Under the pieces are notes generated by a model. That model saw nothing but the letters and a program-made list of their open reading frames with translations. It was not told the origin of the DNA and made no database searches. From NCBI RefSeq assembly GCF_000328525.1, contig NC_019964.1, forward strand, positions 124,001-188,000: DNA of 64,000 nt, given 5' to 3'. Source of the DNA: Halovivax ruber XH-70 (GTDB taxonomy: Archaea > Halobacteriota > Halobacteria > Halobacteriales > Natrialbaceae). The translations under genes and the position numbers were made by a program. How positions within the stretch are numbered: position 1 is the stretch's first letter; the number at the start of each line of letters is the position of its first letter. Of this stretch, positions 1 to 64,000 are shown piece by piece.

Positions 1-570
1 ATCGTCGGCTTCCTCGGTGCGATGGTCGGCGGTCTCTCGCTGTGGGCCGTCTGGACGTGGTACGCCGGGACAGCGTCCGTCACGATCACGGCGGTGCTCA
101 CTGCCTTCCTCGGAATCGCAATCACGCTCGCCGTCTACAACCGCTACGAGACGACGACCGTCGAGCGAACGGACATCACTATCGTCGCCGTTCGAACGCC
201 CGACGGTCGACCCATACGCGAACTGACCATCAAGAACGAGTCGAGTACGTCGGTGGACCTCGCCCAGTCGCGGATCCGGGATACCTCCTTCGAACTCTAC
301 CGACTCGGTGTGGCGGTCACCCTTCGCCCCGGTGCGGTCTGTACGTTCGAGATCCCCGATTCATTCACGCTCGAACCCAACGACGAATCGATCGACCTGC
401 CGCTCGGTTACAGCCTCAAACGAGGTGGTGAGACGCCGACGTTGTTCACCAAATCGGGCGACATTTTCGCGCTCGAACTGGCCGACGACGCCGTCGATGG
501 GTCGCTCTCGAAGCCGGAGGCCACTTCGGCAACGAATCCGTCCGAAACGGAACTGGTTCCCCAGGAGTAA
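1..570 (+). CDS. C-terminal part of an unknown membrane protein (5' end outside window)
   Basis: The reading frame is already open at base 1, so the gene starts upstream of the window. The visible part encodes two hydrophobic segments (roughly residues 1-25 and 27-46 of what is seen), followed by about 140 mostly polar, beta-rich residues with motifs such as ELTIKNESS and a Glu/Ser/Thr-rich end. This suggests a small membrane-anchored protein with a soluble domain on one face. I do not recognise a family. It ends 138 bp before the large disordered protein of the contractile-tail cluster on the same strand, so it could be an accessory gene of that cluster or an unrelated neighbour; nothing in its sequence decides this. 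Confidence 0.6.
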   Translation: MVGFLGAMVGGLSLWAVWTWYAGTASVTITAVLTAFLGIAITLAVYNRYETTTVERTDITIVAVRTPDGRPIRELTIKNESSTSVDLAQSRIRDTSFELYRLGVAVTLRPGAVCTFEIPDSFTLEPNDESIDLPLGYSLKRGGETPTLFTKSGDIFALELADDAVDGSLSKPEATSATNPSETELVPQE

Positions 571-639
571 CGCCGCTCACTCACGGTCGACATTCCGGTC
601 TACATTTAGACGGATATCGTGGATATCACATAAACGACT

Positions 640-665
640 CTGTGGGAAAATACTAACTTACCTCA
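640..665 (+). promoter_or_regulatory. possible promoter of the contractile-tail cluster
   Basis: The 138-bp gap before the 709 start contains a short AT-rich stretch (GAAAATACTAACTTAC, 646-661) in an otherwise GC-rich region. It could serve as a TATA element about 50-60 bp upstream of the first ATG, implying a short leader. No second promoter-like gap is visible until 15516, so the whole tail cluster may be transcribed from here or further upstream. Confidence 0.3.
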
Positions 666-708
666 CGAGTAATAGGAAGGTACGCGCGAAGCCGGATCTC
701 GCCCACCA

Positions 709-3700
709 ATGACCTATCAGGACGACCGTATCACGGCCAGTCTGCCCCTGCGCGACGTCAGGTGCACCGTCACGAGCGACGGCTGTTCCATCTCGCGGTT
801 CGATCGCGACGGTGGCGAGGCGTCCGACGCGGGGTCGCCGACGCCACCGATCGGCACAGCGGTGACGAGCGGACTGGGCTCTGTCGCCAGACGCCAGCGC
901 TCGATCCAGACGACGGATCCGGATCGGCTCGCTGGCCGGTTCGTTCGGCGGATCGTTCGCCGCTGGTCGACGCTCGCACTCACCGTTCGCCGGCGGCGAG
1001 TCGACGGCCGAACGTCCGATGGCGACGTGGCTGCGTTCGACGGCAGCAACCCGAGTGGTGATCCACCGACGACTGTCGACGACGGACTGACGTGGCTGGA
1101 TCCGTCCGGACCGACAGTCGAACGCCCGTCGACGGGTGGCTGGATCGACGGGACGACTCCCGATGCCGGCGGATCGACAGACGCAGCTCGGATTCGATCG
1201 TCTGTGCCAGCCCGTCGTGACCGAACAGCCGTCGCCGCTACGGACAGCGAAGAGCCGGTGGCCGATACCACAGAGTGGCCAGTCAGGACCCTATCCAGCG
1301 AACGCAGCACGTCGATCGCCGCTATCGATCCATCGGGCGAGTTCGAGACGACGTCCGCAACCGACTCACCGAGCACGACATCCCCATCGGCGAGACGGAC
1401 GTTCGTTCGACGGGAGGGGCACACAGGAGTCGATACCGACGACGCAGCGTGGGTTCAGGAGCGGCCCGAGTCCGGTGTCCCGTCCACTGGCCGCCCCCGC
1501 GATGACGAACGCCGAGAACTGCAGTCGGACATCGCCGAGAGAACGGCCGCAGGGCCACGAATGTACACTCCCGAACCGGCGACTCGTCCGGCACGATCGG
1601 CTTCCGTCCCGACGGCGGAGCGACCTGGAGAACCGATGGGGCCGACGACGGGTCGTCACGGGGCCGACGGGTCGGCACCGGCTGCCGGGACGAGTGCTCG
1701 ACGTGAATCACGCGTCGGTGCACAACCGATGGACGGCGAGCCAGTTCGCCCCGAATCGATCGCTGGAGCACAGCCCTCCCCCGACAGTGCAGTCGAGCCG
1801 TCGACGACTCGCTCCAGTGGCACTCGACAACCTGTCGACCGGTCTCTCGGCGACACTCACCCGCCGTCCGTTCCCACCGGGACGGTGGCTTCGACCGGCA
1901 CGGAGCCACCCCTCCCGCTTTCGACGGCCGAATCCGATTCGACGGCTGGCGTGACTCGACTCGTTCAGGCCACGGCCGGCCGGGCCGACTGGCGCCCCGC
2001 CACACGTATCGCAACTGGCCGGTCCGAACCCAGCAGTGCCGTCTCGGTTGGGTCGGGTCGGCTGGGCGATGCCGGTGTGGTGGCCCCACGACCGACGGTC
2101 CTCGCTGTGTCGGCTCCGACCGGTGATCAGGTCGGTGAGTCCACTCACGGCGCGATTCCGGTCGACAGTGCGCGCCGGTCGCCGAACGAATTGGACCGCT
2201 CGACTGGCCGATCGGACCGTGTGGGTGACGAAGCGATGGGACCGATCGCCCATCGGCCGGCTACTGCCGGTCCGACGGTGACAACCGGGGTGGCCGGCCC
2301 GTATTCGGAGTCAGCGGCCAGGCTATGCTTGTCGTCCCGAGAAGGCGACGCTCCAGCTCGATCGACCACCACTGGAGTCGAGGCGACCCGAACTCCAGGT
2401 CAGCAGGGATCACCGACTGCAGCACTGGCAGCCGGCGGGACGACGCCGAGTCCGACTGACGGCGTCGAACCCGGTGGCGTCGACGGGCGAACGCCCGGGA
2501 CCGTCGGTGCTGCCGTGCAGCGACGGGCCAGGCTGTTTTCGATGCCGCGTTCCCCATCCGCTGGGACGGCTTCCGACGCCGACGTCCGGGCTGCGGTACA
2601 AATCGACCCTCGGTCGTCGCTGGATATCGTGTCCGGGTCGCCGCCGGATATCGAGTCGGTCACGTCGACACGCGTGAGGCGACCGGTGCCCGGAACTGGT
2701 GCGGACCGAGCCGGAAGCGAGCGGTCCGCTCCCGAGTCGCCCACGGTGACGACCGTGCAGCCCGAAAACGCTCGCCACGCCCGGTCGGCGGAGCCGTTCG
2801 ATCGGACACGGCCGAACGATGGGGCGAGCCGCCCGCAGGTGTCGAGTGACGCCGACTCGTCGTCTGCGACGGTCGCCCGGCCGCAGTCTCGTGGTTCTTA
2901 CACCGTTTCTTCGCCAACTGGTGTCGGTGGTGCCTCAACTGGCGCAGGTGAAACGTCGACCGGTACGTCGGCGTCGATCGGTTCGTCGGTCTCGGCCGCT
3001 GTGACGGCCTCGTCCGATGTCGTGGAACCGCCACGACAGGCGCTACACGCTGTGCGTCCCTCGTCGGCCGGTTCGACGCCGATCACACGCTGGCGGCCAG
3101 ACGGGGAGAATTCGCCGACCGCTCACCTGACCCAGGGCGTGTCTGTGCGTGCTGCCGATGCAGTCGTTCGACCGTCCGAAGCTGTGCCCGCTCGACCGGC
3201 CGACGCTGTGGGACCGTTGCGGCGACAAAACGACGCGGAGCCGGTTCGTCGTGACCGGGAACGGCCGTCGCGCCGGACGGTGCGAGTCCACGCTGACGGA
3301 GCGACCGACGAGTGTGGTGTCTCGACTGCGACTTCGACCGGCTCCAGCCGAACGGATCGAACCGGGGTGCCACTCGGCGGGGAGGGGAACCCTGACTCGG
3401 ACGGAGTCGGGTTCCTCGCAGCGTCGAGCGCCCGCGACACTCCCACTCTCCGTACCGAAGACGCCCACCGTTCGAGTCCCGATGCCGCCGCTGTTTCCAC
3501 TGTCGACGACACCCCTCTTTCAGGTACTGAGGACGGTTCGACCCAGGCTGTCGTCGGTGTCGATAGTCCGTCGTCCCGTCGGCGTGCTGCTGGCCAAAGA
3601 CAGGTGGCCACGCGTGCGGCTGCACGCGAGCACCGGGGCGAACGTACCTCGCGAAACGTCGGTGCGGATCGATCACCGGTCCCATCGCGTGCCGATTGGG

Positions 3701-4899
3701 TCGGGGTCACCGGTGGGACTGGACTCGTTGGGTCGGTCCCGGCCCGTGCCGCATCGGTCGGCACTGGGTCGACTGTAGGTGGGCCGACGTCGCCCGAAGC
3801 AAATGCCAGCGGGGCAGGCAGTCGGGAGCCCGGCGAGGGGCTCCGCACCCGTTCGTTGACCCGGCGCGTGATCGATCGGACACAACCGCTCAGCGCTGTC
3901 AGTTTCGGTGGTCCTGCCGTCGATTCGACCGAGGGGGACGGCGATGTCGCGGCGGGACGGACGCCCACCGTCGCAGACCGCACGACTTCGTCGTCGGCGA
4001 CAGCCGTCACGGACTCAGGTCCGATGACTGACTCACCAGTCGACCGATGCGGTCAGACCACGACCGGTTCGTCGCCGCCCGTCACTCCCGGGTCAGCTGA
4101 TGTGTCCGCTGCACAGGCGGCCGATCGTTCCAGCACCCAACCCGCGCCGACTCGGACAGCCCACGCAGCTGGACCGGCCGAAGACACGAAAACAGATAGA
4201 TATAAAATAACAGGAAAGAAACGAATATCTAACGGTGAACTGGATAACAATATGAAATCAGCCACTCGCGATGCGACGTTCGTCTATCGCCACACACCGT
4301 CACCGGCAGGGCAGGACGCCGGGCAGTCGGATTCGACTGTCCCTGCTGGTGCTTCCCGCCCCGCAGCGACTGCGGGGCTCGGCAGTGCGCGGACGGACGC
4401 GCCACAGGTGGCCGATTCCAGTACCACTCGATCGCGAGACGGCAGTGTGGGCGCTGGGTATTCGTCCGCCCGTTCGGCGGCCGATAGCCAGCGACCGAAC
4501 CACCGGGCGACGCCAGGCACCCGGTCGAGTTCGTCATCGGCCGATGTGTCTCGATCTCGCCCGGAGACGAACCGGCGGACGGCGGCAAGCCGATCCCGCT
4601 CGCGGCCTGCCGATGACGAACCGGATCGACCGCATCCGACGCCGGCGTCGGCGCTCGACGATCTGCCGCCACGGACGGACACGAGCAGCTCGAACGAAAC
4701 CCACGCTGTCGGTGGTGCGAGTGAAGCGGGAACTGGTGGGATCGACGGCAGTCCCCGGGGTGTGGACCGGCAGCGTGGTGTCGACGCCCCGCTCGACGAT
4801 GCGATGCGATTCGACGCCGACGTCGACCGCGTCGTCGAGCGCCTGTACCGGAAACTCGAACGCAAACAGCGGATCGAACGCGAACGGAGGGGACTGTAG
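709..4899 (+). CDS. 1396-residue lysine-poor low-complexity protein of the contractile-tail cluster
   Basis: This very long protein is built almost only from Ser, Thr, Arg, Gly, Ala, Pro, Asp and Val, with no recognisable folded domain. It has no lysine in residues 1-1160. Residues 1161-1184 then form an abrupt Lys/Ile/Asn-rich patch encoded by AT-rich DNA (see separate entry). The last ~30 residues look like a charged amphipathic helix (VDRVVERLYRKLERKQ, then IERERRGL). I have the impression that similar Arg/Glu-rich C-terminal helices end proteins at this position in other phage-tail-like clusters, but could not check. The stop codon abuts the LysM gene (next ATG at 4900), so the two are coupled. 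Possible roles are a flexible linker or cargo tether at the baseplate, or an atypical tape-measure substitute. Its abundance of Arg is odd for a haloarchaeal protein. ATG 709 is the first start; a shorter product from ATG 4252 is possible. Confidence 0.6.
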   Translation: MTYQDDRITASLPLRDVRCTVTSDGCSISRFDRDGGEASDAGSPTPPIGTAVTSGLGSVARRQRSIQTTDPDRLAGRFVRRIVRRWSTLALTVRRRRVDGRTSDGDVAAFDGSNPSGDPPTTVDDGLTWLDPSGPTVERPSTGGWIDGTTPDAGGSTDAARIRSSVPARRDRTAVAATDSEEPVADTTEWPVRTLSSERSTSIAAIDPSGEFETTSATDSPSTTSPSARRTFVRREGHTGVDTDDAAWVQERPESGVPSTGRPRDDERRELQSDIAERTAAGPRMYTPEPATRPARSASVPTAERPGEPMGPTTGRHGADGSAPAAGTSARRESRVGAQPMDGEPVRPESIAGAQPSPDSAVEPSTTRSSGTRQPVDRSLGDTHPPSVPTGTVASTGTEPPLPLSTAESDSTAGVTRLVQATAGRADWRPATRIATGRSEPSSAVSVGSGRLGDAGVVAPRPTVLAVSAPTGDQVGESTHGAIPVDSARRSPNELDRSTGRSDRVGDEAMGPIAHRPATAGPTVTTGVAGPYSESAARLCLSSREGDAPARSTTTGVEATRTPGQQGSPTAALAAGGTTPSPTDGVEPGGVDGRTPGTVGAAVQRRARLFSMPRSPSAGTASDADVRAAVQIDPRSSLDIVSGSPPDIESVTSTRVRRPVPGTGADRAGSERSAPESPTVTTVQPENARHARSAEPFDRTRPNDGASRPQVSSDADSSSATVARPQSRGSYTVSSPTGVGGASTGAGETSTGTSASIGSSVSAAVTASSDVVEPPRQALHAVRPSSAGSTPITRWRPDGENSPTAHLTQGVSVRAADAVVRPSEAVPARPADAVGPLRRQNDAEPVRRDRERPSRRTVRVHADGATDECGVSTATSTGSSRTDRTGVPLGGEGNPDSDGVGFLAASSARDTPTLRTEDAHRSSPDAAAVSTVDDTPLSGTEDGSTQAVVGVDSPSSRRRAAGQRQVATRAAAREHRGERTSRNVGADRSPVPSRADWVGVTGGTGLVGSVPARAASVGTGSTVGGPTSPEANASGAGSREPGEGLRTRSLTRRVIDRTQPLSAVSFGGPAVDSTEGDGDVAAGRTPTVADRTTSSSATAVTDSGPMTDSPVDRCGQTTTGSSPPVTPGSADVSAAQAADRSSTQPAPTRTAHAAGPAEDTKTDRYKITGKKRISNGELDNNMKSATRDATFVYRHTPSPAGQDAGQSDSTVPAGASRPAATAGLGSARTDAPQVADSSTTRSRDGSVGAGYSSARSAADSQRPNHRATPGTRSSSSSADVSRSRPETNRRTAASRSRSRPADDEPDRPHPTPASALDDLPPRTDTSSSNETHAVGGASEAGTGGIDGSPRGVDRQRGVDAPLDDAMRFDADVDRVVERLYRKLERKQRIERERRGL
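4186..4257 (+). other. AT-rich island inside the low-complexity gene
   Basis: About 70 bp rich in A and T, using codons rare in the surrounding gene (AAA, AGA, ATA, TAT), break the GC-rich sequence in frame. The island contains GATATAAAATAAC at 4200-4212, which resembles an archaeal TATA box, and ends at an in-frame ATG (4252). It may be an internal promoter for a roughly 215-residue C-terminal product, the scar of an old gene junction, or a functional Lys-rich peptide patch. Confidence 0.5.
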
Positions 4900-5562
4900 A
4901 TGTCACGAAGCGGAACGCTAGAGAAGGCACAGATCATGATCGTCAACGGGAAACAGGGGGGCGAGACGATCGAGTGCTCGTTCAACCCGAACTCGTACAC
5001 GATAGAAAAGAGCGTCAACTACGGAGAGATGAAGGCGACGGGATCGGGGGCGTCGATCATGCAGTTCGTCGACGGAAACGCCGAACGCCTCTCGATGGAG
5101 CTGTTTTTCGATACGACCGACGAGCTCGAGGCGGACGGTGCGACGGTCGACGTTCGCGAGCGGTATACCAAACACATCGACACGCTGCTGTCGGTCGACG
5201 GCGAACTCCACGCGCCGCCCGTCTGCCGGTTCGTCTGGGGCGACGGAATCACCTTTACGGCGCTGCTCGAACGGGCGAACAAGCAGTTCACGAAGTTTCT
5301 GCCGAGCGGTGTTCCGATTCGGGCACGCGTCTCGGTCGTCTTCACGGAGTACAAGACGGCCGATTACCACAAGTCGGAGGTTTCGCCCGAGTCGACGGAC
5401 AAGACCAAGGTCTGGACGGTGACGGAGGGCGATACGCTCTGGTTGATCGCCTCGGAGGAGTACGGCGACCCCTCCCACTGGCGGACGATCGCCGAGAAGA
5501 ACGACATCGAGAACCCGCGGGCGATCGCGGCGGGTGAGCGACTCGAACTGCCGCCGCTGTAA
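4900..5562 (+). CDS. LysM-domain tube/baseplate protein (CIS tube protein, Afp7-like)
   Basis: 220 residues. The N-terminal ~150 residues match the contractile injection system tube-cap type, with the motif CSFNPNSYTIEKSVNYGE near residue 27 and a long beta-rich region. Residues 171-219 are a LysM module (VWTVTEGDTLWLIASEEYG). In eCIS such as Afp and PVC this protein (Afp7 type) joins the inner tube to the baseplate hub and the LysM module may touch the spike complex. The ATG directly follows the TAG stop of the preceding gene, and gpD follows after 14 bp. The short length and LysM tail distinguish it from phage gp53-like proteins. It is one of the strongest markers that this locus is an eCIS-type particle. 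Confidence 0.85.
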   Translation: MSRSGTLEKAQIMIVNGKQGGETIECSFNPNSYTIEKSVNYGEMKATGSGASIMQFVDGNAERLSMELFFDTTDELEADGATVDVRERYTKHIDTLLSVDGELHAPPVCRFVWGDGITFTALLERANKQFTKFLPSGVPIRARVSVVFTEYKTADYHKSEVSPESTDKTKVWTVTEGDTLWLIASEEYGDPSHWRTIAEKNDIENPRAIAAGERLELPPL

Positions 5563-5576
5563 TCGAGCGACGTCAC

Positions 5577-6599
5577 ATGAGTACGATAGACAACCACCCA
5601 CGATACTCGCCCCGCTTCACCGTCGACGTCGGCGGCCAGACGTTTCAGGAACCAGGCGGCCGAATCGTCGACCTCGTCGTCGAGACCTCTTTCGAGGGTG
5701 CCGATCGGTTTTCGTTCACCCTGAACTATCCGTTCGACGAGGAACTCGACGAATTCGCGGGGCTGAACTGGGACGCGTTTGCCATCGGGACGGACGTCGA
5801 CATCTCGATGGGCTACGGAGCCGACGGCCAGCTCACGCCGCTACTGTCGGGCAAGATCCAGTCGGTTTCGGGGGAGTTCACGCTCGATCGCGGCCCGTCG
5901 GTACAGCTCTCGGGGTACGGACTGCTCTGGGAGCCGATGCAGGGGACGCGATCCGACTCGTGGTCGGAGACGACGGTGGGCGAAGCCGTCGAAGACGTCC
6001 TCTCGTCGTACGCGTTCTCCTCGATCGACGTCCAGCGTGCCGATATCAAGCGTGAGAAACTCATTCAGGACGGGAAGACCGACTACCGTTTCATCCAGGA
6101 TCTGGCAGCGACTTACGGCTTCGAATTTTACGCGACGCGCGAGACGGTTCGGTTCGTCCCGCGATCGAGCGCCGTCGACGACGACCCGGTCGTCGAACTC
6201 TGGTACGGAGAGGCGCTGCACGACTTCTTCGGCGAGTGCACGCAGCAGAAACAGGACTACCGGGTCGAGGTCCGGTCGTGGGACGTCGGGAAGCGCGAGG
6301 AGATCACGGCGACCGCAGGCAGTGCGAGTGCGGCTCACAAAGAGGTGTTCAGAGTACCAGCCATGTCACGAGACGAGGCCAAACGCATCGCGACGACGAA
6401 GCACAACCAGTACGCAGACGGGATCGTCACCGGCCACGGCGAGGCAGATGGCATTCCCGAGATTCGGGCCGGGGAGACGATCGAACTGGCCGAACTCGGC
6501 TCCCGATTCTCCGGGCGATACCACGTGACCAAGGCGACCCATCGGATGGGTGCCTCGGGCTACCGGACGTCGTTCGAGGTCGTGGAGGTGCCGGCATGA
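5577..6599 (+). CDS. phage late control protein D (gpD)-like hub protein
   Basis: 340 residues. It starts with a typical gpD N-terminus (PRYSPRFTVDVGGQTF), followed by beta-barrel repeats and the conserved phrase YRFIQDLAATYGFEFYA about halfway. gpD proteins form the trimeric hub that connects the tube end to the spike; in VgrG proteins of type VI secretion, gpD (gp27) and gpV (gp5) are fused, whereas here they are separate genes. Its TGA stop overlaps the ATG of the gpV gene (ATGA at 6596-6599), so the two are translationally coupled and probably assemble together. No unusual feature otherwise. Confidence 0.85.
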   Translation: MSTIDNHPRYSPRFTVDVGGQTFQEPGGRIVDLVVETSFEGADRFSFTLNYPFDEELDEFAGLNWDAFAIGTDVDISMGYGADGQLTPLLSGKIQSVSGEFTLDRGPSVQLSGYGLLWEPMQGTRSDSWSETTVGEAVEDVLSSYAFSSIDVQRADIKREKLIQDGKTDYRFIQDLAATYGFEFYATRETVRFVPRSSAVDDDPVVELWYGEALHDFFGECTQQKQDYRVEVRSWDVGKREEITATAGSASAAHKEVFRVPAMSRDEAKRIATTKHNQYADGIVTGHGEADGIPEIRAGETIELAELGSRFSGRYHVTKATHRMGASGYRTSFEVVEVPA

Positions 6600-7336
6600 C
6601 GCGCGCAGGGGTTTTCGACGGCGAGACCTCCGATGGTGGCATTCAGGGCGTCGTCGTCGGCATCGTCACCGACAACGAGGACCCGAAGGACCTCGGTCGA
6701 GTCAAGCTCAAGTTTCCGTGGCGTGACGCCGACGACGAGAGCTACTGGGCGCGGATCGCGACGACGATGACCGGGGACGGCTACGGCTCGTACTTCCTCC
6801 CGGAGGTCGACGACGAGGTGCTCGTCGCGTTCGAGAACGGTGACATTCACACGCCGTTCGTCGTCGGTTCGCTCTGGAACGGCAAGCAAAAGCCACCGCA
6901 GACGAACACCGAGGGGAAAAACGAGGTTCGCGAGATCCGGTCACGGAGCGACCACGCCATCACCTTCGACGACGCCGACGAGGGATCGATCACGATCGAG
7001 ACGAGCGGCGGGCACGAGATCCGCATCGACGATTCGAGCGGGTCGGAGACGATATCGATCAGCGACGAGACGGGCGATAACGCCATCACGCTCGACTCCT
7101 CGGGCGGCAGTGTCTCCATCGAGGCGGCGAAAGAACTCGACCTGAAAGCGCCTACAATCACGGTCAATGGGAAGAAGAAGCTGAAGCTCTCCGGCGGCAC
7201 CGCCGTCGACGTCTCGAGCAAGAACAAGGTCTCGCTCTCGAGTAACGCGCAGGTCGCGATCTCGTCGTCCGGCCTGATGAAGATCGATTCGACGGGCCCG
7301 ATGACGCTCAAAGGGGCCCTGATCCAGCTCAACTGA
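6596..7336 (+). CDS. gpV/gp5-like baseplate spike protein (Phage_base_V, VgrG-like C-terminus)
   Basis: 246 residues. Residues about 15-100 are an OB-fold of the gpV/VgrG type, with the classic phrases GIVTDNEDPKDLGRVKLKFP, PEVDDEVLVAFENGD and PFVVGSLWNG. The remainder is a run of short beta repeats (ITIETSGGHEIRIDDSSG, then ISISDETGDNAITLD) expected to form the triple-stranded beta-helix needle. The trimeric spike pierces the target envelope and is capped by the PAAR protein encoded next. The ATG overlaps the gpD stop codon. The split gpD and gpV correspond to the two halves of VgrG. The needle is short, with no visible effector extension. Confidence 0.88.
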   Translation: MTRAGVFDGETSDGGIQGVVVGIVTDNEDPKDLGRVKLKFPWRDADDESYWARIATTMTGDGYGSYFLPEVDDEVLVAFENGDIHTPFVVGSLWNGKQKPPQTNTEGKNEVREIRSRSDHAITFDDADEGSITIETSGGHEIRIDDSSGSETISISDETGDNAITLDSSGGSVSIEAAKELDLKAPTITVNGKKKLKLSGGTAVDVSSKNKVSLSSNAQVAISSSGLMKIDSTGPMTLKGALIQLN

Positions 7337-7346
7337 GGAGATATCT

Positions 7347-7637
7347 ATGAAACCAGCAGCCAGACTCGGCGACCAGACCGCACACGGAACGCCACTGACC
7401 GGTACCGCCAGTCCGAACGTCCTGATCGGCAAAAAGCCCGCGTGGCGCGCGCTCGGCGACGTCCACACCTGTCCGTTGACGACGGGTGTGGTCCCTCACG
7501 TGGGCGGGCCCGTCGTCGCGGGGAGTACGTCCGTCCTGATCAACAAGCTCCCCGCCGCCCGGATGGGTGATACGATCGTCGAGAGCGGGCCGCCGAACAC
7601 GATCGCGGCCGGCTGTCCCAGCGTCCTCATCGGCTAA
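7347..7637 (+). CDS. PAAR-domain spike-tip protein
   Basis: 96 residues, all one PAAR domain: PAARLGDQTAHG near the start and PAARMGD near residue 72, with conserved His and Cys residues (DVHTCPL; AAGCPS) that bind the tip metal ion in this family. It forms the conical point on the gpV needle. GAGGAG just before the start (7335-7340) is a good Shine-Dalgarno match. There is no effector extension, so this PAAR protein is structural only. It is followed after 2 bp by the gp25 gene. Confidence 0.9.
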   Translation: MKPAARLGDQTAHGTPLTGTASPNVLIGKKPAWRALGDVHTCPLTTGVVPHVGGPVVAGSTSVLINKLPAARMGDTIVESGPPNTIAAGCPSVLIG

Positions 7638-7639
7638 CC

Positions 7640-8038
7640 ATGGCTGACGAATTCCTCGGCTCCGGCTGGCGGTACCCGGTTCGACCGGACCATCGTGGCG
7701 ATCTCGCCCTCTCGTCCGGTGAGGACGACATTCAGGAGGCGATTCGGCTCATCCTGGGGACGGCGAAAGGTGAGCGCCTCATGCGTCCGGAGTTCGGCTG
7801 TGACATCCACGATCACGTCTACTCGTCGGCGTCGCCGGCGACGCTGAATCTGATCGAGAACTCCGTTCACGAGTCGCTGGTTCGCTGGGAGCCGCGGATC
7901 GACGTCGAGACCGTCTCGGCGCGGACCGACGCGGACGAGCCCAATCGGGTCCTGATCGAGATCGACTACCGGGTTCGGACGACGAACAGTCTCGCGAACA
8001 TGGTCTACCCGTTCCACATCACCGAAGGCGATGGGTGA
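7640..8038 (+). CDS. gp25-like baseplate wedge protein (gpW/GPW_gp25)
   Basis: 132 residues with the family signature: a GWRYPV start, DIQEAIRLILGTAKGERLMRPEFGC in two halves (DIQEAIRLIL; GERLMRPEFGC), and the closing IEIDYRVRTTNS. gp25-like proteins nucleate sheath polymerisation at the baseplate by mimicking the sheath handshake domain, so their presence implies that the particle has a contractile sheath although no sheath gene is in this window. It sits 2 bp after the PAAR gene and 6 bp before the first gpJ-type gene. Confidence 0.9.
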   Translation: MADEFLGSGWRYPVRPDHRGDLALSSGEDDIQEAIRLILGTAKGERLMRPEFGCDIHDHVYSSASPATLNLIENSVHESLVRWEPRIDVETVSARTDADEPNRVLIEIDYRVRTTNSLANMVYPFHITEGDG

Positions 8039-8044
8039 GCACGC

Positions 8045-11000
8045 GTGAGTCAGGGACCACGACTGGGTGATCGCGACCAGGAGGCAGTGTTCGAGACGTT
8101 ACTCGAGCGTGCCGACGCCTATACGGAGGCGTGGGACCCACGGACGCCCGATGCCGGCCGGGCACTGGTGCGGATCTTCTCGCAGTTCGAGGCGGATCTC
8201 CGGACCAGGCTGGCAGAGGTACCCGAGAAACACCGACTCGCGTTCCTCGACGCACTCGATTTCGACCGGCGGCCGCCCCAGGCCGCACGCGTCCCCCTCA
8301 CGTTTCGGGTATCGACCGATCTGGATCGGAACGTGGCGATTCCGGCGGGGACGCAGGCGGTCGCCGAGACGGGATCGGGGGAGCCGCAGGTGTTCGAACT
8401 GCCACAGGAGGGCGGCTTCGAGGCGACCGGCGCGAGGCTCGCCGACCTCGTCGCCGTCGACCCCTCGACGGATCGGATCGTCGCACACGACGAACTCGTC
8501 GACGGTGACGGGCCCGTTACGCTCTTCGACGGTGAAAATCGGCAGGCGCACGTCCTCTATCTCGGGAGCGACGCTGCGCTCACGCTCGATGCGGGCTCGT
8601 CGTTCACCCTCTCGCTGACGGCCGTGGACGACGCCGATCGGGTGTTCGACGCAGTCGAGTGGGAGTACTACGGCGTCGATCCCGACGGCGACGAGGGCTG
8701 GCACCCGCTCACCGAGTCCACGGAGGGCGAGTGGGCCGACGAGGACGTCGGTGTCGAACGCTTACAGGAGCGACTCCAGTCTCGATCGGCGACGAGTGAC
8801 CGGTTCGAGGCGACCGACAGCCGCCACGCCGCTCGGACCTTTCGGTTGCCGGGGTCGACCGTCGAGCACACCGTCGCCGGAACCACGAGTCGGTGGATTC
8901 GCTGTCGCCGGCGTGAGGCGTCGCGATCGCTCTCGGCGACGATTCGATCGCTTGCGATCCACGTTGGCTGTCCCGACGGGCGCGAACCGGATCAGTTGCT
9001 GTCGAACGACGTGCCGCTGTCGCCGGCGGAGACGCTTCGGCCGTTCGGACGGATGCCCCATCCGCCGGCGACGTTCTACGTCTCGTGTGAAGAAGCGTTC
9101 ACGAAACCCGGCGGTGTCGTCGAACTCGAGTTCGTCCCACCGTCAGCTGGTGACGACGCTACGTCGGCGACCGATGTGACCGAAGCCGACAACGACACCG
9201 GGCTGGTAGCCGGCGGTGTCGTCGTCGGACCGCCACACCTCTCCTGGGAGTACTGGAACGGCGACGGCTGGACGCGACTCACGTCGGTGACCGACGAGAC
9301 GGACGCGCTGACGACGGGCGGACGCGTCAGTTTCGACGTGCCCGACGATATCGAGCCGACGACCGTCTCGGGCCACGAGAACGTCTGGATACGTAGCCGG
9401 CTCGTCAGCGGTTCGTACGGCCACCCGCAGTTCGACGTCACCGACGACGGCGAGCGCGGACGGCGTGTTTCCGACGCGGACGAGCCGGTCTTCGAGGAAC
9501 TGGTGGTCCACTACGACCGCGGCGAGCGCCCGTTCGAGGCGGTGTTTCGACACAACAACGCCTCGTACAGCGAGGACCTCGCGTCCCGCGACGACTCGTT
9601 CGCCGCCTTCCGTGATCTGGCCGACGAGACGCAGACGGTCTACGTCGGCTTCGACGAACCGCTGCGAGACGGCCCGCTGTCGCTGTTCGTCCCGGTCGAG
9701 GACGCGCCGTACCCGCCCTCGTTCGACACTGCCGTCCAGTGGGAGTACTGTCCCGACCCGGCCAGTGGCGAGTGGGAACCGCTCGACGTCGTCGATCGGA
9801 CCGCCGGTCTCACCGAGCGCGGGATGGTCACGTTCACGCTTCCGACGCCGACCCGGCCGCTGTCACTGTTCGGCCGGGAGCGCCACTGGATCCGCGCTCG
9901 CGTGACCAAAGACGAGTTCGACCTCGCGGCCGCGTCGATGGCGACCGCCTCGACGTCGCCGGCTTCCGACGAGGTAACGGCGACATTGGATCGGACGGCA
10001 CCGCCGCCCGTTCTCGACGGCCTCTACAGCAACACGGGGTGGGCCTACAACACGACGACGATCGAAGACGAAATTCTCGGTTCGAGCGACGGCTCGCACG
10101 AGCAGTCCTTCGGGTGCTCGCACGCGCCGCTGATCGACGTCGACGTGTGGGTGGACGAACGCGCGACGCTTTCGGCCGGAGAGCGCCGGCGGTTGCGCGA
10201 GACACGCCCAGCCGACGTCGATCCCGAGTACGACGCACGGGGAGAGTGCAGCGCGTTCTGGGTTCGCTGGCAGGCCGTCGAGGACTTCCTCGATTCGGGG
10301 CCGATGGACCGTCACTACGTCCCCAATCGAACGCTCGGCGTGATCCAGTTTGGCGACGGTGACGCCGGTGCGATCCCGCCGAGTGGCACCGACAACGTCC
10401 GGGCGACGTTCACCACTGGCGGTGGCCGGGACGGGACCGTCGAGGCTGGTGCGGTGACGACGCTCAACAGTTCGATCGCCCTCGTCGAATCGGTCACGAA
10501 TCCGATGGCGGCCGACGGTGGCGCCGACACCGAGTCGACGGCGACGCTCGTCTCCCGGGCGACGAACCGCCTCAAACATCGCGGGCGCGCCGTCACGCCG
10601 AGCGATTACGAGCAGGTGGCGATGGCGACGTTCCCGGAGCTCGCGGTCGTCTCGTGTGATCCGTCGCTCGATCGCCGGGCGGGCGAGTCCCGGGTGACGG
10701 TCCTGATCGTCCCGCAGACCGAGCGGGAGAAGCCGGTCCCCTCCGTCGCACTCAAACACCGCGTTCGCGAGGCACTCTACGACCGAGCGCCGGCGTCTGT
10801 CGCGGCTGACGACGGGGCCGATATCGTCGTTCGTGGACCGGGCTACTGCGAGGTGTCGGTCGAGGCGACGGTCCGGGCGACGGGCGTCAAGAGCGTCTCA
10901 CAGCTCAAGCGAACGATCTCGTCACGACTCGACGCCTACCTGCACCCGCTGTCGGGCAACGACGGCCAGGGATGGCCGTTCGGCGAGTTACCGGAGCCAC

Positions 11001-11188
11001 AGGTACTCGCCGACATCGTGGCCGACGTGGACGCTGTCGCGGACGTCCTCGCGTTCGACGTGACGCTCTCCGGGCCCGGCGACAGTCGGACCCTCTCGCG
11101 GCACGACGAGCACCGCCCGCTTCCCCGGGATACGCTTCCGTGCAGTGGGTCCCACGACCTGACGGTCACGATGGAGGTGGACCGATGA
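8045..11188 (+). CDS. large baseplate J-like wedge protein (Afp11-type)
   Basis: 1047 residues, starting at GTG 8045. It begins with an alpha-helical wedge-type segment (LLERADAYTEAWDP; HRLAFLDALDFDRRPPQAAR) and continues through several beta-sandwich modules with repeated WEYW and WIRxR phrases. The C-terminal ~300 residues are the conserved Baseplate_J core (FGDGDAGAIPPSG; NRLKHRGRAVTPSDYEQVAM; LDAYLHPLSG). gpJ/gp6 proteins form the wedge ring that links hub to sheath initiator. This length is usual for the Afp11/Pvc11 type with inserted carbohydrate-binding-like modules. Its TGA overlaps the ATG of a small ORF (11185). Confidence 0.85.
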   Translation: MSQGPRLGDRDQEAVFETLLERADAYTEAWDPRTPDAGRALVRIFSQFEADLRTRLAEVPEKHRLAFLDALDFDRRPPQAARVPLTFRVSTDLDRNVAIPAGTQAVAETGSGEPQVFELPQEGGFEATGARLADLVAVDPSTDRIVAHDELVDGDGPVTLFDGENRQAHVLYLGSDAALTLDAGSSFTLSLTAVDDADRVFDAVEWEYYGVDPDGDEGWHPLTESTEGEWADEDVGVERLQERLQSRSATSDRFEATDSRHAARTFRLPGSTVEHTVAGTTSRWIRCRRREASRSLSATIRSLAIHVGCPDGREPDQLLSNDVPLSPAETLRPFGRMPHPPATFYVSCEEAFTKPGGVVELEFVPPSAGDDATSATDVTEADNDTGLVAGGVVVGPPHLSWEYWNGDGWTRLTSVTDETDALTTGGRVSFDVPDDIEPTTVSGHENVWIRSRLVSGSYGHPQFDVTDDGERGRRVSDADEPVFEELVVHYDRGERPFEAVFRHNNASYSEDLASRDDSFAAFRDLADETQTVYVGFDEPLRDGPLSLFVPVEDAPYPPSFDTAVQWEYCPDPASGEWEPLDVVDRTAGLTERGMVTFTLPTPTRPLSLFGRERHWIRARVTKDEFDLAAASMATASTSPASDEVTATLDRTAPPPVLDGLYSNTGWAYNTTTIEDEILGSSDGSHEQSFGCSHAPLIDVDVWVDERATLSAGERRRLRETRPADVDPEYDARGECSAFWVRWQAVEDFLDSGPMDRHYVPNRTLGVIQFGDGDAGAIPPSGTDNVRATFTTGGGRDGTVEAGAVTTLNSSIALVESVTNPMAADGGADTESTATLVSRATNRLKHRGRAVTPSDYEQVAMATFPELAVVSCDPSLDRRAGESRVTVLIVPQTEREKPVPSVALKHRVREALYDRAPASVAADDGADIVVRGPGYCEVSVEATVRATGVKSVSQLKRTISSRLDAYLHPLSGNDGQGWPFGELPEPQVLADIVADVDAVADVLAFDVTLSGPGDSRTLSRHDEHRPLPRDTLPCSGSHDLTVTMEVDR

Positions 11189-11376
11189 GCGACCGCTCGC
11201 TCGCTCACCGAGGGCGACGACTGTCGGCGTCGGTGGCCGATGACGTGCCGTCAGTACCGATTGCCACCGGCGTGCCGTCGGTGTCGATAGTCGCCGACGT
11301 ATCGGCGTGTTGTCGACACCCGCCGGCACCGCACCGTACGAGTGCCGACACGGAGGTGGCAGTCACATGGGGATAG
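11185..11376 (+). CDS. 63-residue small protein overlapping both gpJ-type genes
   Basis: This ORF starts at an ATG that shares bases with the TGA of the upstream gene (ATGA) and stops 10 bp inside the downstream gene (ATG 11367), so all three genes are chained by overlaps. The product is short and polar at the start, has a near-repeat (DDVPSVPIATGVPSVSIV) and contains a Cys-Cys pair (VSACCRHPP). No family recognised. It may be a real small component, or merely a bridge that keeps ribosomes moving from one wedge gene to the next. Without it there would be a 178-bp gap in an otherwise gapless operon, which is why I list it. Confidence 0.4.
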   Translation: MSDRSLAHRGRRLSASVADDVPSVPIATGVPSVSIVADVSACCRHPPAPHRTSADTEVAVTWG

Positions 11377-13325
11377 ACGTGCCGACGCTCGACGATCAAA
11401 CGTACGAGGACTTACTCGAGCAGGCGAAGAAACTGATCCCCGCGTACGAAGCGGAGTGGACGGATTTCAACCCGCACGATCCGGGGATCACGATCCTCGA
11501 AGTGCTCGCGTGGGTGACGGAGACTCACAGCTATCAGCTCGACCAGGTGACCGATGCCCACCGGGAGAAGTACCTTCGGCTCCTCGGGCACGAACGCCGA
11601 CCGCAGACGGCTGCATCCGCGCCGTTGTCGATCGACCCGCCGGATTCGACTGTCGGGACGCGAATTCCGGCGGAAACCGGTCTCGCCGTCGCGGACGGCG
11701 CCGACGAGAGCTATCGGTTCGAGACCGACCACGACGTCGTGCTCTCGGGGGCCGAGATCGATCGCGTCGCCACCGTCGACGGCACGGGCGAGACGGACCA
11801 CACCGAAGCGAATCGAACGAGTGGCATGTTCTATCGACCGTTCGGTGACGACATCTGCGCCGACGCCGCGCTGTTCCTCGGCTTCGACGGCGACCCGTTC
11901 GCTGGCACGGACGCGCTCACGCTCGTCGTCGACTATCACGACGACGACCTCCCGGATCCAGCCCCGGGCGACGCCCTCGCCGACGAGCCGTCCGTCTCGC
12001 CGACGGTCGAGATCTCGTGGGCGTACCGTGGTCCCGAGATGGACTCGTGGGAATCCCTGTCGATCGCCGTCGACGAGACCACCGCGATGTACGACGGTGG
12101 GGTGATCGAACTCACCCGCCCGACGGCGTCGCAACCAGCGTCGGGACGGGACCACGCACTCACCGACGCGTCGGACGACCGCGGCTGGCTCCGCTGTCGC
12201 GTCGAGACGCCGGGATACGAGTTTCCGCCACAGCTAGACGGTGTGCGAACGAACGTCGTCACCGCGAGCCACCGGGCGCGCGTCGCGGACGAACCGCTCC
12301 GACCGGTGACGGTTCCCGGCTCCGGTGGCACCGAGGAGACCCTCGGGCTCGACGGACAGACCTACGCGTTCCCCGACGAGAACCTGTTCGCCGCGACGGT
12401 CAGCGTCGATGGCGAGCGATTCACCGAGGTTTCCGACTTCGACGCCTCTGGCCCCGACGATCCACACTACGTCCTCGACCGATCCCGCGGTCGCGTGACG
12501 TTCGGTGACGGGCGTTCCGGACGGGTTCCCCCGGCGAACGCGACGATCTCGGCGTCGTACGTCTACGGCGGCGGCGAGGCGGGGAACGTGTCGCCGGGTG
12601 CGGTCTGGCGCTTCGCCGACCCGATGCCCGCCGCGCTCTCCGGGACGTCGCTCGCCACTGCCGAGGGTGACGTCTCCCCACTTTCCGGGGCCACGGGCGG
12701 GACGGACGCCGAGTCGATCGAAGCGGCCATGCGCCGGGCGCGGCGTGATCTCAGACGCCCCTATCGCGCCGTTACGGCCGACGACGTTCGCTCGGTGGCC
12801 GCGCGGACGCCCGGCTTGCGAATCGCCCGGACGGCCGTACTCGTCGGCGATCCGATCACCGTCGTCGTCGTTCCGTACGCGCCGCCCGACGTGGGCCGGC
12901 CGGTTCCCAGCGACGGGTTCGTCCGGGCCGTCCAGTCACACGTCGACGAGCGGACGCTGTTGACCGACCGCGTCTCCGTTCGGGGGCCGCGCTACGTCGG
13001 CCTGGAACTGTCCGTGACGGGCCGGACGCGTCCGGGATACACGGCGCGAAATCACGAGACCGCCGTCGCGGAAGCGGTCGAATCGTACGTCCACCCGCTC
13101 ACGGGCGCCGACGGGGACGGCTGGCCGTTCGGACAGCCGTTACAGGGGACGCGTCTCGTCGAGCGACTCACCGATCTGGAGGCGATCGATCACGTCTCGG
13201 ATCTCTCGATCACCGCCCACGGAGGGACGATGGTCGACGAACACACGGTCGAGATCGGTGACGCGGCGCTGTTCGCCGTCGACTCGGTGACGGTCGACTT
13301 ACACGGGGCGGGTGGGGTGAACTGA
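11367..13325 (+). CDS. second baseplate J-like protein (Afp12-type)
   Basis: 653 residues from ATG 11367; this start gives the family N-terminus (VPTLDDQTYEDLLEQAKKLIP, shown from residue 4) with the conserved DFNPHDPGITILEVLAWVTE phrase that opens gpJ-like wedge proteins of eCIS. The C-terminal half repeats the core elements of the first wedge gene (FGDGRSGRVPP; RRPYRAVTADDVRSVAARTPG; ESYVHPLTG), so the two are distant paralogues. Two gpJ-type proteins in series are typical of eCIS (Afp11 plus Afp12). It is followed after 1 bp by the tail-protein-I-like gene. Confidence 0.85.
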   Translation: MGIDVPTLDDQTYEDLLEQAKKLIPAYEAEWTDFNPHDPGITILEVLAWVTETHSYQLDQVTDAHREKYLRLLGHERRPQTAASAPLSIDPPDSTVGTRIPAETGLAVADGADESYRFETDHDVVLSGAEIDRVATVDGTGETDHTEANRTSGMFYRPFGDDICADAALFLGFDGDPFAGTDALTLVVDYHDDDLPDPAPGDALADEPSVSPTVEISWAYRGPEMDSWESLSIAVDETTAMYDGGVIELTRPTASQPASGRDHALTDASDDRGWLRCRVETPGYEFPPQLDGVRTNVVTASHRARVADEPLRPVTVPGSGGTEETLGLDGQTYAFPDENLFAATVSVDGERFTEVSDFDASGPDDPHYVLDRSRGRVTFGDGRSGRVPPANATISASYVYGGGEAGNVSPGAVWRFADPMPAALSGTSLATAEGDVSPLSGATGGTDAESIEAAMRRARRDLRRPYRAVTADDVRSVAARTPGLRIARTAVLVGDPITVVVVPYAPPDVGRPVPSDGFVRAVQSHVDERTLLTDRVSVRGPRYVGLELSVTGRTRPGYTARNHETAVAEAVESYVHPLTGADGDGWPFGQPLQGTRLVERLTDLEAIDHVSDLSITAHGGTMVDEHTVEIGDAALFAVDSVTVDLHGAGGVN

Positions 13326-13326
13326 G

Positions 13327-15516
13327 ATGGAGTACTCGTACTCGACGGCGACGAGTGAGGCCGACTGGAACGAGTGGGTGAAACGCAACGCCGCCGTCGT
13401 CGACGGCGGCCTGTCGATCGCGCGAACGACCTCGATCCGCGAGGCTGATCTCGGCGTGTCGGTCGTCGATCACGCTGTCGATCCGACCGGCGTCCTCTAC
13501 ACCGTCCACGACTCGGGGGCGCTGTATCGCTACGATCCCGCGACGGACCTGCATCAGCGACTGATAGAGGGCTCGGAGCCCTCGATCGATCGACCATGTG
13601 CGGTGTGTGCGAGCGAGAATCGCGTCTACGTTGCCGACGCCGCCGACGGCTCGATCGCCACGCTCTCGCCGCGATTGCAGCGGGAACTCGGTCAGCTTCC
13701 CTGCGAGGCGGCAGACCCACGCACACTCCGGTACGCGGACGGCGTCGTCTACGTCGTCGACGGTGACGATCGGCTCGTGACTGTCGGCGGCGAGGCAGAA
13801 CTGACCGTCGACTGGTGGCTGCAGTCGCCGATCGACCTCGCTGTCTGTGCCGGCCGGATGTACGTCCTCGACGAGACGAGTGAGGGACGGACGGTTCGTG
13901 CGTTCGACGCCGAGGAAGAGCGTCGTGAGGGGCTGTATCCCCTCTCGACTGGTGCGTTCGTCACCGAGGACGCCTCGTTCACGCCGACGGCGATCGCCGT
14001 TCCGTCAGGGAGCCTCGTCGTCGCCGGAACGTTCGACGACCGGGATGGACACGGGCTCTTCGAGTGGGACCCCGACCAAGAACGGTTCACGCTCCGTCAC
14101 GAACTCGCGCGACCGTGTGTCGACCTCGTCGGCCAGCCGACCGACGAGCACAGCCGGCGGGTCTTCTACGCGCTCCTGGGCGAGGAGCGGGCGAGTTACG
14201 CGCTCCAGGAGGTTGGCGAGTACGCTCGGCACCCGAAACGCGATCGTCACGTTGGCGTGGCGTTTCATCGTTTCGACGCCGGCAGAGATGCCGTCGAGTG
14301 GCACCGAATCGCACTCGATATCGCCCGTGCCTCGGCGAGCACGCAGGTCAGACTCCGGTACGTCGCGACCGACGAGGCGGCGATCGGCTCGTTCGACGCC
14401 GAGGGCCTCGCCACTGAGGGCCTCGATCCGAGTGCGATCGAGGCGCTCCGGGAGAGCGGCGTCGACTCGCTGTGGGCACTCGCGACGGCAGCGCCTACCG
14501 AGCTCGCCGAGCGATCCGACCGGTTCGACGTCTCGACGATCCGGTCGTGGTGTGAGGCCGCAGGCGAGACGCTCGCCGACCACGCCGACGCCCGCTGGAC
14601 GCTCGTCGAGACGATCGATCCCGAGGAGACGCTGTTGCGGGACGCGACGGGCCGGTACCTCTACGTGGCCGTCGAACTCGTCGGGACGCCGACGGCGGCA
14701 CCGCTGGTCGATTCAGTGACGGCGTACTGTCCACGACAGTCGTATCTCCGACACCTGCCCGAGGTGTACCAGGAAGACGACCGGTCGGCGACCTTCCTGG
14801 AACGGTTTCTCTCGGTCTTCGAGACCTCGTTCGTCGAGATCGAGCGCGAGATCGAGGGGTTCAGCCGGTACATGGATCCGGGCGGGGTGCCGAGCGAGTC
14901 GCTCGAGTGGCTCGAGACCTGGTTGGCCGCGGACGACTATCGATCCTGGCCGGAGAGCGCGCGACGGGAACTCCTCGCCAGGGCGCCCGAACTCTACCGG
15001 AAGCGGGGGACGAAGGCCGGCCTGCGCGCGATGCTCGAACTCTATCTCTCTCACACCACCGACGAGGAGTGGTCCGGCCCCGAGCGGGCGACGGCGGAGC
15101 GATCTGACCGTTCTCGGCTGTCGGACGCGACTGGAACCGAGAGCGACGCCTCCTCACTCTCGTCGGGTCGTGACATCGACCAGCGACTGTTCTTCCTCGA
15201 ACCGGGTGACTTAGACTGCATCGAGAACGAGGCAGCGAAAGCTCAGTTCGCATCCCTGTTGCCAGGGCCGCGGTCGTTCGCACTCTGTTGTGGCCCGTTC
15301 GACTCGGCGGAACAACGGGAGGCCGTCGAACACATCGTCGAGACGGAGACACCGGCCCACGTCACCGCGCAGGTCCTCCCCATCGAAGACGAGTTCACGC
15401 TCGGCGTCGACACGTTCCTCGGCGTCAACAGCGCGCTCCGGCCGCGGGCATTCGCCATGGGCGAGGCCGCACTCGGCGAGGACACCGTCCTCGGTCCGGG
15501 GCGGACGACCGAGTGA
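13327..15516 (+). CDS. tail protein I-like (TIGR02242-type) subunit with N-terminal beta-propeller
   Basis: 729 residues. Residues ~40-330 carry repeated short units (GVLYTVHDSGALYRYDP; RVYVADAADGSIATL; GVVYVVDGDDRL) like an NHL or WD-type beta-propeller. Residues ~366-420 look like a helix-hairpin-helix insertion (IEALRESGVDSLWALA; TELAERSDRFDVSTI). Residues ~480-640 hold the phage-tail domain (SYLRHLPEVYQEDD; FLERFLSVFE; YRKRGTKAGLRAMLELYL), which places the protein at the outer baseplate where tail fibres attach. The propeller could bind a receptor or another subunit. It is the last gene of the cluster; the next gene is convergent at 15594. No separate fibre gene is visible. Confidence 0.78.
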   Translation: MEYSYSTATSEADWNEWVKRNAAVVDGGLSIARTTSIREADLGVSVVDHAVDPTGVLYTVHDSGALYRYDPATDLHQRLIEGSEPSIDRPCAVCASENRVYVADAADGSIATLSPRLQRELGQLPCEAADPRTLRYADGVVYVVDGDDRLVTVGGEAELTVDWWLQSPIDLAVCAGRMYVLDETSEGRTVRAFDAEEERREGLYPLSTGAFVTEDASFTPTAIAVPSGSLVVAGTFDDRDGHGLFEWDPDQERFTLRHELARPCVDLVGQPTDEHSRRVFYALLGEERASYALQEVGEYARHPKRDRHVGVAFHRFDAGRDAVEWHRIALDIARASASTQVRLRYVATDEAAIGSFDAEGLATEGLDPSAIEALRESGVDSLWALATAAPTELAERSDRFDVSTIRSWCEAAGETLADHADARWTLVETIDPEETLLRDATGRYLYVAVELVGTPTAAPLVDSVTAYCPRQSYLRHLPEVYQEDDRSATFLERFLSVFETSFVEIEREIEGFSRYMDPGGVPSESLEWLETWLAADDYRSWPESARRELLARAPELYRKRGTKAGLRAMLELYLSHTTDEEWSGPERATAERSDRSRLSDATGTESDASSLSSGRDIDQRLFFLEPGDLDCIENEAAKAQFASLLPGPRSFALCCGPFDSAEQREAVEHIVETETPAHVTAQVLPIEDEFTLGVDTFLGVNSALRPRAFAMGEAALGEDTVLGPGRTTE

Positions 15517-15593
15517 CGAGAAATCGGCCAGCCGGCGATGTGACTCGCGGATTCGATCGAACCAGTCCGGTACCAGCGTTCGGCCGCTCGTGA

Positions 15594-16253
15594 TTATTCG
15601 AACACGTTCCACCCGCTCGGCGCCGATCCGAGCCCGCGGACCCGACACTCTCGCGTCCCATCGTCGCGTTCCCTGAGCTCGACGACGCCGTCGAACTGTC
15701 CGCGGATCGTGTTGACGGTCGTCGCGTCGTGTGTGTCGTCGGTGAGCGTGTAGACCCCGAGCCCGTCCGTTTCGCTCACTCGGTTCGTAAACACGTGGAG
15801 GAATCTGAAGACGGTCGACTCGTCGACGTACTGCAACAGTGTCGAGATGGAGACCAGGCCGTACCGAATGTCGGAGACGCCGCGGCTGTGAAACCGTTTG
15901 GACAGTTTGGCTGTTCCGATGCTGATTCCGGTGAGATCGCCCGGGGAGGAGGCCGACTCCGTCATGGCTTCGATCACCGACCCGCCGCCGGTGCCTGAGC
16001 AGTCGATGACGCCGATCCGGTCCCGGTTCATCGCGTCGATGTGTCGGTCGAGGTCCTCGAACACCCGGCGTGCGCTGTTTGTCGTGATACAGAGGATCCC
16101 TTCGTCGACGTCGTAGCCGGCCGCGACTAACTGCAGTGCGACGTGACGCTTCCCGGAATGCGACGAGCCGATGACGGCGACGTTCGTCCCGGGACGGAGT
16201 TCGTCGATCGTGTCGTCGGGCAAGATGCCGCCGATTTCGTAGCTGTCAGTCAT
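15594..16253 (-). CDS. KaiC-like / HTR-like ATPase (DUF7504-type)
   Basis: 219 residues. The start contains a P-loop-like motif (VIGSSHSGKRHVALQLVAAG) after a short lead, and the rest keeps a RecA/KaiC rhythm (GILCITTNSARRVFEDL; RIGVIDCSG; LLQYVDESTVFRFLHVFTNR). Such proteins are common next to haloarchaeal sensor kinases and are often called HTR-like; their partner is not established. ATG 16253 overlaps the TGA of the response-regulator gene, so the two are coupled and should act in one signalling unit. It converges with the tail cluster, 77 bp between stop codons, with no sign that it belongs to it. Confidence 0.7.
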   Translation of the reverse strand: MTDSYEIGGILPDDTIDELRPGTNVAVIGSSHSGKRHVALQLVAAGYDVDEGILCITTNSARRVFEDLDRHIDAMNRDRIGVIDCSGTGGGSVIEAMTESASSPGDLTGISIGTAKLSKRFHSRGVSDIRYGLVSISTLLQYVDESTVFRFLHVFTNRVSETDGLGVYTLTDDTHDATTVNTIRGQFDGVVELRERDDGTRECRVRGLGSAPSGWNVFE

Positions 16254-16885
16254 GCGTTCTCCTCGTTTCCGTCCCACTCGGCTCCGTCCACGTCCTCCGC
16301 GTGGGCGGACGCGTCGTCCGAGAGGTCTCGAACGGCACTGACGAAGTCGATCTCGGAGCCCATGTCCCCGAGTCCGTCGTCCACCGCCGTCTGTTTGGCG
16401 TCGATCCGGTCGAGTAGATCCTGATACTCGTCGCTGTCCGCCAGCTCCGCCTCGGACTTCTCGGCCTCTAGGGCACCTCGCCGCGCCATCAGGGAGTGGT
16501 ACTCCTGAAACTCGTCGTCGACGGACGCTCGATCGAGGAGCGTCTCGACCGTGTCGAGTAAATTGCTTCGCTCCGGTGGTTTGGTGATGTACGCGTCGAA
16601 GCCCATCTCGACGACGTCGAAATCGGGCTCGACGGCGGTGACCATCGCCACGCGACAGTCGATTCCACGGGCTCGAATCTCCTGTAAGACCTCCTCACCG
16701 GAGTGTTCCGGCATCATGCGATCTAAGAGGACGACGTCGATCGACTCGTCGATCACGTCGAGTGCTTCGGCACCGTCGTGGGCACGGACGATCTCGTAGT
16801 CGTCGGCGAGCCAGAGTTCGTAACTCTCCGCGACGGCCGGCTCGTCCTCGACGATGGCGACGACCGGGGGGTCTGTGTCGGTCAT
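16250..16885 (-). CDS. response regulator with HalX domain
   Basis: 211 residues. Residues 1-120 are a CheY-type receiver: acidic cluster E13-D14-E15, phosphoacceptor D55 in VVLLDRMMP, T83 and K102 (YITKPP). Residues ~135-190 match the HalX output domain of haloarchaeal regulators, a helical pair with ARRGALEAEKSEAELADS and YQDLLDRIDAKQTAV. No DNA-binding domain is present, so the output is presumably protein-protein contact. It lies 31 bp downstream of the histidine kinase gene and overlaps the ATPase gene, giving a kinase-regulator-ATPase order. Confidence 0.88.
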   Translation of the reverse strand: MTDTDPPVVAIVEDEPAVAESYELWLADDYEIVRAHDGAEALDVIDESIDVVLLDRMMPEHSGEEVLQEIRARGIDCRVAMVTAVEPDFDVVEMGFDAYITKPPERSNLLDTVETLLDRASVDDEFQEYHSLMARRGALEAEKSEAELADSDEYQDLLDRIDAKQTAVDDGLGDMGSEIDFVSAVRDLSDDASAHAEDVDGAEWDGNEENA

Positions 16886-16916
16886 GGGAGCACCTCACAT
16901 TGTGTGGTTGGGTGTA

Positions 16917-18995
16917 TCATCCTTGTGCCTCGGTGGTCGCTCGCGGCAGCTCAAGAACGAAGCAGGCGCCGCCCGACTCGGCGTCTTCCACCCAGGCCTC
17001 GCCGCCGTACTTGTCGACCATCACGTCGACGAAGAAGAGACCGAAGCCCGATCCCGTCTCCTTGGCGTGTGAGGTCTCGCCGCGGCGAAACACGGACTCC
17101 TTGCGGTCGTCGTCGATTCCGCCCCCGTCGTCGGTGATGCGTATCGTGACCTCGTCGTCGACCGCGGCCGTCACGTCGATCGTGAGGTCGTCGGTGTCGT
17201 TGTGCTCGATCGCGTTCAGCAGAACGTTCCCGAGAACCTCCGAGAGCAACTCGTCGGCCCGTGCCTCGATTCCCGGAGCGACGTCGCGTTCGAATTCGAT
17301 CCTGGGGTTGGCGGTCTGCAGTTCCGAGAGTTTTCGATCGAGGATCGCGGAGACGTCGACCGAGTCGAGCTGGAGACTGTCTTCGGGCGTCGTGAGCGTC
17401 TCGACGACGCGCTGGACGCGCTGGGTGACCTCGGTCGTCGTCGTACACCAGTCGACGATCGTACGAGCGTACTGGCCCAGATCGCCGTCGAGCTCCGCGG
17501 CCAGGATTTCGCCGCGGGCTTTGATGACCGTCATCCCGTTCAACACGTCGTGGCGCAGGATTGAGTTGAAGAACTCCATCTGTTCGCGCTGGCGTTCGAG
17601 TTCCGTCACGTCCATCGCGGCGCCGATGACGTTCGTCACCGCCCCGTTTTCCACGACCGGCCTGTACTCGGCCAGGAAGTGGTTGGTCCCGATCTGAGTC
17701 GTGTGCGAGACAGCTTCGCCGTCGAACGCTCGCTCGATCGCCGCGACGATGCTCGGTTGCTTTGCGAAGATGTCGAACACCGACTCGCCGACGACTTCGT
17801 CCCTCTCGAGGCCGAGCTCGGCGAGGCCTTTGCCACGGGACTCGAGGAACGTCCTGTCGGCGTCGATCTGGTAAAAGACGAGCGGGAGAGAGTCGAGCAC
17901 CAGTGAGAGCTTCCGCTTTTGCTCGGTGACGTCCGATGAGATGATCGCGATGCCGTCCTCGTACGGATAGGCCTGGATGTCGACCCAGAACCCTCGGGAT
18001 TCCACGTGATACTCGCACGAGGCCGGCTCGTCCGTTTCCATCACGGTTCGGAACGTCTCCTCGAGAACGGTCCCGCGTATTTCGGGGAACGCGTCCCAGA
18101 CGGTCTGTCCGATGAGTTGCTCGGCTGGGGTGTCGAACCGGTCTGCGATCACGTCGTTGCAGTACGTCATCGTCCAGTTCCGGTCGAACGTGTAGTAGGC
18201 TTCGGGGAGGCGATCGACGAGTTCCCGGTACTGGTGCTCCTGGCGTACCAGCGCCTGTTCCTGTGCTTTCTTGCTCGTGATGTCGGTGGCCATTCCGACG
18301 AGATGTGCGTTCCCCTGCGCCGATCGAACCTCGCCACGCGCGAGGACCCACGTCTCTTCGCCGTTTTCGTGCTGGACCCGGTGTTCGGTCTGAAAGACGT
18401 CGCCACGCTCGATCGCCTGTTCGATATCCCGTTCGACCGTGGGAAGATCGTCCGGATGGATGCGCTCGGCGAGGTCGTCGAACGTCTCCGGCTCGACGCC
18501 GAACAGTTCCTCCGCGGAGTTGGTCCAGGCCATTTCCCCGCTCTCCAGGTCTAGTTCCCAGACACCCGTATTCGTGCCCTCCAGTGCGACCGCCAGTCGG
18601 TTCGTCAATTCGTCGTCTCTCGTTCCTTCGTCGATCGAGGCCGACCTGAGTCGTACCGTCGCCCGAATCGATTCGATCTCCTTCGACTCGAACGGCGCCA
18701 GTTCGACCTCGGCTGAACGGGGGCCCCCGGCAGTTTCGTCCAGTTCACCCCGAACGGTCCGGGAATCGCCGCGCCGGGCCACTTCGAGAGCTGCGGTGAC
18801 CGCGTCCCGATCGAGTGTGAGGGTTTCATTTACGTGTTCGATGACTCTCTTCCCTTCGAGCTCCCCTGGCTCGCGCTGGAACAGGGTAGCGTACGCCGGA
18901 TTGACGGCCTCGTAGCGACCCGTCTTCGGATCGAGAACCGCGACCGCGTCGTCCAGTTCGTCGAAGAACGCTCGATAGATCGCAGGATCTGCCAT
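16917..18995 (-). CDS. multi-PAS sensor histidine kinase
   Basis: 692 residues from ATG 18995. Four PAS-type domains follow one another (about residues 5-115, 150-265, 270-375 and 378-475; for example DAVAVLDPKTGRYEAVNPAY and GVWELDLESGEMAWT). The dimerisation box holds the phosphoacceptor His near residue 482 (ILRHDVLNGMTVI). The ATPase domain shows N box (NVLLNAIEHN), G1 (ITDDGGGIDDD) and G2 (GSGFGLFFVD). No membrane segments, so it is probably a cytoplasmic sensor of redox, light or a small ligand. The response regulator follows 31 bp after its stop codon. The chosen start removes an implausible Arg-rich lead and gives a clean PAS N-terminus. Confidence 0.88.
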   Translation of the reverse strand: MADPAIYRAFFDELDDAVAVLDPKTGRYEAVNPAYATLFQREPGELEGKRVIEHVNETLTLDRDAVTAALEVARRGDSRTVRGELDETAGGPRSAEVELAPFESKEIESIRATVRLRSASIDEGTRDDELTNRLAVALEGTNTGVWELDLESGEMAWTNSAEELFGVEPETFDDLAERIHPDDLPTVERDIEQAIERGDVFQTEHRVQHENGEETWVLARGEVRSAQGNAHLVGMATDITSKKAQEQALVRQEHQYRELVDRLPEAYYTFDRNWTMTYCNDVIADRFDTPAEQLIGQTVWDAFPEIRGTVLEETFRTVMETDEPASCEYHVESRGFWVDIQAYPYEDGIAIISSDVTEQKRKLSLVLDSLPLVFYQIDADRTFLESRGKGLAELGLERDEVVGESVFDIFAKQPSIVAAIERAFDGEAVSHTTQIGTNHFLAEYRPVVENGAVTNVIGAAMDVTELERQREQMEFFNSILRHDVLNGMTVIKARGEILAAELDGDLGQYARTIVDWCTTTTEVTQRVQRVVETLTTPEDSLQLDSVDVSAILDRKLSELQTANPRIEFERDVAPGIEARADELLSEVLGNVLLNAIEHNDTDDLTIDVTAAVDDEVTIRITDDGGGIDDDRKESVFRRGETSHAKETGSGFGLFFVDVMVDKYGGEAWVEDAESGGACFVLELPRATTEAQG

Positions 18996-19233
18996 GGGGG
19001 TCTCTTGCTGTAGGATGACTATCTGGGGATTTGTAGCTAGTGGCCCGAAACCGGTCGCAGGTTCCTGCACATTGTGGCGACTATCTCGACGACGGAGTCG
19101 CTGCCAGCGACGACGCACCCCGTCCACTCGTGAGAGATGGCAGTGGACTTATTGTAATGTAGGTATAACAATGCGCATGGAATCATATCGCCGGCCGCGT
19201 GATCCTCAGGAACAACGAGCCGAGTCGGGGCCG

Positions 19234-20448
19234 ATGGCGTCCGACCTGACACGCCGGAACGTCCTCGCGGTGACGGGATCGGCGCTCTTCACTGCCGTTG
19301 CGGGCTGTACGACAGATGGCGAATCCGACGGCGACGATAACGAGGAAGCGCTGGATAGCCGCGTCGACGAGCGAGTCGACGGCGAGTGGCTGCTACACCG
19401 GGCCACCCCGGAAAACACTGCGGCGACGGACGGCTCCGGACCCGATGGTGAGCCGTCGATCGCGTGGGAGCGAGCGGTCGGTGCCAAATCGGGTATCGAT
19501 CCACTCGTCGTCGATAGCCTCGTCTTCGCGTATCCGCCCGACGGACGCGACGTCGGGACGCTCGAAGCCGCCACTGGCGAACCCACGGCCGCCGGCCCGC
19601 TCGCGAGCGGCGAGTTGGCGATGGGGTCCGACGGCGAGACGGTGGTCGCCTATCGCGAGCGAGACGACGGTGACGAACTCGTCGGCCGCGACCTCGAAAC
19701 GGGCGAGGAAACGTGGACCACCGATGCGACGGACCTGTCGACCCCTCTCCTTACGATGCGCGACGGGGTCGCCTACCAGGGCGGCTCCACGCAGCCGTAC
19801 GGGCAGGCGTTCGACGTGGACGACGGTGACGACCGCTGGGAGTCCGAGTCGTCGCTCCCGATCGATTTCGCCGTCGACGACGAGATCGTTGCATACGCGT
19901 CCGACGAGATACTCGCCGCACTCGAGGCGGACTCTGGCGACCAGCGGTGGGTCGAGGAATTCGACGCGGCGCTGTCGACACCGCCCCTGATCGAGGATCA
20001 CGTCGTCTCCGCGACGGCCGATGGATCCGTCCTCGCCGTCGACTCGTCGGGAGATCTCGACTGGCGGAAACAGGTCGCGGACGGTGCCGTGACAGCGCTC
20101 GCCGCAGCCGAGGGACGGTTGTTCGTCGGAACCGAATCGGGCGTCGTCGCCCTCGACGCCGACAGCGGCGACGAGGTCACCCGATCGACGATTTCCGATG
20201 CGGTGCGGGCCCTCGCGGTCGGCGCCGACAACTGCTATGCGATCACCACCGAGACCGATGGCGACGACCCCGAAAACCGGTTGGTCGCCCTCGAGAGCGG
20301 TTCGCTGGAGTCGGCGTGGTCGGTCGAGGTACCAGGCGCCGTTCGTTCACGCCCGGTGATCCTCGATGGAATGGTGCTCGTGCGAGTCCTGCCGTCGGCG
20401 GCCGTCGACGAGAGCGACTTCGACGAAACACTCCTCGCGTTCGCGTAA
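19234..20448 (+). CDS. Tat lipoprotein with PQQ-type beta-propeller repeats
   Basis: 404 residues from ATG 19234. This start gives a compact Tat lipoprotein signal: twin Arg at 7-8 (LTRRNVLAV) and lipobox Cys at 25 (AVAGC), so the protein is exported folded and anchored by lipid. After an Asp/Glu-rich linker come seven or so PQQ_2-like propeller blades (GDDRWESESS; DSSGDLDWRKQV; FVGTESGVVALDADSGDEV). The ligand or partner is unknown; many haloarchaeal proteins of this type have no known function. Upstream in-frame ATGs at 19171 and 19177 would give a longer lead that fits Tat signals less well. It is divergent from the sensor kinase. Confidence 0.72.
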   Translation: MASDLTRRNVLAVTGSALFTAVAGCTTDGESDGDDNEEALDSRVDERVDGEWLLHRATPENTAATDGSGPDGEPSIAWERAVGAKSGIDPLVVDSLVFAYPPDGRDVGTLEAATGEPTAAGPLASGELAMGSDGETVVAYRERDDGDELVGRDLETGEETWTTDATDLSTPLLTMRDGVAYQGGSTQPYGQAFDVDDGDDRWESESSLPIDFAVDDEIVAYASDEILAALEADSGDQRWVEEFDAALSTPPLIEDHVVSATADGSVLAVDSSGDLDWRKQVADGAVTALAAAEGRLFVGTESGVVALDADSGDEVTRSTISDAVRALAVGADNCYAITTETDGDDPENRLVALESGSLESAWSVEVPGAVRSRPVILDGMVLVRVLPSAAVDESDFDETLLAFA

Positions 20449-20559
20449 CCAACTGGTCGCCGGTCGACGTCGTGCGTGGTAGGACGAGAATAGCGAGACG
20501 AATTTGGAGACAGCGGTGATCGAGAGACGGTCTACGCCACAGTGTCACCGAGTGAGTGG

Positions 20560-20735
20560 TTCGGAGAAGACGCGGCTCTATGCGAACGAAGTGAGCGAGA
20601 GCCGCGGGAAGATGAGTGGTATTACCGCGATCCGAACGAAGGCGTTCACCGCGAGTGAACGGAGTGAACGAGCGGGCCGACGACTGACCCAGAGACGTCG
20701 CGAAGCGACGTCGGCGGGGAAGGAGGAGTGCTTTT
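20560..20735. repeat. cluster of palindromic hairpins between convergent genes
   Basis: Three perfect inverted repeats lie in tandem: 9-bp arms at 20571-20579 and 20598-20606; GTTCAC/GTGAAC at 20644-20649 and 20655-20660; and 8-bp arms around a GAA loop at 20694-20712. A fourth GAA-loop hairpin (20768-20780) sits inside the thermosome terminator. The loops carry the GAACGAAGTGAGCGAG type of wording often scattered through haloarchaeal intergenic DNA. They may act as transcript 3' ends for both convergent genes or be REP-like elements. No gene is seen in 20449-20813. Confidence 0.6.
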
Positions 20736-20738
20736 GAT

Positions 20739-20811
20739 CGACCTTTTACCGAGCGTCGGCGCGCCGTGCGGCGAAGCCGCCGGCGCGAAATGAGCGTAGC
20801 GTAAAAGGTCG
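20739..20811 (-). terminator. inverted repeat at the 3' end of the thermosome gene
   Basis: Perfect 11-bp arms (CGACCTTTTAC at 20739-20749 and its complement at 20801-20811) flank a 51-bp GC-rich core that itself folds (GCGGC-GAA-GCCGC, 20768-20780). It begins 3 bp past the thermosome stop. In the minus-strand RNA it would form a long hairpin followed by a short T-rich run (ATCAAAAGC in the top strand read backwards), so it plausibly ends or stabilises the mRNA. Confidence 0.5.
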
Positions 20812-20813
20812 TT

Positions 20814-22490
20814 TTACATCATGCCGCCCATACCGCCGCCCATGCCACCCATGCCGCCGCCCATTCCGCCTGGGCCGCCGGCCGGCATGTCGTCGCCCTC
20901 GTCGTCGTCAGCGACGGCGAGGTCGCCCGCGGCGATGACGTCGTCGATGCGAAGCAGCATGACTGCGGCCTCGGTCGCGGAGTCGATGGCCTGAGTCTTG
21001 ACGCGCTTTGGCTCGTAGACGCCGTCGGCTTCCATGTCGACGGTGTCGCCGGTGTAGGCGTCGAGCCCGGCGCCGGTCTTGCCGGCGTCGTGGTCGGAGC
21101 GCAGTTCGACCAGCGAGTCGATGGGGTCGAGGCCGGCGTTCTCGGCGAGGGTGCGTGGGATGACCTCTAACGCGTCGGCGAAGGCCTCGACGGCGAGCTG
21201 TTCGCGGCCGCCGACGGAGTCGGCGTAGTCGCGCAGGGCGAGCGAGAGCTCGACTTCGGGTGCGCCGCCGCCGGCGAGCACCTTGCCGTCCTCGATGGTG
21301 GTGCGGACGACGCCGATGGCGTCCTCGATGGCGCGGTCGACCTCGTCGATGACGTGTTCGGTGCCACCGCGGAGAATGAGGGTGACGGCCTGGGCGTCCT
21401 CGACGTCTTCGACGAAGACGTGTTCGTCACCGGCGATCTCCTTCTGGGAGACGGAGCCGGCGAAGCCGAGGTCGTCTTCGGTGATGTCGTCGACGGAGGA
21501 GACGGGCGTCGCGCCGGTCGAGCGGGCGATCTGCTGGGCGTCGGAGTTCTTGACGCGGCGGACGGCCAGGATGCCCTCCTGGGCGAGGTAGTGCTGGGCC
21601 ATGTCGTCGATGCCGGAGTCGACGAAGACGGCGTCGGCGCCGACGTCGGCGAGCTGATCGACCATCTCCTCGAGCTGGGCCTCTTCCTGCTCGATAAACT
21701 GCTGGAGCTGGTCGGGGTCGGTGACGTTGACCTCGGCGTCGATCTCGGTCTCTTTGACCTCGAGTGCGCCGTCGATGACGGCGACGTTGGCGTCCTCGAC
21801 GAAGTACGGCATGTTGTCGGAGACGCGGCTCTTGTTGACGAGGACGCCCTCGACGAGTTCGGAGTTCTCGATGGCGCCGCCGACGACCTTCTCGACGGAG
21901 ATGTTGTCCGTGTCGATGCCGTCGTCGTCGGCGACAGTGCGGACGGCGTCGACGACGAGCTCCGAGAGCAGGTCGCGGGCGTTCTCGGCGCCCTTGCCGG
22001 TCATCGCGGTGGCGGAGATCTGCTGGAGGATCTCTTTGTCGTCGGCGTCGACGTCGATCGCGACGTCGTCGAGGGCCTCCGTGGCCTTCTGGGCAGCCTG
22101 TCGGTAGCCCTGCGCGACGGTGGTCGCGTGGATGTCCTGGTCGAGGAGCTCTTCGGCGCGCTTGAGCAGTTCACCGGCGACGACGACGGCGGAGGTAGTA
22201 CCGTCGCCGACTTCGCTCTCCTGGGTCTCGGCGACGTCGACGATCATGTCGGCGGCCGGGTGGTCGATCTCCATCTCCGTCAGGAGGGTGACACCGTCGT
22301 TGGTAACGATGACGGAGCCACTGGAGTCGACGAGCATCTTGTCCATGCCCTTCGGGCCGAGCGTGGTGCGGACGGACTCCGCGACGGCCTTGCCGGCCTG
22401 GATGTTCATCGACTGTGCGTCTTTACCCGATGTGCGCTGACTGTCGTCCGAGAGGACGATGAGGGGCTGGTTGCCCATTTGCTGAGCCAT
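20814..22490 (-). CDS. ths: thermosome (group II chaperonin) subunit
   Basis: 558 residues, normal length for the family. Signatures: [11 protein letters not shown] near residue 45, [17 protein letters not shown] (ATP-binding GDGTT), the [10 protein letters not shown] segment and a Gly-Met C-terminal tail ([16 protein letters not shown]). It forms a two-ring folding chamber in the cytoplasm. I prefer ATG 22490 over the GTG two codons upstream, because a TATA box lies about 30 bp ahead. The gene is followed at once by a strong inverted repeat. Its region continues with KH-protein and, further on, rio1, all on the same strand. Confidence 0.96.
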
Positions 22491-22514
22491 AGTCACTCGA
22501 AGGATTGTTTGTGA

Positions 22515-22536
22515 TTCTATATAGGCTTTTCGCTCC
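22515..22536 (-). promoter_or_regulatory. thermosome promoter (BRE/TATA)
   Basis: On the minus strand the sequence reads GCGAAAAGCCTATATAG ahead of the gene. The TATA core is 22518-22523, centred about 30 bp upstream of ATG 22490, and the preceding CGAAAA is a good TFB-recognition element of the kind described for haloarchaeal chaperonin genes. Confidence 0.65.
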
Positions 22537-22598
22537 CTGTCGTCTGACTGCCGCCCGTGTGTGGGATTCGGAGACTGTGTGGTCGTCTAGCACGCGGG

Positions 22599-22765
22599 GT
22601 TTAAGTACGGTTTTCGCTGGGGGGACAACTGTCTGGTACGTGGGTCGCTGCTGTTGATCAGCTGCGTTTCGCCCGGAGAACCGGGTCTGGATGCGGTCGC
22701 CAGAACATCAGTCAGCCGTTGTCCCTCGGCCATCAAGCCTGTGCCGGCGATCAGGCTTGTTCTTC
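22599..22765 (+). ncRNA. candidate small RNA between KH-protein and thermosome genes
   Basis: On the plus strand TTTAAGTA (22600-22607), a wording typical of strong haloarchaeal promoters, is followed by ~100 bp that can fold: CCCGG-AGAA-CCGGG near 22675 is a perfect short hairpin. The stretch ends with CAAGCCTG (22734-22741) and CAGGCTTG (22752-22759), a perfect 8-bp inverted repeat followed by TTCTTCC, like a terminator. The transcript (about 22628-22765) would overlap the 3' end of the KH gene in antisense. Alternatively the hairpin simply ends the KH mRNA on the other strand. Confidence 0.25.
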
Positions 22766-23320
22766 CGTGCCCGAGCCCGGGAAGCGATGGTACTCGAGCC
22801 CCTGTCGTTTGAGTTCGTTGTGCTTCTCTTCTAAGAACGAGTAGACCGCGCCGTGGGGCGCACCGTCGAGAAGCATCTCCGCGGCGGTGCGGACGACGTC
22901 GACCTGTTCCGGCGTCCCGATGATCGCGAGCGTCGAGCCGTAGATGACGACGGAGGCGCCCGAGAGCTCCTCCATGAGCTCGCGGGTGCGGCCGTTCTCG
23001 CCGATCAGTCGGCCCTTCTGTCGCTTCATGTCGTTCGCGTTGCGGGACGCCGTGTCGATGTCGACGATGTCGAACATCATCAGTTCGTCGTCGAGCAGCG
23101 CCAGGGCGTCCTCGGGGGCGAACCCGCGCCCGATCGCCCGGACGATGTCCGGTCCCTTCAGGCCGAGCACGGGATCGCCGACGGTCTCGACCGCGACCGA
23201 CCCGTTCTCGGAGTCGATGTCGAGCCTGACCTCGGCGGCCGACTCGATCTCCCGCATCGTCTCCCCGCCGCTGCCGATGAGGACGCCGATGCGGTCCTGC
23301 GGAATCTTCACGTGCTGCAT
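22751..23320 (-). CDS. KH-domain RNA-binding protein (Dim2/Krr1-like)
   Basis: 189 residues from ATG 23320. Two KH domains are visible: the first with IGVLIGSGGETMREIE (GSGG loop, about residue 15) and the second with KGRLIGENGRTRELMEEL (GENG loop, about residue 110). This is the archaeal homologue of Dim2/Pno1, which works in small-subunit ribosome maturation with Rio1 and in binding the 16S rRNA 3' end. In many archaea it is next to rio1 and eIF1A; here rio1 is about 7 kb away on the same strand. An inverted repeat covers its stop codon (22734-22759). Confidence 0.9.
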   Translation of the reverse strand: MQHVKIPQDRIGVLIGSGGETMREIESAAEVRLDIDSENGSVAVETVGDPVLGLKGPDIVRAIGRGFAPEDALALLDDELMMFDIVDIDTASRNANDMKRQKGRLIGENGRTRELMEELSGASVVIYGSTLAIIGTPEQVDVVRTAAEMLLDGAPHGAVYSFLEEKHNELKRQGLEYHRFPGSGTEEQA

Positions 23321-23345
23321 GATCGGGCCTATTCGGTGCGCGGGG

Positions 23346-24017
23346 TTAAGCCCTTGGACCGAACTGGCCTGCATTGGTCTCTGTCGCCCCGCGGCGGACG
23401 GCGAGATAGCCACCGAACGCGCCCAGGAGAATCGGATAGAGCAGCCCTGCCAGCAGCAGCGCTTCGGTGAATTCGACGCTTGCGGACGTCCCTTCGTCAC
23501 CGGTGAACTCGAACACTTGCGTCCCGATTGCAACCGTGAGCAGATAGCCGACGGTCACCGTCGCGCCGATCTTCGCCCCGTCCTCCGGCGACGCGGTCGC
23601 CGGGAGCACCCGCGCTGCGAGCAGGTAACCCGCGCCGATCAGGACGACGACCGGGACGAGGCGCCAGAGGATTTCGGGGATCACGGCCTCTTCCATGAGC
23701 GCACCGAACATATCGAACGACATCGATCCGAACACCGTGTCCACGCCGAGATCGACGAAGTGAGCGCCAAAGTACACCCATCCGAGCACTGTCAGCAGTC
23801 CCGGTTCGTCTCCCTGTGAATCGACCTCGCCGGTCTCGTCGGTCACACTATCGTCGAGCACTCCCTCGGCTACCACGAGGCCGCTGAGCAGAACGAACCC
23901 CACGACGAACGCGCCGATTCCGATGACCAGTGCTTGTTGCCACGGAACGTCGTCGAAGAACGATTCTCGATCGTCGCCCGTTGTGGTGCGTGCCTCCGTT
24001 GATTCTGGTGCTGTCAT
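23346..24017 (-). CDS. membrane protein, paralogue of the one at 58074-58646
   Basis: 223 residues from ATG 24017, beginning with a polar N-terminus and four or five hydrophobic segments (VIGIGAFVVGFVLLSGLVVA; VPVVVLIGAGYLLAARVLP; LLLAGLLYPILLGAFGGYL). It shares with the 58.1-kb protein the phrases YFGAHFV versus YFNAHFV, a VP/IPPVV-LxAG-LLA segment and LLAGLLYP versus VLAGILYP, so they are paralogues of one haloarchaeal membrane family. Function unknown. It lies 25 bp upstream of the KH gene on the same strand and may be co-transcribed with trpS. Confidence 0.75.
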   Translation of the reverse strand: MTAPESTEARTTTGDDRESFFDDVPWQQALVIGIGAFVVGFVLLSGLVVAEGVLDDSVTDETGEVDSQGDEPGLLTVLGWVYFGAHFVDLGVDTVFGSMSFDMFGALMEEAVIPEILWRLVPVVVLIGAGYLLAARVLPATASPEDGAKIGATVTVGYLLTVAIGTQVFEFTGDEGTSASVEFTEALLLAGLLYPILLGAFGGYLAVRRGATETNAGQFGPRA

Positions 24018-24126
24018 TTCGCCAGCGTTCACAGTCCCGGTAGGTAACGTTGACGGCTCCGTGACCGGTCTACAGTACTGGCCGGGGCAGCGTGCCTGCG
24101 TCGATTTCGACGGTCCGTACCCGTGG

Positions 24127-25443
24127 CTACCCCCGATCGGCTTGGTGGGGGGAGGGCGGCCGATGCCGCGGGACGCCGACCCGTTCGAGCGCTCGCGCAC
24201 GCTCTCCCGGGCGGAGCCGATACGGCCCGAGTTCGTCCGCGAGTGACCCGAGCGCCTCGCGCCGGCGCTGGTGATCTGCCAGGAAGTCCGCGATTCGGTC
24301 GATCGCGAGCTCCTTCAGTTCGCCGCTCAACAGCTCGCCGGCACGGTACGCGCGCTCGATTCGCTCGAGTTCAGCGTCGTCCGGTTCGAACAGGTAGCGC
24401 AGGTACTGGAACGGGACGTCGACGCTGGGGTCGCCACCCAGTTCCCGGTGTTTCTCGACCGTCGATTGCCCGCCCGTGTAGGCGTGTTCGCGAATCGTTT
24501 TCGCGACCGTTTCGCGGTCGTCGGTCAACTCGATCGACGGGGCGTCGTCCGAGGAACTCAGCTTCCCCGGGCCGTCGAGGGCTGGAAGGAAGCGACCGAG
24601 GAGCGCGCCCGGCTTCTGGACGGGCAGTGACTCCCTCGCCGCGAGGTCGCGGCAGATCCTGACGTGGGGATCTTGATCGACGGCGATGGGGACCAGCGTC
24701 GGTTGCTGTCCCTCGACAAGTTGCGGGAGCAGGAGGTGCGTGGCCTGGACGGCCGGATAGAACGAGAGTCCCACGTTGTCCTGCTCGCCGTAGACCGCAT
24801 CGACGGTCGCCGGCGTCAGCCGCTCGGCCAGCGAGACGGCGATGGGATAGATCACGTCGGCGTCGGCCGTGTCGAGGACGATCCGTGTTCGCTCGGGATC
24901 GAAGCCGACGGCGAGGACGTCCCGGAGGTTGTCTCGGGTGAACTCGCCGATCTCGTCGAACGTCAGGTCTCTGGAGAGGAGCTTCTCGTCGTCCGAAAAC
25001 GGGAGGTACACCGTCGCTCCCGTCTCGTCCTGGAAGCGCTTCGCGAGGTACAGCGGGAGGACGTGACCGAGGTGGAGCGGGCCCGAGGGACCGACGCCGG
25101 TGACGATCGAGTGGGCTTGGCCTGCCTCCGCGGCGTCGAGATACTGATCGACGTCGCGACCGGCGTACATCGTCCGCCGCCGGATCGCTGGATGGTAGGG
25201 GAGCCGCTCGATCTGTTCGTCGGAGAGCGGCTCGGCGCCGAACTCCGAAACGAGGCGGTCGTACTCGGTGTCGGTGACGGTGTTGCCATCGAGTCGTGCA
25301 GACGAGGGTCGTTCGGGCGAATGTTCGGTGGCCGATGCGGCTGGGTCGGACGAGTGTCCGCCGGTCGCTGTGGCTGGATCGGTCGGGTGTTCACTGGTCG
25401 GTTCCGCTGTGTCGGGTGTGTCAGATGAATCGTGTCGTGCCAT
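24127..25443 (-). CDS. trpS: tryptophanyl-tRNA synthetase
   Basis: 438 residues. Class I signatures: a HIGH variant (GPLHLGHVLPLYLAKRF), a KMSKS variant (GKLSSSDDAP) and VDQDPHVRICRDLA, all matching archaeal/eukaryotic-type TrpS. It charges tRNA-Trp. An unusual feature is the N-terminal extension of ~50 residues made of Thr/Asp/Ser/Pro-rich words (TSEHPTDPATATGGHSSDPA), which looks disordered and probably non-catalytic; the catalytic part begins near residue 55. No closer ATG gives a better start. Haloarchaea often carry two TrpS forms, and this may be one of them. Confidence 0.92.
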   Translation of the reverse strand: MARHDSSDTPDTAEPTSEHPTDPATATGGHSSDPAASATEHSPERPSSARLDGNTVTDTEYDRLVSEFGAEPLSDEQIERLPYHPAIRRRTMYAGRDVDQYLDAAEAGQAHSIVTGVGPSGPLHLGHVLPLYLAKRFQDETGATVYLPFSDDEKLLSRDLTFDEIGEFTRDNLRDVLAVGFDPERTRIVLDTADADVIYPIAVSLAERLTPATVDAVYGEQDNVGLSFYPAVQATHLLLPQLVEGQQPTLVPIAVDQDPHVRICRDLAARESLPVQKPGALLGRFLPALDGPGKLSSSDDAPSIELTDDRETVAKTIREHAYTGGQSTVEKHRELGGDPSVDVPFQYLRYLFEPDDAELERIERAYRAGELLSGELKELAIDRIADFLADHQRRREALGSLADELGPYRLRPGERARALERVGVPRHRPPSPHQADRG

Positions 25444-25822
25444 TGTGCGTCGCTGCGGGGTGAACTGCGGGCTGTCGGATAGCTATCCGGGAGCGGTGGA
25501 GAGAACGAAGGGAGCCGCCGACACCACGACGCCGGGTTAGGCCGCGACGCCGTTGCCATCGACACTGTCCGCTCTCGATGGGTGACGCCAGCACCAGCCG
25601 AGAGCGGGATGCATACGGATACATCGTCGCTGTGGTTACCTAACGGTTTCGCCCGGGCCGCTGCTTCGTCCGACACACTGTCCCGGTCGCAAACCAGGGT
25701 GCGCCCAATTTTTCGTATCCTAATCGGGCCGCCGTTCTCTGTGTCGAATAGTTACTAGACGTTCGATGCGTCCCGGGATCTAAATGCTGGTTCTTAAGAC
25801 CACCCAGTGGGACCATCCAGTA
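25444..25822. other. 379-bp intergenic region between divergent trpS and the ABC importer
   Basis: I see no gene here. On the plus strand TTCTTAAGAC (25791-25800) is a TATA-like element centred ~27 bp before ATG 25823, fitting a leaderless promoter for the binding-protein gene. No clear TATA box precedes trpS. No inverted repeat or thiamine (THI box) riboswitch of the usual kind was recognised. Confidence 0.5.
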
Positions 25823-26932
25823 ATGAGACGACGCACGTTCGTCGGCACGATCGGCGGCGGGACGCTCGCAGGGGTCGCTGGCTGCCTCACACGCGACGGC
25901 AGTGAGTCGCCGAGTTCGGGGGACGAACTGTCGGGTTCCCCGGAGTCGGGAACGATCACGGTCGCCACGTACGACTCGATGATCGACGGGACCGATCCGG
26001 CGGGAACCTGGCTGAAGGAGGCGTTCGAGGAGGCCCACTCAGACGCCACCCTCGAGTGGACGACGGCGGAGAACGGACTCAATCACTACATCCAGCGTGA
26101 AGCCCAGGATGCCTCGCTCGAGGCAGACGTCTATCTGGGGGTCAACGTCGACGACCTGGCCCGCATCGACGACCAACTCGGCGACGGCGGGCTCTTTCTC
26201 GAACTCGCCGACGACCGACTCGACCGGACCGATCGTATCCGCGACGGCCTGGCGATGGGTGACCCGCACGGCCGGGTTCGTCCGTTCGACACCGGGTACA
26301 TCAGCCTGGTCTACGACGAGACCGTCGTCGATGCACCCGAGACGTTCGACGACCTGCTTGACCCCGCCTACGAGGGGACGCTCCTCGCCCAGAACGCCCA
26401 GACGTCGGACCCGGGCCAGGCGTTCTTGCTGTGGACGATCGATGCGTACGGCGAGGACGACTATCTCGAGTACTGGAACGATCTCGCGGCCAACGACGTC
26501 CGTATCCTCGACGACTGGACCGAATCGTACTACGGAGCGTACATGGAAGAAGAGCGGCCGATGGTGGTCTCGTACTCGACCGACCAGGTGTTCGCGGCCG
26601 CCGAGGGCTACGACATGAGCCGCCACCAGATCGCGTTCCCCGAGGGGCAGGGGTACGCCAACCCCGAGGGTGTCGGCGTCTTCGACCGGGCGTCGAACGC
26701 GGCGCTCGCGCACACGTTCGTCGACTTCCTGCTCTCGAGCGACGCCCAGGCCGAGATCGCCCAGCGCAACGTCCAGTTCCCGGCCGTTGCTGCCGAACAC
26801 GTCGATCTGGCCGATGACTTCGACCAGTACGCCCACGAACCGCCGGAGGCCGTGACGATCGGCTACGACCGACTCCGGGGCAACCTCGACGGCTGGGTCG
26901 AGGAGTGGGCGCGCGACCGGACCGGGCTGTAG
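25823..26932 (+). CDS. thiamine-type ABC transporter substrate-binding lipoprotein
   Basis: 369 residues from ATG 25823, which gives a Tat lipoprotein signal with Arg 2-4 (MRRRTFVG) and lipobox Cys 21 (GVAGC). The mature part matches periplasmic-type thiamine/thiamine-phosphate binding proteins (ITVATYDSMI; EADVYLGVNVDDL; PFDTGYISLVYDE; YSTDQVFAA; FPEGQGYANPEGVGVF). It captures substrate outside the cell for the permease and ATPase encoded next (4 bp and 0 bp away). Iron(III)-binding proteins of the same fold are an alternative, but the overall wording is closer to TbpA/ThiB. Confidence 0.8.
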   Translation: MRRRTFVGTIGGGTLAGVAGCLTRDGSESPSSGDELSGSPESGTITVATYDSMIDGTDPAGTWLKEAFEEAHSDATLEWTTAENGLNHYIQREAQDASLEADVYLGVNVDDLARIDDQLGDGGLFLELADDRLDRTDRIRDGLAMGDPHGRVRPFDTGYISLVYDETVVDAPETFDDLLDPAYEGTLLAQNAQTSDPGQAFLLWTIDAYGEDDYLEYWNDLAANDVRILDDWTESYYGAYMEEERPMVVSYSTDQVFAAAEGYDMSRHQIAFPEGQGYANPEGVGVFDRASNAALAHTFVDFLLSSDAQAEIAQRNVQFPAVAAEHVDLADDFDQYAHEPPEAVTIGYDRLRGNLDGWVEEWARDRTGL

Positions 26933-26936
26933 GGCC

Positions 26937-28886
26937 GTGTCAGACGACGAGCCCCGTCACGACCGGCCGTCCGACACCGCAACCGGCAGGGCCGTGGCCG
27001 ACCGGACTGGAGTCGAGATGGCTCGAACCGAGGCCGTGACTGCCTGGATCGAGCGTCACGCACTGACGTTCCTCGCCCTCGCCACCGCGGCGACCCTCGT
27101 GGTGATGCTGTACGTCCCGGTCGCGATCGTCTTCGCGGAGGCCGTCGTCGATCGTGGCTCGATCGCTTTCGGGTCGTTCGCCGACGTCCTTACCGACCCG
27201 TTCTTCGTCGGCGAGCTGGCGACGATCGCCGCCGATCCGCTGGCGATCCCGGACCATCTCGCGGGGATCTGGGGGTGGCTTACGGCAATTTCGATCTCCG
27301 CGACCGTCGTGACCGTCCCGGGAATCGGCATCTCGATCCCGTGGCTCGCCGTCGACACGCCGAGCCTCCGTCTGGGCCTGTTCGGCTTTACGGCCTACCA
27401 GGCGGCCCTCTCGACACTCGCCAGCCTCGCACTCGGACTTCCGGCTGCGGCCGTCCTCGCGAAATACGACTTCTGGGGCCGCCGAACGATCCGATCGCTG
27501 ACGATCCTCCCGTTCGTCCTCCCTGGCATTCTCGTCGCGGTCGGCTTCTACGCCACGTTCGGCCGGGCGGGAACGATCAACTCCCTTCTCGGCGTCGTTG
27601 GCCTCGGCCCGTATCCGTTCATCGAGTGGAACCCGCTCGCGATCGTGATCGTGGCCCACGCCTTCTACAACGCGCCGCTGATCGCCCGAGTGACGGTCGC
27701 CGCCTGGGAGTCCGTCGACGTCCGGAGCGTCGAGACCGCCCGCAGTCTGGGGGCGAGTCGGCGCCGTGCATTCGTCGACGTCGTCTTCCCGCAACTGCGC
27801 CCGGCGATCCTCGCCGGTGCCCTCCTGACGTTCATCTTCACGTTCATGACGTTCCCGATCGTCCTCGCGCTCGGCGGGCTGGAACTCGCGACCGTCGAGG
27901 TCTGGATCTACGACCGGGTCAGTACCCTCGCCTTCACCGAAGCCGCGACGCTCGCCATCCTCGAGACCGTCATCTCGCTCGGCCTGACCTACGCGTACCT
28001 CCGCTACGAGTCCGCCCAGTCGGGGCTCTCGGCGACCGGCTCTCCGCCCCCACGCGAACGCCTGTTCCCGGACCTGCGGAGCGTCTGTTCGCCACGCCGA
28101 CTGGCGATCGTCGGCTACGGCCTCCTCGCGCTGGTCGTCTTCGTCGGCCCGCTCGCGAGCCTCGTTCTCGGGAGCGTCACCGACGGGAGCGGGTTCACCC
28201 TCCGTCACTACGCGTTCCTGCTCGACCGCCAACTCGAGGGCGAGTCGTTCCAGACGTTGCCGTTTCGCGCCATCGTAAACTCGTTGCTCTTCGGGCTCGC
28301 GACGCTCCTCGTGGCCGTCCCGATGGGTGTCGTCGTCTCCGTGGTGACGACGCGGGCCGGCCGGAGCGGAACGGTCGTCGATACGCTCGCCATGCTTCCC
28401 CTCGCGGTCAGCGGCATCGTCTTCGGGATCGGCCTCCTGCAGGGGCTCGTCTTCGGAATCTCGCTCCCCGGTGGGTGGCGCCTGCAGGTGACCGGGACCG
28501 TGGCGATCGTCGCCGCCCACGCCGTCGCCGCGTACCCGTTCGTCACGCGAACCGTCTCGCCACAACTCGACGACCTCGACCCGGCGCTGGTCGAATCCGC
28601 TCGGGCCCTCGGGGCCTCGCGGGGTCGGGCACTGCTCGACGTCGAACTCCCGCTCGTCGCCTCTGCCATCGTCGCCGGGGCCGCCTTCGCGTTCGCCATC
28701 TCGATCGGCGAATTCTCTTCGACGGTGATTTTGGCGACCGGGAGCGACGCCTACACCATGCCAGTGGCCGTCGAGCGCTACCTCGGCCGGCGATCCGGCC
28801 CCGCCCTCGCCATGGGAACGGTGCTCCTCGCCGTCACCGCAGCCAGCTTCGTCGTCGTCGATCGCGTCGGCGGGAGGTTCGAGTGA
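26937..28886 (+). CDS. ABC transporter permease, fused two-domain (ThiP-like)
   Basis: 649 residues starting at GTG 26937, 4 bp after the binding-protein gene. About twelve hydrophobic segments in two halves; each half contains an EAA loop (ETARSLGASRRRAFVDVV near residue 264 and ESARALGASRGRALLDVE near 552) where the ATPase docks. This fused permease architecture is usual for thiamine and iron importers. Its TGA overlaps the ATG of the ATPase gene, so subunits are made in step. Confidence 0.88.
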   Translation: MSDDEPRHDRPSDTATGRAVADRTGVEMARTEAVTAWIERHALTFLALATAATLVVMLYVPVAIVFAEAVVDRGSIAFGSFADVLTDPFFVGELATIAADPLAIPDHLAGIWGWLTAISISATVVTVPGIGISIPWLAVDTPSLRLGLFGFTAYQAALSTLASLALGLPAAAVLAKYDFWGRRTIRSLTILPFVLPGILVAVGFYATFGRAGTINSLLGVVGLGPYPFIEWNPLAIVIVAHAFYNAPLIARVTVAAWESVDVRSVETARSLGASRRRAFVDVVFPQLRPAILAGALLTFIFTFMTFPIVLALGGLELATVEVWIYDRVSTLAFTEAATLAILETVISLGLTYAYLRYESAQSGLSATGSPPPRERLFPDLRSVCSPRRLAIVGYGLLALVVFVGPLASLVLGSVTDGSGFTLRHYAFLLDRQLEGESFQTLPFRAIVNSLLFGLATLLVAVPMGVVVSVVTTRAGRSGTVVDTLAMLPLAVSGIVFGIGLLQGLVFGISLPGGWRLQVTGTVAIVAAHAVAAYPFVTRTVSPQLDDLDPALVESARALGASRGRALLDVELPLVASAIVAGAAFAFAISIGEFSSTVILATGSDAYTMPVAVERYLGRRSGPALAMGTVLLAVTAASFVVVDRVGGRFE

Positions 28887-29974
28887 TGACCGATCTCCGC
28901 CTCGACGGCGTCTCGAAGCGCTACGACGGGGGAGGGGGAACGTCACCCGACGCGGCCGACGAATCGGGAACGCTCGCCCTGCGCGACGCCGACCTGACGA
29001 TCCGCGACGGCGAGTTCTTCACGCTCGTCGGTCCCTCCGGCTGCGGGAAGACGACCACGTTACGGACGATCGCCGGCTTCGAGGCGCCCACGCACGGGCG
29101 TGTCTCGTTCGACGGGGACGACGTCACTGGCGTTGCCCCCGAACGGCGGGACGTCGGCGTCGTCTTCCAGAGCTACGCGCTCTTTCCGCACATGACCGTC
29201 GCCGAGAACGTCGGCTACGGCCTGCGATTTCGCGATCCGCCTGCAGGCACCTCCCGCGACGACCGAATCGAGCACCTGCTCGACCTCGTCGATCTCGCCG
29301 GGATGGGCGAGCGCGACCCGGCACAGCTCTCCGGCGGACAACAACAGCGTGTGGCCCTCGCCCGTGCGCTCGCGCCGGAACCCTCCTTGCTCCTGCTCGA
29401 CGAACCGATGAGCGCACTGGACGCTCGCCTCCGGGAGTCGCTACGCCGACAGGTGAAACGAATCCAGACCCAGCTCGACATCACGACCGTCTACGTCACC
29501 CACGATCAGTCGGAGGCGCTGGCCATCTCGGACCGCCTCGCCGTCATGAACGCCGGCCGGGTCGAACAGGTTGGCCCGCCACGAGAGATCTACCGGGAAC
29601 CGGCGACGCGCTTCGTCGCCGAGTTCGTCGGCGACAACAACGTCTTCGAGGGCACCGTCGACGAGACGACCGACGATCGGTCACGCGTCACCGTCGACGG
29701 GTGGACGTTTTCCCTCCCGACACTCCCCGACACCGCCGACCGGGTCACGTTCTGTGTCCGGCCGGACGCCCTCTCGCGGGCCGTCGAGCACAATCGCTTC
29801 ACCGTCGCCGTCGAAACGACCGAATTCCTCGGCGAGCGCGTCCGGTGTAACGGTCGATGGAACGGCCGGCCGATCGTGTTGCACGTCGACGACACTATCG
29901 ACGAACGGTCGCCGGACGGCGACCTCACCGTCGGGTTCGAGCCGTCGGCTGCACACGTCGTCGACGTCGAATAA
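28886..29974 (+). CDS. ABC transporter ATP-binding protein (ThiQ/PotA-like)
   Basis: 362 residues. Walker A GPSGCGKTT, signature LSGGQQQRVALARAL, Walker B LLLLDEPMSALDARL, switch His in VTHDQSEAL; then a ~110-residue TOBE-type C-terminal domain. It powers uptake through the permease encoded immediately upstream; start ATG 28886 shares its A with the TGA of the permease. The three genes form a complete importer operon. Substrate assignment (thiamine) rests on the binding protein. Confidence 0.92.
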   Translation: MTDLRLDGVSKRYDGGGGTSPDAADESGTLALRDADLTIRDGEFFTLVGPSGCGKTTTLRTIAGFEAPTHGRVSFDGDDVTGVAPERRDVGVVFQSYALFPHMTVAENVGYGLRFRDPPAGTSRDDRIEHLLDLVDLAGMGERDPAQLSGGQQQRVALARALAPEPSLLLLDEPMSALDARLRESLRRQVKRIQTQLDITTVYVTHDQSEALAISDRLAVMNAGRVEQVGPPREIYREPATRFVAEFVGDNNVFEGTVDETTDDRSRVTVDGWTFSLPTLPDTADRVTFCVRPDALSRAVEHNRFTVAVETTEFLGERVRCNGRWNGRPIVLHVDDTIDERSPDGDLTVGFEPSAAHVVDVE

Positions 29975-30013
29975 GAGTCCACTGTCGCGAACGCCGGCTC
30001 GCGTACCGTCTCG

Positions 30014-30880
30014 CTACTCCCGCGATGGATCCGGTTCGGGGTCGGTCACGAACGCGAGCAGGTCGTCGTCGCTGACGTCGACGCCCTGGCGCCGGAAGAA
30101 CGAGGCCACGTTCGTACAGTCGCGCTCTAAGAACTCGCGGCTGTTGGGGTGGTGGACCGTCACCGCCTGTCCGAGGTCGATGACGATCAGTTGCCCGTCG
30201 TGAAAGACGACGTTGTACTCGCTCAGGTCGCCGTGGACGATCCCCGCCGCGTAGAGGCGGCGCATGTACTCCCGGAGTACCTCGTAGGCCGTCTGTGGGT
30301 TCTCGATCGTGACCTCGCCGAGTCGCCTCGCTCGCCCTGCCTCGTCGCCGATGTACTCCATCACGAGGACGTTTCGCTCGGTCGCGATCGGTTCCGGGAC
30401 GCGGACACCCGCGCGCTCGGCCCGTCGCAGGTTGGCGAACTCCTTTTTCACCCAGGCGAGCACGACGTCTTTCTTCTTGCCGCCCAGCCCCTCGAACCGG
30501 GGGTCGCCCTCCAGATACGACCGCATCTGGCGGAAACTCGAGGCGTTGATGCGGTAGACCTTCACTGCGACCTCGGTGTCGTCGGGACCCAGCGCCTGAT
30601 AGACGTTGGCCTCCTTGCCCGTCGAGATGGGGCCGCCGAAGGCTTCGACGTGGCCGTCCTGGACGAGTTTGTACAGCGCGGCGAACGTCGCGTCGTCGAA
30701 CACCGACTGTTCGACCTTGAACTGGTCGGCGTCGGTCAGGCGCTCGCGGAACTGGCTGAATTTCCGGTCGCGTTTGCGGGCGATCCGGTCGGCCTCCGTC
30801 TCCGAGACGTCGATCTCTTCCCACTCGTCGCCGGGAACTTCGACGGAGTCCGTGTCGACCAGTCCGTACTCGTCTCCCAT
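30014..30880 (-). CDS. rio1: RIO1-type serine kinase/ATPase
   Basis: 288 residues. Hallmarks: GGPISTGKEANVYQA (nucleotide loop), VAVKVYRI (catalytic Lys), GIVHGDLSEYNVVF (catalytic Asp) and LIVIDLGQAV (metal-binding Asp). Archaeal Rio1 works in small ribosomal subunit maturation, probably together with the KH protein found 7 kb away. A TATA-like CTAAAAG (30906-30912) lies about 29 bp upstream on the minus strand, consistent with ATG 30880. Confidence 0.95.
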   Translation of the reverse strand: MGDEYGLVDTDSVEVPGDEWEEIDVSETEADRIARKRDRKFSQFRERLTDADQFKVEQSVFDDATFAALYKLVQDGHVEAFGGPISTGKEANVYQALGPDDTEVAVKVYRINASSFRQMRSYLEGDPRFEGLGGKKKDVVLAWVKKEFANLRRAERAGVRVPEPIATERNVLVMEYIGDEAGRARRLGEVTIENPQTAYEVLREYMRRLYAAGIVHGDLSEYNVVFHDGQLIVIDLGQAVTVHHPNSREFLERDCTNVASFFRRQGVDVSDDDLLAFVTDPEPDPSRE

Positions 30881-30947
30881 TCGATCGTCCTAACCGCCCG
30901 ACGGGCTAAAAGGCTCGGCATTGGCTGGTGGTGGGTCCCCATTCACA

Positions 30948-32081
30948 TCAGGGCGTCAGGCGTTCGACCGACCGCCAGCTGATGCCCTCGGCTGGATCGT
31001 CTGGGTGTGCTGGCTCGTCCGTGACGAGCGCGACCACCATCGTCTTGCGAACGCCGTGGGCCAGCCGGACGTCGAGCGAGAGGTCACGCGGCTCGAAGTC
31101 GTGGGTGCTCGGCACGACCCGGATCAGGTGCTCGGAGTGGCCGAGGTCGTCGACCGTGTCGACGGTCGCGTACGTTCGAAAGTCGGCGCCGAACTTGTAG
31201 CCGGTCTTCGGGACGACGCCGCGTTCCCGAAGCGCGGTGTAGACGCGAAGCCGGCGATCGAACCGGTCGCCTTCGACAGCTCTGCCCCGCTCGCGAACGG
31301 CACCCGGATCCAGGTCGAGCACGCCGACCGACGCGAGGTGGGCCGCTTCGAGCAGCGAGCACTGGATGGTCGGTGTCTCACCGTCGTACTCGCGGCCCTC
31401 CAGTGGCTGGCCGTAGAAGGTTCGTTCGTAGAGTGCCGTCGGTGGGTTCCAGATCACGACGCGGTCTTCGAGCAGGTCGGCGCCGACGCCGGTTTCCGAC
31501 GGGTCCATCCCATCGGTACCGAGTGGGACGAGTCCCGGATCGGTCACCCGGACGCTGTCGCCCGTCACCGTCGGCGTGGCCACCTCGAGGTAGGTAATCT
31601 CGCTCTCTTCGTCGACGACGGCGAGGACGCCGGGTTCGAGCGCCGTCGCTGGGACGTCCGTTCGCTCGCCGAGGACGCGGAGGGCGTATTCGAGTTCGCC
31701 GTCGTTCGGCCCCTTGCCGCGCGGGTAGACGGCGAAGTCGGTGTCGTCGTCGACGCCGTCGAACGCGTCGGGGTCGATCCAGGGCTCACGTGCCGGCGAG
31801 AGGTACAGTCCCCGGGCACGGAGGTCGGCGTAGACGAGGTAGCGGACGGCGAAGTCCACCCCCGGCTCGCGGGCCGTAAAGCCCCGAAAGCCGACTCGCT
31901 CGCCGTCGACGCGGACCCCGTCTATGTTGTCCGTGTAGAGCAGGTGGGCCGCTTCGACGGGGGAGAGGGCGATCTCGTTGCCCGAGAGCGGGTAGCCGTA
32001 GCCACGGGCGTCGTGAAACCGCTGGCGAGCGTCGCCGCCGAGTCGAACGACGTCGCTGTCCAGTTCGCCCTCGAGTGCCAT
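30948..32081 (-). CDS. endA: tRNA-splicing endonuclease, fused two-unit type
   Basis: 377 residues from ATG 32081. Two homologous halves are visible: an N-terminal unit (ALSPVEAAHLLYTDNIDGV) and a C-terminal unit (CSLLEAAHLASVGVLDLD). The catalytic triad residues are in the C-terminal half: Tyr in GYKFGADFRTY, His in SEHLIRVVPSTH and Lys in AHGVRKTMVVAL. The N-terminal half is structural. This is the euryarchaeal fused form that works as a homodimer on bulge-helix-bulge introns of tRNAs. It is divergent from the giant surface gene; the 260-bp gap between them holds the shared box described at 32288. Confidence 0.93.
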   Translation of the reverse strand: MALEGELDSDVVRLGGDARQRFHDARGYGYPLSGNEIALSPVEAAHLLYTDNIDGVRVDGERVGFRGFTAREPGVDFAVRYLVYADLRARGLYLSPAREPWIDPDAFDGVDDDTDFAVYPRGKGPNDGELEYALRVLGERTDVPATALEPGVLAVVDEESEITYLEVATPTVTGDSVRVTDPGLVPLGTDGMDPSETGVGADLLEDRVVIWNPPTALYERTFYGQPLEGREYDGETPTIQCSLLEAAHLASVGVLDLDPGAVRERGRAVEGDRFDRRLRVYTALRERGVVPKTGYKFGADFRTYATVDTVDDLGHSEHLIRVVPSTHDFEPRDLSLDVRLAHGVRKTMVVALVTDEPAHPDDPAEGISWRSVERLTP

Positions 32082-32287
32082 GGGCGTCGTTGAACGCGCT
32101 GGCACAAAGGGGCTACGAATCGACGATTTCGGGCCGTCAGAGCGTGTGTCGGTCGGCGGGTATCTAGACCTGTCGCTTTCTCCTCCGGGTACCAAATATC
32201 TGTCGTTTGACACGGTGGTCGGTCGGTTCTGGGGGACGACCGAATTACGCCGAACGGGTCGAGCGGACTGGCGCTGTCTCACCGGAT

Positions 32288-32326
32288 GAAACGGTGTATC
32301 GACCCGTAACATGAGGTGACTGTCGT
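32288..32326 (+). promoter_or_regulatory. shared upstream element, copy A (giant surface gene)
   Basis: GAAAC (32288-32292), 10 bp, CCCGTAACATGAGG (32303-32316), 6 bp, TCGT (32323-32326). The same arrangement with identical spacings occurs at 44170-44208 (minus strand) and 48241-48279. It ends 15 bp before ATG 32342, where the TATA box of a leaderless gene would lie, and there is no ordinary TATA box. It may therefore be the core promoter or a regulator site replacing it. Confidence 0.7.
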
Positions 32327-32341
32327 GGAAACCGGACGCCA

Positions 32342-35300
32342 ATGTTCGGATCGACACCACGGTGCGAGGGTGGGCCGTCGACGTCTAGAAGGCGGCTCCG
32401 TCTCCTCGGGGTACTGCTCGTGGGCACGCTGGTGCTGGTCGGTGGGATCGGCGGCGCCACGATTGGGGACGGGGCCGCGCTCGATGGGCTCGCGACGGAC
32501 GACGGGTCCCCCACCCCGGCCCACTCTGGCGACTCGACGACAGTCTACGGGACCTGTGAGACGACGGTTACGGACGGATCGTCCGTTCAGGATGCGGTGA
32601 ACGACTCGAGCCCCGGCGAGACGATCTGCGTGGAGGCCGGTGAGTACGCCGAGTCCGTCACGATCGACGTCGAGGGCCTCTCGCTGGTCGCCGCAGACCC
32701 TGTGGATCCGCCGATTCTCAACGGGAGCAGCCTCGAGGAGGGGACGAACGGATTCTCCGTCGATGGCGCCAACGACGTGACCGTATCCGGATTCGAGGTT
32801 CGCGAATTCGCCGGGAACGGCGTGCACGCCATCGAGAGCGACGGACTCGAGGTGACGGACGCTGCGGTACTCGACAACGATCTCGTCGGTGTCCTCGTCA
32901 ACGGATCGGCCGGCGCAACTGTGCGTGGGATCAACGCCACGAACAACGGCTGGGCGGACGACGTTCCGGGAATCCGCCTCTACGAGTCGCCCAACGCACT
33001 CGTCGAGAACAACACGGCGAACAGCAACGCGCGGCAGGGAATCAACGTCTGGGAGCACTCGGACGGTGCCGTCGTCCGGAACAACACGGCGAACGACAAC
33101 GATCGCAGCGGGATCTACGTCCAGGACGCCGACGACGCCGTCATCGAGGATAATACGGCCAATTCCAACGGACTTCGAGCGGTTCACCTGGAGGCGATCA
33201 ACGTTACGTCGATCCAGAACACCACCGTTCGCAACACCGTCGGCGTCTCGAACACTCAGAGCGGCATCCTCGTTCAGGGGGCCGACGGCACCCTTCTCGA
33301 GGGGAACACACTGGAGGACAACGCGCTCGGGTACGACGAGGAATCTCACGGCATCTACGTCACCGATTCGAGCGACGTCGTCGTCATCGAGAACGAGGTC
33401 ACCGAAACGCACACGACGGGGAACTATTTCCACGACGAGTCCGGGGTGGGCGTGTTCGTCGAGAACTCTCCCGACCCACGAATCGAGTCCAACGTCGTCG
33501 ACGCCAATCGGCGGACCGGAATCCAGATTCACGAATCGGCGCGGGCTCACGTCGAGGCAAACGCCCTGGACGACAACAACATCGACCACGACGAGCCGCT
33601 CGACTCCGGTATCACCCTCAGCGGCTCGCCGAACAGCACCGTCGTCGGCAACGTGGTCGAGCGTCACGCGAGCGCGATGCGAATCGGCTCGAACGAGACC
33701 CTCGTCGAAGCGAACACCGTCCGGGACAACGACGACGGTATCAACGTCATCTCGACCGAGACGGGCGTCACGGTCAGGGACAACCTCGTCGAGGAGAACG
33801 TCGGTTCGGATGCGGGCGATGGTCGCGGCATCAGCGTCTTCGGAGTGAGCGACGTGCTCGTCGAGAACAACACAGTGAGAGCGAACACGCTTGGAATCAG
33901 CGCGTCGACGAGCGGTGACCCGATTACGAACGTCACCGTCCGAGAGAACACGGTAAGCAATCACGAGGAGTTCGATACCGGACTGACGCACCAGGCCAAC
34001 GGCATCGCGCTCGGAAGCGTCGTCGGCGCGACCGTCGCGGATAACGTCGTCACCGACAGCGACCGGGAGGGAATCAGGCTCCGGGACGACGTCGACGAGA
34101 TCGCCGTGGCGAACAACTCCGTCACCGGACACGACGTCGACCTCGGAATCGAGGGCGTAACGAACGCGACCATCGTCGAGAACACCTTCGCGTCCGGGCT
34201 GGTGCTCTACGGTGACGACATCGATGAACCCGAACTCGACCACTTCGATCACCAGATTTCGGACAACACGGTCGGCGGCGACCCATTGTACTACGCCGTC
34301 GGCGAAGACGGCGGATCGGTCGAGGGGAGTTACGGCCAGATTGTCCTGATCGACACGACCGACGTGACCGTCGACGATCACGCGTTCTACGGCCCGGCGG
34401 TCGGCGTGCAGGTCGCGCTGAGCGACGGCGTGGCGGTGACGAACACGACCGTCTACGGTGGTGCCAACGGCATTATCGGAACGAACGCGACGGGGTTGAC
34501 CGTGACCGACAGCGCGGTCGTCGGCTCGGGCGACGGTATCTCGCTGCACGGCGACGCGAGCGGAACGACCGTCCTCGGGAGCACCGTCTCGACGACCGAC
34601 CGCGGAATCTTCGTCGCGGAGACTACCGAGGACGTGACGGTATCTCAGAGCGCCTTCCGTGACAACGAGATCGGTCTCGAATCGGACGTATACGATCAGG
34701 CACACAACGCGAGCGCGACTGACAACTGGTGGGGCGACGAGACGGGGCCGAGCGGCGACCGTACCGACCCAGTTACCGGTGTGACGGCCGATGGATCGGG
34801 AGACGAAATTGCCACGCCGGTCAACTACGAGAACGTCGCCTTCGACCCGTGGGAGCCGGACGCCCCGGGCACGTTCTTCGGCGTCGAGATTGACGTCTAC
34901 AACAGTCTCTACGGCGAGGAAGGTGACACGCTCGAAGTGAACGTGACGGTGACCAACCACGGTGACGAAGCGGGCACGCAGACGCTCGCACTCTTCGATC
35001 CGGCGTGGACCGCGCTCGACGAGAAAGCGGTTACACTCGACGCCGGAGAGTCGACCGACGTTGCGCTCTACTGGGAGACCCAGATCGGGGATGCAGACAC
35101 CGAGGAACTCTTCGCCGCGAGCGAGGACTCGATGGATGGCGCCGACTGGGTCTGGCTCGATCCTGCACCCGGCGGATTCGACGTCGCGATCGATTCGACG
35201 AACGCACCGGTAACGGAAGGTGACCCACTCGACGTCCAGGTGACCGTCGAGAACACCGGCGGCGAGGAGTCTACCCAGACGATCGAACTCGAACGGTTCG

Positions 35301-38300
35301 ACGGCCCCGTGGTCGATTCGACCGAGGTGACTCTCGGTGCGCTGAGCTCCGAGCAGCTCACGCTCACCTGGGAGACCGAGGCGGGTGATGCGGGCGACGG
35401 CGAGGTGACGGTCCTGAGCGAAGACGATTCGGTGAGTGAAGCGGTCAGTATCGATGAGCCCGAGACGACCGGAACGGTCGCCGGCACCGTCGTCGACGGG
35501 GAGACTGGCGATCCGATCGAGGGCGTCTGGGTGGCACTCAACACTGGCAGTGAGAATGTGGACTCGACGACGACCGACGCCGATGGCACGTACGAACTCT
35601 CGGCCGAATCAGGCACCTACGACGTCATCGCCGCCGTCGAATACTACGACCCTCACACCGAACCGGCCGTCGAGATACCTGTCGGTGAGACCGTATCTCA
35701 GGATTTCGAGCTGTTCCCGACCGACAGTTCCGGAACGCTCGCTGGCACCGTCACCGACGCCGCCGATGGCGACCCGATCGAGGCGGCGACCGTCGAACTC
35801 CTCGACGGCGACGGCGAGGTGCTCGAAACGGCCACGACCGACGACAGTGGCGCCTACGAACTCAGCCATAGCCCTGGCACGTACGACGTCCGGTTCGGCG
35901 CCGCCACGTACGAATTCCTGACGGTCGAGACCGTCGAAATCGAATCCGACGCTGGTACCGAGGAGAGCGTTGCACTCGATCGGGAGACGATCGGCGCGCG
36001 CTTCTCGATCGCCATCACGGACGTGACCGACCCCGTCTTCGTCGGCGAACCGCTGGCGATCGAGGCCGCGGTCGAGAACACCGGCGACGAGCAAGGTACC
36101 CAATCGATCGAACTGCACGCAGGCGGCGACGTTCTCGAAGCAACGACCGTGACACTTGGCCCCGAGGAATCGACATCTGTCTCGCTCGAGTGGGTGCCCG
36201 ACTCGGCCGACGTCGGCGTCCACGACGTCTCGGTCTGGAGCGAGGACGACGTCGACCACGCCTCCGCCGAGGTGCTTCCCGAGGGCGCCGGCTACGTGGT
36301 CGGGGCCTCGCTCGATGTCTACGATGGCGACGAGTCGGTCCTCGAGCAGGTATCGATCGATGCCGCCGTCGACGGTGACGACGTCTCACTCCGGCTGGTC
36401 TCGGACGATTCCGAGCCGACCGACGATCCATCTGACGCGATCGCGGCCGAACGTGATCTCTCGTCAGTCGGCGTCGATCCCGGAAGCACCTGGTTCGAGA
36501 TCGAGGTCCAGCTCGAGAACGTCGAGCCCGACGCGCTCGGTGGCACGGCCGAACTCGAGGAGTGGTGGACCGAGTCGAACGCCGACGGGACGACCAACGT
36601 TACCGTCCGGGCGACGACGCTCGGGACGGAGGTCCTGATCGACTGTGATACCTACGACGAGGCCGACGACTGCGAACCGCCGCTCGAGGCGTGGCCCGAT
36701 CCCGAGTCGGCCGCGACGCACTCACTCCAGTCGACCGTCGACCTCACGCTGAGCGACCTGTCGGCGCTCGCCGAGGGTGATGCAACGGCTGGGGCGCAGG
36801 TGATCACCGACGCACAACGGTTCGGATTCGACGAGGCGGACGGGGAGCGACTCACCGTCGACCTCGGGGCCCCGGCCCGCGGCGTCGACGACCAGCCGAA
36901 CGAGGGCATCTTCGTCGGGACGGTCCCAGACGGCCTGTTAGACGCCTGGGGCGTCGAGACGACGGACGAAATCGCCGTCGAGTACGGCGACGACCCCGTC
37001 GATTCGACCGTCACCGAGACCGCCGACGGCTATCGGGTCGATGTCGACCTCACGCACGGGGACGGCCCGATCACGATTCGTCCGGACGTCGACGAACCGG
37101 CGACGTTCGAGGTGTCGGTCCAATCGACGAGCGACCCCGTTCCCGAAGGGGCGACGATCATCGTCGACGCGATCGTCGAGAACGTCGGCGACGAGACGGG
37201 CTCCGAGATGGTCCAGCTGACACACCCAGCGCAGGGGCTCCTCTACGAGGTTCCGGTCGTCGATCTCGAACCGGGCGAGACGCGACTCCTCGAGTTCCAG
37301 TGGTGGACCGAGGAGGGAGACGTCGGGACGCACGACCTCTCGGTCGTCACCGACAGCCACACGGCCGAGACGACAGTCGAGGTCGAGGAACTCGGACTGG
37401 GCGTTTCGGTGTTCCCCGAACCGGCGACCGAGAACACGCCGATCATCTTTCAGACGACGTACGCGGACGATCCCGTCTGGGACTTCGACGACGGCGCGAC
37501 AGCGTTGGGTTCGAAGGTGTATCACTCCTTCGAGGACGCCGGCACGTACGACGTGACGCTCACGGACGGCGAGACCACCGAGACCGTCGCGGTCGAGATC
37601 ACCGAGCCCGAGATGACGATCGTCCAGCTGGACCCCGTCTACGGTGGCCAGCCGCTGCAGGGAGTCCCGTGGGAAGAAACCTTCCAGGCGGGCGTCTTTT
37701 CCGACGAATCGGTCGAGCAGGTCACCTTCGAACTCGACGGGGAGACGATCGTTCGTGACGGTTCGACGGGAGCCTACGCCGCGACGTTCGACCTGGGCGA
37801 ACTCGACGACGACGCCGAACTGACGATCACCGCCGAAGATCAGTTCGGGGCAACGACCGAGGCGACCCGCATGGTTCGGGTCACCGACGCGCCAGAGTGG
37901 ATCCAGTGGATTATCGACGGTGACGGCGACGTCGTCGTCGACCGGGAGGCCGGCACGATCGAGGCGCGGCACACGCCCGTCGACGTCGAGCAGGAGCTCG
38001 GCATCGAGGGAGTCCCGGTGCTCCCCGACGTCGACCTCCAGTCGTTCGAACTCTCTGCCGACGCCATCGCGGCGTACACGGCCGACCCGGTCGGCGCGGA
38101 CGTCGAGGGCGACGGCACCCTCGGCGCCACCCTCCTCGGACAGGGGATCGGCGGCGAGATCGATGCCGACGGAACCGTCGACTCGACGCTCTCACTCGAA
38201 ACGGCGACGATCGCCGCCTCGGCGTCCAGAACGGGGATCGAAGGCCCGACCGTCTTCGGCGGTGCCGTCGAGGGCCAGGAGGACAACCAACTGGAGGACG

Positions 38301-41300
38301 TCATCGTCCCCTGGACGATCGATCCGAGCGTCGAGTTCGAGGGCCACTTCGGTGAGGACTTCTCGTTCGAAGAGGGAACCGTCCAGTCCGGCACCGACAT
38401 CACCATTCTGCACGCGGCCGAACTCTTCGGCTGTGGGGTCTTCGCCGAGGGCGGCGGCGGGATGACGGCCTCGTTCGACGTCGGTCCGGAGACGGACCTG
38501 AATCCCGGCGGCTCGCTCTCGGTCGACGGCGAAATCGTCCTGGATTGTTACTACGAGTTCGAGTTCGAACTCGGCCCCTTCGAAGGAGACGTCGGAAGCG
38601 GTGGGCTCGGTCTCCAGGCGACTGGCGCACACCCAGGACCCGTCACGGTTAGCCCGCCGTCGGCAGACGGACCGAACCCGTTGCCTGGCGTTCCCACTGT
38701 TGACGACGAGTTGGGCGGGGGTGACGTCGACGCGGCCGCTCTCGCGACCGACGTCGAGACGACCGATGCCGACGGGACCGACTTCGACCGACTGACCGAT
38801 CGGCCGTTCGAGGACACGCAGCCAGCGATCGAGACCGTCGGCGACGAACTGATCGTCGTCTACAGCGCGCAGAACGAGTCCAAAGCCGCCACGGACGGCC
38901 GAGACCTTCGCGTCCGGACGCACAACCTCACGACCGGCACGTGGTCGGCCGCCGCGGACGTGACCGACGACGACGCGACCGACGAAACGCCCGCACTCGC
39001 GGCGAGCCAAGACGGGACCGCCGTCGTCTGGTCGACGCTCGAAGACGCCCCGCCGATCGAGGCGGTGGAGACGCCCGCCGATCTCTTCGGTCACTACGAG
39101 ATTGCCGTCGCTATCGACGACGGTGCTGGCTGGAGTGAACCCGATCAGCTCACCGTGAGCGAGCGGCGACAGCACAGTCCGTCCATCGTGGCGATCGACG
39201 GTGGCTGGCTGGTCGCCTGGACATCGACCGCGGCGGACGGCTCCGATTCGAACGTCCGTTACACGGTTCTGGACGATGAGGGCGAACGCGAGACGATCGA
39301 AACGATCGAGAACGCGTCTCATCCCGCCGTCGGCACAGATGGAGGCGGCGCCACACTCGCCTACGCGGCCGTCGACGACGCTGGTAACGAGACGGTCGTT
39401 ACCGCACACGTCGACGGCGAGGGACTCGTCGAATCTCACCGCCACGCGACGAATAACGTGGTCGCGGTGACGACCGCCGACGGCCGTACTGTCTGGGCAA
39501 ACGCCAGTAGGAGTAACGTGCGCGTCTTCGACGCCGACGGCGAGGGTAGCCCCACCGAACTGGCGTTCGAAGATGAACTCGTAAACGTCGACGAACTCGA
39601 ACTCGACGCACACGAGGACGACGCCGTACTCACCTACCGCGCTCGCTTCGACGGGGGATCGACGGTCGATCTCGGCTACCGCCTCGACCGCGGCGACGGG
39701 TGGATCGCCGACCACGCGTACGCGGAACTAGCCGACGAGAACCTGACCGCCTGGCACGCGGACGTGGCTGTCGGTGAGAGCACCGACGCGTTCTACTCGA
39801 CGTTCGCCGTGCAGGAACTCGACCGGTCGGCCGTCAACGACGTGTTCGTCACCGAACGCGCGTTCGCCCCGGCGTACGCGATCGAGGCGACCGCGTCAGC
39901 GGCGTCCGCCGGCGACGAGTCGACGATCGCCTACGACCTCCGGAACGTAGGCGACCGGCCGTCCACCGGTGACGTGACCGTCGTCATCGAGAACGAGACC
40001 GACGTCGTGGAGGTGCCGATCGACACGCCCCTCGAACCGGGAGTCACGGAGTCCGGGGAGATCGACGCGATCGTCGACGCGAGCGGGACGTTCGACGTTT
40101 CGGTCGCCATCGACGACGGTGACGCCACGAACGGTGTGGCTGATACAGCCGACACCCTCGGCGACGCATCGACATCGGAAACAGCGGACGAGACGACCGT
40201 CGTCGCCGCGACGCCGCGCCTGTCGGTCGACTCGGTCGACTCGTCGATGATCGACGGCGGTGACGGAAACGTGATCCTGGTCGAAGCCGTGATCGACAAC
40301 GCCGGCGGCGCCACGGCGGTCGACGTCCCGATCGCGTTCGACGACGGAACGGAGGCGCTCGAGACCGTCGACCTCGGCGCGATCGAACACGGTGAGAACG
40401 CGACCGCGACGATCACCGTAGACCCTGATGCGATCGACACCTCGGTCGCCGACAGTGTCTCGATCGGAACGGGCCAGTCGATCGACGAGTCCGCCGTGGC
40501 CAACGGCGCCCGTCCGACCTGGTTCGTCCAACCGGATCTGGACGTTGCCGGAGTCGAGTACCTTGACGTCGGGGGAGACCAGGTTGCGGAGGTGCTGATC
40601 GCCAACCGCGGGTTCGCGTCGGCGAATACGACCGTCACCGTCACGGACGAAGCCGGTGACGTTGTCGGTAACGCGACTCGATTCGTCGCGGAAGCGACGC
40701 TCGAGGAACCCGCCTTCGAGACCGTCGACGTCCCGCTCGAGGGAGTGGCCGAGGGAGCGGCGATTACCGTGGTCGCAGATACGACGATACCGGACGCCGA
40801 TCCGTCGACGACGGGACTGACCGACGAGGTCGGTCCGTTCGCCGACGTCTCCCGTCCGTCGTTCGCGGTCGACATACACGCCGACGAGACTGTCGGTCCG
40901 AACGACGAACTGGCCGTCACGCTCGACGTTGCGAACCCAGGATATCGGTCCGATACACAGCCGATCACGTTGTTGGTCGACGGCGCGGAACTGGAGACTC
41001 GAACGGTCGCGCTCGATCGTGGCGAAAAACGGACGGAAACGTTCGCCGTCGAACCGGTCGCGGGGGCCGAGACGATCGACCTCCTCGTCGAGAGCCTGAC
41101 GCCACAGGACGCTAAAACGGTGACCGTCGACGGCGACGATCCGTCCCCGCCGCCCGCGCTTCCACCCGTCCCCTCGCCGGATCCCGCCTCGTTCACCGCC
41201 GTCGACCTCGACGTCCCATCGTCCGTCGACGCCGGCGATTCGGTCACCGTCTCGACGACCGTCGAGAACGTCGGCGAGGAGACTGGTACCGCGACACTTG

Positions 41301-42502
41301 CGCTCTCCGTCGACGGCGAGGTCGTGTCCGAGGAACCGATCACCCTCGACGGCGGTGGATCGATCACGAGTACGTTCGAGCTGTCGACCGCCTCCCTGGA
41401 CCCGGGATCGATCGAAATTGCGGTGGCGATCGACGGCTCGTCGAGTTCGACAACACTGGAGATCGTCGACGAAGCCGATTCGGCCGGTGGCCCGTCCGAC
41501 GATCCCGCCGAAACGCCGGCACCGAGCGAGGACGAGTCGGACGACCCTGCAGCTGATGCGCCCGGAGACGATGCGGACGATTCCATCCCCGGCTTCGGCG
41601 TCGAAGTCGGCTTGATCGCGCTCCTCCTCGTCACCGCCGCCCGCATGAAACGACGGTCGGGGACGACGTGGCTGTCTGACGGCGCGCGTCGCCTCCGTTC
41701 GGGATGCCGATTCGACCGAAATCGCTCCGACGCGAACGGCGACGATTCCCCGCCGGCGGCGTCGCGAGTCAACCGTCGCGAACCATCGGCGGCCGATCGT
41801 CCGACGAACCGTCGCCGATGGCTTCGCCTGTGTGCCGGCGTTGGCGTCGTTGGCACGGCCGGCTGTCTCGGGGACGACGATTCGGGTGGTGACGGAAACG
41901 ACGGGTCCACCGGGCCCGACGGTGGCCCCGGCGGGGTGAGTGACGATGACGCATCAGGGGGCGAATCCATCGAGCTCGGGCCCGAAGACGGCTGGTCGGA
42001 GCCCCACGGCGATGTCGAAGTCCCCGACCAGCCTGGGACGGCGATTCTCCAGGTCGGTGGCGAACGCGTCGAACTGACCGGCATCGGGTACGCCGGCGAG
42101 GAGCCCGGCGTGACCGGCACCACGGGCGCCGAACAGTTCGAGGCGGACGGCACGTTCATGGGTGGTGCGTTCCAGGGCTCGGAGATACAGGTCGCCGTCA
42201 CGCGGATGATCGGGTACGAAGACACGTCCGGTACCTGGGCGGCGTCCGACTCGATTTCGTTCGCCCGCGGCGGCGTTCGGCTCGGCAACGTCATCTACCG
42301 CCTGTACGAGGATGGAAGACTCGCCGACTCGGAACTCGCAGGCGACATTCCCGGGCGGCGATTCGTCGACGAATCGTTCGTCCGAATCAGCCCTGACGGC
42401 GTACTCACCGCCGTCGAGACGATCGAGAGCCACGAGGACGAGTCGCTCGACGGCCAGTTTGCGTTCGGTGCGCGACTTCAAGACGGCTGGAATCAACGGT
42501 AA
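32342..42502 (+). CDS. giant multi-domain surface protein fused to a C-terminal Tat lipoprotein
   Basis: 3386 residues. Signal peptide (RRRLRLLGVLLVGTLVL) then: right-handed beta-helix of NosD type, residues ~70-806 (VVRNNTANDNDRSGIYV); CARDB domains at ~843-936 and 943-1033; two carboxypeptidase-regulatory-like domains ~1043-1213 (GTVVDGETGDPIEGV); another CARDB; a Cys-containing unknown region; a PKD domain ~1687-1753 (WDFDDGATALGSKVYHSFE); a Gly-rich stretch; a propeller-like region ~2147-2507; and more CARDBs to ~3043. Residues 3083-3104 are a PGF-CTERM-like tail (PGFGVEVGLIALLLVTAARMKRR), which should be cut and lipid-anchored by archaeosortase. Instead of stopping, the frame runs on into a Tat-type signal (RRRWLRLCAGV) with lipobox Cys 3175 and 211 more residues. 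An adhesin or envelope role is likely. An internal ATG (41645) could give a separate 285-residue lipoprotein. Confidence 0.8.
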   Translation: MFGSTPRCEGGPSTSRRRLRLLGVLLVGTLVLVGGIGGATIGDGAALDGLATDDGSPTPAHSGDSTTVYGTCETTVTDGSSVQDAVNDSSPGETICVEAGEYAESVTIDVEGLSLVAADPVDPPILNGSSLEEGTNGFSVDGANDVTVSGFEVREFAGNGVHAIESDGLEVTDAAVLDNDLVGVLVNGSAGATVRGINATNNGWADDVPGIRLYESPNALVENNTANSNARQGINVWEHSDGAVVRNNTANDNDRSGIYVQDADDAVIEDNTANSNGLRAVHLEAINVTSIQNTTVRNTVGVSNTQSGILVQGADGTLLEGNTLEDNALGYDEESHGIYVTDSSDVVVIENEVTETHTTGNYFHDESGVGVFVENSPDPRIESNVVDANRRTGIQIHESARAHVEANALDDNNIDHDEPLDSGITLSGSPNSTVVGNVVERHASAMRIGSNETLVEANTVRDNDDGINVISTETGVTVRDNLVEENVGSDAGDGRGISVFGVSDVLVENNTVRANTLGISASTSGDPITNVTVRENTVSNHEEFDTGLTHQANGIALGSVVGATVADNVVTDSDREGIRLRDDVDEIAVANNSVTGHDVDLGIEGVTNATIVENTFASGLVLYGDDIDEPELDHFDHQISDNTVGGDPLYYAVGEDGGSVEGSYGQIVLIDTTDVTVDDHAFYGPAVGVQVALSDGVAVTNTTVYGGANGIIGTNATGLTVTDSAVVGSGDGISLHGDASGTTVLGSTVSTTDRGIFVAETTEDVTVSQSAFRDNEIGLESDVYDQAHNASATDNWWGDETGPSGDRTDPVTGVTADGSGDEIATPVNYENVAFDPWEPDAPGTFFGVEIDVYNSLYGEEGDTLEVNVTVTNHGDEAGTQTLALFDPAWTALDEKAVTLDAGESTDVALYWETQIGDADTEELFAASEDSMDGADWVWLDPAPGGFDVAIDSTNAPVTEGDPLDVQVTVENTGGEESTQTIELERFDGPVVDSTEVTLGALSSEQLTLTWETEAGDAGDGEVTVLSEDDSVSEAVSIDEPETTGTVAGTVVDGETGDPIEGVWVALNTGSENVDSTTTDADGTYELSAESGTYDVIAAVEYYDPHTEPAVEIPVGETVSQDFELFPTDSSGTLAGTVTDAADGDPIEAATVELLDGDGEVLETATTDDSGAYELSHSPGTYDVRFGAATYEFLTVETVEIESDAGTEESVALDRETIGARFSIAITDVTDPVFVGEPLAIEAAVENTGDEQGTQSIELHAGGDVLEATTVTLGPEESTSVSLEWVPDSADVGVHDVSVWSEDDVDHASAEVLPEGAGYVVGASLDVYDGDESVLEQVSIDAAVDGDDVSLRLVSDDSEPTDDPSDAIAAERDLSSVGVDPGSTWFEIEVQLENVEPDALGGTAELEEWWTESNADGTTNVTVRATTLGTEVLIDCDTYDEADDCEPPLEAWPDPESAATHSLQSTVDLTLSDLSALAEGDATAGAQVITDAQRFGFDEADGERLTVDLGAPARGVDDQPNEGIFVGTVPDGLLDAWGVETTDEIAVEYGDDPVDSTVTETADGYRVDVDLTHGDGPITIRPDVDEPATFEVSVQSTSDPVPEGATIIVDAIVENVGDETGSEMVQLTHPAQGLLYEVPVVDLEPGETRLLEFQWWTEEGDVGTHDLSVVTDSHTAETTVEVEELGLGVSVFPEPATENTPIIFQTTYADDPVWDFDDGATALGSKVYHSFEDAGTYDVTLTDGETTETVAVEITEPEMTIVQLDPVYGGQPLQGVPWEETFQAGVFSDESVEQVTFELDGETIVRDGSTGAYAATFDLGELDDDAELTITAEDQFGATTEATRMVRVTDAPEWIQWIIDGDGDVVVDREAGTIEARHTPVDVEQELGIEGVPVLPDVDLQSFELSADAIAAYTADPVGADVEGDGTLGATLLGQGIGGEIDADGTVDSTLSLETATIAASASRTGIEGPTVFGGAVEGQEDNQLEDVIVPWTIDPSVEFEGHFGEDFSFEEGTVQSGTDITILHAAELFGCGVFAEGGGGMTASFDVGPETDLNPGGSLSVDGEIVLDCYYEFEFELGPFEGDVGSGGLGLQATGAHPGPVTVSPPSADGPNPLPGVPTVDDELGGGDVDAAALATDVETTDADGTDFDRLTDRPFEDTQPAIETVGDELIVVYSAQNESKAATDGRDLRVRTHNLTTGTWSAAADVTDDDATDETPALAASQDGTAVVWSTLEDAPPIEAVETPADLFGHYEIAVAIDDGAGWSEPDQLTVSERRQHSPSIVAIDGGWLVAWTSTAADGSDSNVRYTVLDDEGERETIETIENASHPAVGTDGGGATLAYAAVDDAGNETVVTAHVDGEGLVESHRHATNNVVAVTTADGRTVWANASRSNVRVFDADGEGSPTELAFEDELVNVDELELDAHEDDAVLTYRARFDGGSTVDLGYRLDRGDGWIADHAYAELADENLTAWHADVAVGESTDAFYSTFAVQELDRSAVNDVFVTERAFAPAYAIEATASAASAGDESTIAYDLRNVGDRPSTGDVTVVIENETDVVEVPIDTPLEPGVTESGEIDAIVDASGTFDVSVAIDDGDATNGVADTADTLGDASTSETADETTVVAATPRLSVDSVDSSMIDGGDGNVILVEAVIDNAGGATAVDVPIAFDDGTEALETVDLGAIEHGENATATITVDPDAIDTSVADSVSIGTGQSIDESAVANGARPTWFVQPDLDVAGVEYLDVGGDQVAEVLIANRGFASANTTVTVTDEAGDVVGNATRFVAEATLEEPAFETVDVPLEGVAEGAAITVVADTTIPDADPSTTGLTDEVGPFADVSRPSFAVDIHADETVGPNDELAVTLDVANPGYRSDTQPITLLVDGAELETRTVALDRGEKRTETFAVEPVAGAETIDLLVESLTPQDAKTVTVDGDDPSPPPALPPVPSPDPASFTAVDLDVPSSVDAGDSVTVSTTVENVGEETGTATLALSVDGEVVSEEPITLDGGGSITSTFELSTASLDPGSIEIAVAIDGSSSSTTLEIVDEADSAGGPSDDPAETPAPSEDESDDPAADAPGDDADDSIPGFGVEVGLIALLLVTAARMKRRSGTTWLSDGARRLRSGCRFDRNRSDANGDDSPPAASRVNRREPSAADRPTNRRRWLRLCAGVGVVGTAGCLGDDDSGGDGNDGSTGPDGGPGGVSDDDASGGESIELGPEDGWSEPHGDVEVPDQPGTAILQVGGERVELTGIGYAGEEPGVTGTTGAEQFEADGTFMGGAFQGSEIQVAVTRMIGYEDTSGTWAASDSISFARGGVRLGNVIYRLYEDGRLADSELAGDIPGRRFVDESFVRISPDGVLTAVETIESHEDESLDGQFAFGARLQDGWNQR

Positions 42503-42535
42503 TCGACGAACCTCGATAAGTGCCCGAGACGCCGC

Positions 42536-44074
42536 TCACTCCGCCTTTTCTCCCCGATCTGCCGCTCGTCCCGCCAGCAGGTAAGCGGCGCCCCCGATAC
42601 TCGCAATCGCGCCGAGGATTCCGGGACCCGGGAGCCCGTCGTCATCGTCCGCTCCGTCGGCCCTGCCATCGCTCCCGGAAGAGGGGGTATCGGTGCCGCT
42701 CGTATCGCCGGTACCCGCTTCCCCGTCCCCGTTCGCTTCGGGTCTGGTCCCCACCGCGGCCGCTTCGGCCCACGCGTCGTGATGACCCGACGTCCCGAGC
42801 ATCACTCGGGAGTCCTCGCTCGAGCCCGACACGCCGGCGTCGATCGCGTGGACCCGGCCGTCCTGTCCATCGGTGCTGGCGACGTAAACGATCCCGTCGA
42901 CGACGGTCGGTGCCGTCATGTCGGGGTGGAGCCCGTGATCGAGATCGTCGTCCCGGACCTGCCACGCTTCCTCGCCGCTCGCCGCATCCAGAGCGAACAC
43001 TCGGGCGCCCCTGCTACTCACGAAGACGCGGCCGCTGGCGACCGTCGCGGCGCCGATCCGGCCGCCGGTGTCGTATCGCCACTCCCGGTCGCCGCTCGTC
43101 GCGTCGATCGCGTAGAGGTGGTCGTCGTGGCTCCCAACGTAGACGACGCCATCAGCGACCGTCGGCGTCGATGTACCGTCGCCGTCCGTATCGAACCGCC
43201 ACTCCTCCTCGCCGCTCGCCGCGTCGACGGCGTGCAGCGAGCCGTCGATGGCCCCGACGTAGACGATTCCGTCGGCGACTGTCGGGGCGGCCTCGACCGG
43301 CGCGCCGACGTCGTACGTCCACTCCTCGTCGCCGTCGGTATCGACCGAAACCAGCACGCCATCGCGGCCGGCGGCGTAGACCCGGCCATCGACGACGACC
43401 GGACTTTCACCGAGCTCGTGCTCGTCGTACGTCCAGCGACTCTCGCCGGTCCAGAGATTCGTCGCGTGGAGGTACGGCGGCCCGTCGTGGTTGGTCGTGT
43501 ACGCCGTTCCGTCCGCGACCGTCGGGGCGCTCACGCGGGTGGTGACCGAGCCGCCGACGTCGGCCTCCCAGATCCGCTGACTCCGCGCGTCAACCGCTTG
43601 CAGATCGTAGGCCATGAGTTCCTGGTTGTTCGGCGCGACGGTGACGATATCGTCGACGACGTTCGGCGCTCGGTTCGTCGTCGCATTCGTGTAAATCGTC
43701 TCCACTTCGTCGCCGGTCGTGGCGTCGATGACACGCACGTGCGTGCAGGTCGTTCCCGCGTAGACGCGCCCGTCGACGACCGTCAGTGGCGCCTCGAACG
43801 TCGCCGGAGGCGGGCTACAGTCGACCGCTTCGTCGCCGTACGTCCAGACGACGGTGCCACCGTTTGCGCCCTCGGCGCTCGCGGCGCCGACGCCGCCCAG
43901 CCCCGCGACGGCGACGCCAGTGATCGCCCCCGTTCGAAGCAGCGTCCGTCGGGCGATAGGTTTCGCCTCGCTCTCGGGTGTCCGCGGGCGATCCGACCGG
44001 CTCGTAGCGGGATCGTCGTTCGTGGCGGCGGTGTCGTCCGTCGATCGGCTTCGAAATAGTGGTGTATCAGCCAT
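42536..44074 (-). CDS. Tat-exported PQQ-propeller surface protein with PGF-CTERM-like tail
   Basis: 512 residues from ATG 44074. Twin-arginine signal at about residues 38-60 (ARRTLLRTGAITGVAVAG) after a Ser/Asp-rich lead. The main body is eight or so PQQ-type blades (VDGRVYAAGRDGVLVSVD; VADGIVYVGAIDGSLHAVD; VASGRVFVSSRGARVFALD). The end has an Asp-rich linker followed by PGPGILGAIASIGGAA and a basic tail, a variant PGF-CTERM-like anchor. A longer frame from ATG 44200 is rejected because that codon falls inside the shared upstream element (44170-44208) and would put an Arg-rich piece ahead of the signal. It converges with the giant gene (33 bp apart) and lies downstream of the HTH-NTPase-TPR gene. 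Confidence 0.78.
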   Translation of the reverse strand: MADTPLFRSRSTDDTAATNDDPATSRSDRPRTPESEAKPIARRTLLRTGAITGVAVAGLGGVGAASAEGANGGTVVWTYGDEAVDCSPPPATFEAPLTVVDGRVYAGTTCTHVRVIDATTGDEVETIYTNATTNRAPNVVDDIVTVAPNNQELMAYDLQAVDARSQRIWEADVGGSVTTRVSAPTVADGTAYTTNHDGPPYLHATNLWTGESRWTYDEHELGESPVVVDGRVYAAGRDGVLVSVDTDGDEEWTYDVGAPVEAAPTVADGIVYVGAIDGSLHAVDAASGEEEWRFDTDGDGTSTPTVADGVVYVGSHDDHLYAIDATSGDREWRYDTGGRIGAATVASGRVFVSSRGARVFALDAASGEEAWQVRDDDLDHGLHPDMTAPTVVDGIVYVASTDGQDGRVHAIDAGVSGSSEDSRVMLGTSGHHDAWAEAAAVGTRPEANGDGEAGTGDTSGTDTPSSGSDGRADGADDDDGLPGPGILGAIASIGGAAYLLAGRAADRGEKAE

Positions 44075-44169
44075 TGTTGTCTCTCGTGGAAAGATACTGT
44101 CAGGTCCGTCGGCTCCGTCGACTCGCCCGACCGAACCTGTTCTCTGTCCACGTCTACACGCCCGTTCAA

Positions 44170-44208
44170 ACGAGACCGCCCTCATGTTACGGGTCGCCAT
44201 ACTGTTTC
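44170..44208 (-). promoter_or_regulatory. shared upstream element, copy B (PQQ surface gene)
   Basis: Read on the minus strand: GAAAC (44208-44204), 10 bp, CCCGTAACATGAGG (44193-44180), 6 bp, TCGT (44173-44170). It lies in the 151-bp gap between the regulator gene and the PQQ surface gene, 105 bp from ATG 44074. Same spacings as copies A and C. Confidence 0.7.
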
Positions 44209-44225
44209 ACCGCGTGAGACGACGG

Positions 44226-47200
44226 TTAGTCGCGAGTCGCCGACGTCTCGCGCCACCCGGGATGGCGTTCGACGACTTCTTCAGGGGCGCAGGCCAGCAG
44301 TGCTCTGGCCCGCTCGTCCCATTCGTCGATGGCGTCATCCTCGTCGGCCGTTTCGACGAGCGCCGCCAGCGTTTCCATGGCGAAGTGGTAGGCCTCGACC
44401 GATTCGAAGTACTCGAGCGCGTTCAGGTAGCACTCGCGAGCCGCGTCCCCCTCGCCTTCCTCGGCCGCGAGCTGCCCCAGGAACCGGTCTGCCTGCGCGA
44501 CCCAGAAGGCCGCCTGTACGTCGGTTGCCCCCTCGCGAACCTCGCGTGCGATCGATCTAGCCCGCTCGTTGTCGTCGCGGTCGCGGGCGAGTTTGGCCAT
44601 TCCCAGGCGTATCTCCAGCCCGATCAGGCTCTCTTCGTCCTCGACGGCCTCGAGCGCGGCGTCGAATCGCTCGCCGGCTCGATCGATCTCGTCGGACAGG
44701 CGTGCGATCTCGCCCAGGCAGTGGTGGCTGCCGGCGATCTGGTGGGACAGACCGACCTCGGTCGCGATTTCTAGGGCCCGCTCGCCGTACTCGCGCGCCC
44801 GGTCGACGTCTCCCTGTCTACCAGCGATCAGACCGAGGTTGGTCAGCGACTGGACCATGTCGCTCCGGTCGGCGAGTTCCTCTTTGATCTCGACGGACTG
44901 ATTGTAGTACTCGGTCGCTGTCGCGACGTTGCCCTGGCGGGCGTTGATCTGGCCGATGTTGTGCAGACACTTCGCCGTCCGGTGTCGGTCGCCGATCTCT
45001 CTGGCGAGTTCGAGCGCCTGCTCCTGGTAGGCGAGCGCGTCGGGGAAGTCGCCTCGCTGTCCCGCGATCGTCCCGAGGGTGGTCGTCGTCGTTATCACCA
45101 GCGACGTATCGCCGATCTCTCGCTTGATTTCGAGGCTCTCCTCTAAGAGCTCGATCGCCGCGTCGAAGTTATCCAGGTGCTGTTGGAGTCCGCCGAGGTT
45201 GTGAAGGGCCTTCGCGACGCCAGGACGGTCGCCAACGCGCCGACTCCCTTCTAAGCTTCGCTCGTAGAACTCGATCGCTCGATCGTACCGTTCGCGCCGG
45301 AACGCCACCACGCCGAGGTTGTTGAGACAGTTCGCGACGGCGTGTCGGTCGCCGATCGACCGCATGATCTCCAGGTGCTGTTCGAACAGTTCGGCCGCCC
45401 GGTCGTTGGCTCCCCGGTGCCAGGCGACGTTGCCCATCGAGTTCAGCACCTCCGCTTCGCCGCGTCGATCGCCCAGTTCCCGACGAATCTCGAGACTCGA
45501 TTCGAAGTACTCGAGGGCCCGGTCGTAGTCGCCGCGGTCGGAGGCGATGGCGCCGATCAGGTGCAGCGTTCTGGCCTCCTGGCCGGGACGCGACTGCGCT
45601 CGGAACGCCTCCAGTGCTGCGTCGTAGTGCGGTTCGGCCTCGTCGTAGTCGCCCCGGTCGGCCAGCGCTCGGCCGAGACAGCGGTGGGCTCGCGCGCACA
45701 ACGTCGGCCGGTCTTTGCCCTCGAGAAGCGATAGACACGCACGACAGCTGTCGATGGCCTCGTCGTACGCCCCGCGGTTGATGGCGACGCGAGCCAGTCC
45801 GAGCAGGCGTTCGCCACGCTGAGCGATGGTGTCGTTCGGTATCCGTTCGAACGCTCGCTCCGCGCGATCGTAGTAGCCGCCAGCGAGGAACAGTTCTCCG
45901 AGCCAGATCGGTATATCCCGAACCGTCGCATCCGAACATTCCTTCGGGAGATCGATCCTGTCCCGTTTCCCATCGCCGAATAGCGGCGCCAGTTGCGACC
46001 GATGCTCGCCCACGGCGTACACCGCTTCAACCGTCTCGTCGACCCATCGCCGCGGCTCGTCACGAATCTCGGCGAGTCCGAACGGTCCGTCGACGTGTCC
46101 GGCGATCCGATCGATCCGCGCCGGATCCGCCGCGAGTGCGAGGACGTCGCTCACGACAGTCCCGAATTGTTCGGCGGCCCGTTCCGCTCCCGCCGCTTCG
46201 ATGACGTGTGCGAGAAGCGCCGTCGACCACTCCTCGTGGACCGTCCGGTACCGCCCGCCGCGTCCGGGGAAGAGAACCCGTCCCTCCAGGCGGGAAATCG
46301 CGTCGTCGACGGCGTCGAACGCCGTTTCGTCCCCGACCGCGTACAGGAGGCCCCGATCGATGCCGATTCCCGCCGCGTTGAGCACGTTGGCGAGGATACA
46401 GACGGATCGAGCTGTCTCGTCGTTTGCTACCTCGTCGTAGACCGCGGCGACAGCGTCTTCGAGCGCGGTCGGTTCGTTTGCGAGCGGGTCGGCGTACGTC
46501 GAGAGCCGGTGGACGAGTCGGAGCAGTTCGTGCGTCCTGTCGCCACCTTCGGTGGTCTCGTCTCGAATCGACGACCACAGCTCCTCGGCGGGGACGTCGA
46601 ACGCGCGTTCGACGGTCCGTTCGAAGTGGTCGACGAGTCGCTCGCAGTCTCGCTCCCGGAGCGGCGGGACGTACGTTACCTCGAGACCGGTGCTCTCGGT
46701 CGACCGGGCGATCCGCTTTCGCCACTCGCTCTCGCGGGAATCGAGGAGCACGCTGACGTCCTCGCGATGACCGATCCGCTCTAGCACCTCGAAGATGGCC
46801 TCGGCATCCCCTCTAACAGCGTCTTCGACGACGACGAGCGCGTGGCCGTCGGCGGCCGTCGCCGTCGCGACGAGTTCCTCGATCGATTCGAAGGAGCGGT
46901 CGTGGTGCGCCTCGCGATAGTACACCGGTCCGCGGTCGCGCTCGTACCAGTCGCAGGCGACTTGCTTGCAGATCGTACTCTTTCCGGATCCCGGCGGCCC
47001 GAGAACGATCGTATTTCGCCCGTCGCGGAGCGCCTCGGAGACGGAGTCGGCGATTCCCTGACGGTCGTCGGCTCTCTCCTCGGCGCTGCGACCGTCTCTC
47101 GATCCGTCGGTCTCGGTTTGAACGGGTCGGTCGATCGCGTAGCCGGTGTGCACCTCGGCGAGCGAGAGCCCGGCCCGCCAGGCCATCGGCGGCTTCGCGA

Positions 47201-48125
47201 CGGGTTCGTTCCGAAAGTACTCGCCGTCGATCCGAACGAATCCGTCGCGTTCGAGTGCCACCGGAAGCGATTGTCCGATCGCTGGTGACTCTCTCCTCCG
47301 AGTCGGCTGCGATCGATCGCCGGGAAGCAAGTCGACCGTCCGGTCCGTTGCCGTCTCCCGATAACGCTCGTACTGCGTCGTCGCCCACGAAACGCCGCGG
47401 TCGGTTCGGTTGAAGAGCGCCCCGTGAATTCCGCCAGTTTCGGCGTGGACGACGAGATGCGCCTGGCCGGCCGCCGGTCGACCGCGGTCGGAGTCGCGTT
47501 CGAGCAGTCCGAGGCCGTACGGCGGAACCTCGCCGACGTACACGGTGAATGCGTCGGCCTGAGCGAGCACAGCCATTCGCCGCGGAAACTCGCTTCCTAA
47601 CGTTTGAAACACCGCGGCGGATACCACGAGCTCGACCGGTTTCTCCCGGGTGACGGCCAGCTCGTACAACGCCCTAACGGTCCGCGATTCCTCGATCGTC
47701 GGAACCAGCGCCCGGTAGGCCGTCGCCTCGCTTACAGCCTCGACGAGCCGATCGGCCGGTCTGTAGGGTGCCGGCTCCGTCGCCAGGATCCCGTCGGCTC
47801 CCGTCACCAGATCGTACGCGATGTCGGTTTCCGCTGGCAGGGGAGCGAGGATCGCGTGCGTCGTCAGGATGTCGTCGAGCGTCTCGAGGTACTCGGTAAG
47901 TTGATCGCGAGCGAACCGGCCGGTGAGCGTCGCTTCGATACCGTCGTCGCCACGTCGGGCGAGGTCGAGCGCTTCGAGTTCCTTGATCGCCCGATGGACC
48001 GTCGACCGAGCCTGGCCCGTTTCGTCGATAATGTCGCGAACGTGTGCTGGCGATACACAGAGTCGATCGAGGAGATCGAGCCGGCTGAGTAGCGTTTCCG
48101 CCTCACCGCTCCGGTCGGTTGACAT
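44226..48125 (-). CDS. HTH-FilR1-like-NTPase-TPR signal-transducing regulator
   Basis: 1299 residues. Residues ~10-75: winged helix (CVSPAHVRDIIDETGQARS; TVHRAIKELEALDLARRGDD). Residues ~100-270 resemble the FilR1 middle domain of archaeal transcription regulators (TLGSEFPRRMAVLAQ; GEVPPYGLGLLERD). Residues 376-383 are a Walker A loop (GPPGSGKST) and ~425-435 a Walker B-like strand (HALVVVEDAV), the core of a NACHT/STAND-like or AAA-like NTPase. Residues ~700-1200 contain about twelve ~40-residue TPRs (CLNNLGVVAFRRERYDRAIE). The layout recalls MalT-type STAND activators, with sensor repeats, NTPase switch and DNA-binding domain, but with an archaeal HTH at the N-terminus. TATATT-type element 48156-48162 lies ~34 bp upstream. 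It sits among three genes with a shared upstream element and is the natural candidate for their regulator (inference). Confidence 0.85.
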   Translation of the reverse strand: MSTDRSGEAETLLSRLDLLDRLCVSPAHVRDIIDETGQARSTVHRAIKELEALDLARRGDDGIEATLTGRFARDQLTEYLETLDDILTTHAILAPLPAETDIAYDLVTGADGILATEPAPYRPADRLVEAVSEATAYRALVPTIEESRTVRALYELAVTREKPVELVVSAAVFQTLGSEFPRRMAVLAQADAFTVYVGEVPPYGLGLLERDSDRGRPAAGQAHLVVHAETGGIHGALFNRTDRGVSWATTQYERYRETATDRTVDLLPGDRSQPTRRRESPAIGQSLPVALERDGFVRIDGEYFRNEPVAKPPMAWRAGLSLAEVHTGYAIDRPVQTETDGSRDGRSAEERADDRQGIADSVSEALRDGRNTIVLGPPGSGKSTICKQVACDWYERDRGPVYYREAHHDRSFESIEELVATATAADGHALVVVEDAVRGDAEAIFEVLERIGHREDVSVLLDSRESEWRKRIARSTESTGLEVTYVPPLRERDCERLVDHFERTVERAFDVPAEELWSSIRDETTEGGDRTHELLRLVHRLSTYADPLANEPTALEDAVAAVYDEVANDETARSVCILANVLNAAGIGIDRGLLYAVGDETAFDAVDDAISRLEGRVLFPGRGGRYRTVHEEWSTALLAHVIEAAGAERAAEQFGTVVSDVLALAADPARIDRIAGHVDGPFGLAEIRDEPRRWVDETVEAVYAVGEHRSQLAPLFGDGKRDRIDLPKECSDATVRDIPIWLGELFLAGGYYDRAERAFERIPNDTIAQRGERLLGLARVAINRGAYDEAIDSCRACLSLLEGKDRPTLCARAHRCLGRALADRGDYDEAEPHYDAALEAFRAQSRPGQEARTLHLIGAIASDRGDYDRALEYFESSLEIRRELGDRRGEAEVLNSMGNVAWHRGANDRAAELFEQHLEIMRSIGDRHAVANCLNNLGVVAFRRERYDRAIEFYERSLEGSRRVGDRPGVAKALHNLGGLQQHLDNFDAAIELLEESLEIKREIGDTSLVITTTTTLGTIAGQRGDFPDALAYQEQALELAREIGDRHRTAKCLHNIGQINARQGNVATATEYYNQSVEIKEELADRSDMVQSLTNLGLIAGRQGDVDRAREYGERALEIATEVGLSHQIAGSHHCLGEIARLSDEIDRAGERFDAALEAVEDEESLIGLEIRLGMAKLARDRDDNERARSIAREVREGATDVQAAFWVAQADRFLGQLAAEEGEGDAARECYLNALEYFESVEAYHFAMETLAALVETADEDDAIDEWDERARALLACAPEEVVERHPGWRETSATRD

Positions 48126-48155
48126 TTGTTGATTCGGACATCGCTTCCATCTGCC

Positions 48156-48163
48156 TTATATTC
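48156..48163 (-). promoter_or_regulatory. TATA box of the HTH-NTPase-TPR gene
   Basis: The minus strand reads GAATATAAGG here, centred about 34 bp upstream of ATG 48125, giving a leader of only a few bases. The regulator therefore has an ordinary promoter, unlike the box-bearing surface genes. Confidence 0.5.
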
Positions 48164-48240
48164 ATCGTGCGTGAAGCCTGGCAGTTCGAAACCGTTGTCG
48201 GCGGGTTTCCTCCGGTTCGGACGGTGCCGTTCTACGCGGC

Positions 48241-48279
48241 GAAACACCGTTTCGTCCCGTAACATGAGGTGGGTCTCGT
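48241..48279 (+). promoter_or_regulatory. shared upstream element, copy C (YadA-like operon)
   Basis: GAAAC (48241-48245), 10 bp, CCCGTAACATGAGG (48256-48269), 6 bp, TCGT (48276-48279). It lies in the divergent region between the regulator gene and the broken small gene/YadA-like operon and points towards the latter. It is also 116 bp from the regulator start and could serve feedback control. Confidence 0.7.
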
Positions 48280-48364
48280 CGCAAGTGATCGGTGGACCCG
48301 AACCAGGCCCGTCCGTTGGCCGTACCGTTACCGGTCGAATCGGACGCTGGTACGTGGATCATCA

Positions 48365-48624
48365 ATGACTGTCAGTATCCCATTACAGCAGCGACCCGGA
48401 ACGGATCGATCGATCGGCCGCCTCGAGGCGCGCCTCGACGAAACGCCAGCAACCTTCTCGATAATGCGGACTTTCTCGGAGTCAGACTCGACTCGACTAG
48501 CGCGAACGGCCAGCTGGACCGATTCGAGATGGCCGCTCGCTCGTCAGAAGCGCTGTTCGCTCCCACGATCACGACTGTTCCGCCGACGGAGCACTCGAGT
48601 CAGCACAGCAAACATCTCGTGTGA
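48365..48624 (+). pseudogene. probable frameshifted small gene ahead of the YadA-like gene
   Basis: From ATG 48365 the first ~30 codons look haloarchaeal (RLEARLDETPAT), after which the frame becomes Arg/Ser-rich nonsense. A different frame then carries sensible codons (DFLGVRLDSTSANGQLDRF; FEMAARSSEALFAPT) up to TGA 48622-48624. One frame change near 48455 would join them into a protein of about 85 residues. It could be a sequencing error or a real disabling mutation. If intact, it would be the first gene of the operon driven by copy C of the shared element. No family recognised. Confidence 0.35.
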
Positions 48625-48663
48625 CCGCTCAGACCCTCGCTCTATCGAAGGGGGTGGTCGCCG

Positions 48664-50238
48664 ATGACTGATCGACGCCGCTCGGAGCCGTGCCAGCCTT
48701 CGATGGAAACAGACGATTCACACCACCCAATGACGGACGAAACAAGCGAATCCACGACGGACGACCCGTCTCTCGAAGACCGAATCGACGCTCTCGAGTC
48801 GGTCCTCGAGAGCCAACGGGAGACGATCGAACAGCAAGCGGACCGACTCGAGAAACAGCGGGCGACACTCGAACGACTCGACGGGGATGGCCCCGGCGAG
48901 GTTCAGGATGAACTGGCGGAGCGGCCGACCATCAGTCGTCGCACGGCGCTGACCGGGATCGGTCTCGCCGGTCTGGCGGGCCTCGGGGCGACGTCGGCAT
49001 CGGCGAGCGAGGCCGAACCGTCGGGTGAGATCGGGACCGAGACGCGTCCGCTCGAATCTGTGTACACCCAGCAGTTGCGTGGCGTTCCGGACGGTGAGAC
49101 GCCGTTCGACCTGTTCGCCGGTGGTGATCGAATCGCTCGATTCGAGCCGAACGGTTCCGAGTCTCCGAACCTGCTGTTCGGTGAGGGGACCAACGCGTAC
49201 GATGTCGATAGGCAAGGACAGACGATCAGTGGCGGGCGAAACAACGTCACGAGTGGAAACTCTTCGGTAGTCGGCGGGGGAAGCGGAAACGAGGCACTCA
49301 TGCACAGCGCGACGGTTTCGGGTGGCCAAGAGAACGTTGCAGAGTCGACGTTTTCAACCGTCGCGGGCGGAAATAGTAACCACGCCACGAATTCCGGCGC
49401 GACAGTCGGAGGCGGCAGTTCGAACGTCGTCGAAGGTGATCGGGCGGTGATCGGGGGCGGTTCCGATAACAGCGCCACCGGAACCCGGTCGGCGATCGGC
49501 GGCGGTTCCAATAACAGTGCCAACTCAATCGGCTCGACGATCGGCGGCGGCGGCCAAAACTCCACGAGCGGCAACTATTCCACGGTCGGCGGTGGCCAGG
49601 AAAACGAAATCGATGGTTACGACGCGACGATAGCCGGGGGACGGTTGAACACCGTCGACGCACCGGCGGCAACGGTGGGTGGCGGCGATCTGAACGAGGT
49701 GACTGGGGACCGGGCTACCGTTTCCGGGGGCCAACGCAACATTGCGTCGGCTTTTTGGGCGACGATTCCGGGCGGGTCCCACGCCAGAGCCAATTCGTCC
49801 GGTCAGTTCGCGTATGCGAACGGCGACTTCTCCGAACCCGGTGATGCGCAGGCCTCGATGTACGTCCTTCGGAACGAGACTAGTAGCGACAGCGAGACCG
49901 TCGGGTTGTTTCTCGACCATCTCGGTGAACAGATCGTCGTTCCGGGCGACCGATCCATCGCGTTCACGGCACAGATCCTCGGTCGAACGACTGCTCACGA
50001 TGCGTCGTCCTGGTGCGTCAACGGCGTCGCGACCAACGATGGGTCGTCGTCGACGCTCAGTACCGAAACCGTCAGCAAATTCGACCAAGCGAATCTGGGA
50101 AGCGTCGATGTCGGCTTCGACGATGGCGAGAATCTTCTCGAGTTTTCGGTCACGTCGAGCGGTGACAACTTCCGGGACACCCAATGGGTGGCGACGATCA
50201 GGACCACCGAGACGGAGTTCGCGAACGGAGGTTCATGA
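48664..50238 (+). CDS. Tat-exported protein with twelve YadA-head-like repeats
   Basis: 524 residues. Residues ~35-75 form a heptad coiled coil (LEDRIDALESVLESQRETI), followed by a Tat signal with Arg 92-93 (ISRRTALTGIGLAG) and an Ala-x-Ala site near 115. Residues 188-367 are exactly twelve 15-residue units of the pattern [IV]xGGxxNxxxxxxAT, the hallmark of the YadA/Hep_Hag head beta-roll of trimeric adhesins and related fibre proteins. Residues ~380-520 are a beta-rich domain with one Cys. There is no membrane anchor. The coiled coil ahead of the signal peptide is odd, as it would stay in the long n-region. Starts at ATG 48703 or 48730 are also possible; the remnant at 51719 aligns with the 48730 start. 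It is followed after 1 bp by the CARDB gene. Confidence 0.78.
   Translation: MTDRRRSEPCQPSMETDDSHHPMTDETSESTTDDPSLEDRIDALESVLESQRETIEQQADRLEKQRATLERLDGDGPGEVQDELAERPTISRRTALTGIGLAGLAGLGATSASASEAEPSGEIGTETRPLESVYTQQLRGVPDGETPFDLFAGGDRIARFEPNGSESPNLLFGEGTNAYDVDRQGQTISGGRNNVTSGNSSVVGGGSGNEALMHSATVSGGQENVAESTFSTVAGGNSNHATNSGATVGGGSSNVVEGDRAVIGGGSDNSATGTRSAIGGGSNNSANSIGSTIGGGGQNSTSGNYSTVGGGQENEIDGYDATIAGGRLNTVDAPAATVGGGDLNEVTGDRATVSGGQRNIASAFWATIPGGSHARANSSGQFAYANGDFSEPGDAQASMYVLRNETSSDSETVGLFLDHLGEQIVVPGDRSIAFTAQILGRTTAHDASSWCVNGVATNDGSSSTLSTETVSKFDQANLGSVDVGFDDGENLLEFSVTSSGDNFRDTQWVATIRTTETEFANGGS
49225..49764 (+). repeat. twelve in-frame 45-bp degenerate repeats
   Basis: These encode the twelve 15-residue YadA-head units (residues 188-367 of the protein above). 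Each begins with a GTC/ATC-type codon followed by xGGC GGx, and no unit is identical to another at DNA level, so the array is old rather than a recent expansion. Confidence 0.85.
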
Positions 50239-50239
50239 C

Positions 50240-51442
50240 GTGGCATCGAACTCGACGACCGGTGACCGTGAGTCGCGGGACTCGACGCGGTCGGGTCGGA
50301 TCTTCGTGGCCCTGTTGGTCTGCGTACTCGCGGTCAGTCTACTGACCGTCGGTCTCGCCGGTCCGACACTCGCGGCCGATTCGTCCGTCGAGTGCGCCGC
50401 TGGATCCGGCGGCGGACCGGTGTACGTGACCGATAGCGGTCTCGAAGTCGCCGACAACGCCACCGCGGCCGACGAATCGTATCCCGCGTTCCCGGACGCA
50501 GAGACGGTCTCGCTAGAGGACGTGAACGTCTCGTTCAGTGCGGCTGGTCCGGCCGACCTCCGCCTCGAAGAGCGGTCGGCCGATTTCACCTGCGTCGCTG
50601 CGGTCAACGCATCGGCGAACGACGTCCTGATCGGCCCCGCGGAGGGGCCGGGGATGACGATCAACGGCTCGCTCGAGGCGCTCTCGTTCGGGCCTCTCGA
50701 CTTCGAGTCCGACGACGCGGCTGACCTCACCTACGACGCGAACGACTCCGTTACGCTCACCATCGACGACACCGGTCTCGACGAGGGTGAGACGGTCGCG
50801 TTCGAGAGCCTGGGTTCGGACACGATCGACGCGGAGGTCGACGCCGACTCGAACGGCACGTTCTCGGTGGAACTCCCGGCCGGTGACTACGAACTGGCAC
50901 TCTCGACGGCGTCGAGTGGCGGCGGTCTCCCGGGTCTCCCGCCACCGCCGCCGGACGACGAGCCGGCCGCGTTCGAATATTCCGAGATCGCGCTCGAGTC
51001 GACCGAGATCGGGGCGGGCGAGGAGATCACCGTTTCGGCGACGGCGACGAACGTCGGGGAAGCGTCCGGCTCACACACGGTGGAGCTGCTGGTCAACGGC
51101 GAAGTGGTTGGCGAAGAGAGCGTCTACCTCGCCGGCGGAAGTTCCGAGACGATTACATTCACCACCGTTCTCGACGACGCGGGAACGACCGGCATCTCGC
51201 TCGGAGACGAGTCGGTCGGAACCGTGACCGTCACCGACGAGGAACCCGGCTCGGACAATTCCGGGGGCACCGATCCGGGATCGGACGACGACGGCGAAGC
51301 GACGCCTGATCCCGAGTCCGAGATCGACGAGGGGAGCGAAACGCCGTGGCTCCTGATTACGATCGGTCTTCTCGCAATCGTGACCGCGGGCGTTGGCGTG
51401 GCGTACTCGCAGGGACACCTGGACCCATATCTGTCCGAGTGA
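50240..51442 (+). CDS. CARDB-domain membrane-anchored surface protein
   Basis: 400 residues from GTG 50240, with GGAGG at 50227-50231 eight bases upstream. A hydrophobic signal (FVALLVCVLAVSLLTVGLAG) ends at an Ala-x-Ala site near residue 45. The exported part has an unknown Asp-rich domain with two Cys (VECAAGSGGG; FTCVAAVNA), then a Pro-rich hinge (PGLPPPPPDD) and one CARDB domain (IGAGEEITVSATATNVGEAS). The C-terminus is a single membrane helix (WLLITIGLLAIVTAGVGVAY) without a PGF motif. It is translationally coupled to the YadA-like gene (stop 50238), so it may anchor or assemble that fibre protein at the cell surface (inference). Confidence 0.75.
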   Translation: MASNSTTGDRESRDSTRSGRIFVALLVCVLAVSLLTVGLAGPTLAADSSVECAAGSGGGPVYVTDSGLEVADNATAADESYPAFPDAETVSLEDVNVSFSAAGPADLRLEERSADFTCVAAVNASANDVLIGPAEGPGMTINGSLEALSFGPLDFESDDAADLTYDANDSVTLTIDDTGLDEGETVAFESLGSDTIDAEVDADSNGTFSVELPAGDYELALSTASSGGGLPGLPPPPPDDEPAAFEYSEIALESTEIGAGEEITVSATATNVGEASGSHTVELLVNGEVVGEESVYLAGGSSETITFTTVLDDAGTTGISLGDESVGTVTVTDEEPGSDNSGGTDPGSDDDGEATPDPESEIDEGSETPWLLITIGLLAIVTAGVGVAYSQGHLDPYLSE

Positions 51443-51718
51443 GCCCCTTCCGTCCACTGTTCCGTTCGACGGAGGAGGACGGGTCGCATACACTTTTCCG
51501 GGCAACCGAAATGCAAGTCACACGGGTGTGACAGGACGGTCTCGCCGCAGAACCACGTGAGCGCGTCGTTCGTCGATGTCCTCACGACGGATAATTGAAT
51601 GCGACCGAGGAGTCCGTCAACAGGACGGATGGTCCCACGCGCCTGCGAGCTTCTTTCTATGCCACACGGACACGTTCTGCGGACGCCGGTCAGGCCGCTC
51701 GCTCGGACGGGGTGATCG
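51443..51718. other. intergenic stretch without a recognisable gene
   Basis: Both strands lack a convincing coding frame here. The codon quality on the plus strand decays gradually, suggesting eroded sequence linked to the gene remnant that follows. No copy of the shared 39-bp element was seen. Confidence 0.4.
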
Positions 51719-51826
51719 ATGACGACCCACGAACCGTCCATCGAGGATCGAATTGAACAGCTGGAGTCGATAATACAGACCCAACAAGAGACCATCGACC
51801 TAATCGCTGACCTATATGGGGGTTGA
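51719..51826 (+). pseudogene. truncated paralogue of the YadA-like protein N-terminus
   Basis: A 35-codon frame starting at ATG 51719 encodes a coiled-coil piece (IEDRIEQLESIIQTQQETI) that closely follows residues 35-55 of the YadA-like protein (LEDRIDALESVLESQRETI), then stops. The Tat signal and head repeats are missing. It looks like the leftover 5' end of a second copy, 0.3 kb behind the intact operon. Downstream to 51964 I see nothing else recognisable. Confidence 0.5.
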
Positions 51827-51964
51827 CGGATTTTGCTCCAGCGGATCGATACGTCTGATGAGTGCACCCGCATCCTGAGCGCGGCCCGTCTTGACCGTTC
51901 TACCGCATTGCGCGTGTCTACGTAGTATACTATTTCGGGGCCGGTTGCTGCGGAGGGGTGTCGA

Positions 51965-52708
51965 TCAGGTCGTCGGTACTTCGACGAGTCGATCACAGGC
52001 AGCGTCGAGACAGCGTCGATCGGACCCGGTGTCGAACGCCGGCAGGCCGCAGCCGCAGGTGCCGTCGACGACGCCGCTGGGGACCACGAACCCGGTCTCA
52101 CACTCGGGGTAGTGCTCACAGCCGGCGATCAGCCCACCCCGGCGAAGGATGCGCAGGTCGCCGCTGCAGTCGGGACAGCTCCATTCGCGGTCGAAGGCGT
52201 CGCGAACGGCGTCGTCGAGCGATTCACAGGTCCGGTCGAGACAGATGTCGAACGCGAGTCCGCGCTCGGCCCGGATTCGGGGCAGTCCACACGAACAGTA
52301 CTCGTCTCGCACGACGGCGTCGGCCGGGATGGCGTAGCGTTCGTGGCAGTCGACGCAGCGAACGCCGTCGGCGCGGACGAGCGTCCCGTCGCACGTCGGA
52401 CACGTTCCCACCGGCGTGCCAGCGGGCGAGGCGCGATAGTTCGTAAAGCCCTCCCGGTCGTGGGTCGCGATGCGCAGCGTCTGGACGTCTTTCTTCGCGA
52501 CGAGGGTGAAGCCGCCGGTCCGTTCGGTGGAGACGCTGTCGGCCCGGGTCAGCCAGGCGACGGGCTGGTAGCCGTCGACGTCGTGGACGAGGACGGTGTT
52601 GTCTGGCTTGACGATCGTCGTCACGCGACCGCGGTACTCCTCGCGCTCGGTCCCGTCGAACATGACGGTGCAGTCGCCCGCGAGGATCCGGATCGTGTCT
52701 TCGAGCAT
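51965..52708 (-). CDS. NucS-N-terminal-like protein with multiple zinc ribbons
   Basis: 247 residues from ATG 52708. Residues 1-85 match the N-terminal dimerisation domain of NucS/EndoMS (DUF91 type: ILAGDCTVMFDGTEREEYRGR; VLVHDVDGYQPVAWL). The rest has four Cys-rich units, including CPTCDGTLVRADGVRCVDC and a topoisomerase-type C4 zinc finger (CPDCSGDLRILR; AGCEHYPEC). The nuclease domain of NucS is absent, so it probably binds nucleic acid without cutting. A TATA box (TATATAA, 52731-52737) lies 26 bp upstream, fitting a leaderless mRNA from this ATG. Confidence 0.82.
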   Translation of the reverse strand: MLEDTIRILAGDCTVMFDGTEREEYRGRVTTIVKPDNTVLVHDVDGYQPVAWLTRADSVSTERTGGFTLVAKKDVQTLRIATHDREGFTNYRASPAGTPVGTCPTCDGTLVRADGVRCVDCHERYAIPADAVVRDEYCSCGLPRIRAERGLAFDICLDRTCESLDDAVRDAFDREWSCPDCSGDLRILRRGGLIAGCEHYPECETGFVVPSGVVDGTCGCGLPAFDTGSDRRCLDAACDRLVEVPTT

Positions 52709-52730
52709 GGGCCGTCTGGCCGCGGGTTGG

Positions 52731-52737
52731 TATATAA
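52731..52737 (-). promoter_or_regulatory. TATA box of the NucS-N/zinc-ribbon gene
   Basis: The minus strand reads TTTATATACC, centred about 26 bp upstream of ATG 52708, the standard distance for a leaderless haloarchaeal transcript. Confidence 0.6.
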
Positions 52738-52886
52738 ACGTGCGGTCGAACGACGGGGGTGACGACACGTCGTGACCTGGGCGGCGCGCTCGTCAGCCTG
52801 CCGACAGGCCGCTTCGCCTGGGGCAAGCCACGGCCGATCGACCCGCTCTCGACGGCGCTCGTCGCCGAACGCGTAGATCATCACAC

Positions 52887-52893
52887 GTATAAG
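52887..52893 (+). promoter_or_regulatory. TATA box of the GGGP synthase gene
   Basis: CACGTATAAG centred at 52890 lies 26 bp before ATG 52916 but only 14 bp before GTG 52904, which supports ATG 52916 as the start. Confidence 0.5.
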
Positions 52894-52915
52894 AGGTGAT
52901 TCCGTGAACTCGTTC

Positions 52916-53686
52916 ATGCAGCTCGACTGGACCGGGATCGACCACGTGACGAAGGTCGACCCGGAGAAGGCGATGCCGTCGGATCCGGCCTCGCTCCTCG
53001 CGGCGACGGACCTCGTGATGATCGGTGGCTCCGACGGTGTCACCGAGAAAAACACCATCGAGACGATCGAGGCGGTTCGCGACGCGGCGCCCGACGTGCC
53101 GATCTTCCAGGAACCGTACAACGCCGACCAGGTGACGAAGGAGACGGTCGACGCCGTCGACGTCCTCTCCGTGCCGGCGGTGTACAACGGCGACATGAAA
53201 CACTTCGTCGGCAAGCACGTCTCGATGTACGCTCAGCTCGCGAGCAAACCGTCCTCGATGATGGGGACGAGTCTCCCGGTCGTCGGCAGCGTGATCGAGT
53301 CCAAGGCCGAAGGAGTGGTGGCCGACCTCACCGAGAAGATCGTCGGCGAGGGGTACGTCATCCAGCACACGGACTCAGCGGCCGCTCGAACCGCCGGCGC
53401 CACCGAGCCGTTCACGACCGAGGAGGTCGCTGGCGCGGCGCTCGCGACCGAGACGTTCTACGGCTTCCCGATCTTCTACGTCGAGTACTCCGGGACGTAC
53501 GGCGGCCCCGCGGACGTCGAAGCCGCTGCGGCGCACCTGGAGGACACCGTCTTGCTCTACGGCGGTGGTATCGACTCGCGCGAGAAGGCCGAGGAGATTC
53601 TGGACGCCGGCGCGGACGCCGTCGTCGTCGGCGACTGTTTCCACGACGACCGCGAGAAGTTCACCGAGACGATCCCCCGGCGGTAA
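52916..53686 (+). CDS. geranylgeranylglyceryl phosphate synthase
   Basis: 256 residues. It joins sn-glycerol-1-phosphate to geranylgeranyl diphosphate, the first committed step of archaeal ether lipids. Family features: HVTKVDPEKAMPSDPASL at the start, ATDLVMIGGSDGVT, VYNGDMKHFVGKH, EVAGAALATETFYGFPIFYVEYSG with the active-site YVEYSGTYG loop, and the phosphate-binding LLYGGGIDSREKA and GADAVVVGDCFH. Start ATG 52916 chosen from the TATA position; GTG 52904 would add four residues. Confidence 0.93.
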   Translation: MQLDWTGIDHVTKVDPEKAMPSDPASLLAATDLVMIGGSDGVTEKNTIETIEAVRDAAPDVPIFQEPYNADQVTKETVDAVDVLSVPAVYNGDMKHFVGKHVSMYAQLASKPSSMMGTSLPVVGSVIESKAEGVVADLTEKIVGEGYVIQHTDSAAARTAGATEPFTTEEVAGAALATETFYGFPIFYVEYSGTYGGPADVEAAAAHLEDTVLLYGGGIDSREKAEEILDAGADAVVVGDCFHDDREKFTETIPRR

Positions 53687-53696
53687 CGCCGTTCGG

Positions 53697-53769
53697 CGCC
53701 CGCTTCACCCGTTCCTCCGCCTGTTTTACCCGTTCTTGCGCCCGCTTCGCTCGCTCCTCCGCCTGCTGA
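53697..53769. repeat. 21-bp tandem repeat, three full copies plus part of a fourth
   Basis: Units at 53697-53717, 53718-53738 and 53739-53759 differ at a few positions; a fourth begins at 53760. They fill the gap between the GGGP synthase and DJ-1/PfpI genes. On the minus strand they would encode heptads of the AEERVKR type, but no plausible gene surrounds them. Confidence 0.7.
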
Positions 53770-53818
53770 CGTCGTGTTCGACCGTGACCGCTATCGCGCT
53801 GGATCCGTACGTCCTCGT

Positions 53819-54433
53819 ATGGCCACGTTCGACGTCGAAATAGTGCTGTTCGACGGGTTCGACGAACTCGACGCCGTCGGTCCCTACGAGGTGTTCGACA
53901 CCGCACGGTCGTTCGGTGCCGACCTGACCGTCTCGCTGGTGACACTCGACACACCGGGGCAGGTGACCGCGAGCCACGGTCTCCGCGTCGAAGCCGATGG
54001 GTCGCTCTCGACGGACGCTGCGCCCGATCTGCTGGTCGTCCCCGGCGGCGGCTGGACGAGCGACGATGGCGGGGTGCGACGAGTCGTCGACGAGGGGCGA
54101 CTTCCGGCGGTAGCCGCCGAGCTGGCCGCGGCCGGGACGACGGTCGCGTCGGTCTGTACCGGGGCGATGATCCTGGCCGAGGCCGGGTTGGTCGACGGCC
54201 GACCGGCGACGACCCACGAGGCCGCCCTCGACGATCTGGCAGCCGTCGCCGGCGAGGTTTACGACGACCCCGCCGTCAGGGCCGTCGACGACGGCGACGT
54301 TCTCACCGCCGGCGGGGTCACGGCCGGAATCGACCTCGCACTCTGGCTCGTCGAACGCGAGTTCGACGCCGACGTGGCAGCTGCGGTCGCGACGGAACTC
54401 GAACACGAGCGCCGGGGAACGATCGTCCGGTAG
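53819..54433 (+). CDS. DJ-1/PfpI family protein (GATase1-like)
   Basis: 204 residues from ATG 53819. Typical wording: VEIVLFDGFDELDAVGPYEVF at the start (DVEIVLFDGFDELDAVGPY), PDLLVVPGGGW and the nucleophile-elbow VASVCTGAMILAEAGL with the Cys nucleophile; the following residues (TTHEAALDDL) supply the His region. Members include glyoxalase-III-like enzymes and the sensor domains of AraC-type regulators; no DNA-binding domain is attached here, so a small-molecule hydrolase or chaperone role is most likely. An upstream ATG at 53774 would only add a charged lead. Confidence 0.85.
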   Translation: MATFDVEIVLFDGFDELDAVGPYEVFDTARSFGADLTVSLVTLDTPGQVTASHGLRVEADGSLSTDAAPDLLVVPGGGWTSDDGGVRRVVDEGRLPAVAAELAAAGTTVASVCTGAMILAEAGLVDGRPATTHEAALDDLAAVAGEVYDDPAVRAVDDGDVLTAGGVTAGIDLALWLVEREFDADVAAAVATELEHERRGTIVR

Positions 54434-54502
54434 TCGCCACCCGTCCGCGAGGCAGACTGCGCAACCGAATCGCTTTCCGGCGGGCCTGCGTACGCTGACC
54501 CG

Positions 54503-55153
54503 ATGACCGCTGTGTTGTTCGACATGGACGGCGTGTTAGTCGACAGCGAGGATTACTGGGTCGCGTTCGAGGAGGACGAACTCCTGCCCGATGCGGTCCC
54601 CCACACCGAGATCGATCTCGCGGAGACCTCGGGCATGAACTTTCGGGAGATCTACGACTACCTCGACGCCGAGTACGGGACGGCGATCTCCCGCGAGGAG
54701 TGGATCGACCGGTTCGACGAGATGGCGCGGACGGTCTACACCGAGCGCGTGTCCCTCCTGCCCGGTCTGCGGGAGCTGCTCGCGGACCTTCGGGAGCGCG
54801 GGGTGACCGTCGCCGTCGTCTCCTCGTCGCCGCACGACTGGATCGGCCTCGTCCTCGATCGATTCGACCTCGTGGACGCGTTCGACGCCGTGGTCAGTGC
54901 TGACGACATCGATGGCGCCAGCAAGCCCGCGCCCGACGTGTACGAGTACGCCGCGGCGACGGTCGACGCGGAACCCGACGACTGTGTCGCCGTCGAAGAT
55001 TCTGAAAACGGTATCACTGCGGGCCATCGAGCGGGGATGGCGGTCGTCGCCTACCGGGTTGTGGCTCACGGCGACATCGACCGATCGCGGGCGGACGTGG
55101 TGGCCGACGATCCCGCCGAGTTGCGCGAGGCAGTGCGGTCGCTGGTCCAGTAA
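54503..55153 (+). CDS. HAD superfamily phosphatase (beta-phosphoglucomutase-like subfamily)
   Basis: 216 residues with all four HAD motifs: I, LFDMDGVLVDSED (nucleophile Asp 7 in DMD); II, VVSSSP; III, GASKPAPDVYEYAA; IV, CVAVEDSENGITAGHRAG. A helical cap lies between motifs I and II, as in beta-phosphoglucomutase and glycolate or sugar phosphatases. The substrate cannot be told from the sequence. It stands alone, 69 bp after the DJ-1/PfpI gene. Confidence 0.88.
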   Translation: MTAVLFDMDGVLVDSEDYWVAFEEDELLPDAVPHTEIDLAETSGMNFREIYDYLDAEYGTAISREEWIDRFDEMARTVYTERVSLLPGLRELLADLRERGVTVAVVSSSPHDWIGLVLDRFDLVDAFDAVVSADDIDGASKPAPDVYEYAAATVDAEPDDCVAVEDSENGITAGHRAGMAVVAYRVVAHGDIDRSRADVVADDPAELREAVRSLVQ

Positions 55154-55240
55154 CTCGATAGTGCCAGGTGCGTCTCCTGTTGTCGCGCAGGAACGCCCTC
55201 GAAACTTCAGACGCTCGTGAGGACGGTCGTCACCGGTAGT

Positions 55241-55384
55241 TCAGCACTGCCGGCGCTCGTCCGCGTCGTCGTCCATCCCGGCCGCCTGGATCACCTGTCG
55301 AATGTGAAAGTCCTTCTCCCGCGGATCCTCGTTCGCCAATGCGTCTTCCAGATGCTGCTTGCACTGATTGCTAAGCTCCCCCAT
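55241..55384 (-). CDS. 47-residue conserved-looking small protein
   Basis: ATG 55384 to TGA 55241-55243. The product begins MGELSNQCKQHLEDAL and continues with a charged helix (REKDFHIRQVIQAAG), ending with DERRQC; codon use is normal for the genome. A TATA-like AGATATAGG (minus strand) lies ~30 bp upstream of the start, so it looks like an independent gene. Small helical proteins of this wording are, from memory, common in Halobacteria, but function is unknown. It lies between two larger genes where otherwise ~400 bp would be empty. Confidence 0.6.
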   Translation of the reverse strand: MGELSNQCKQHLEDALANEDPREKDFHIRQVIQAAGMDDDADERRQC

Positions 55385-55552
55385 CCCGGGAATTACATCG
55401 AACGAAGCACCTATATCTGCTGTGGAATCGGTCCGCTATCGTGGGTACGCGGGACGGATACTAACTACCGGGGACTGTCCACCGTCGGCCGAGCGCTCCG
55501 GGCCGTGTCCGGTGCCTGCGTGGGCACTAGCGCGTCCGCACCGGCCCGAAGA

Positions 55553-57958
55553 TCACTCGACGTCGACCGTTCGCGTTTCGCTGATCGGCACCAGCGGGAG
55601 TTCCGGAAACGCCACGCTCACGGTCAGTTCGAGGGTGTCGTGATCGGCCGAGCCGAAGACGGCGGCGGGAACGACCTCGCTTCCACGGAGGTAGGTGCTG
55701 GTACTGGTCATCTCGTGGCCGTTGACCATCACGCGAACCTCGGCGCGGGCGGCCTCGCCGGTGTTCGTGACGGTGACCGTTTGCATGTCGTTCTCGCCGA
55801 CGGCGATGGTCGACGGGAAGTCACGCTCCCACGCGATTTCGACGGCGGGGAGTGCCCGGGCGCTCTCGAGGATTCGCTCTGCGACGCCCTCGTCTAGCCC
55901 GGCCTCGACCAGTCCCGACACGCCGGTCTCGCGGACGTCCGCCGGCGTGTGGATCTCGGATCGTGCGAGCTTGCTCGCTCGACCGGGGCCGACGCCGTCG
56001 ATCGCGGTCAGGCCGACGGCAGCGGCGTCGACGCCGTTTTCGACGCGCGCTTCGAGCCGACTGGCGAGGTTCGCGTCGTGTCCGCTGGCGAAGCGATCGA
56101 GGAATGCCCGGAGCGCGGCGAGCAGGCGGAGCGCGTTGCGAGTGATCGCCCAGGCGTCACTCCGGAGTTCCGTCGGCGTCGTGCCGTTGGCCTCCGATCG
56201 GAGGATGGCGAGCACCTTTCGCTGCCCATTCGAGCCGATGTCGTCTCCGACGGGCTGGCCGGTGAGAACGCCGTCGATGGCGTCGCGCTCGGCCTGGCGC
56301 GTCGTGACGGAGTCGAATGCTCCCGCCTTCGCGATCGCTTCGAAGACTGTCGCCTCGTCGAGCGTGCCCTCGACCGCGCGCTCACAGCAATCGGCGAACC
56401 CGCGTGCGGTCTCCAGATCGAGGTAGTATCGAGAGGTCAGCCGGCCGAGTGCGGTCGGTTCGAGCCCGTTCCGCGCGTCGTCGGAATCTCCGGCCCCGTC
56501 ACCGTCCCGTTCGACGAACCCGTCGGTGACGAGCGTCTCGATCGCGTCCCGGACGCGCCGATCGAGGTTCTCGAACCCGTACTTCGTCGGCCGCGTCTGG
56601 CCGCGTTCGTAGAAGAACGTGGTCTCGAGCCAGTCGAAGACGTCCGCCTCGCTCGTGACGTTTCCCATCGCGATCTCGGCGTTGAGGTGGGTTTCCAGGC
56701 TGTCTGCGAGTTGTGACTCGATCTCGGTTCCCTCGCGGAGCAGGCGTCGGTAGCGGTCGGCGTCCGCGGTGTCACAGACCACCCAGCCGTAGCCGACGTC
56801 GTCGTAGCCGGGTCGGCCGGCCCGTCCGAGCATCTGGAGGACGTCGAGCGGACTCATGTCGACCTCGCCTTCGAGTGGGTCGTGATACTTCGTGTCCCGG
56901 ATGACGACGCAGCGGGCGGGCAGGTTGACGCCCCAGGCGAGCGTCGTCGTCGAGAAGAGCAACTCGATCAGCCCCTCCTTGAACCACGCCTCGACGAGGT
57001 CCTTGTCGTTCTTCGAGAGGCCGGCGTGGTGGAAGGCGACCCCGTCTAACACCGATTTGCGGAGGGTGTCGTTCTCGAGTTCCGTCGCGTCGGTGTGAAA
57101 GTCGTACTCGCCGCGAGCGCCCATCGGGATGTCGCGCTCGGCGATCTCGTCTCGGGATTTCTTCGCGGCCTGGACAGTGTCCTGCCGGGAGGAGACGAAG
57201 ACGAGCGACTGGCCGTCCTCCCGGAGGTGCGGTTCGGCGAGGTCGAGCGCGCGGTAGAGTCGGCGATACTTGTCGGCGAAGGCGTTCTCGCCGTGCGTGT
57301 AGGTTTTGACGTCGGCGTGGAGGTCTACGGGGCGGTACTCGTCGCCGAAGTCGAAGGTGCACGCGTCCGGGGCGTCGAGCCAGGCGGCGACGTCGTCCAC
57401 GTTGGGCATCGTCGCCGAGAGGGCGACGACGCGCGGATCACACAGTCGCCGCAGCCGGGAGATCGTCACCTCGAGGACGGAACCGCGGCCGTCGGCGTCC
57501 AGCAGGTGCACCTCGTCGATCACGCAGCAGTCGATGTCGGTGACGAAGTCGTACCGGCGTGAATCGTGCTTGCGCGTCGCCGAATCCAGCTTCTCGGGCG
57601 TCATCACCAGAATGTCGGCCCGGCGCGCTCTGCGGGGATTCAGGTCGCGCTCGCCGGTGACGACGTAGACCGAGTAGTCGAGTTCCTCGAACCGGTCCCA
57701 GTCGGCTTCCTTCTCGTTGGTCAGCGCACGAAGCGGTGCGACGAACAGGGCCGTCCCGCCCGAATCGAGCGCCTTGCAGATCGCCAGCTCTGCGAGCGCG
57801 GTCTTGCCGGAGGCGGTCGGCGCGCTGGCGACGACGTTTGCCTCGCGCTCTAACAGGGCCGGGAGGGCCTCGCGTTGCATCCGGTTGAACGAGTCGAACG
57901 CGAACGCCTCGGCGAAATCGGCCTCGAGCGAGTCGGCGAGCACCTCGGCGACGTCCAT
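55553..57958 (-). CDS. Ski2-like superfamily 2 helicase (Hel308-related)
   Basis: 801 residues. Helicase motifs: Q-motif region FNRMQREALPAL, Walker A APTASGKTALAEL, Ib/II VIDEVHLLDADGRG (DEVH box), III SATMPNVDDVAAW, VI QMLGRAGRPGYDDVG. A winged helix and ratchet region follow, then a helix-hairpin-helix segment (LTAIDGVGPGRASKLARSEI). The last ~100 residues form a CARDB-like beta sandwich (VEIAWERDFPSTIAVGEND), a domain more often found outside the cell. Hel308-type helicases work at stalled forks and RNA/DNA structures; this is a divergent paralogue or variant of that group. Length is usual plus the extra sandwich. Confidence 0.88.
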   Translation of the reverse strand: MDVAEVLADSLEADFAEAFAFDSFNRMQREALPALLEREANVVASAPTASGKTALAELAICKALDSGGTALFVAPLRALTNEKEADWDRFEELDYSVYVVTGERDLNPRRARRADILVMTPEKLDSATRKHDSRRYDFVTDIDCCVIDEVHLLDADGRGSVLEVTISRLRRLCDPRVVALSATMPNVDDVAAWLDAPDACTFDFGDEYRPVDLHADVKTYTHGENAFADKYRRLYRALDLAEPHLREDGQSLVFVSSRQDTVQAAKKSRDEIAERDIPMGARGEYDFHTDATELENDTLRKSVLDGVAFHHAGLSKNDKDLVEAWFKEGLIELLFSTTTLAWGVNLPARCVVIRDTKYHDPLEGEVDMSPLDVLQMLGRAGRPGYDDVGYGWVVCDTADADRYRRLLREGTEIESQLADSLETHLNAEIAMGNVTSEADVFDWLETTFFYERGQTRPTKYGFENLDRRVRDAIETLVTDGFVERDGDGAGDSDDARNGLEPTALGRLTSRYYLDLETARGFADCCERAVEGTLDEATVFEAIAKAGAFDSVTTRQAERDAIDGVLTGQPVGDDIGSNGQRKVLAILRSEANGTTPTELRSDAWAITRNALRLLAALRAFLDRFASGHDANLASRLEARVENGVDAAAVGLTAIDGVGPGRASKLARSEIHTPADVRETGVSGLVEAGLDEGVAERILESARALPAVEIAWERDFPSTIAVGENDMQTVTVTNTGEAARAEVRVMVNGHEMTSTSTYLRGSEVVPAAVFGSADHDTLELTVSVAFPELPLVPISETRTVDVE

Positions 57959-58073
57959 CTATCGGAGACGGGCGTCGGCCCGTGAAAGGCGTTTCCTTCG
58001 CGGCGACGCCGCGCTCCGTCGTGACACCGAATTGGGAAAAACGGACGATTCAAGCCGTGTCGACGGCCCGTCG

Positions 58074-58646
58074 TTACCGCAACGCCGACGTGATTACGGC
58101 GCCAGCCGTCGCGAACACGAGCGGGTAGAGGATCCCCGCGAGGACGACGGCCGGGAGGAGGACTGGGGCCATCGAGCCACCCCACTCGACACCGAAGACT
58201 GCTCCCTGGGAGCTCGACTCGGTCACAAGTGCGCCGAGACTCATCACGACACTGTAGCCGAGCGCGACCGGCGCTCCGGTCACGACGGCGCCACCGAGGT
58301 CGCGCACGTCGAGCCGATACGCCAGAAGCGCACCGGCGAACAGGAGCACGACGGGCGGAATAACATACAGCAGATCGGCGTTCGCGCTCCCCGATTCGCT
58401 GATCAGGTTGATCGTATCAGTGCCGCTGATCCCACCGACGGAGCCGCTCCGTTCCAGTTCGACGAAGTGGGCGTTGAAGTAGTACCAGGCTGTTCCCTTC
58501 CACTCAGCGAAGTTCTCTAGATTCTCTTTGACCTCGTCTCGTATCAGGAGCGTGGTCAGTAGGTAGCCGATCGCCGCGACGAGGACGCCGACCCCTGCGC
58601 TCGCAGCGATGCGTCCGCCGTCAGTACTGCCGGCTGTTCGGGACAT
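58074..58646 (-). CDS. membrane protein, paralogue of the one at 23346-24017
   Basis: 190 residues from ATG 58646 with about five hydrophobic segments (AASAGVGVLVAAIGYLLTTL; VIPPVVLLFAGALLAYRL; VLLPAVVLAGILYPLVFA). It shares YFNAHFVELE, the PPVVLLFAG segment and LAGILYPL with the 23.3-kb protein, so the two form a paralogous pair. No enzymatic motif. It follows the helicase gene on the same strand; function unknown. Confidence 0.75.
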   Translation of the reverse strand: MSRTAGSTDGGRIAASAGVGVLVAAIGYLLTTLLIRDEVKENLENFAEWKGTAWYYFNAHFVELERSGSVGGISGTDTINLISESGSANADLLYVIPPVVLLFAGALLAYRLDVRDLGGAVVTGAPVALGYSVVMSLGALVTESSSQGAVFGVEWGGSMAPVLLPAVVLAGILYPLVFATAGAVITSALR

Positions 58647-58781
58647 GGAGTCGAACCTGAGCGACGGGGTCGGTATATGCCTTCTGTAAGGTACAATCCG
58701 TATTTGTCGCGGGCGAATTGGCGAATCTGGGCCGGGAACCGACGAAATACGAGGAAAGCGGGGTCAGAATAGGGCCGATCA

Positions 58782-58796
58782 GTTAATTTTTATTAC
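58782..58796 (+). promoter_or_regulatory. promoter of the M48 protease gene
   Basis: TTAATTTTTATTAC (58783-58796) is centred ~28 bp before GTG 58817, the standard TATA position for a leaderless transcript. Confidence 0.6.
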
Positions 58797-58816
58797 AGAC
58801 ACGTTTACGAAGCGTC

Positions 58817-59800
58817 GTGAACCCCGATCGAAATCCCCTCGCACTCGCGTTCGCCGTGACAGTGGGCTGGATCGCCCTCCTGACGGTCGTATTCCTCGGG
58901 GGCGTCTGGGCGATCACTTTCGGCGTGTTTTCGGTTCTCGGTGTCTCCAGCGCGTCCACCTCTGCCTCCCTCCTGACGGCGGTCGCGCTTTGCTGGCTCG
59001 GCGTTCGGGAGTTCAGGCAGGTAACGGCCGTCGAGCGCCTCGCCGATGCCCGGACCGTCACACCGGACGAGTGTCCCACGTTGTATCGGCTGACGACGCG
59101 GGTCGCCGCCCAGCTCGACGTCCCACCGCCGACGATCGCCCTCGCGGACAGCCCCGCGCCGCAGGCCCTCGTCGTCGGCTTGCGACCCGGGAACGTCCAC
59201 CTCGTCCTCTCGACGGGCGTCATCGACGCGCTCGGCGGGGACGACAGCCCAGTATCGGGCGAACTGGAGGCCGTGATCGCCCACGAACTCGCCCACGTCG
59301 CGAACCGCGACGCGATGGTGATGACGGTTGCATCCGTGCCGGTGCTCCTGGCGTCGCGACCCAAATCGTGGGCGCTGTCCGTGGCATCGGAGACCGACTC
59401 GTTCGCTTCGGTCTTCCTCACCGCGCCGATCGGCCTGCTCTCGGGCGCCGTCTGGCTGCTCGGACGGGCGACGACGGCCCGCCTCTCGCGCGCCAGAGAG
59501 CGCGTGGCCGATCGGACGGCCGTCGAGGTAACGGGGTCGGCGTCGGCGCTCGCCGGTGCGCTCGCGACGCTCGACGACGAGATCGACGCCGCGCCCGACC
59601 GCGACCTCCGGACGGTGTCGGCGCTCTCGTCGCTCTCGATCCTGCCGCTCGAACCGTCAGACCCGGTGTTGCTCGGTCCGGATGGCGAACGAAAACCGCC
59701 GTACTGGCGCGTCGAACGCGCGTTGAACCGGCTGTTTCGAACCCATCCGCCGACGGCGGACCGAGTCGACTCGCTCGCGACTCTCGTCGATCGGTCCTGA
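58817..59800 (+). CDS. M48 family zinc metalloprotease (HtpX-like)
   Basis: 327 residues from GTG 58817. Two N-terminal membrane segments (VGWIALLTVVFLGGVWAIT), then the zinc motif HELAHVANRDAMVM (about residues 156-160) with the third ligand Glu in SRARERVADRTAVEV, and the conserved end RTHPPTADRVDSL. HtpX-type proteases sit in the membrane with the active site in the cytoplasm and degrade misfolded membrane proteins. It is convergent with the PH-domain gene. Confidence 0.88.
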   Translation: MNPDRNPLALAFAVTVGWIALLTVVFLGGVWAITFGVFSVLGVSSASTSASLLTAVALCWLGVREFRQVTAVERLADARTVTPDECPTLYRLTTRVAAQLDVPPPTIALADSPAPQALVVGLRPGNVHLVLSTGVIDALGGDDSPVSGELEAVIAHELAHVANRDAMVMTVASVPVLLASRPKSWALSVASETDSFASVFLTAPIGLLSGAVWLLGRATTARLSRARERVADRTAVEVTGSASALAGALATLDDEIDAAPDRDLRTVSALSSLSILPLEPSDPVLLGPDGERKPPYWRVERALNRLFRTHPPTADRVDSLATLVDRS

Positions 59801-59834
59801 CCGTGCTCACGCCTGCAACCGCACGACGGTCGCG

Positions 59835-60350
59835 TTAGGCGCGATCTCCGTTTCCCGACCGCCCGACCTGGGTGGCGAGGGCGGCCCTGGCGGCGTCCGG
59901 CTCGGGTGCCCGGACGAAGGTGACCTCGGGTTCGTCCGATCCGGCGGTGTAGACGCCGATGTCGCCGTAGCCCAGGACCCGGCCGGCGACCGACTGCCGC
60001 AAGGTGGTGTTCTGTACCCGTTCGAGCGAGAGTTGCGTGACGTCGCGCGAGACGACGCCACGTTTGGCGTAGAGCTGGTCGGTCGTGATCACGTAGCGCG
60101 TGTTCGTCCAGAACGCGTAGGCGGCCGTCGCACCGCCGATCCCGACGACGGCGACCGCGATGGCGAGCCAGCCGACCAGCTGGTAGCCGGCGTTCCACGC
60201 CCAGGCCGCGACGAGGAGTCCGGCGAGCGTGACGACGAGTCCGAGGACGAACCGCATCCCGAGCGCGATCGGGTGCGGTCGGTTCGTCCACGTGACGCGC
60301 TCGTCGTCGCGCAGGTGTACCCAGTCGGCCGTCTCTCGCGGGACGCTCAC
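59835..60350 (-). CDS. PH-domain (bPH2/YdbT-like) membrane protein
   Basis: 171 residues. Two adjacent hydrophobic segments (FVLGLVVTLAGLLVAAWAW; WLAIAVAVVGIGGATAAYAF) are followed by a bacterial-type PH domain (YVITTDQLYAKRGVVSRDV; LERVQNTTLRQSVAGRVLG). The family is of unknown function; it usually lies at the membrane. Confidence 0.82.
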   Translation of the reverse strand: MSVPRETADWVHLRDDERVTWTNRPHPIALGMRFVLGLVVTLAGLLVAAWAWNAGYQLVGWLAIAVAVVGIGGATAAYAFWTNTRYVITTDQLYAKRGVVSRDVTQLSLERVQNTTLRQSVAGRVLGYGDIGVYTAGSDEPEVTFVRAPEPDAARAALATQVGRSGNGDRA

Positions 60351-60431
60351 ACGGGGACGTTCGTGGATTCCGACATAGTTAGGGTGTGATTTCTCCGGCG
60401 ACGATCCGAGGTAGCGGGTCGTGAAACCCGG

Positions 60432-61829
60432 TCAGTCGCTCGCCGACTGGGCGGCGGCGACGGCCTGCCGGTTCATTCCTTCGGTCGTCTCGTAGTGGTA
60501 GTACGCCCCGAGTCCGACTGCGATGGCGGCGTTCGAGAGCGTGACCGCCCAGAAGACGCCCTGGACGTCGAACCCGAGCGGGTACGCCAGGACGAGTGCG
60601 AGCGGGAGCCTGACGACCCAGTACTGGGCAAGTGTGGCGACCAGGCTCGTCCGCGTCCGTCGCGCCCCGTTGAAACCGGCCTGCAGGAGGTACGTCGAAC
60701 CGATCGCCCAGTAGCCCAGCGCGAGAATGACGAGGTACTGGGCGGCCAGTTCGATCTCGTGTGGCTCGGCTTTCGGCATCGCAATCTCGGAGAGCGTCTC
60801 GGGAATCACCAGCTGGACGAGGCCGACGAGGGTCAGCGCGCCGGCGGCGATGGCGACGCCGGTCCAGGTGGTCTGGCGGGCGCGTTCCGGCCGGTCGGCG
60901 CCGAGGTTCTGCCCGATCATGCTCTGGGCGGCCTTCTGCAGCCCCATCGCGGGGACGAACGCGACGCTCGAGATGCGCGCGCCGATGGTGTAGGCCGCGA
61001 TGGCGGGTGAGCCGCCGACGGCCGAGACGACGCCGACCATCAGGACGCGTGCGGCCTGGCTCGCGGTGTACTGCCCGGCGGTGGGCCAGCCGATGTCGAC
61101 AATTTCGCGACAGTCCTCGAGGTCGAAGACGAGGACGTCACGCGTGAGCGCGAACCCGTCCCGGCCGGCGACGAACATACCGAGGCCGAGCAGGAAGCCA
61201 CAGCCGTAGCCGAGGCCGGTGGCCAGCGCCGCGCCGGCGACGCCGAGCTCCGGAGCGGGTCCCCAGCCGAAGATGAGGAACGGATCGAGGACGACGTTGA
61301 CGACGACGGCGAGGAGGTTGATGTACAGCGCCGCTCGCGAGTCGCCCCATCCCACGAAGCCACCTTCGATCACGTCACTTGCGGACAGGACGGGCAGAAA
61401 GAGCGCGTAGATCGCGAGGTATTCGGCGGCATACTGCGTCGTGAGTTCTTTCGCGCCGAAGAGGGCCATCCCCTCCTGTGCGAGAAAGAACGCCACGACA
61501 CCGACGATGGCGCCGGCGACGATCCCGAGTGCCGTCCCGTTGACGGCCGCCCGTCGCCCGGCGACCAGCTCGTCTGCGCCGACGCGCTGGGAGACCAGGA
61601 CTTGCGTCCCGACCATCACGCCGATGGTCATCACGCTGATCAGCGTCACGACGGGGAAGTTGAGCCCGACGGCGGCGACGGCCTCCACGCTGTGGCGGCC
61701 AAGAAAGAGCGTATCGATCAGCTGCTGGCCGACTTGCACGAGGTTCTGGACGAGTAGCGGGGCCGCGAGGACGAGCAACGTCCGCGTGATCGGACCGTCC
61801 GTGATCGCCTCGCGATCGACGTCGAGCAT
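60432..61829 (-). CDS. MATE family multidrug/cation antiporter
   Basis: 465 residues with about twelve hydrophobic segments and the MatE repeats: first half with LGRHSVEAVAAVGLNFPV and GTQVLVSQRVGA, second half with GGSPAIAAYTIGARISS and MIGQNLGADRPERA. Such antiporters export organic cations using Na+ or H+. ATG 61829 is favoured over the TTG at 61856 because a TATA-like GATAAATG (61858-61865) lies ~32 bp ahead of it. It is divergent from lipA. Confidence 0.88.
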   Translation of the reverse strand: MLDVDREAITDGPITRTLLVLAAPLLVQNLVQVGQQLIDTLFLGRHSVEAVAAVGLNFPVVTLISVMTIGVMVGTQVLVSQRVGADELVAGRRAAVNGTALGIVAGAIVGVVAFFLAQEGMALFGAKELTTQYAAEYLAIYALFLPVLSASDVIEGGFVGWGDSRAALYINLLAVVVNVVLDPFLIFGWGPAPELGVAGAALATGLGYGCGFLLGLGMFVAGRDGFALTRDVLVFDLEDCREIVDIGWPTAGQYTASQAARVLMVGVVSAVGGSPAIAAYTIGARISSVAFVPAMGLQKAAQSMIGQNLGADRPERARQTTWTGVAIAAGALTLVGLVQLVIPETLSEIAMPKAEPHEIELAAQYLVILALGYWAIGSTYLLQAGFNGARRTRTSLVATLAQYWVVRLPLALVLAYPLGFDVQGVFWAVTLSNAAIAVGLGAYYHYETTEGMNRQAVAAAQSASD

Positions 61830-62026
61830 GCTCGATCCGGAAATTGCCGCTACCAACGATAAATGTTTTCATCTACAGTCCGTTGACAGAATCCTGTTCG
61901 GCGACGTCGATCCAGCCGATCGGTCGTCCCTCGGGCGGTTGTCGCGCTGGCGGGCGACGGTGTGGGCCTGCTCCGCGTCGCGTCGGATCACCACGCTTTT
62001 TCACCATCGCCCCCGACGCTCTCCGT

Positions 62027-62995
62027 ATGAGCAGTGCCCGGAAGCCCGACTGGCTGAAGATGCAACCGCCGTCGGGACGGGAGTTCGCGGGGATCCGCGA
62101 GACGCTCCGCGAGCACGATCTCCACACCGTCTGCGAGGAGGCCAACTGCCCGAACCTTGGTGAGTGCTGGTCCGGCGGCGCCGGCACGGGCTCCGGCGAC
62201 GGCGGGACGGCCACGTTCATGCTGATGGGCGAGAAGTGCTCGCGCGCCTGCAACTTCTGTGACGTCCAGACGGGCGGGATGGACCCGCTCGATCCAGACG
62301 AACCCGAAAACGTCGCGGACGCGATCGCCGAGATCGGACTCGACTACGTCGTCCTCACCTCCGTCGACCGCGACGACCTCCCGGATCAGGGCGCCGGCCA
62401 CTTCGCCGAGACGATCCGCGAGATCAAGCGGCGCCACCCCGGCATCCTCGTCGAGGTGTTGATTCCCGACTTCCAGGGCGAGGAGCGTCTCGTCCGGAAG
62501 ATCATCGACGCGGATCCGGACGTCATCGCCCACAACGTCGAGACCGTCGAGCGCCTGCAGTTCCCGGTGCGGGATCGCCGCGCCGGCTACGAGCAGAGCC
62601 TGGGCGTTCTGGAACAGGTCGACCGCGAGTCGGACATCTACACGAAGACCTCCATCATGCTCGGCCACGGCGAGTACGACCACGAGGTCTACCAGACGCT
62701 GGCGGATTGTCGCGAGCGCGGCGTCGACATCGTCACGCTGGGCCAGTACCTCCAGCCCTCGCGGAATCACCTGGACGTGAAACGGTACGATCATCCCGAC
62801 AAGTACGAGACCTGGCGCCGCGTCGCCGAGGACGAACTCGACTTCCTCTACTGCGCCAGCGGCCCGATGGTCCGCTCGTCGTACAAGGCCGGCGAACTCT
62901 TCGTCGACGCCGTCCTCCGGGAGGGAAAGACGGTCGAGCAGGCTCGCGCCGACGCTCGGGCGAGCGGGCAACCGTCACCGGCCGGAGGCGACTGA
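62027..62995 (+). CDS. lipA: lipoyl synthase
   Basis: 322 residues from ATG 62027. Contains both iron-sulphur motifs: N-terminal auxiliary cluster Cys residues (CEEANCPNLGEC) and the radical-SAM motif CSRACNFCDV; also the C-terminal RSSY Ser motif (VRSSYKAGELF) that ligates the auxiliary cluster. It inserts two sulphur atoms into protein-bound octanoate, making the lipoyl arm used by 2-oxoacid dehydrogenases such as the E1-alpha gene next door. It has a 14-residue linker rich in Gly (SGGAGTGSGDGGTATF) between the two Cys motifs. Confidence 0.96.
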   Translation: MSSARKPDWLKMQPPSGREFAGIRETLREHDLHTVCEEANCPNLGECWSGGAGTGSGDGGTATFMLMGEKCSRACNFCDVQTGGMDPLDPDEPENVADAIAEIGLDYVVLTSVDRDDLPDQGAGHFAETIREIKRRHPGILVEVLIPDFQGEERLVRKIIDADPDVIAHNVETVERLQFPVRDRRAGYEQSLGVLEQVDRESDIYTKTSIMLGHGEYDHEVYQTLADCRERGVDIVTLGQYLQPSRNHLDVKRYDHPDKYETWRRVAEDELDFLYCASGPMVRSSYKAGELFVDAVLREGKTVEQARADARASGQPSPAGGD

Positions 62996-63405
62996 GTACA
63001 CTAGGGTGACTGAGCACCCACTGTCGACTGATGCTGACGGCGACCGAGTGCCCACCGCCACCCTGCCGAGGCACGCGAGTGAGGGACGCTTCTCCGATTA
63101 GTTGTTGGACGCGTGACTGTGTGCCGGTGCACTCGACACACCCGTTCGACCACGAGCCGAATGCGGTGTGGTCTCCGTCACCAGTGAACGGCTATCCACG
63201 CACGTCCAGTTCCTCCCGAAAAATCTTGCAGAAATGGCCGCATACGCTCACCACACGAGATAAGAATACAAACGTCCAGTGCAATACTACATCGCCGCCG
63301 TCCTGTGGGACGCTGTCGCAATAATTCCGCTGTTAGTAAACTATTTACGAAAATTCTATACCGGGCGCGGTCCAATCGGACGGATATGCGAAGGTGGGTC
63401 TACCC
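62996..63405. other. 410-bp intergenic region before pdhA
   Basis: No convincing gene. A 31-codon GTG frame at 63008 and small minus-strand frames near 63.2-63.4 kb lack a start signal and codon support. The last ~75 bp (63331-63360) are AT-rich (AGTAAACTATTTACGAAAATT) and end in TTCTATA about 50 bp before GTG 63406: this is the likely pdhA promoter. Confidence 0.5.
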
Positions 63406-64000
63406 GTGAGTACGTTACAGCGTGAACCAGACGAACGCGTCCAGATTCTCGACGAAGACGGTCGAGTCCGTGAGGGCGCGACGGTACCGGATCTGGACGA
63501 GGACGCCCTCGTCCGGATGTACGAACAGATGCGACTGGTCCGCCACTTCGACCAGCGCGCGGTCAGCCTCCAGCGCCAGGGGCGGATGGGAACCTATCCG
63601 CCGCTGTCCGGCCAGGAGGCCGCCCAGATCGGCAGCGCGACGGCGCTATCGGAGGACGACTGGCTCTTCCCGAGCTACCGCGAGCACGGGGCTGGCCTCG
63701 TCCGCGGCCTCTCGCTGAAGCGCACCCTGCTGTACTGGATGGGCCACGAGCACGGGAACTACATCCCGGAGGACGTCAACATGTTCACGGTCGCGGTGCC
63801 CATCGCGACGCAGATCCCCCACGCCGCGGGGGCCGCATGGGCCTCCCGGCTCAAGGGCGAGGAGAAAGCGTTCCTCTGTTACTTCGGTGACGGCGCCACC
63901 TCGGAAGGCGACTTCCACGAAGGGCTGAACTTCGCCGGCGTCTTCGACGCGCCGTCGGTGTTCTTCTGTAACAACAACCAGTGGGCGATCTCGGTGCCCC
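63406..64000 (+). CDS. pdhA: 2-oxoacid (pyruvate) dehydrogenase E1 component, alpha subunit (3' end outside window)
   Basis: Starts at GTG 63406 and runs off the window after 198 codons. The visible part has the E1-alpha features: LVRMYEQMRLVRHFDQRAV, GRMGTYPPLSGQEAAQIGSA, DDWLFPSYREHGA, GHEHGNYIPEDVNMFTVAVP, and the thiamine-diphosphate motif from GDGATSEGDFHEGLNF to NNN. It decarboxylates a 2-oxoacid and passes the acyl group to the lipoyl arm of E2; lipA directly upstream supplies that cofactor. Beta, E2 and E3 genes presumably follow outside the window. The start choice gives a ~35-residue polar lead usual for haloarchaeal forms. Confidence 0.92.
   Translation, partial: MSTLQREPDERVQILDEDGRVREGATVPDLDEDALVRMYEQMRLVRHFDQRAVSLQRQGRMGTYPPLSGQEAAQIGSATALSEDDWLFPSYREHGAGLVRGLSLKRTLLYWMGHEHGNYIPEDVNMFTVAVPIATQIPHAAGAAWASRLKGEEKAFLCYFGDGATSEGDFHEGLNFAGVFDAPSVFFCNNNQWAISVP

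Follow-up and report, generated by a model that had tools for sequence, protein, structure and literature searches.

Genes and repeated elements of the locus

The window, i.e., the whole 64,000-nucleotide stretch of Halovivax ruber XH-70 DNA that was analysed, contains three units encoding exported proteins (A, B and C) and a gene for a large multidomain protein, the putative regulator (Table 1). The sequence GAAAC-N10-CCCGTAACATGAGG-N6-TCGT occurs in the window in three exact copies, at 32288-32326 (+), 44170-44208 (-) and 48241-48279 (+), and the scan found zero mismatches, which confirms the original prediction. All three copies lie inside 16 kb and enclose the regulator gene. Each is directed towards a gene of an exported protein, copies A and B, and likewise B and C, being opposed in orientation.

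Table 1. Coordinates of the genes and elements of the locus (positions in the window)
Feature	Position	Strand	Description
Copy A	32279..32326	+	TCAC 32279-32282; dyad TGAAACGGTGTATCG 32287-32301; CCCGTAACATGAGG 32303-32316; TCGT 32323-32326
Target A	32342..42502	+	Giant right-handed beta-helix/CARDB exported protein, 3386 aa, hydrophobic signal
Target B	42536..44074	-	PQQ-type beta-propeller, twin-arginine motif, Tat-exported, 512 aa, start 44074
Copy B	44170..44217	-	Left arm TCAC 44217-44214; dyad TGAAACAGTATGGCG; CCCGTAACATGAGG 44193-44180
Regulator	44226..48125	-	1299 aa; winged helix HVO_A0261_N, long helix, FilR1_middle, STAND NTPase, TPR sensor
TATA-like AATATAA of the regulator gene	48156..48162	-	About 31-37 nt ahead of the start codon of the regulator gene
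Copy C	48232..48279	+	Degenerate left arm CTAC 48232-48235; dyad CGAAACACCGTTTCG; CCCGTAACATGAGG 48256-48269; TCGT
Small ORF of unit C	48365..48667	+	100 aa; first in the unit; start region conserved in two related genomes
Target C1	48664..50238	+	Coiled coil, Tat signal and YadA/UspA1-like head, 524 aa
Target C2	50240..51442	+	Exported, CARDB domain, 400 aa, GTG start

With up to three mismatches allowed, no match beyond the three copies was found in the window, and 100 dinucleotide shuffles of the window gave zero matches. A 29-base version of the pattern, searched with up to three mismatches in the whole genome (3,223,876 bases), matched only the three window copies, and its reversed control gave zero matches in the same scan. 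The absence of matches in the shuffles and in the reversed control excludes chance, and the element is a real, specific cis-element.

Protein A contains a PGF-CTERM-like sorting stretch (residues 3079-3105) and runs about 280 residues past it (41576-42502 (+) in the window), while the orthologue in genome G361 ends just after the stretch. The residues added in this way (about 3208-3385) have counterparts in separate DNA close to B-like genes of genomes G344 (60%) and G282 (49%). Because of these matches, it seems that a stop codon of target A was lost and two genes were fused. In C1, an archaeal protein with a Tat signal, region 178-412 is similar to the UspA1 head (E 8e-19), UspA1 being a trimeric autotransporter adhesin.

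The putative regulator

The Pfam search assigned the N-terminal winged helix of the regulator to HVO_A0261_N (E 4.1e-11) and the NTPase to nSTAND_NTPase5 (E 2.1e-15); the sensor repeats match TPR_12 (E 4.5e-84) and TPR_MalT (E 4.8e-24). The Walker motifs are intact (P-loop GPPGSGKS at 376, Walker B ALVVVED at 429), and residues G376, G379, G381-T384 and E434-D435 are invariant over 12 homologues. There is no G-x-P at the expected place of the GxP motif of the HD helix; it is perhaps represented, in degenerate form, by ADPLA at about 545-549. The predicted fold of residues 1-276 (pLDDT 88.8) comprises a winged helix, a 27-residue helix and an alpha/beta domain, and the top PDB structural match of this model is the DNA-binding protein TrmBL2 (Foldseek E 1.4e-7), followed by PLD-fold proteins. 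The promoter of the regulator gene itself carries an ordinary TATA-like sequence, unlike the TATA-less target promoters. A comparison of the regulator with 84,980 named genomes yielded zero confirmed relatives, and no match was found in the viral contigs searched.

Occurrence of the element among Halobacteria

The scan of 391 Halobacteria genomes with up to two mismatches revealed 14 genuine copies (three in G000, three in G361, four in G046, three in G253 and one in G212), present only in the five genomes that encode full-length homologues of the regulator (48-62% identity). The copies lie ahead of exported-protein genes, 13 of the 14 not more than 30 kb from the regulator gene. Six other genomes contain one scattered match with two mismatches each, the reversed-control background being five, and none of the six combines the outer arms with the start-codon geometry described below. 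Many copies in unrelated places would have spoken against the original prediction, and the scan for them did not refute it.

Orthologues of B were found in the same five genomes and in the two more distant ones, G282 and G344, where the B-like (PQQ) gene is present and the element is absent. A close homologue of the regulator is missing in G282, which is not among the regulator matches, and the match in G344 covers residues 8-259 only, with 29% identity. The element is conserved ahead of orthologous genes despite different gene orders. One copy in G046 precedes the orthologue of the C operon on a contig other than that of the regulator, and the location of site and regulator on different contigs suggests that the regulator acts in trans. 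In genome G361, two STAND regulators of this clade lie in tandem and do not differ in the recognition helix (L051 10780-18195 (-)); two further paralogues are also present there (L053 and L072).

Architecture of the element and promoter geometry

Within the N10 spacer lies the other half of a palindrome, which reads GAAACACCGTTTC in copy C and GAAACAGTGTTTC in relatives; the inverted repeat of copy C, CGAAAC-ACC-GTTTCG, is perfect. Outside it, a further pair of arms lengthens the element upstream, as far as 32279 in copy A, where the right arm GTAAC (32306-32310) lies inside CCCGTAACATGAGG. Comparison with relatives gave the clade consensus GTCCCAC-N4-TGAAACAGTGTTTCA-N-CCCGTAACATGAGG-N6-TCg. 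The element is a clade-specific form of the nested dyad TCAC-N4-TGAnAC-N3-GTnTCA-N4-GTGA. In the H. ruber genome, the generic four-arm pattern is matched best by copy A. The alignment of the copy B orthologues shows the element kept and both flanks diverged; a column-wise test of symmetry beyond composition was uninformative, since the columns hardly vary.

The first C of CCCGTAACATGAGG is situated 39 or 40 nt before the ATG opening a long exported-protein ORF in eight of the 14 copies, including copy A (39 nt ahead of the ATG at 32342). The remaining six, namely H. ruber copy B and the C-type and lipoprotein-type copies, have no long-ORF start codon at this distance. The distance from CCC to the start codon is 119 nt in copy B, as compared to 39-40 nt in four orthologues; the three C-type operon copies have a longer leader containing a conserved small ORF, and the lipoprotein-type site, found in the pair of genomes G046 and G253, is outside the 39-40 nt geometry.

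The element occupies the BRE/TATA position of the targets, and no TATA box is visible there. A TATA-like sequence at about -27 is absent in the targets of clade 1, where ATGAGG is found at about -31 to -26 instead; the ordinary haloarchaeal promoter, with BRE CGAAA and TATA TTWT, served as a reference (PMC4983044). Leaderless transcription is common among haloarchaea (PMC8241225), and, if it is assumed here, GTAAC coincides with the BRE and ATGAGG with the TATA position. The earlier suggestion that copy A lies where a TATA box should be is supported, and it is possible that the element replaces the core promoter.

Recognition helices and variants of the site

The recognition helix Q[AS]RSTVHRA pairs with TGAAACAGTGTTTCA and CCCGTAACATGAGG, and the helix QSRATINRA, found in paralogous regulators (G361r3 and G253 C19), pairs with TGAG.TGG.GTCTCA-N2-CCGTGAGATGATG. 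The latter type of site occurs only in G361 and G253 among the 391 genomes, 39 nt ahead of a large exported-protein gene, which encodes a beta-helix protein in G253. The third type belongs to G361r2 with the helix QSRSTINRA, where TGAAACAGTGTTCCA-CACCGTGGAATATTC is located at 40 nt. Another family is characterised by the helix HSRSTVSRA, and its representative in G083 has two sites at 39-40 nt. A site was sought in G024 because its regulator has this helix in common with that of G083, and a related site was found before the orthologous gene, again at 39-40 nt. Regulators with a common recognition helix thus have a common site.

The regulators G253 C19, G361r2 and that of G179 again adjoin beta-helix or PQQ-repeat genes. 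The G179 regulator is accompanied by a GTGAACACGTTCAC dyad 41 nt before a PQQ-repeat gene, with a centre of 2 nt, not 3 nt (L066 about 8900-8930 (-)). The G083 operator precedes a gene for a berberine-bridge-type FAD oxidase, and the second site precedes a lipoprotein-like gene (L070 8810-10240 (-)); with such targets, the regulator family is not confined to giant surface proteins. A CRISPR-like repeat array (GTTTCAATTCCGTTGTGGATTTTCTCCCTGCTGCGAC) is located near a paralogous regulator of G361 (L053 15300-16300 (+)).

Putative operators of distant regulators

The distant set comprised 37 regulators with less than 45% identity, not all of them independent (e.g., L108, L109 and L111). The inner dyad TGAnAC-N3-GTnTCA was searched for with two mismatches allowed, and the outer TCA/TGA arms were not used in the selection. 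The density of the inner dyad was 0.77 per kb within 300 bp of these regulators and 0.19 per kb far away. The outer arms accompany 13 of the 17 near matches (up to 300 bp) and none of the 67 far ones. Many sites are located 62-83 bp ahead of the regulator's own start, and several lie before the regulator itself and are followed by a good TATA-like box (GTGAGTTTTAATA); a TATA-like sequence after the operator was noted in several relatives. A recognisable site nearby is not a feature of every regulator of the family (13 of the 37 distant ones).

In the ranking of all 1024 half-sites, TGAnAC came first over 46 regulators and only third for the 37 distant ones judged on the inner dyad alone. This indicates that the inner dyad alone is not decisive and that the outer arms are. 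A first, rigid generic pattern missed most sites of the family. Comparison of all start-codon upstream regions returned mostly coding repeats and the CRISPR-like array, but gave the clue to G083.

Proposed function and alternative explanations

Whether the STAND regulator whose gene lies among the copies activates or represses, the element is very probably its operator, and the most likely arrangement is a local STAND regulon that comprises the three units of exported proteins, with the element as a putative operator-promoter. The function in cis ahead of exported-protein units, as proposed originally, is supported, and so is the choice of the HTH-NTPase-TPR protein as the most likely binder. 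The idea of a surface-protein regulon stands in part: the targets in this clade are exported, but distant operators precede a gene for an FAD-linked oxidase or a regulator gene, and the putative targets of the operator family are not all surface proteins. A wide surface-protein regulon was not found, as there is one cluster only, with three units around one regulator gene, all within 16 kb. The regulon is therefore smaller than first thought, and the kind of site is wider.

The sequences establish where the element lies, its geometry and conservation, its confinement to the surroundings of the regulator gene, and that it co-occurs and co-varies with the regulator; binding, multimerisation, leaderless starts, control by ATP and an inducer, and activation are inferred. 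The regulator probably activates rather than represses, in the author's judgement. In the suggested mechanism, the winged helices would bind the nested dyad TCAC-N4-TGAnAC-N3-GTnTCA-N4-GTGA, with its right outer arm on the BRE and the conserved ATGAGG at the place of the TATA box, about 26-31 nt before the start codon, with which the transcription start probably coincides. Once an inducer has reached the TPR sensor and ATP has been loaded onto the NTPase, the regulator would multimerise on the four half-sites. The multimer would then recruit TFB/TBP to a core promoter of little strength by itself, and the three surface-protein units would be switched on. Activation is preferred since the targets are TATA-less and characterised STAND regulators are mainly activators.

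With the same operator and regulator, it is also conceivable, if rather unlikely, that the regulator is a repressor covering the BRE until an inducer releases it. Many archaeal repressor sites overlap the BRE. The coincidence of the right arm GTAAC/GTGAG with the BRE keeps repression under consideration, and the distant members located at the promoter of their own gene beside a TATA-like box suit autorepression. On the other hand, the promoters left by mere derepression would be poor ones, since the clade targets are TATA-less, and among the bacterial STAND transcription factors that have been characterised activators predominate (PMC6468293).

It is highly improbable that the element is an alternative core promoter for one of the multiple TFB/TBP variants of haloarchaea and not a site for the STAND protein. 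Its position exactly at BRE/TATA without a TATA box would suit such a factor, but a general factor would be expected to act at further places in the 3.2 Mb, beyond the three clustered ones, and the presence of the element tracks the STAND gene across the 391 genomes, as the site variants track the STAND recognition helix. The opposite orientation of A/B and B/C could suggest recombination or mobile-element sites, e.g., inversion between opposed copies; this can scarcely be credited, since the spacing to the start codons is fixed, nothing is common beyond the element, and the copies are kept before orthologous genes in different gene orders. Nor is there much to recommend the view that the copies arose by recent duplication of an upstream region and have no function of their own. 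The inner 14 bases are indeed identical in all three copies, but the element has stayed the same where its spacers and flanks have diverged, both from copy to copy in this genome and from one orthologue to another, and the alignment of orthologues contradicts this view.

Returning to the operator of the STAND regulator, a broader generalisation can be put forward as speculation that is doubtful at present. Each regulator of a large haloarchaeal STAND-TPR family would control its own small cassette, often of giant surface proteins, through a four-armed operator, and in one clade the operator would double as a TATA-less core promoter, the STAND multimer and not a TATA box placing TBP/TFB.

Comparison with known systems

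The archaeal STAND protein PH0952 of Pyrococcus horikoshii, with an ArsR-like HTH and a TPR sensor, is a predicted transcription factor (PMC6468293, PDB 6MFV). Like the regulator in the window, it is archaeal and combines an N-terminal HTH, a STAND NTPase and a TPR sensor, but in the window regulator the HTH is followed by one more domain, of FilR1_middle/PLD-like type. The available part of the source names no DNA site or target gene for PH0952 (PMC6468293), while both are proposed here. In the PDB sequence search with the regulator, 6MFV was not among the best 60 matches, all of which are TPR proteins.

The DNA-binding domain of MalT is located at the end of the protein opposite to that in the window regulator. 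MalT of Escherichia coli resembles the regulator in its STAND NTPase and TPR-type sensor and is an inducer- and ATP-dependent multimeric transcription factor (PMC6468293). It differs in being a bacterial activator that works with the bacterial core promoter machinery. Multimerisation of a STAND protein on inducer and ATP would suit a site with four half-sites.

The predicted winged helix, long helix and PLD-like middle domain of the regulator are reminiscent of TrmB/TrmBL2; TrmB has no STAND or TPR part, and the sequence identity of the fold match is only 9%. The sites of TrmB type are of the TCAC...GTGA kind. FilR1 of Methanosaeta harundinacea, a part of a two-component system regulating methanogenesis (PMC3991700), has the FilR1_middle domain in common with the regulator (Pfam) and lacks the STAND module.

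As regards the sites, the GvpE upstream activating sequence of haloarchaeal gas-vesicle promoters is a 20-nt activator site directly upstream of BRE/TATA (PMC8241225). The likeness is confined to promoter geometry and to the way of working: the activator is unrelated, an ordinary BRE/TATA is retained, and there is no nested four-arm dyad. The motif of CsmR of Haloferax volcanii, TATCA-N4-TGATA, is likewise promoter-proximal, semi-palindromic and read by a winged helix; it adjoins the TATA box, and its sequence and spacing differ from those of the window element. CsmR is a small protein of 13 kDa, its motif is present in 50 of 65 peaks genome-wide, and its targets rise on deletion (PMC13286277).

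The literature search for a STAND-type haloarchaeal regulator returned only PH0952 and MalT, and no reported DNA site or target was found in it for any archaeal STAND transcription factor, though the structure of PH0952 has been solved. For archaeal STAND factors there are now a candidate site, candidate targets and several specificity classes found in nature, to which the recognition helices correspond, and binding and control by these giant STAND switches become directly testable in culturable haloarchaea. The locus is, in addition, an example of a TATA box seemingly replaced by an operator. If the four-armed operator does serve as a TATA-less core promoter, this would mean that a switch of the APAF1/MalT type has been built into archaeal promoter recognition.
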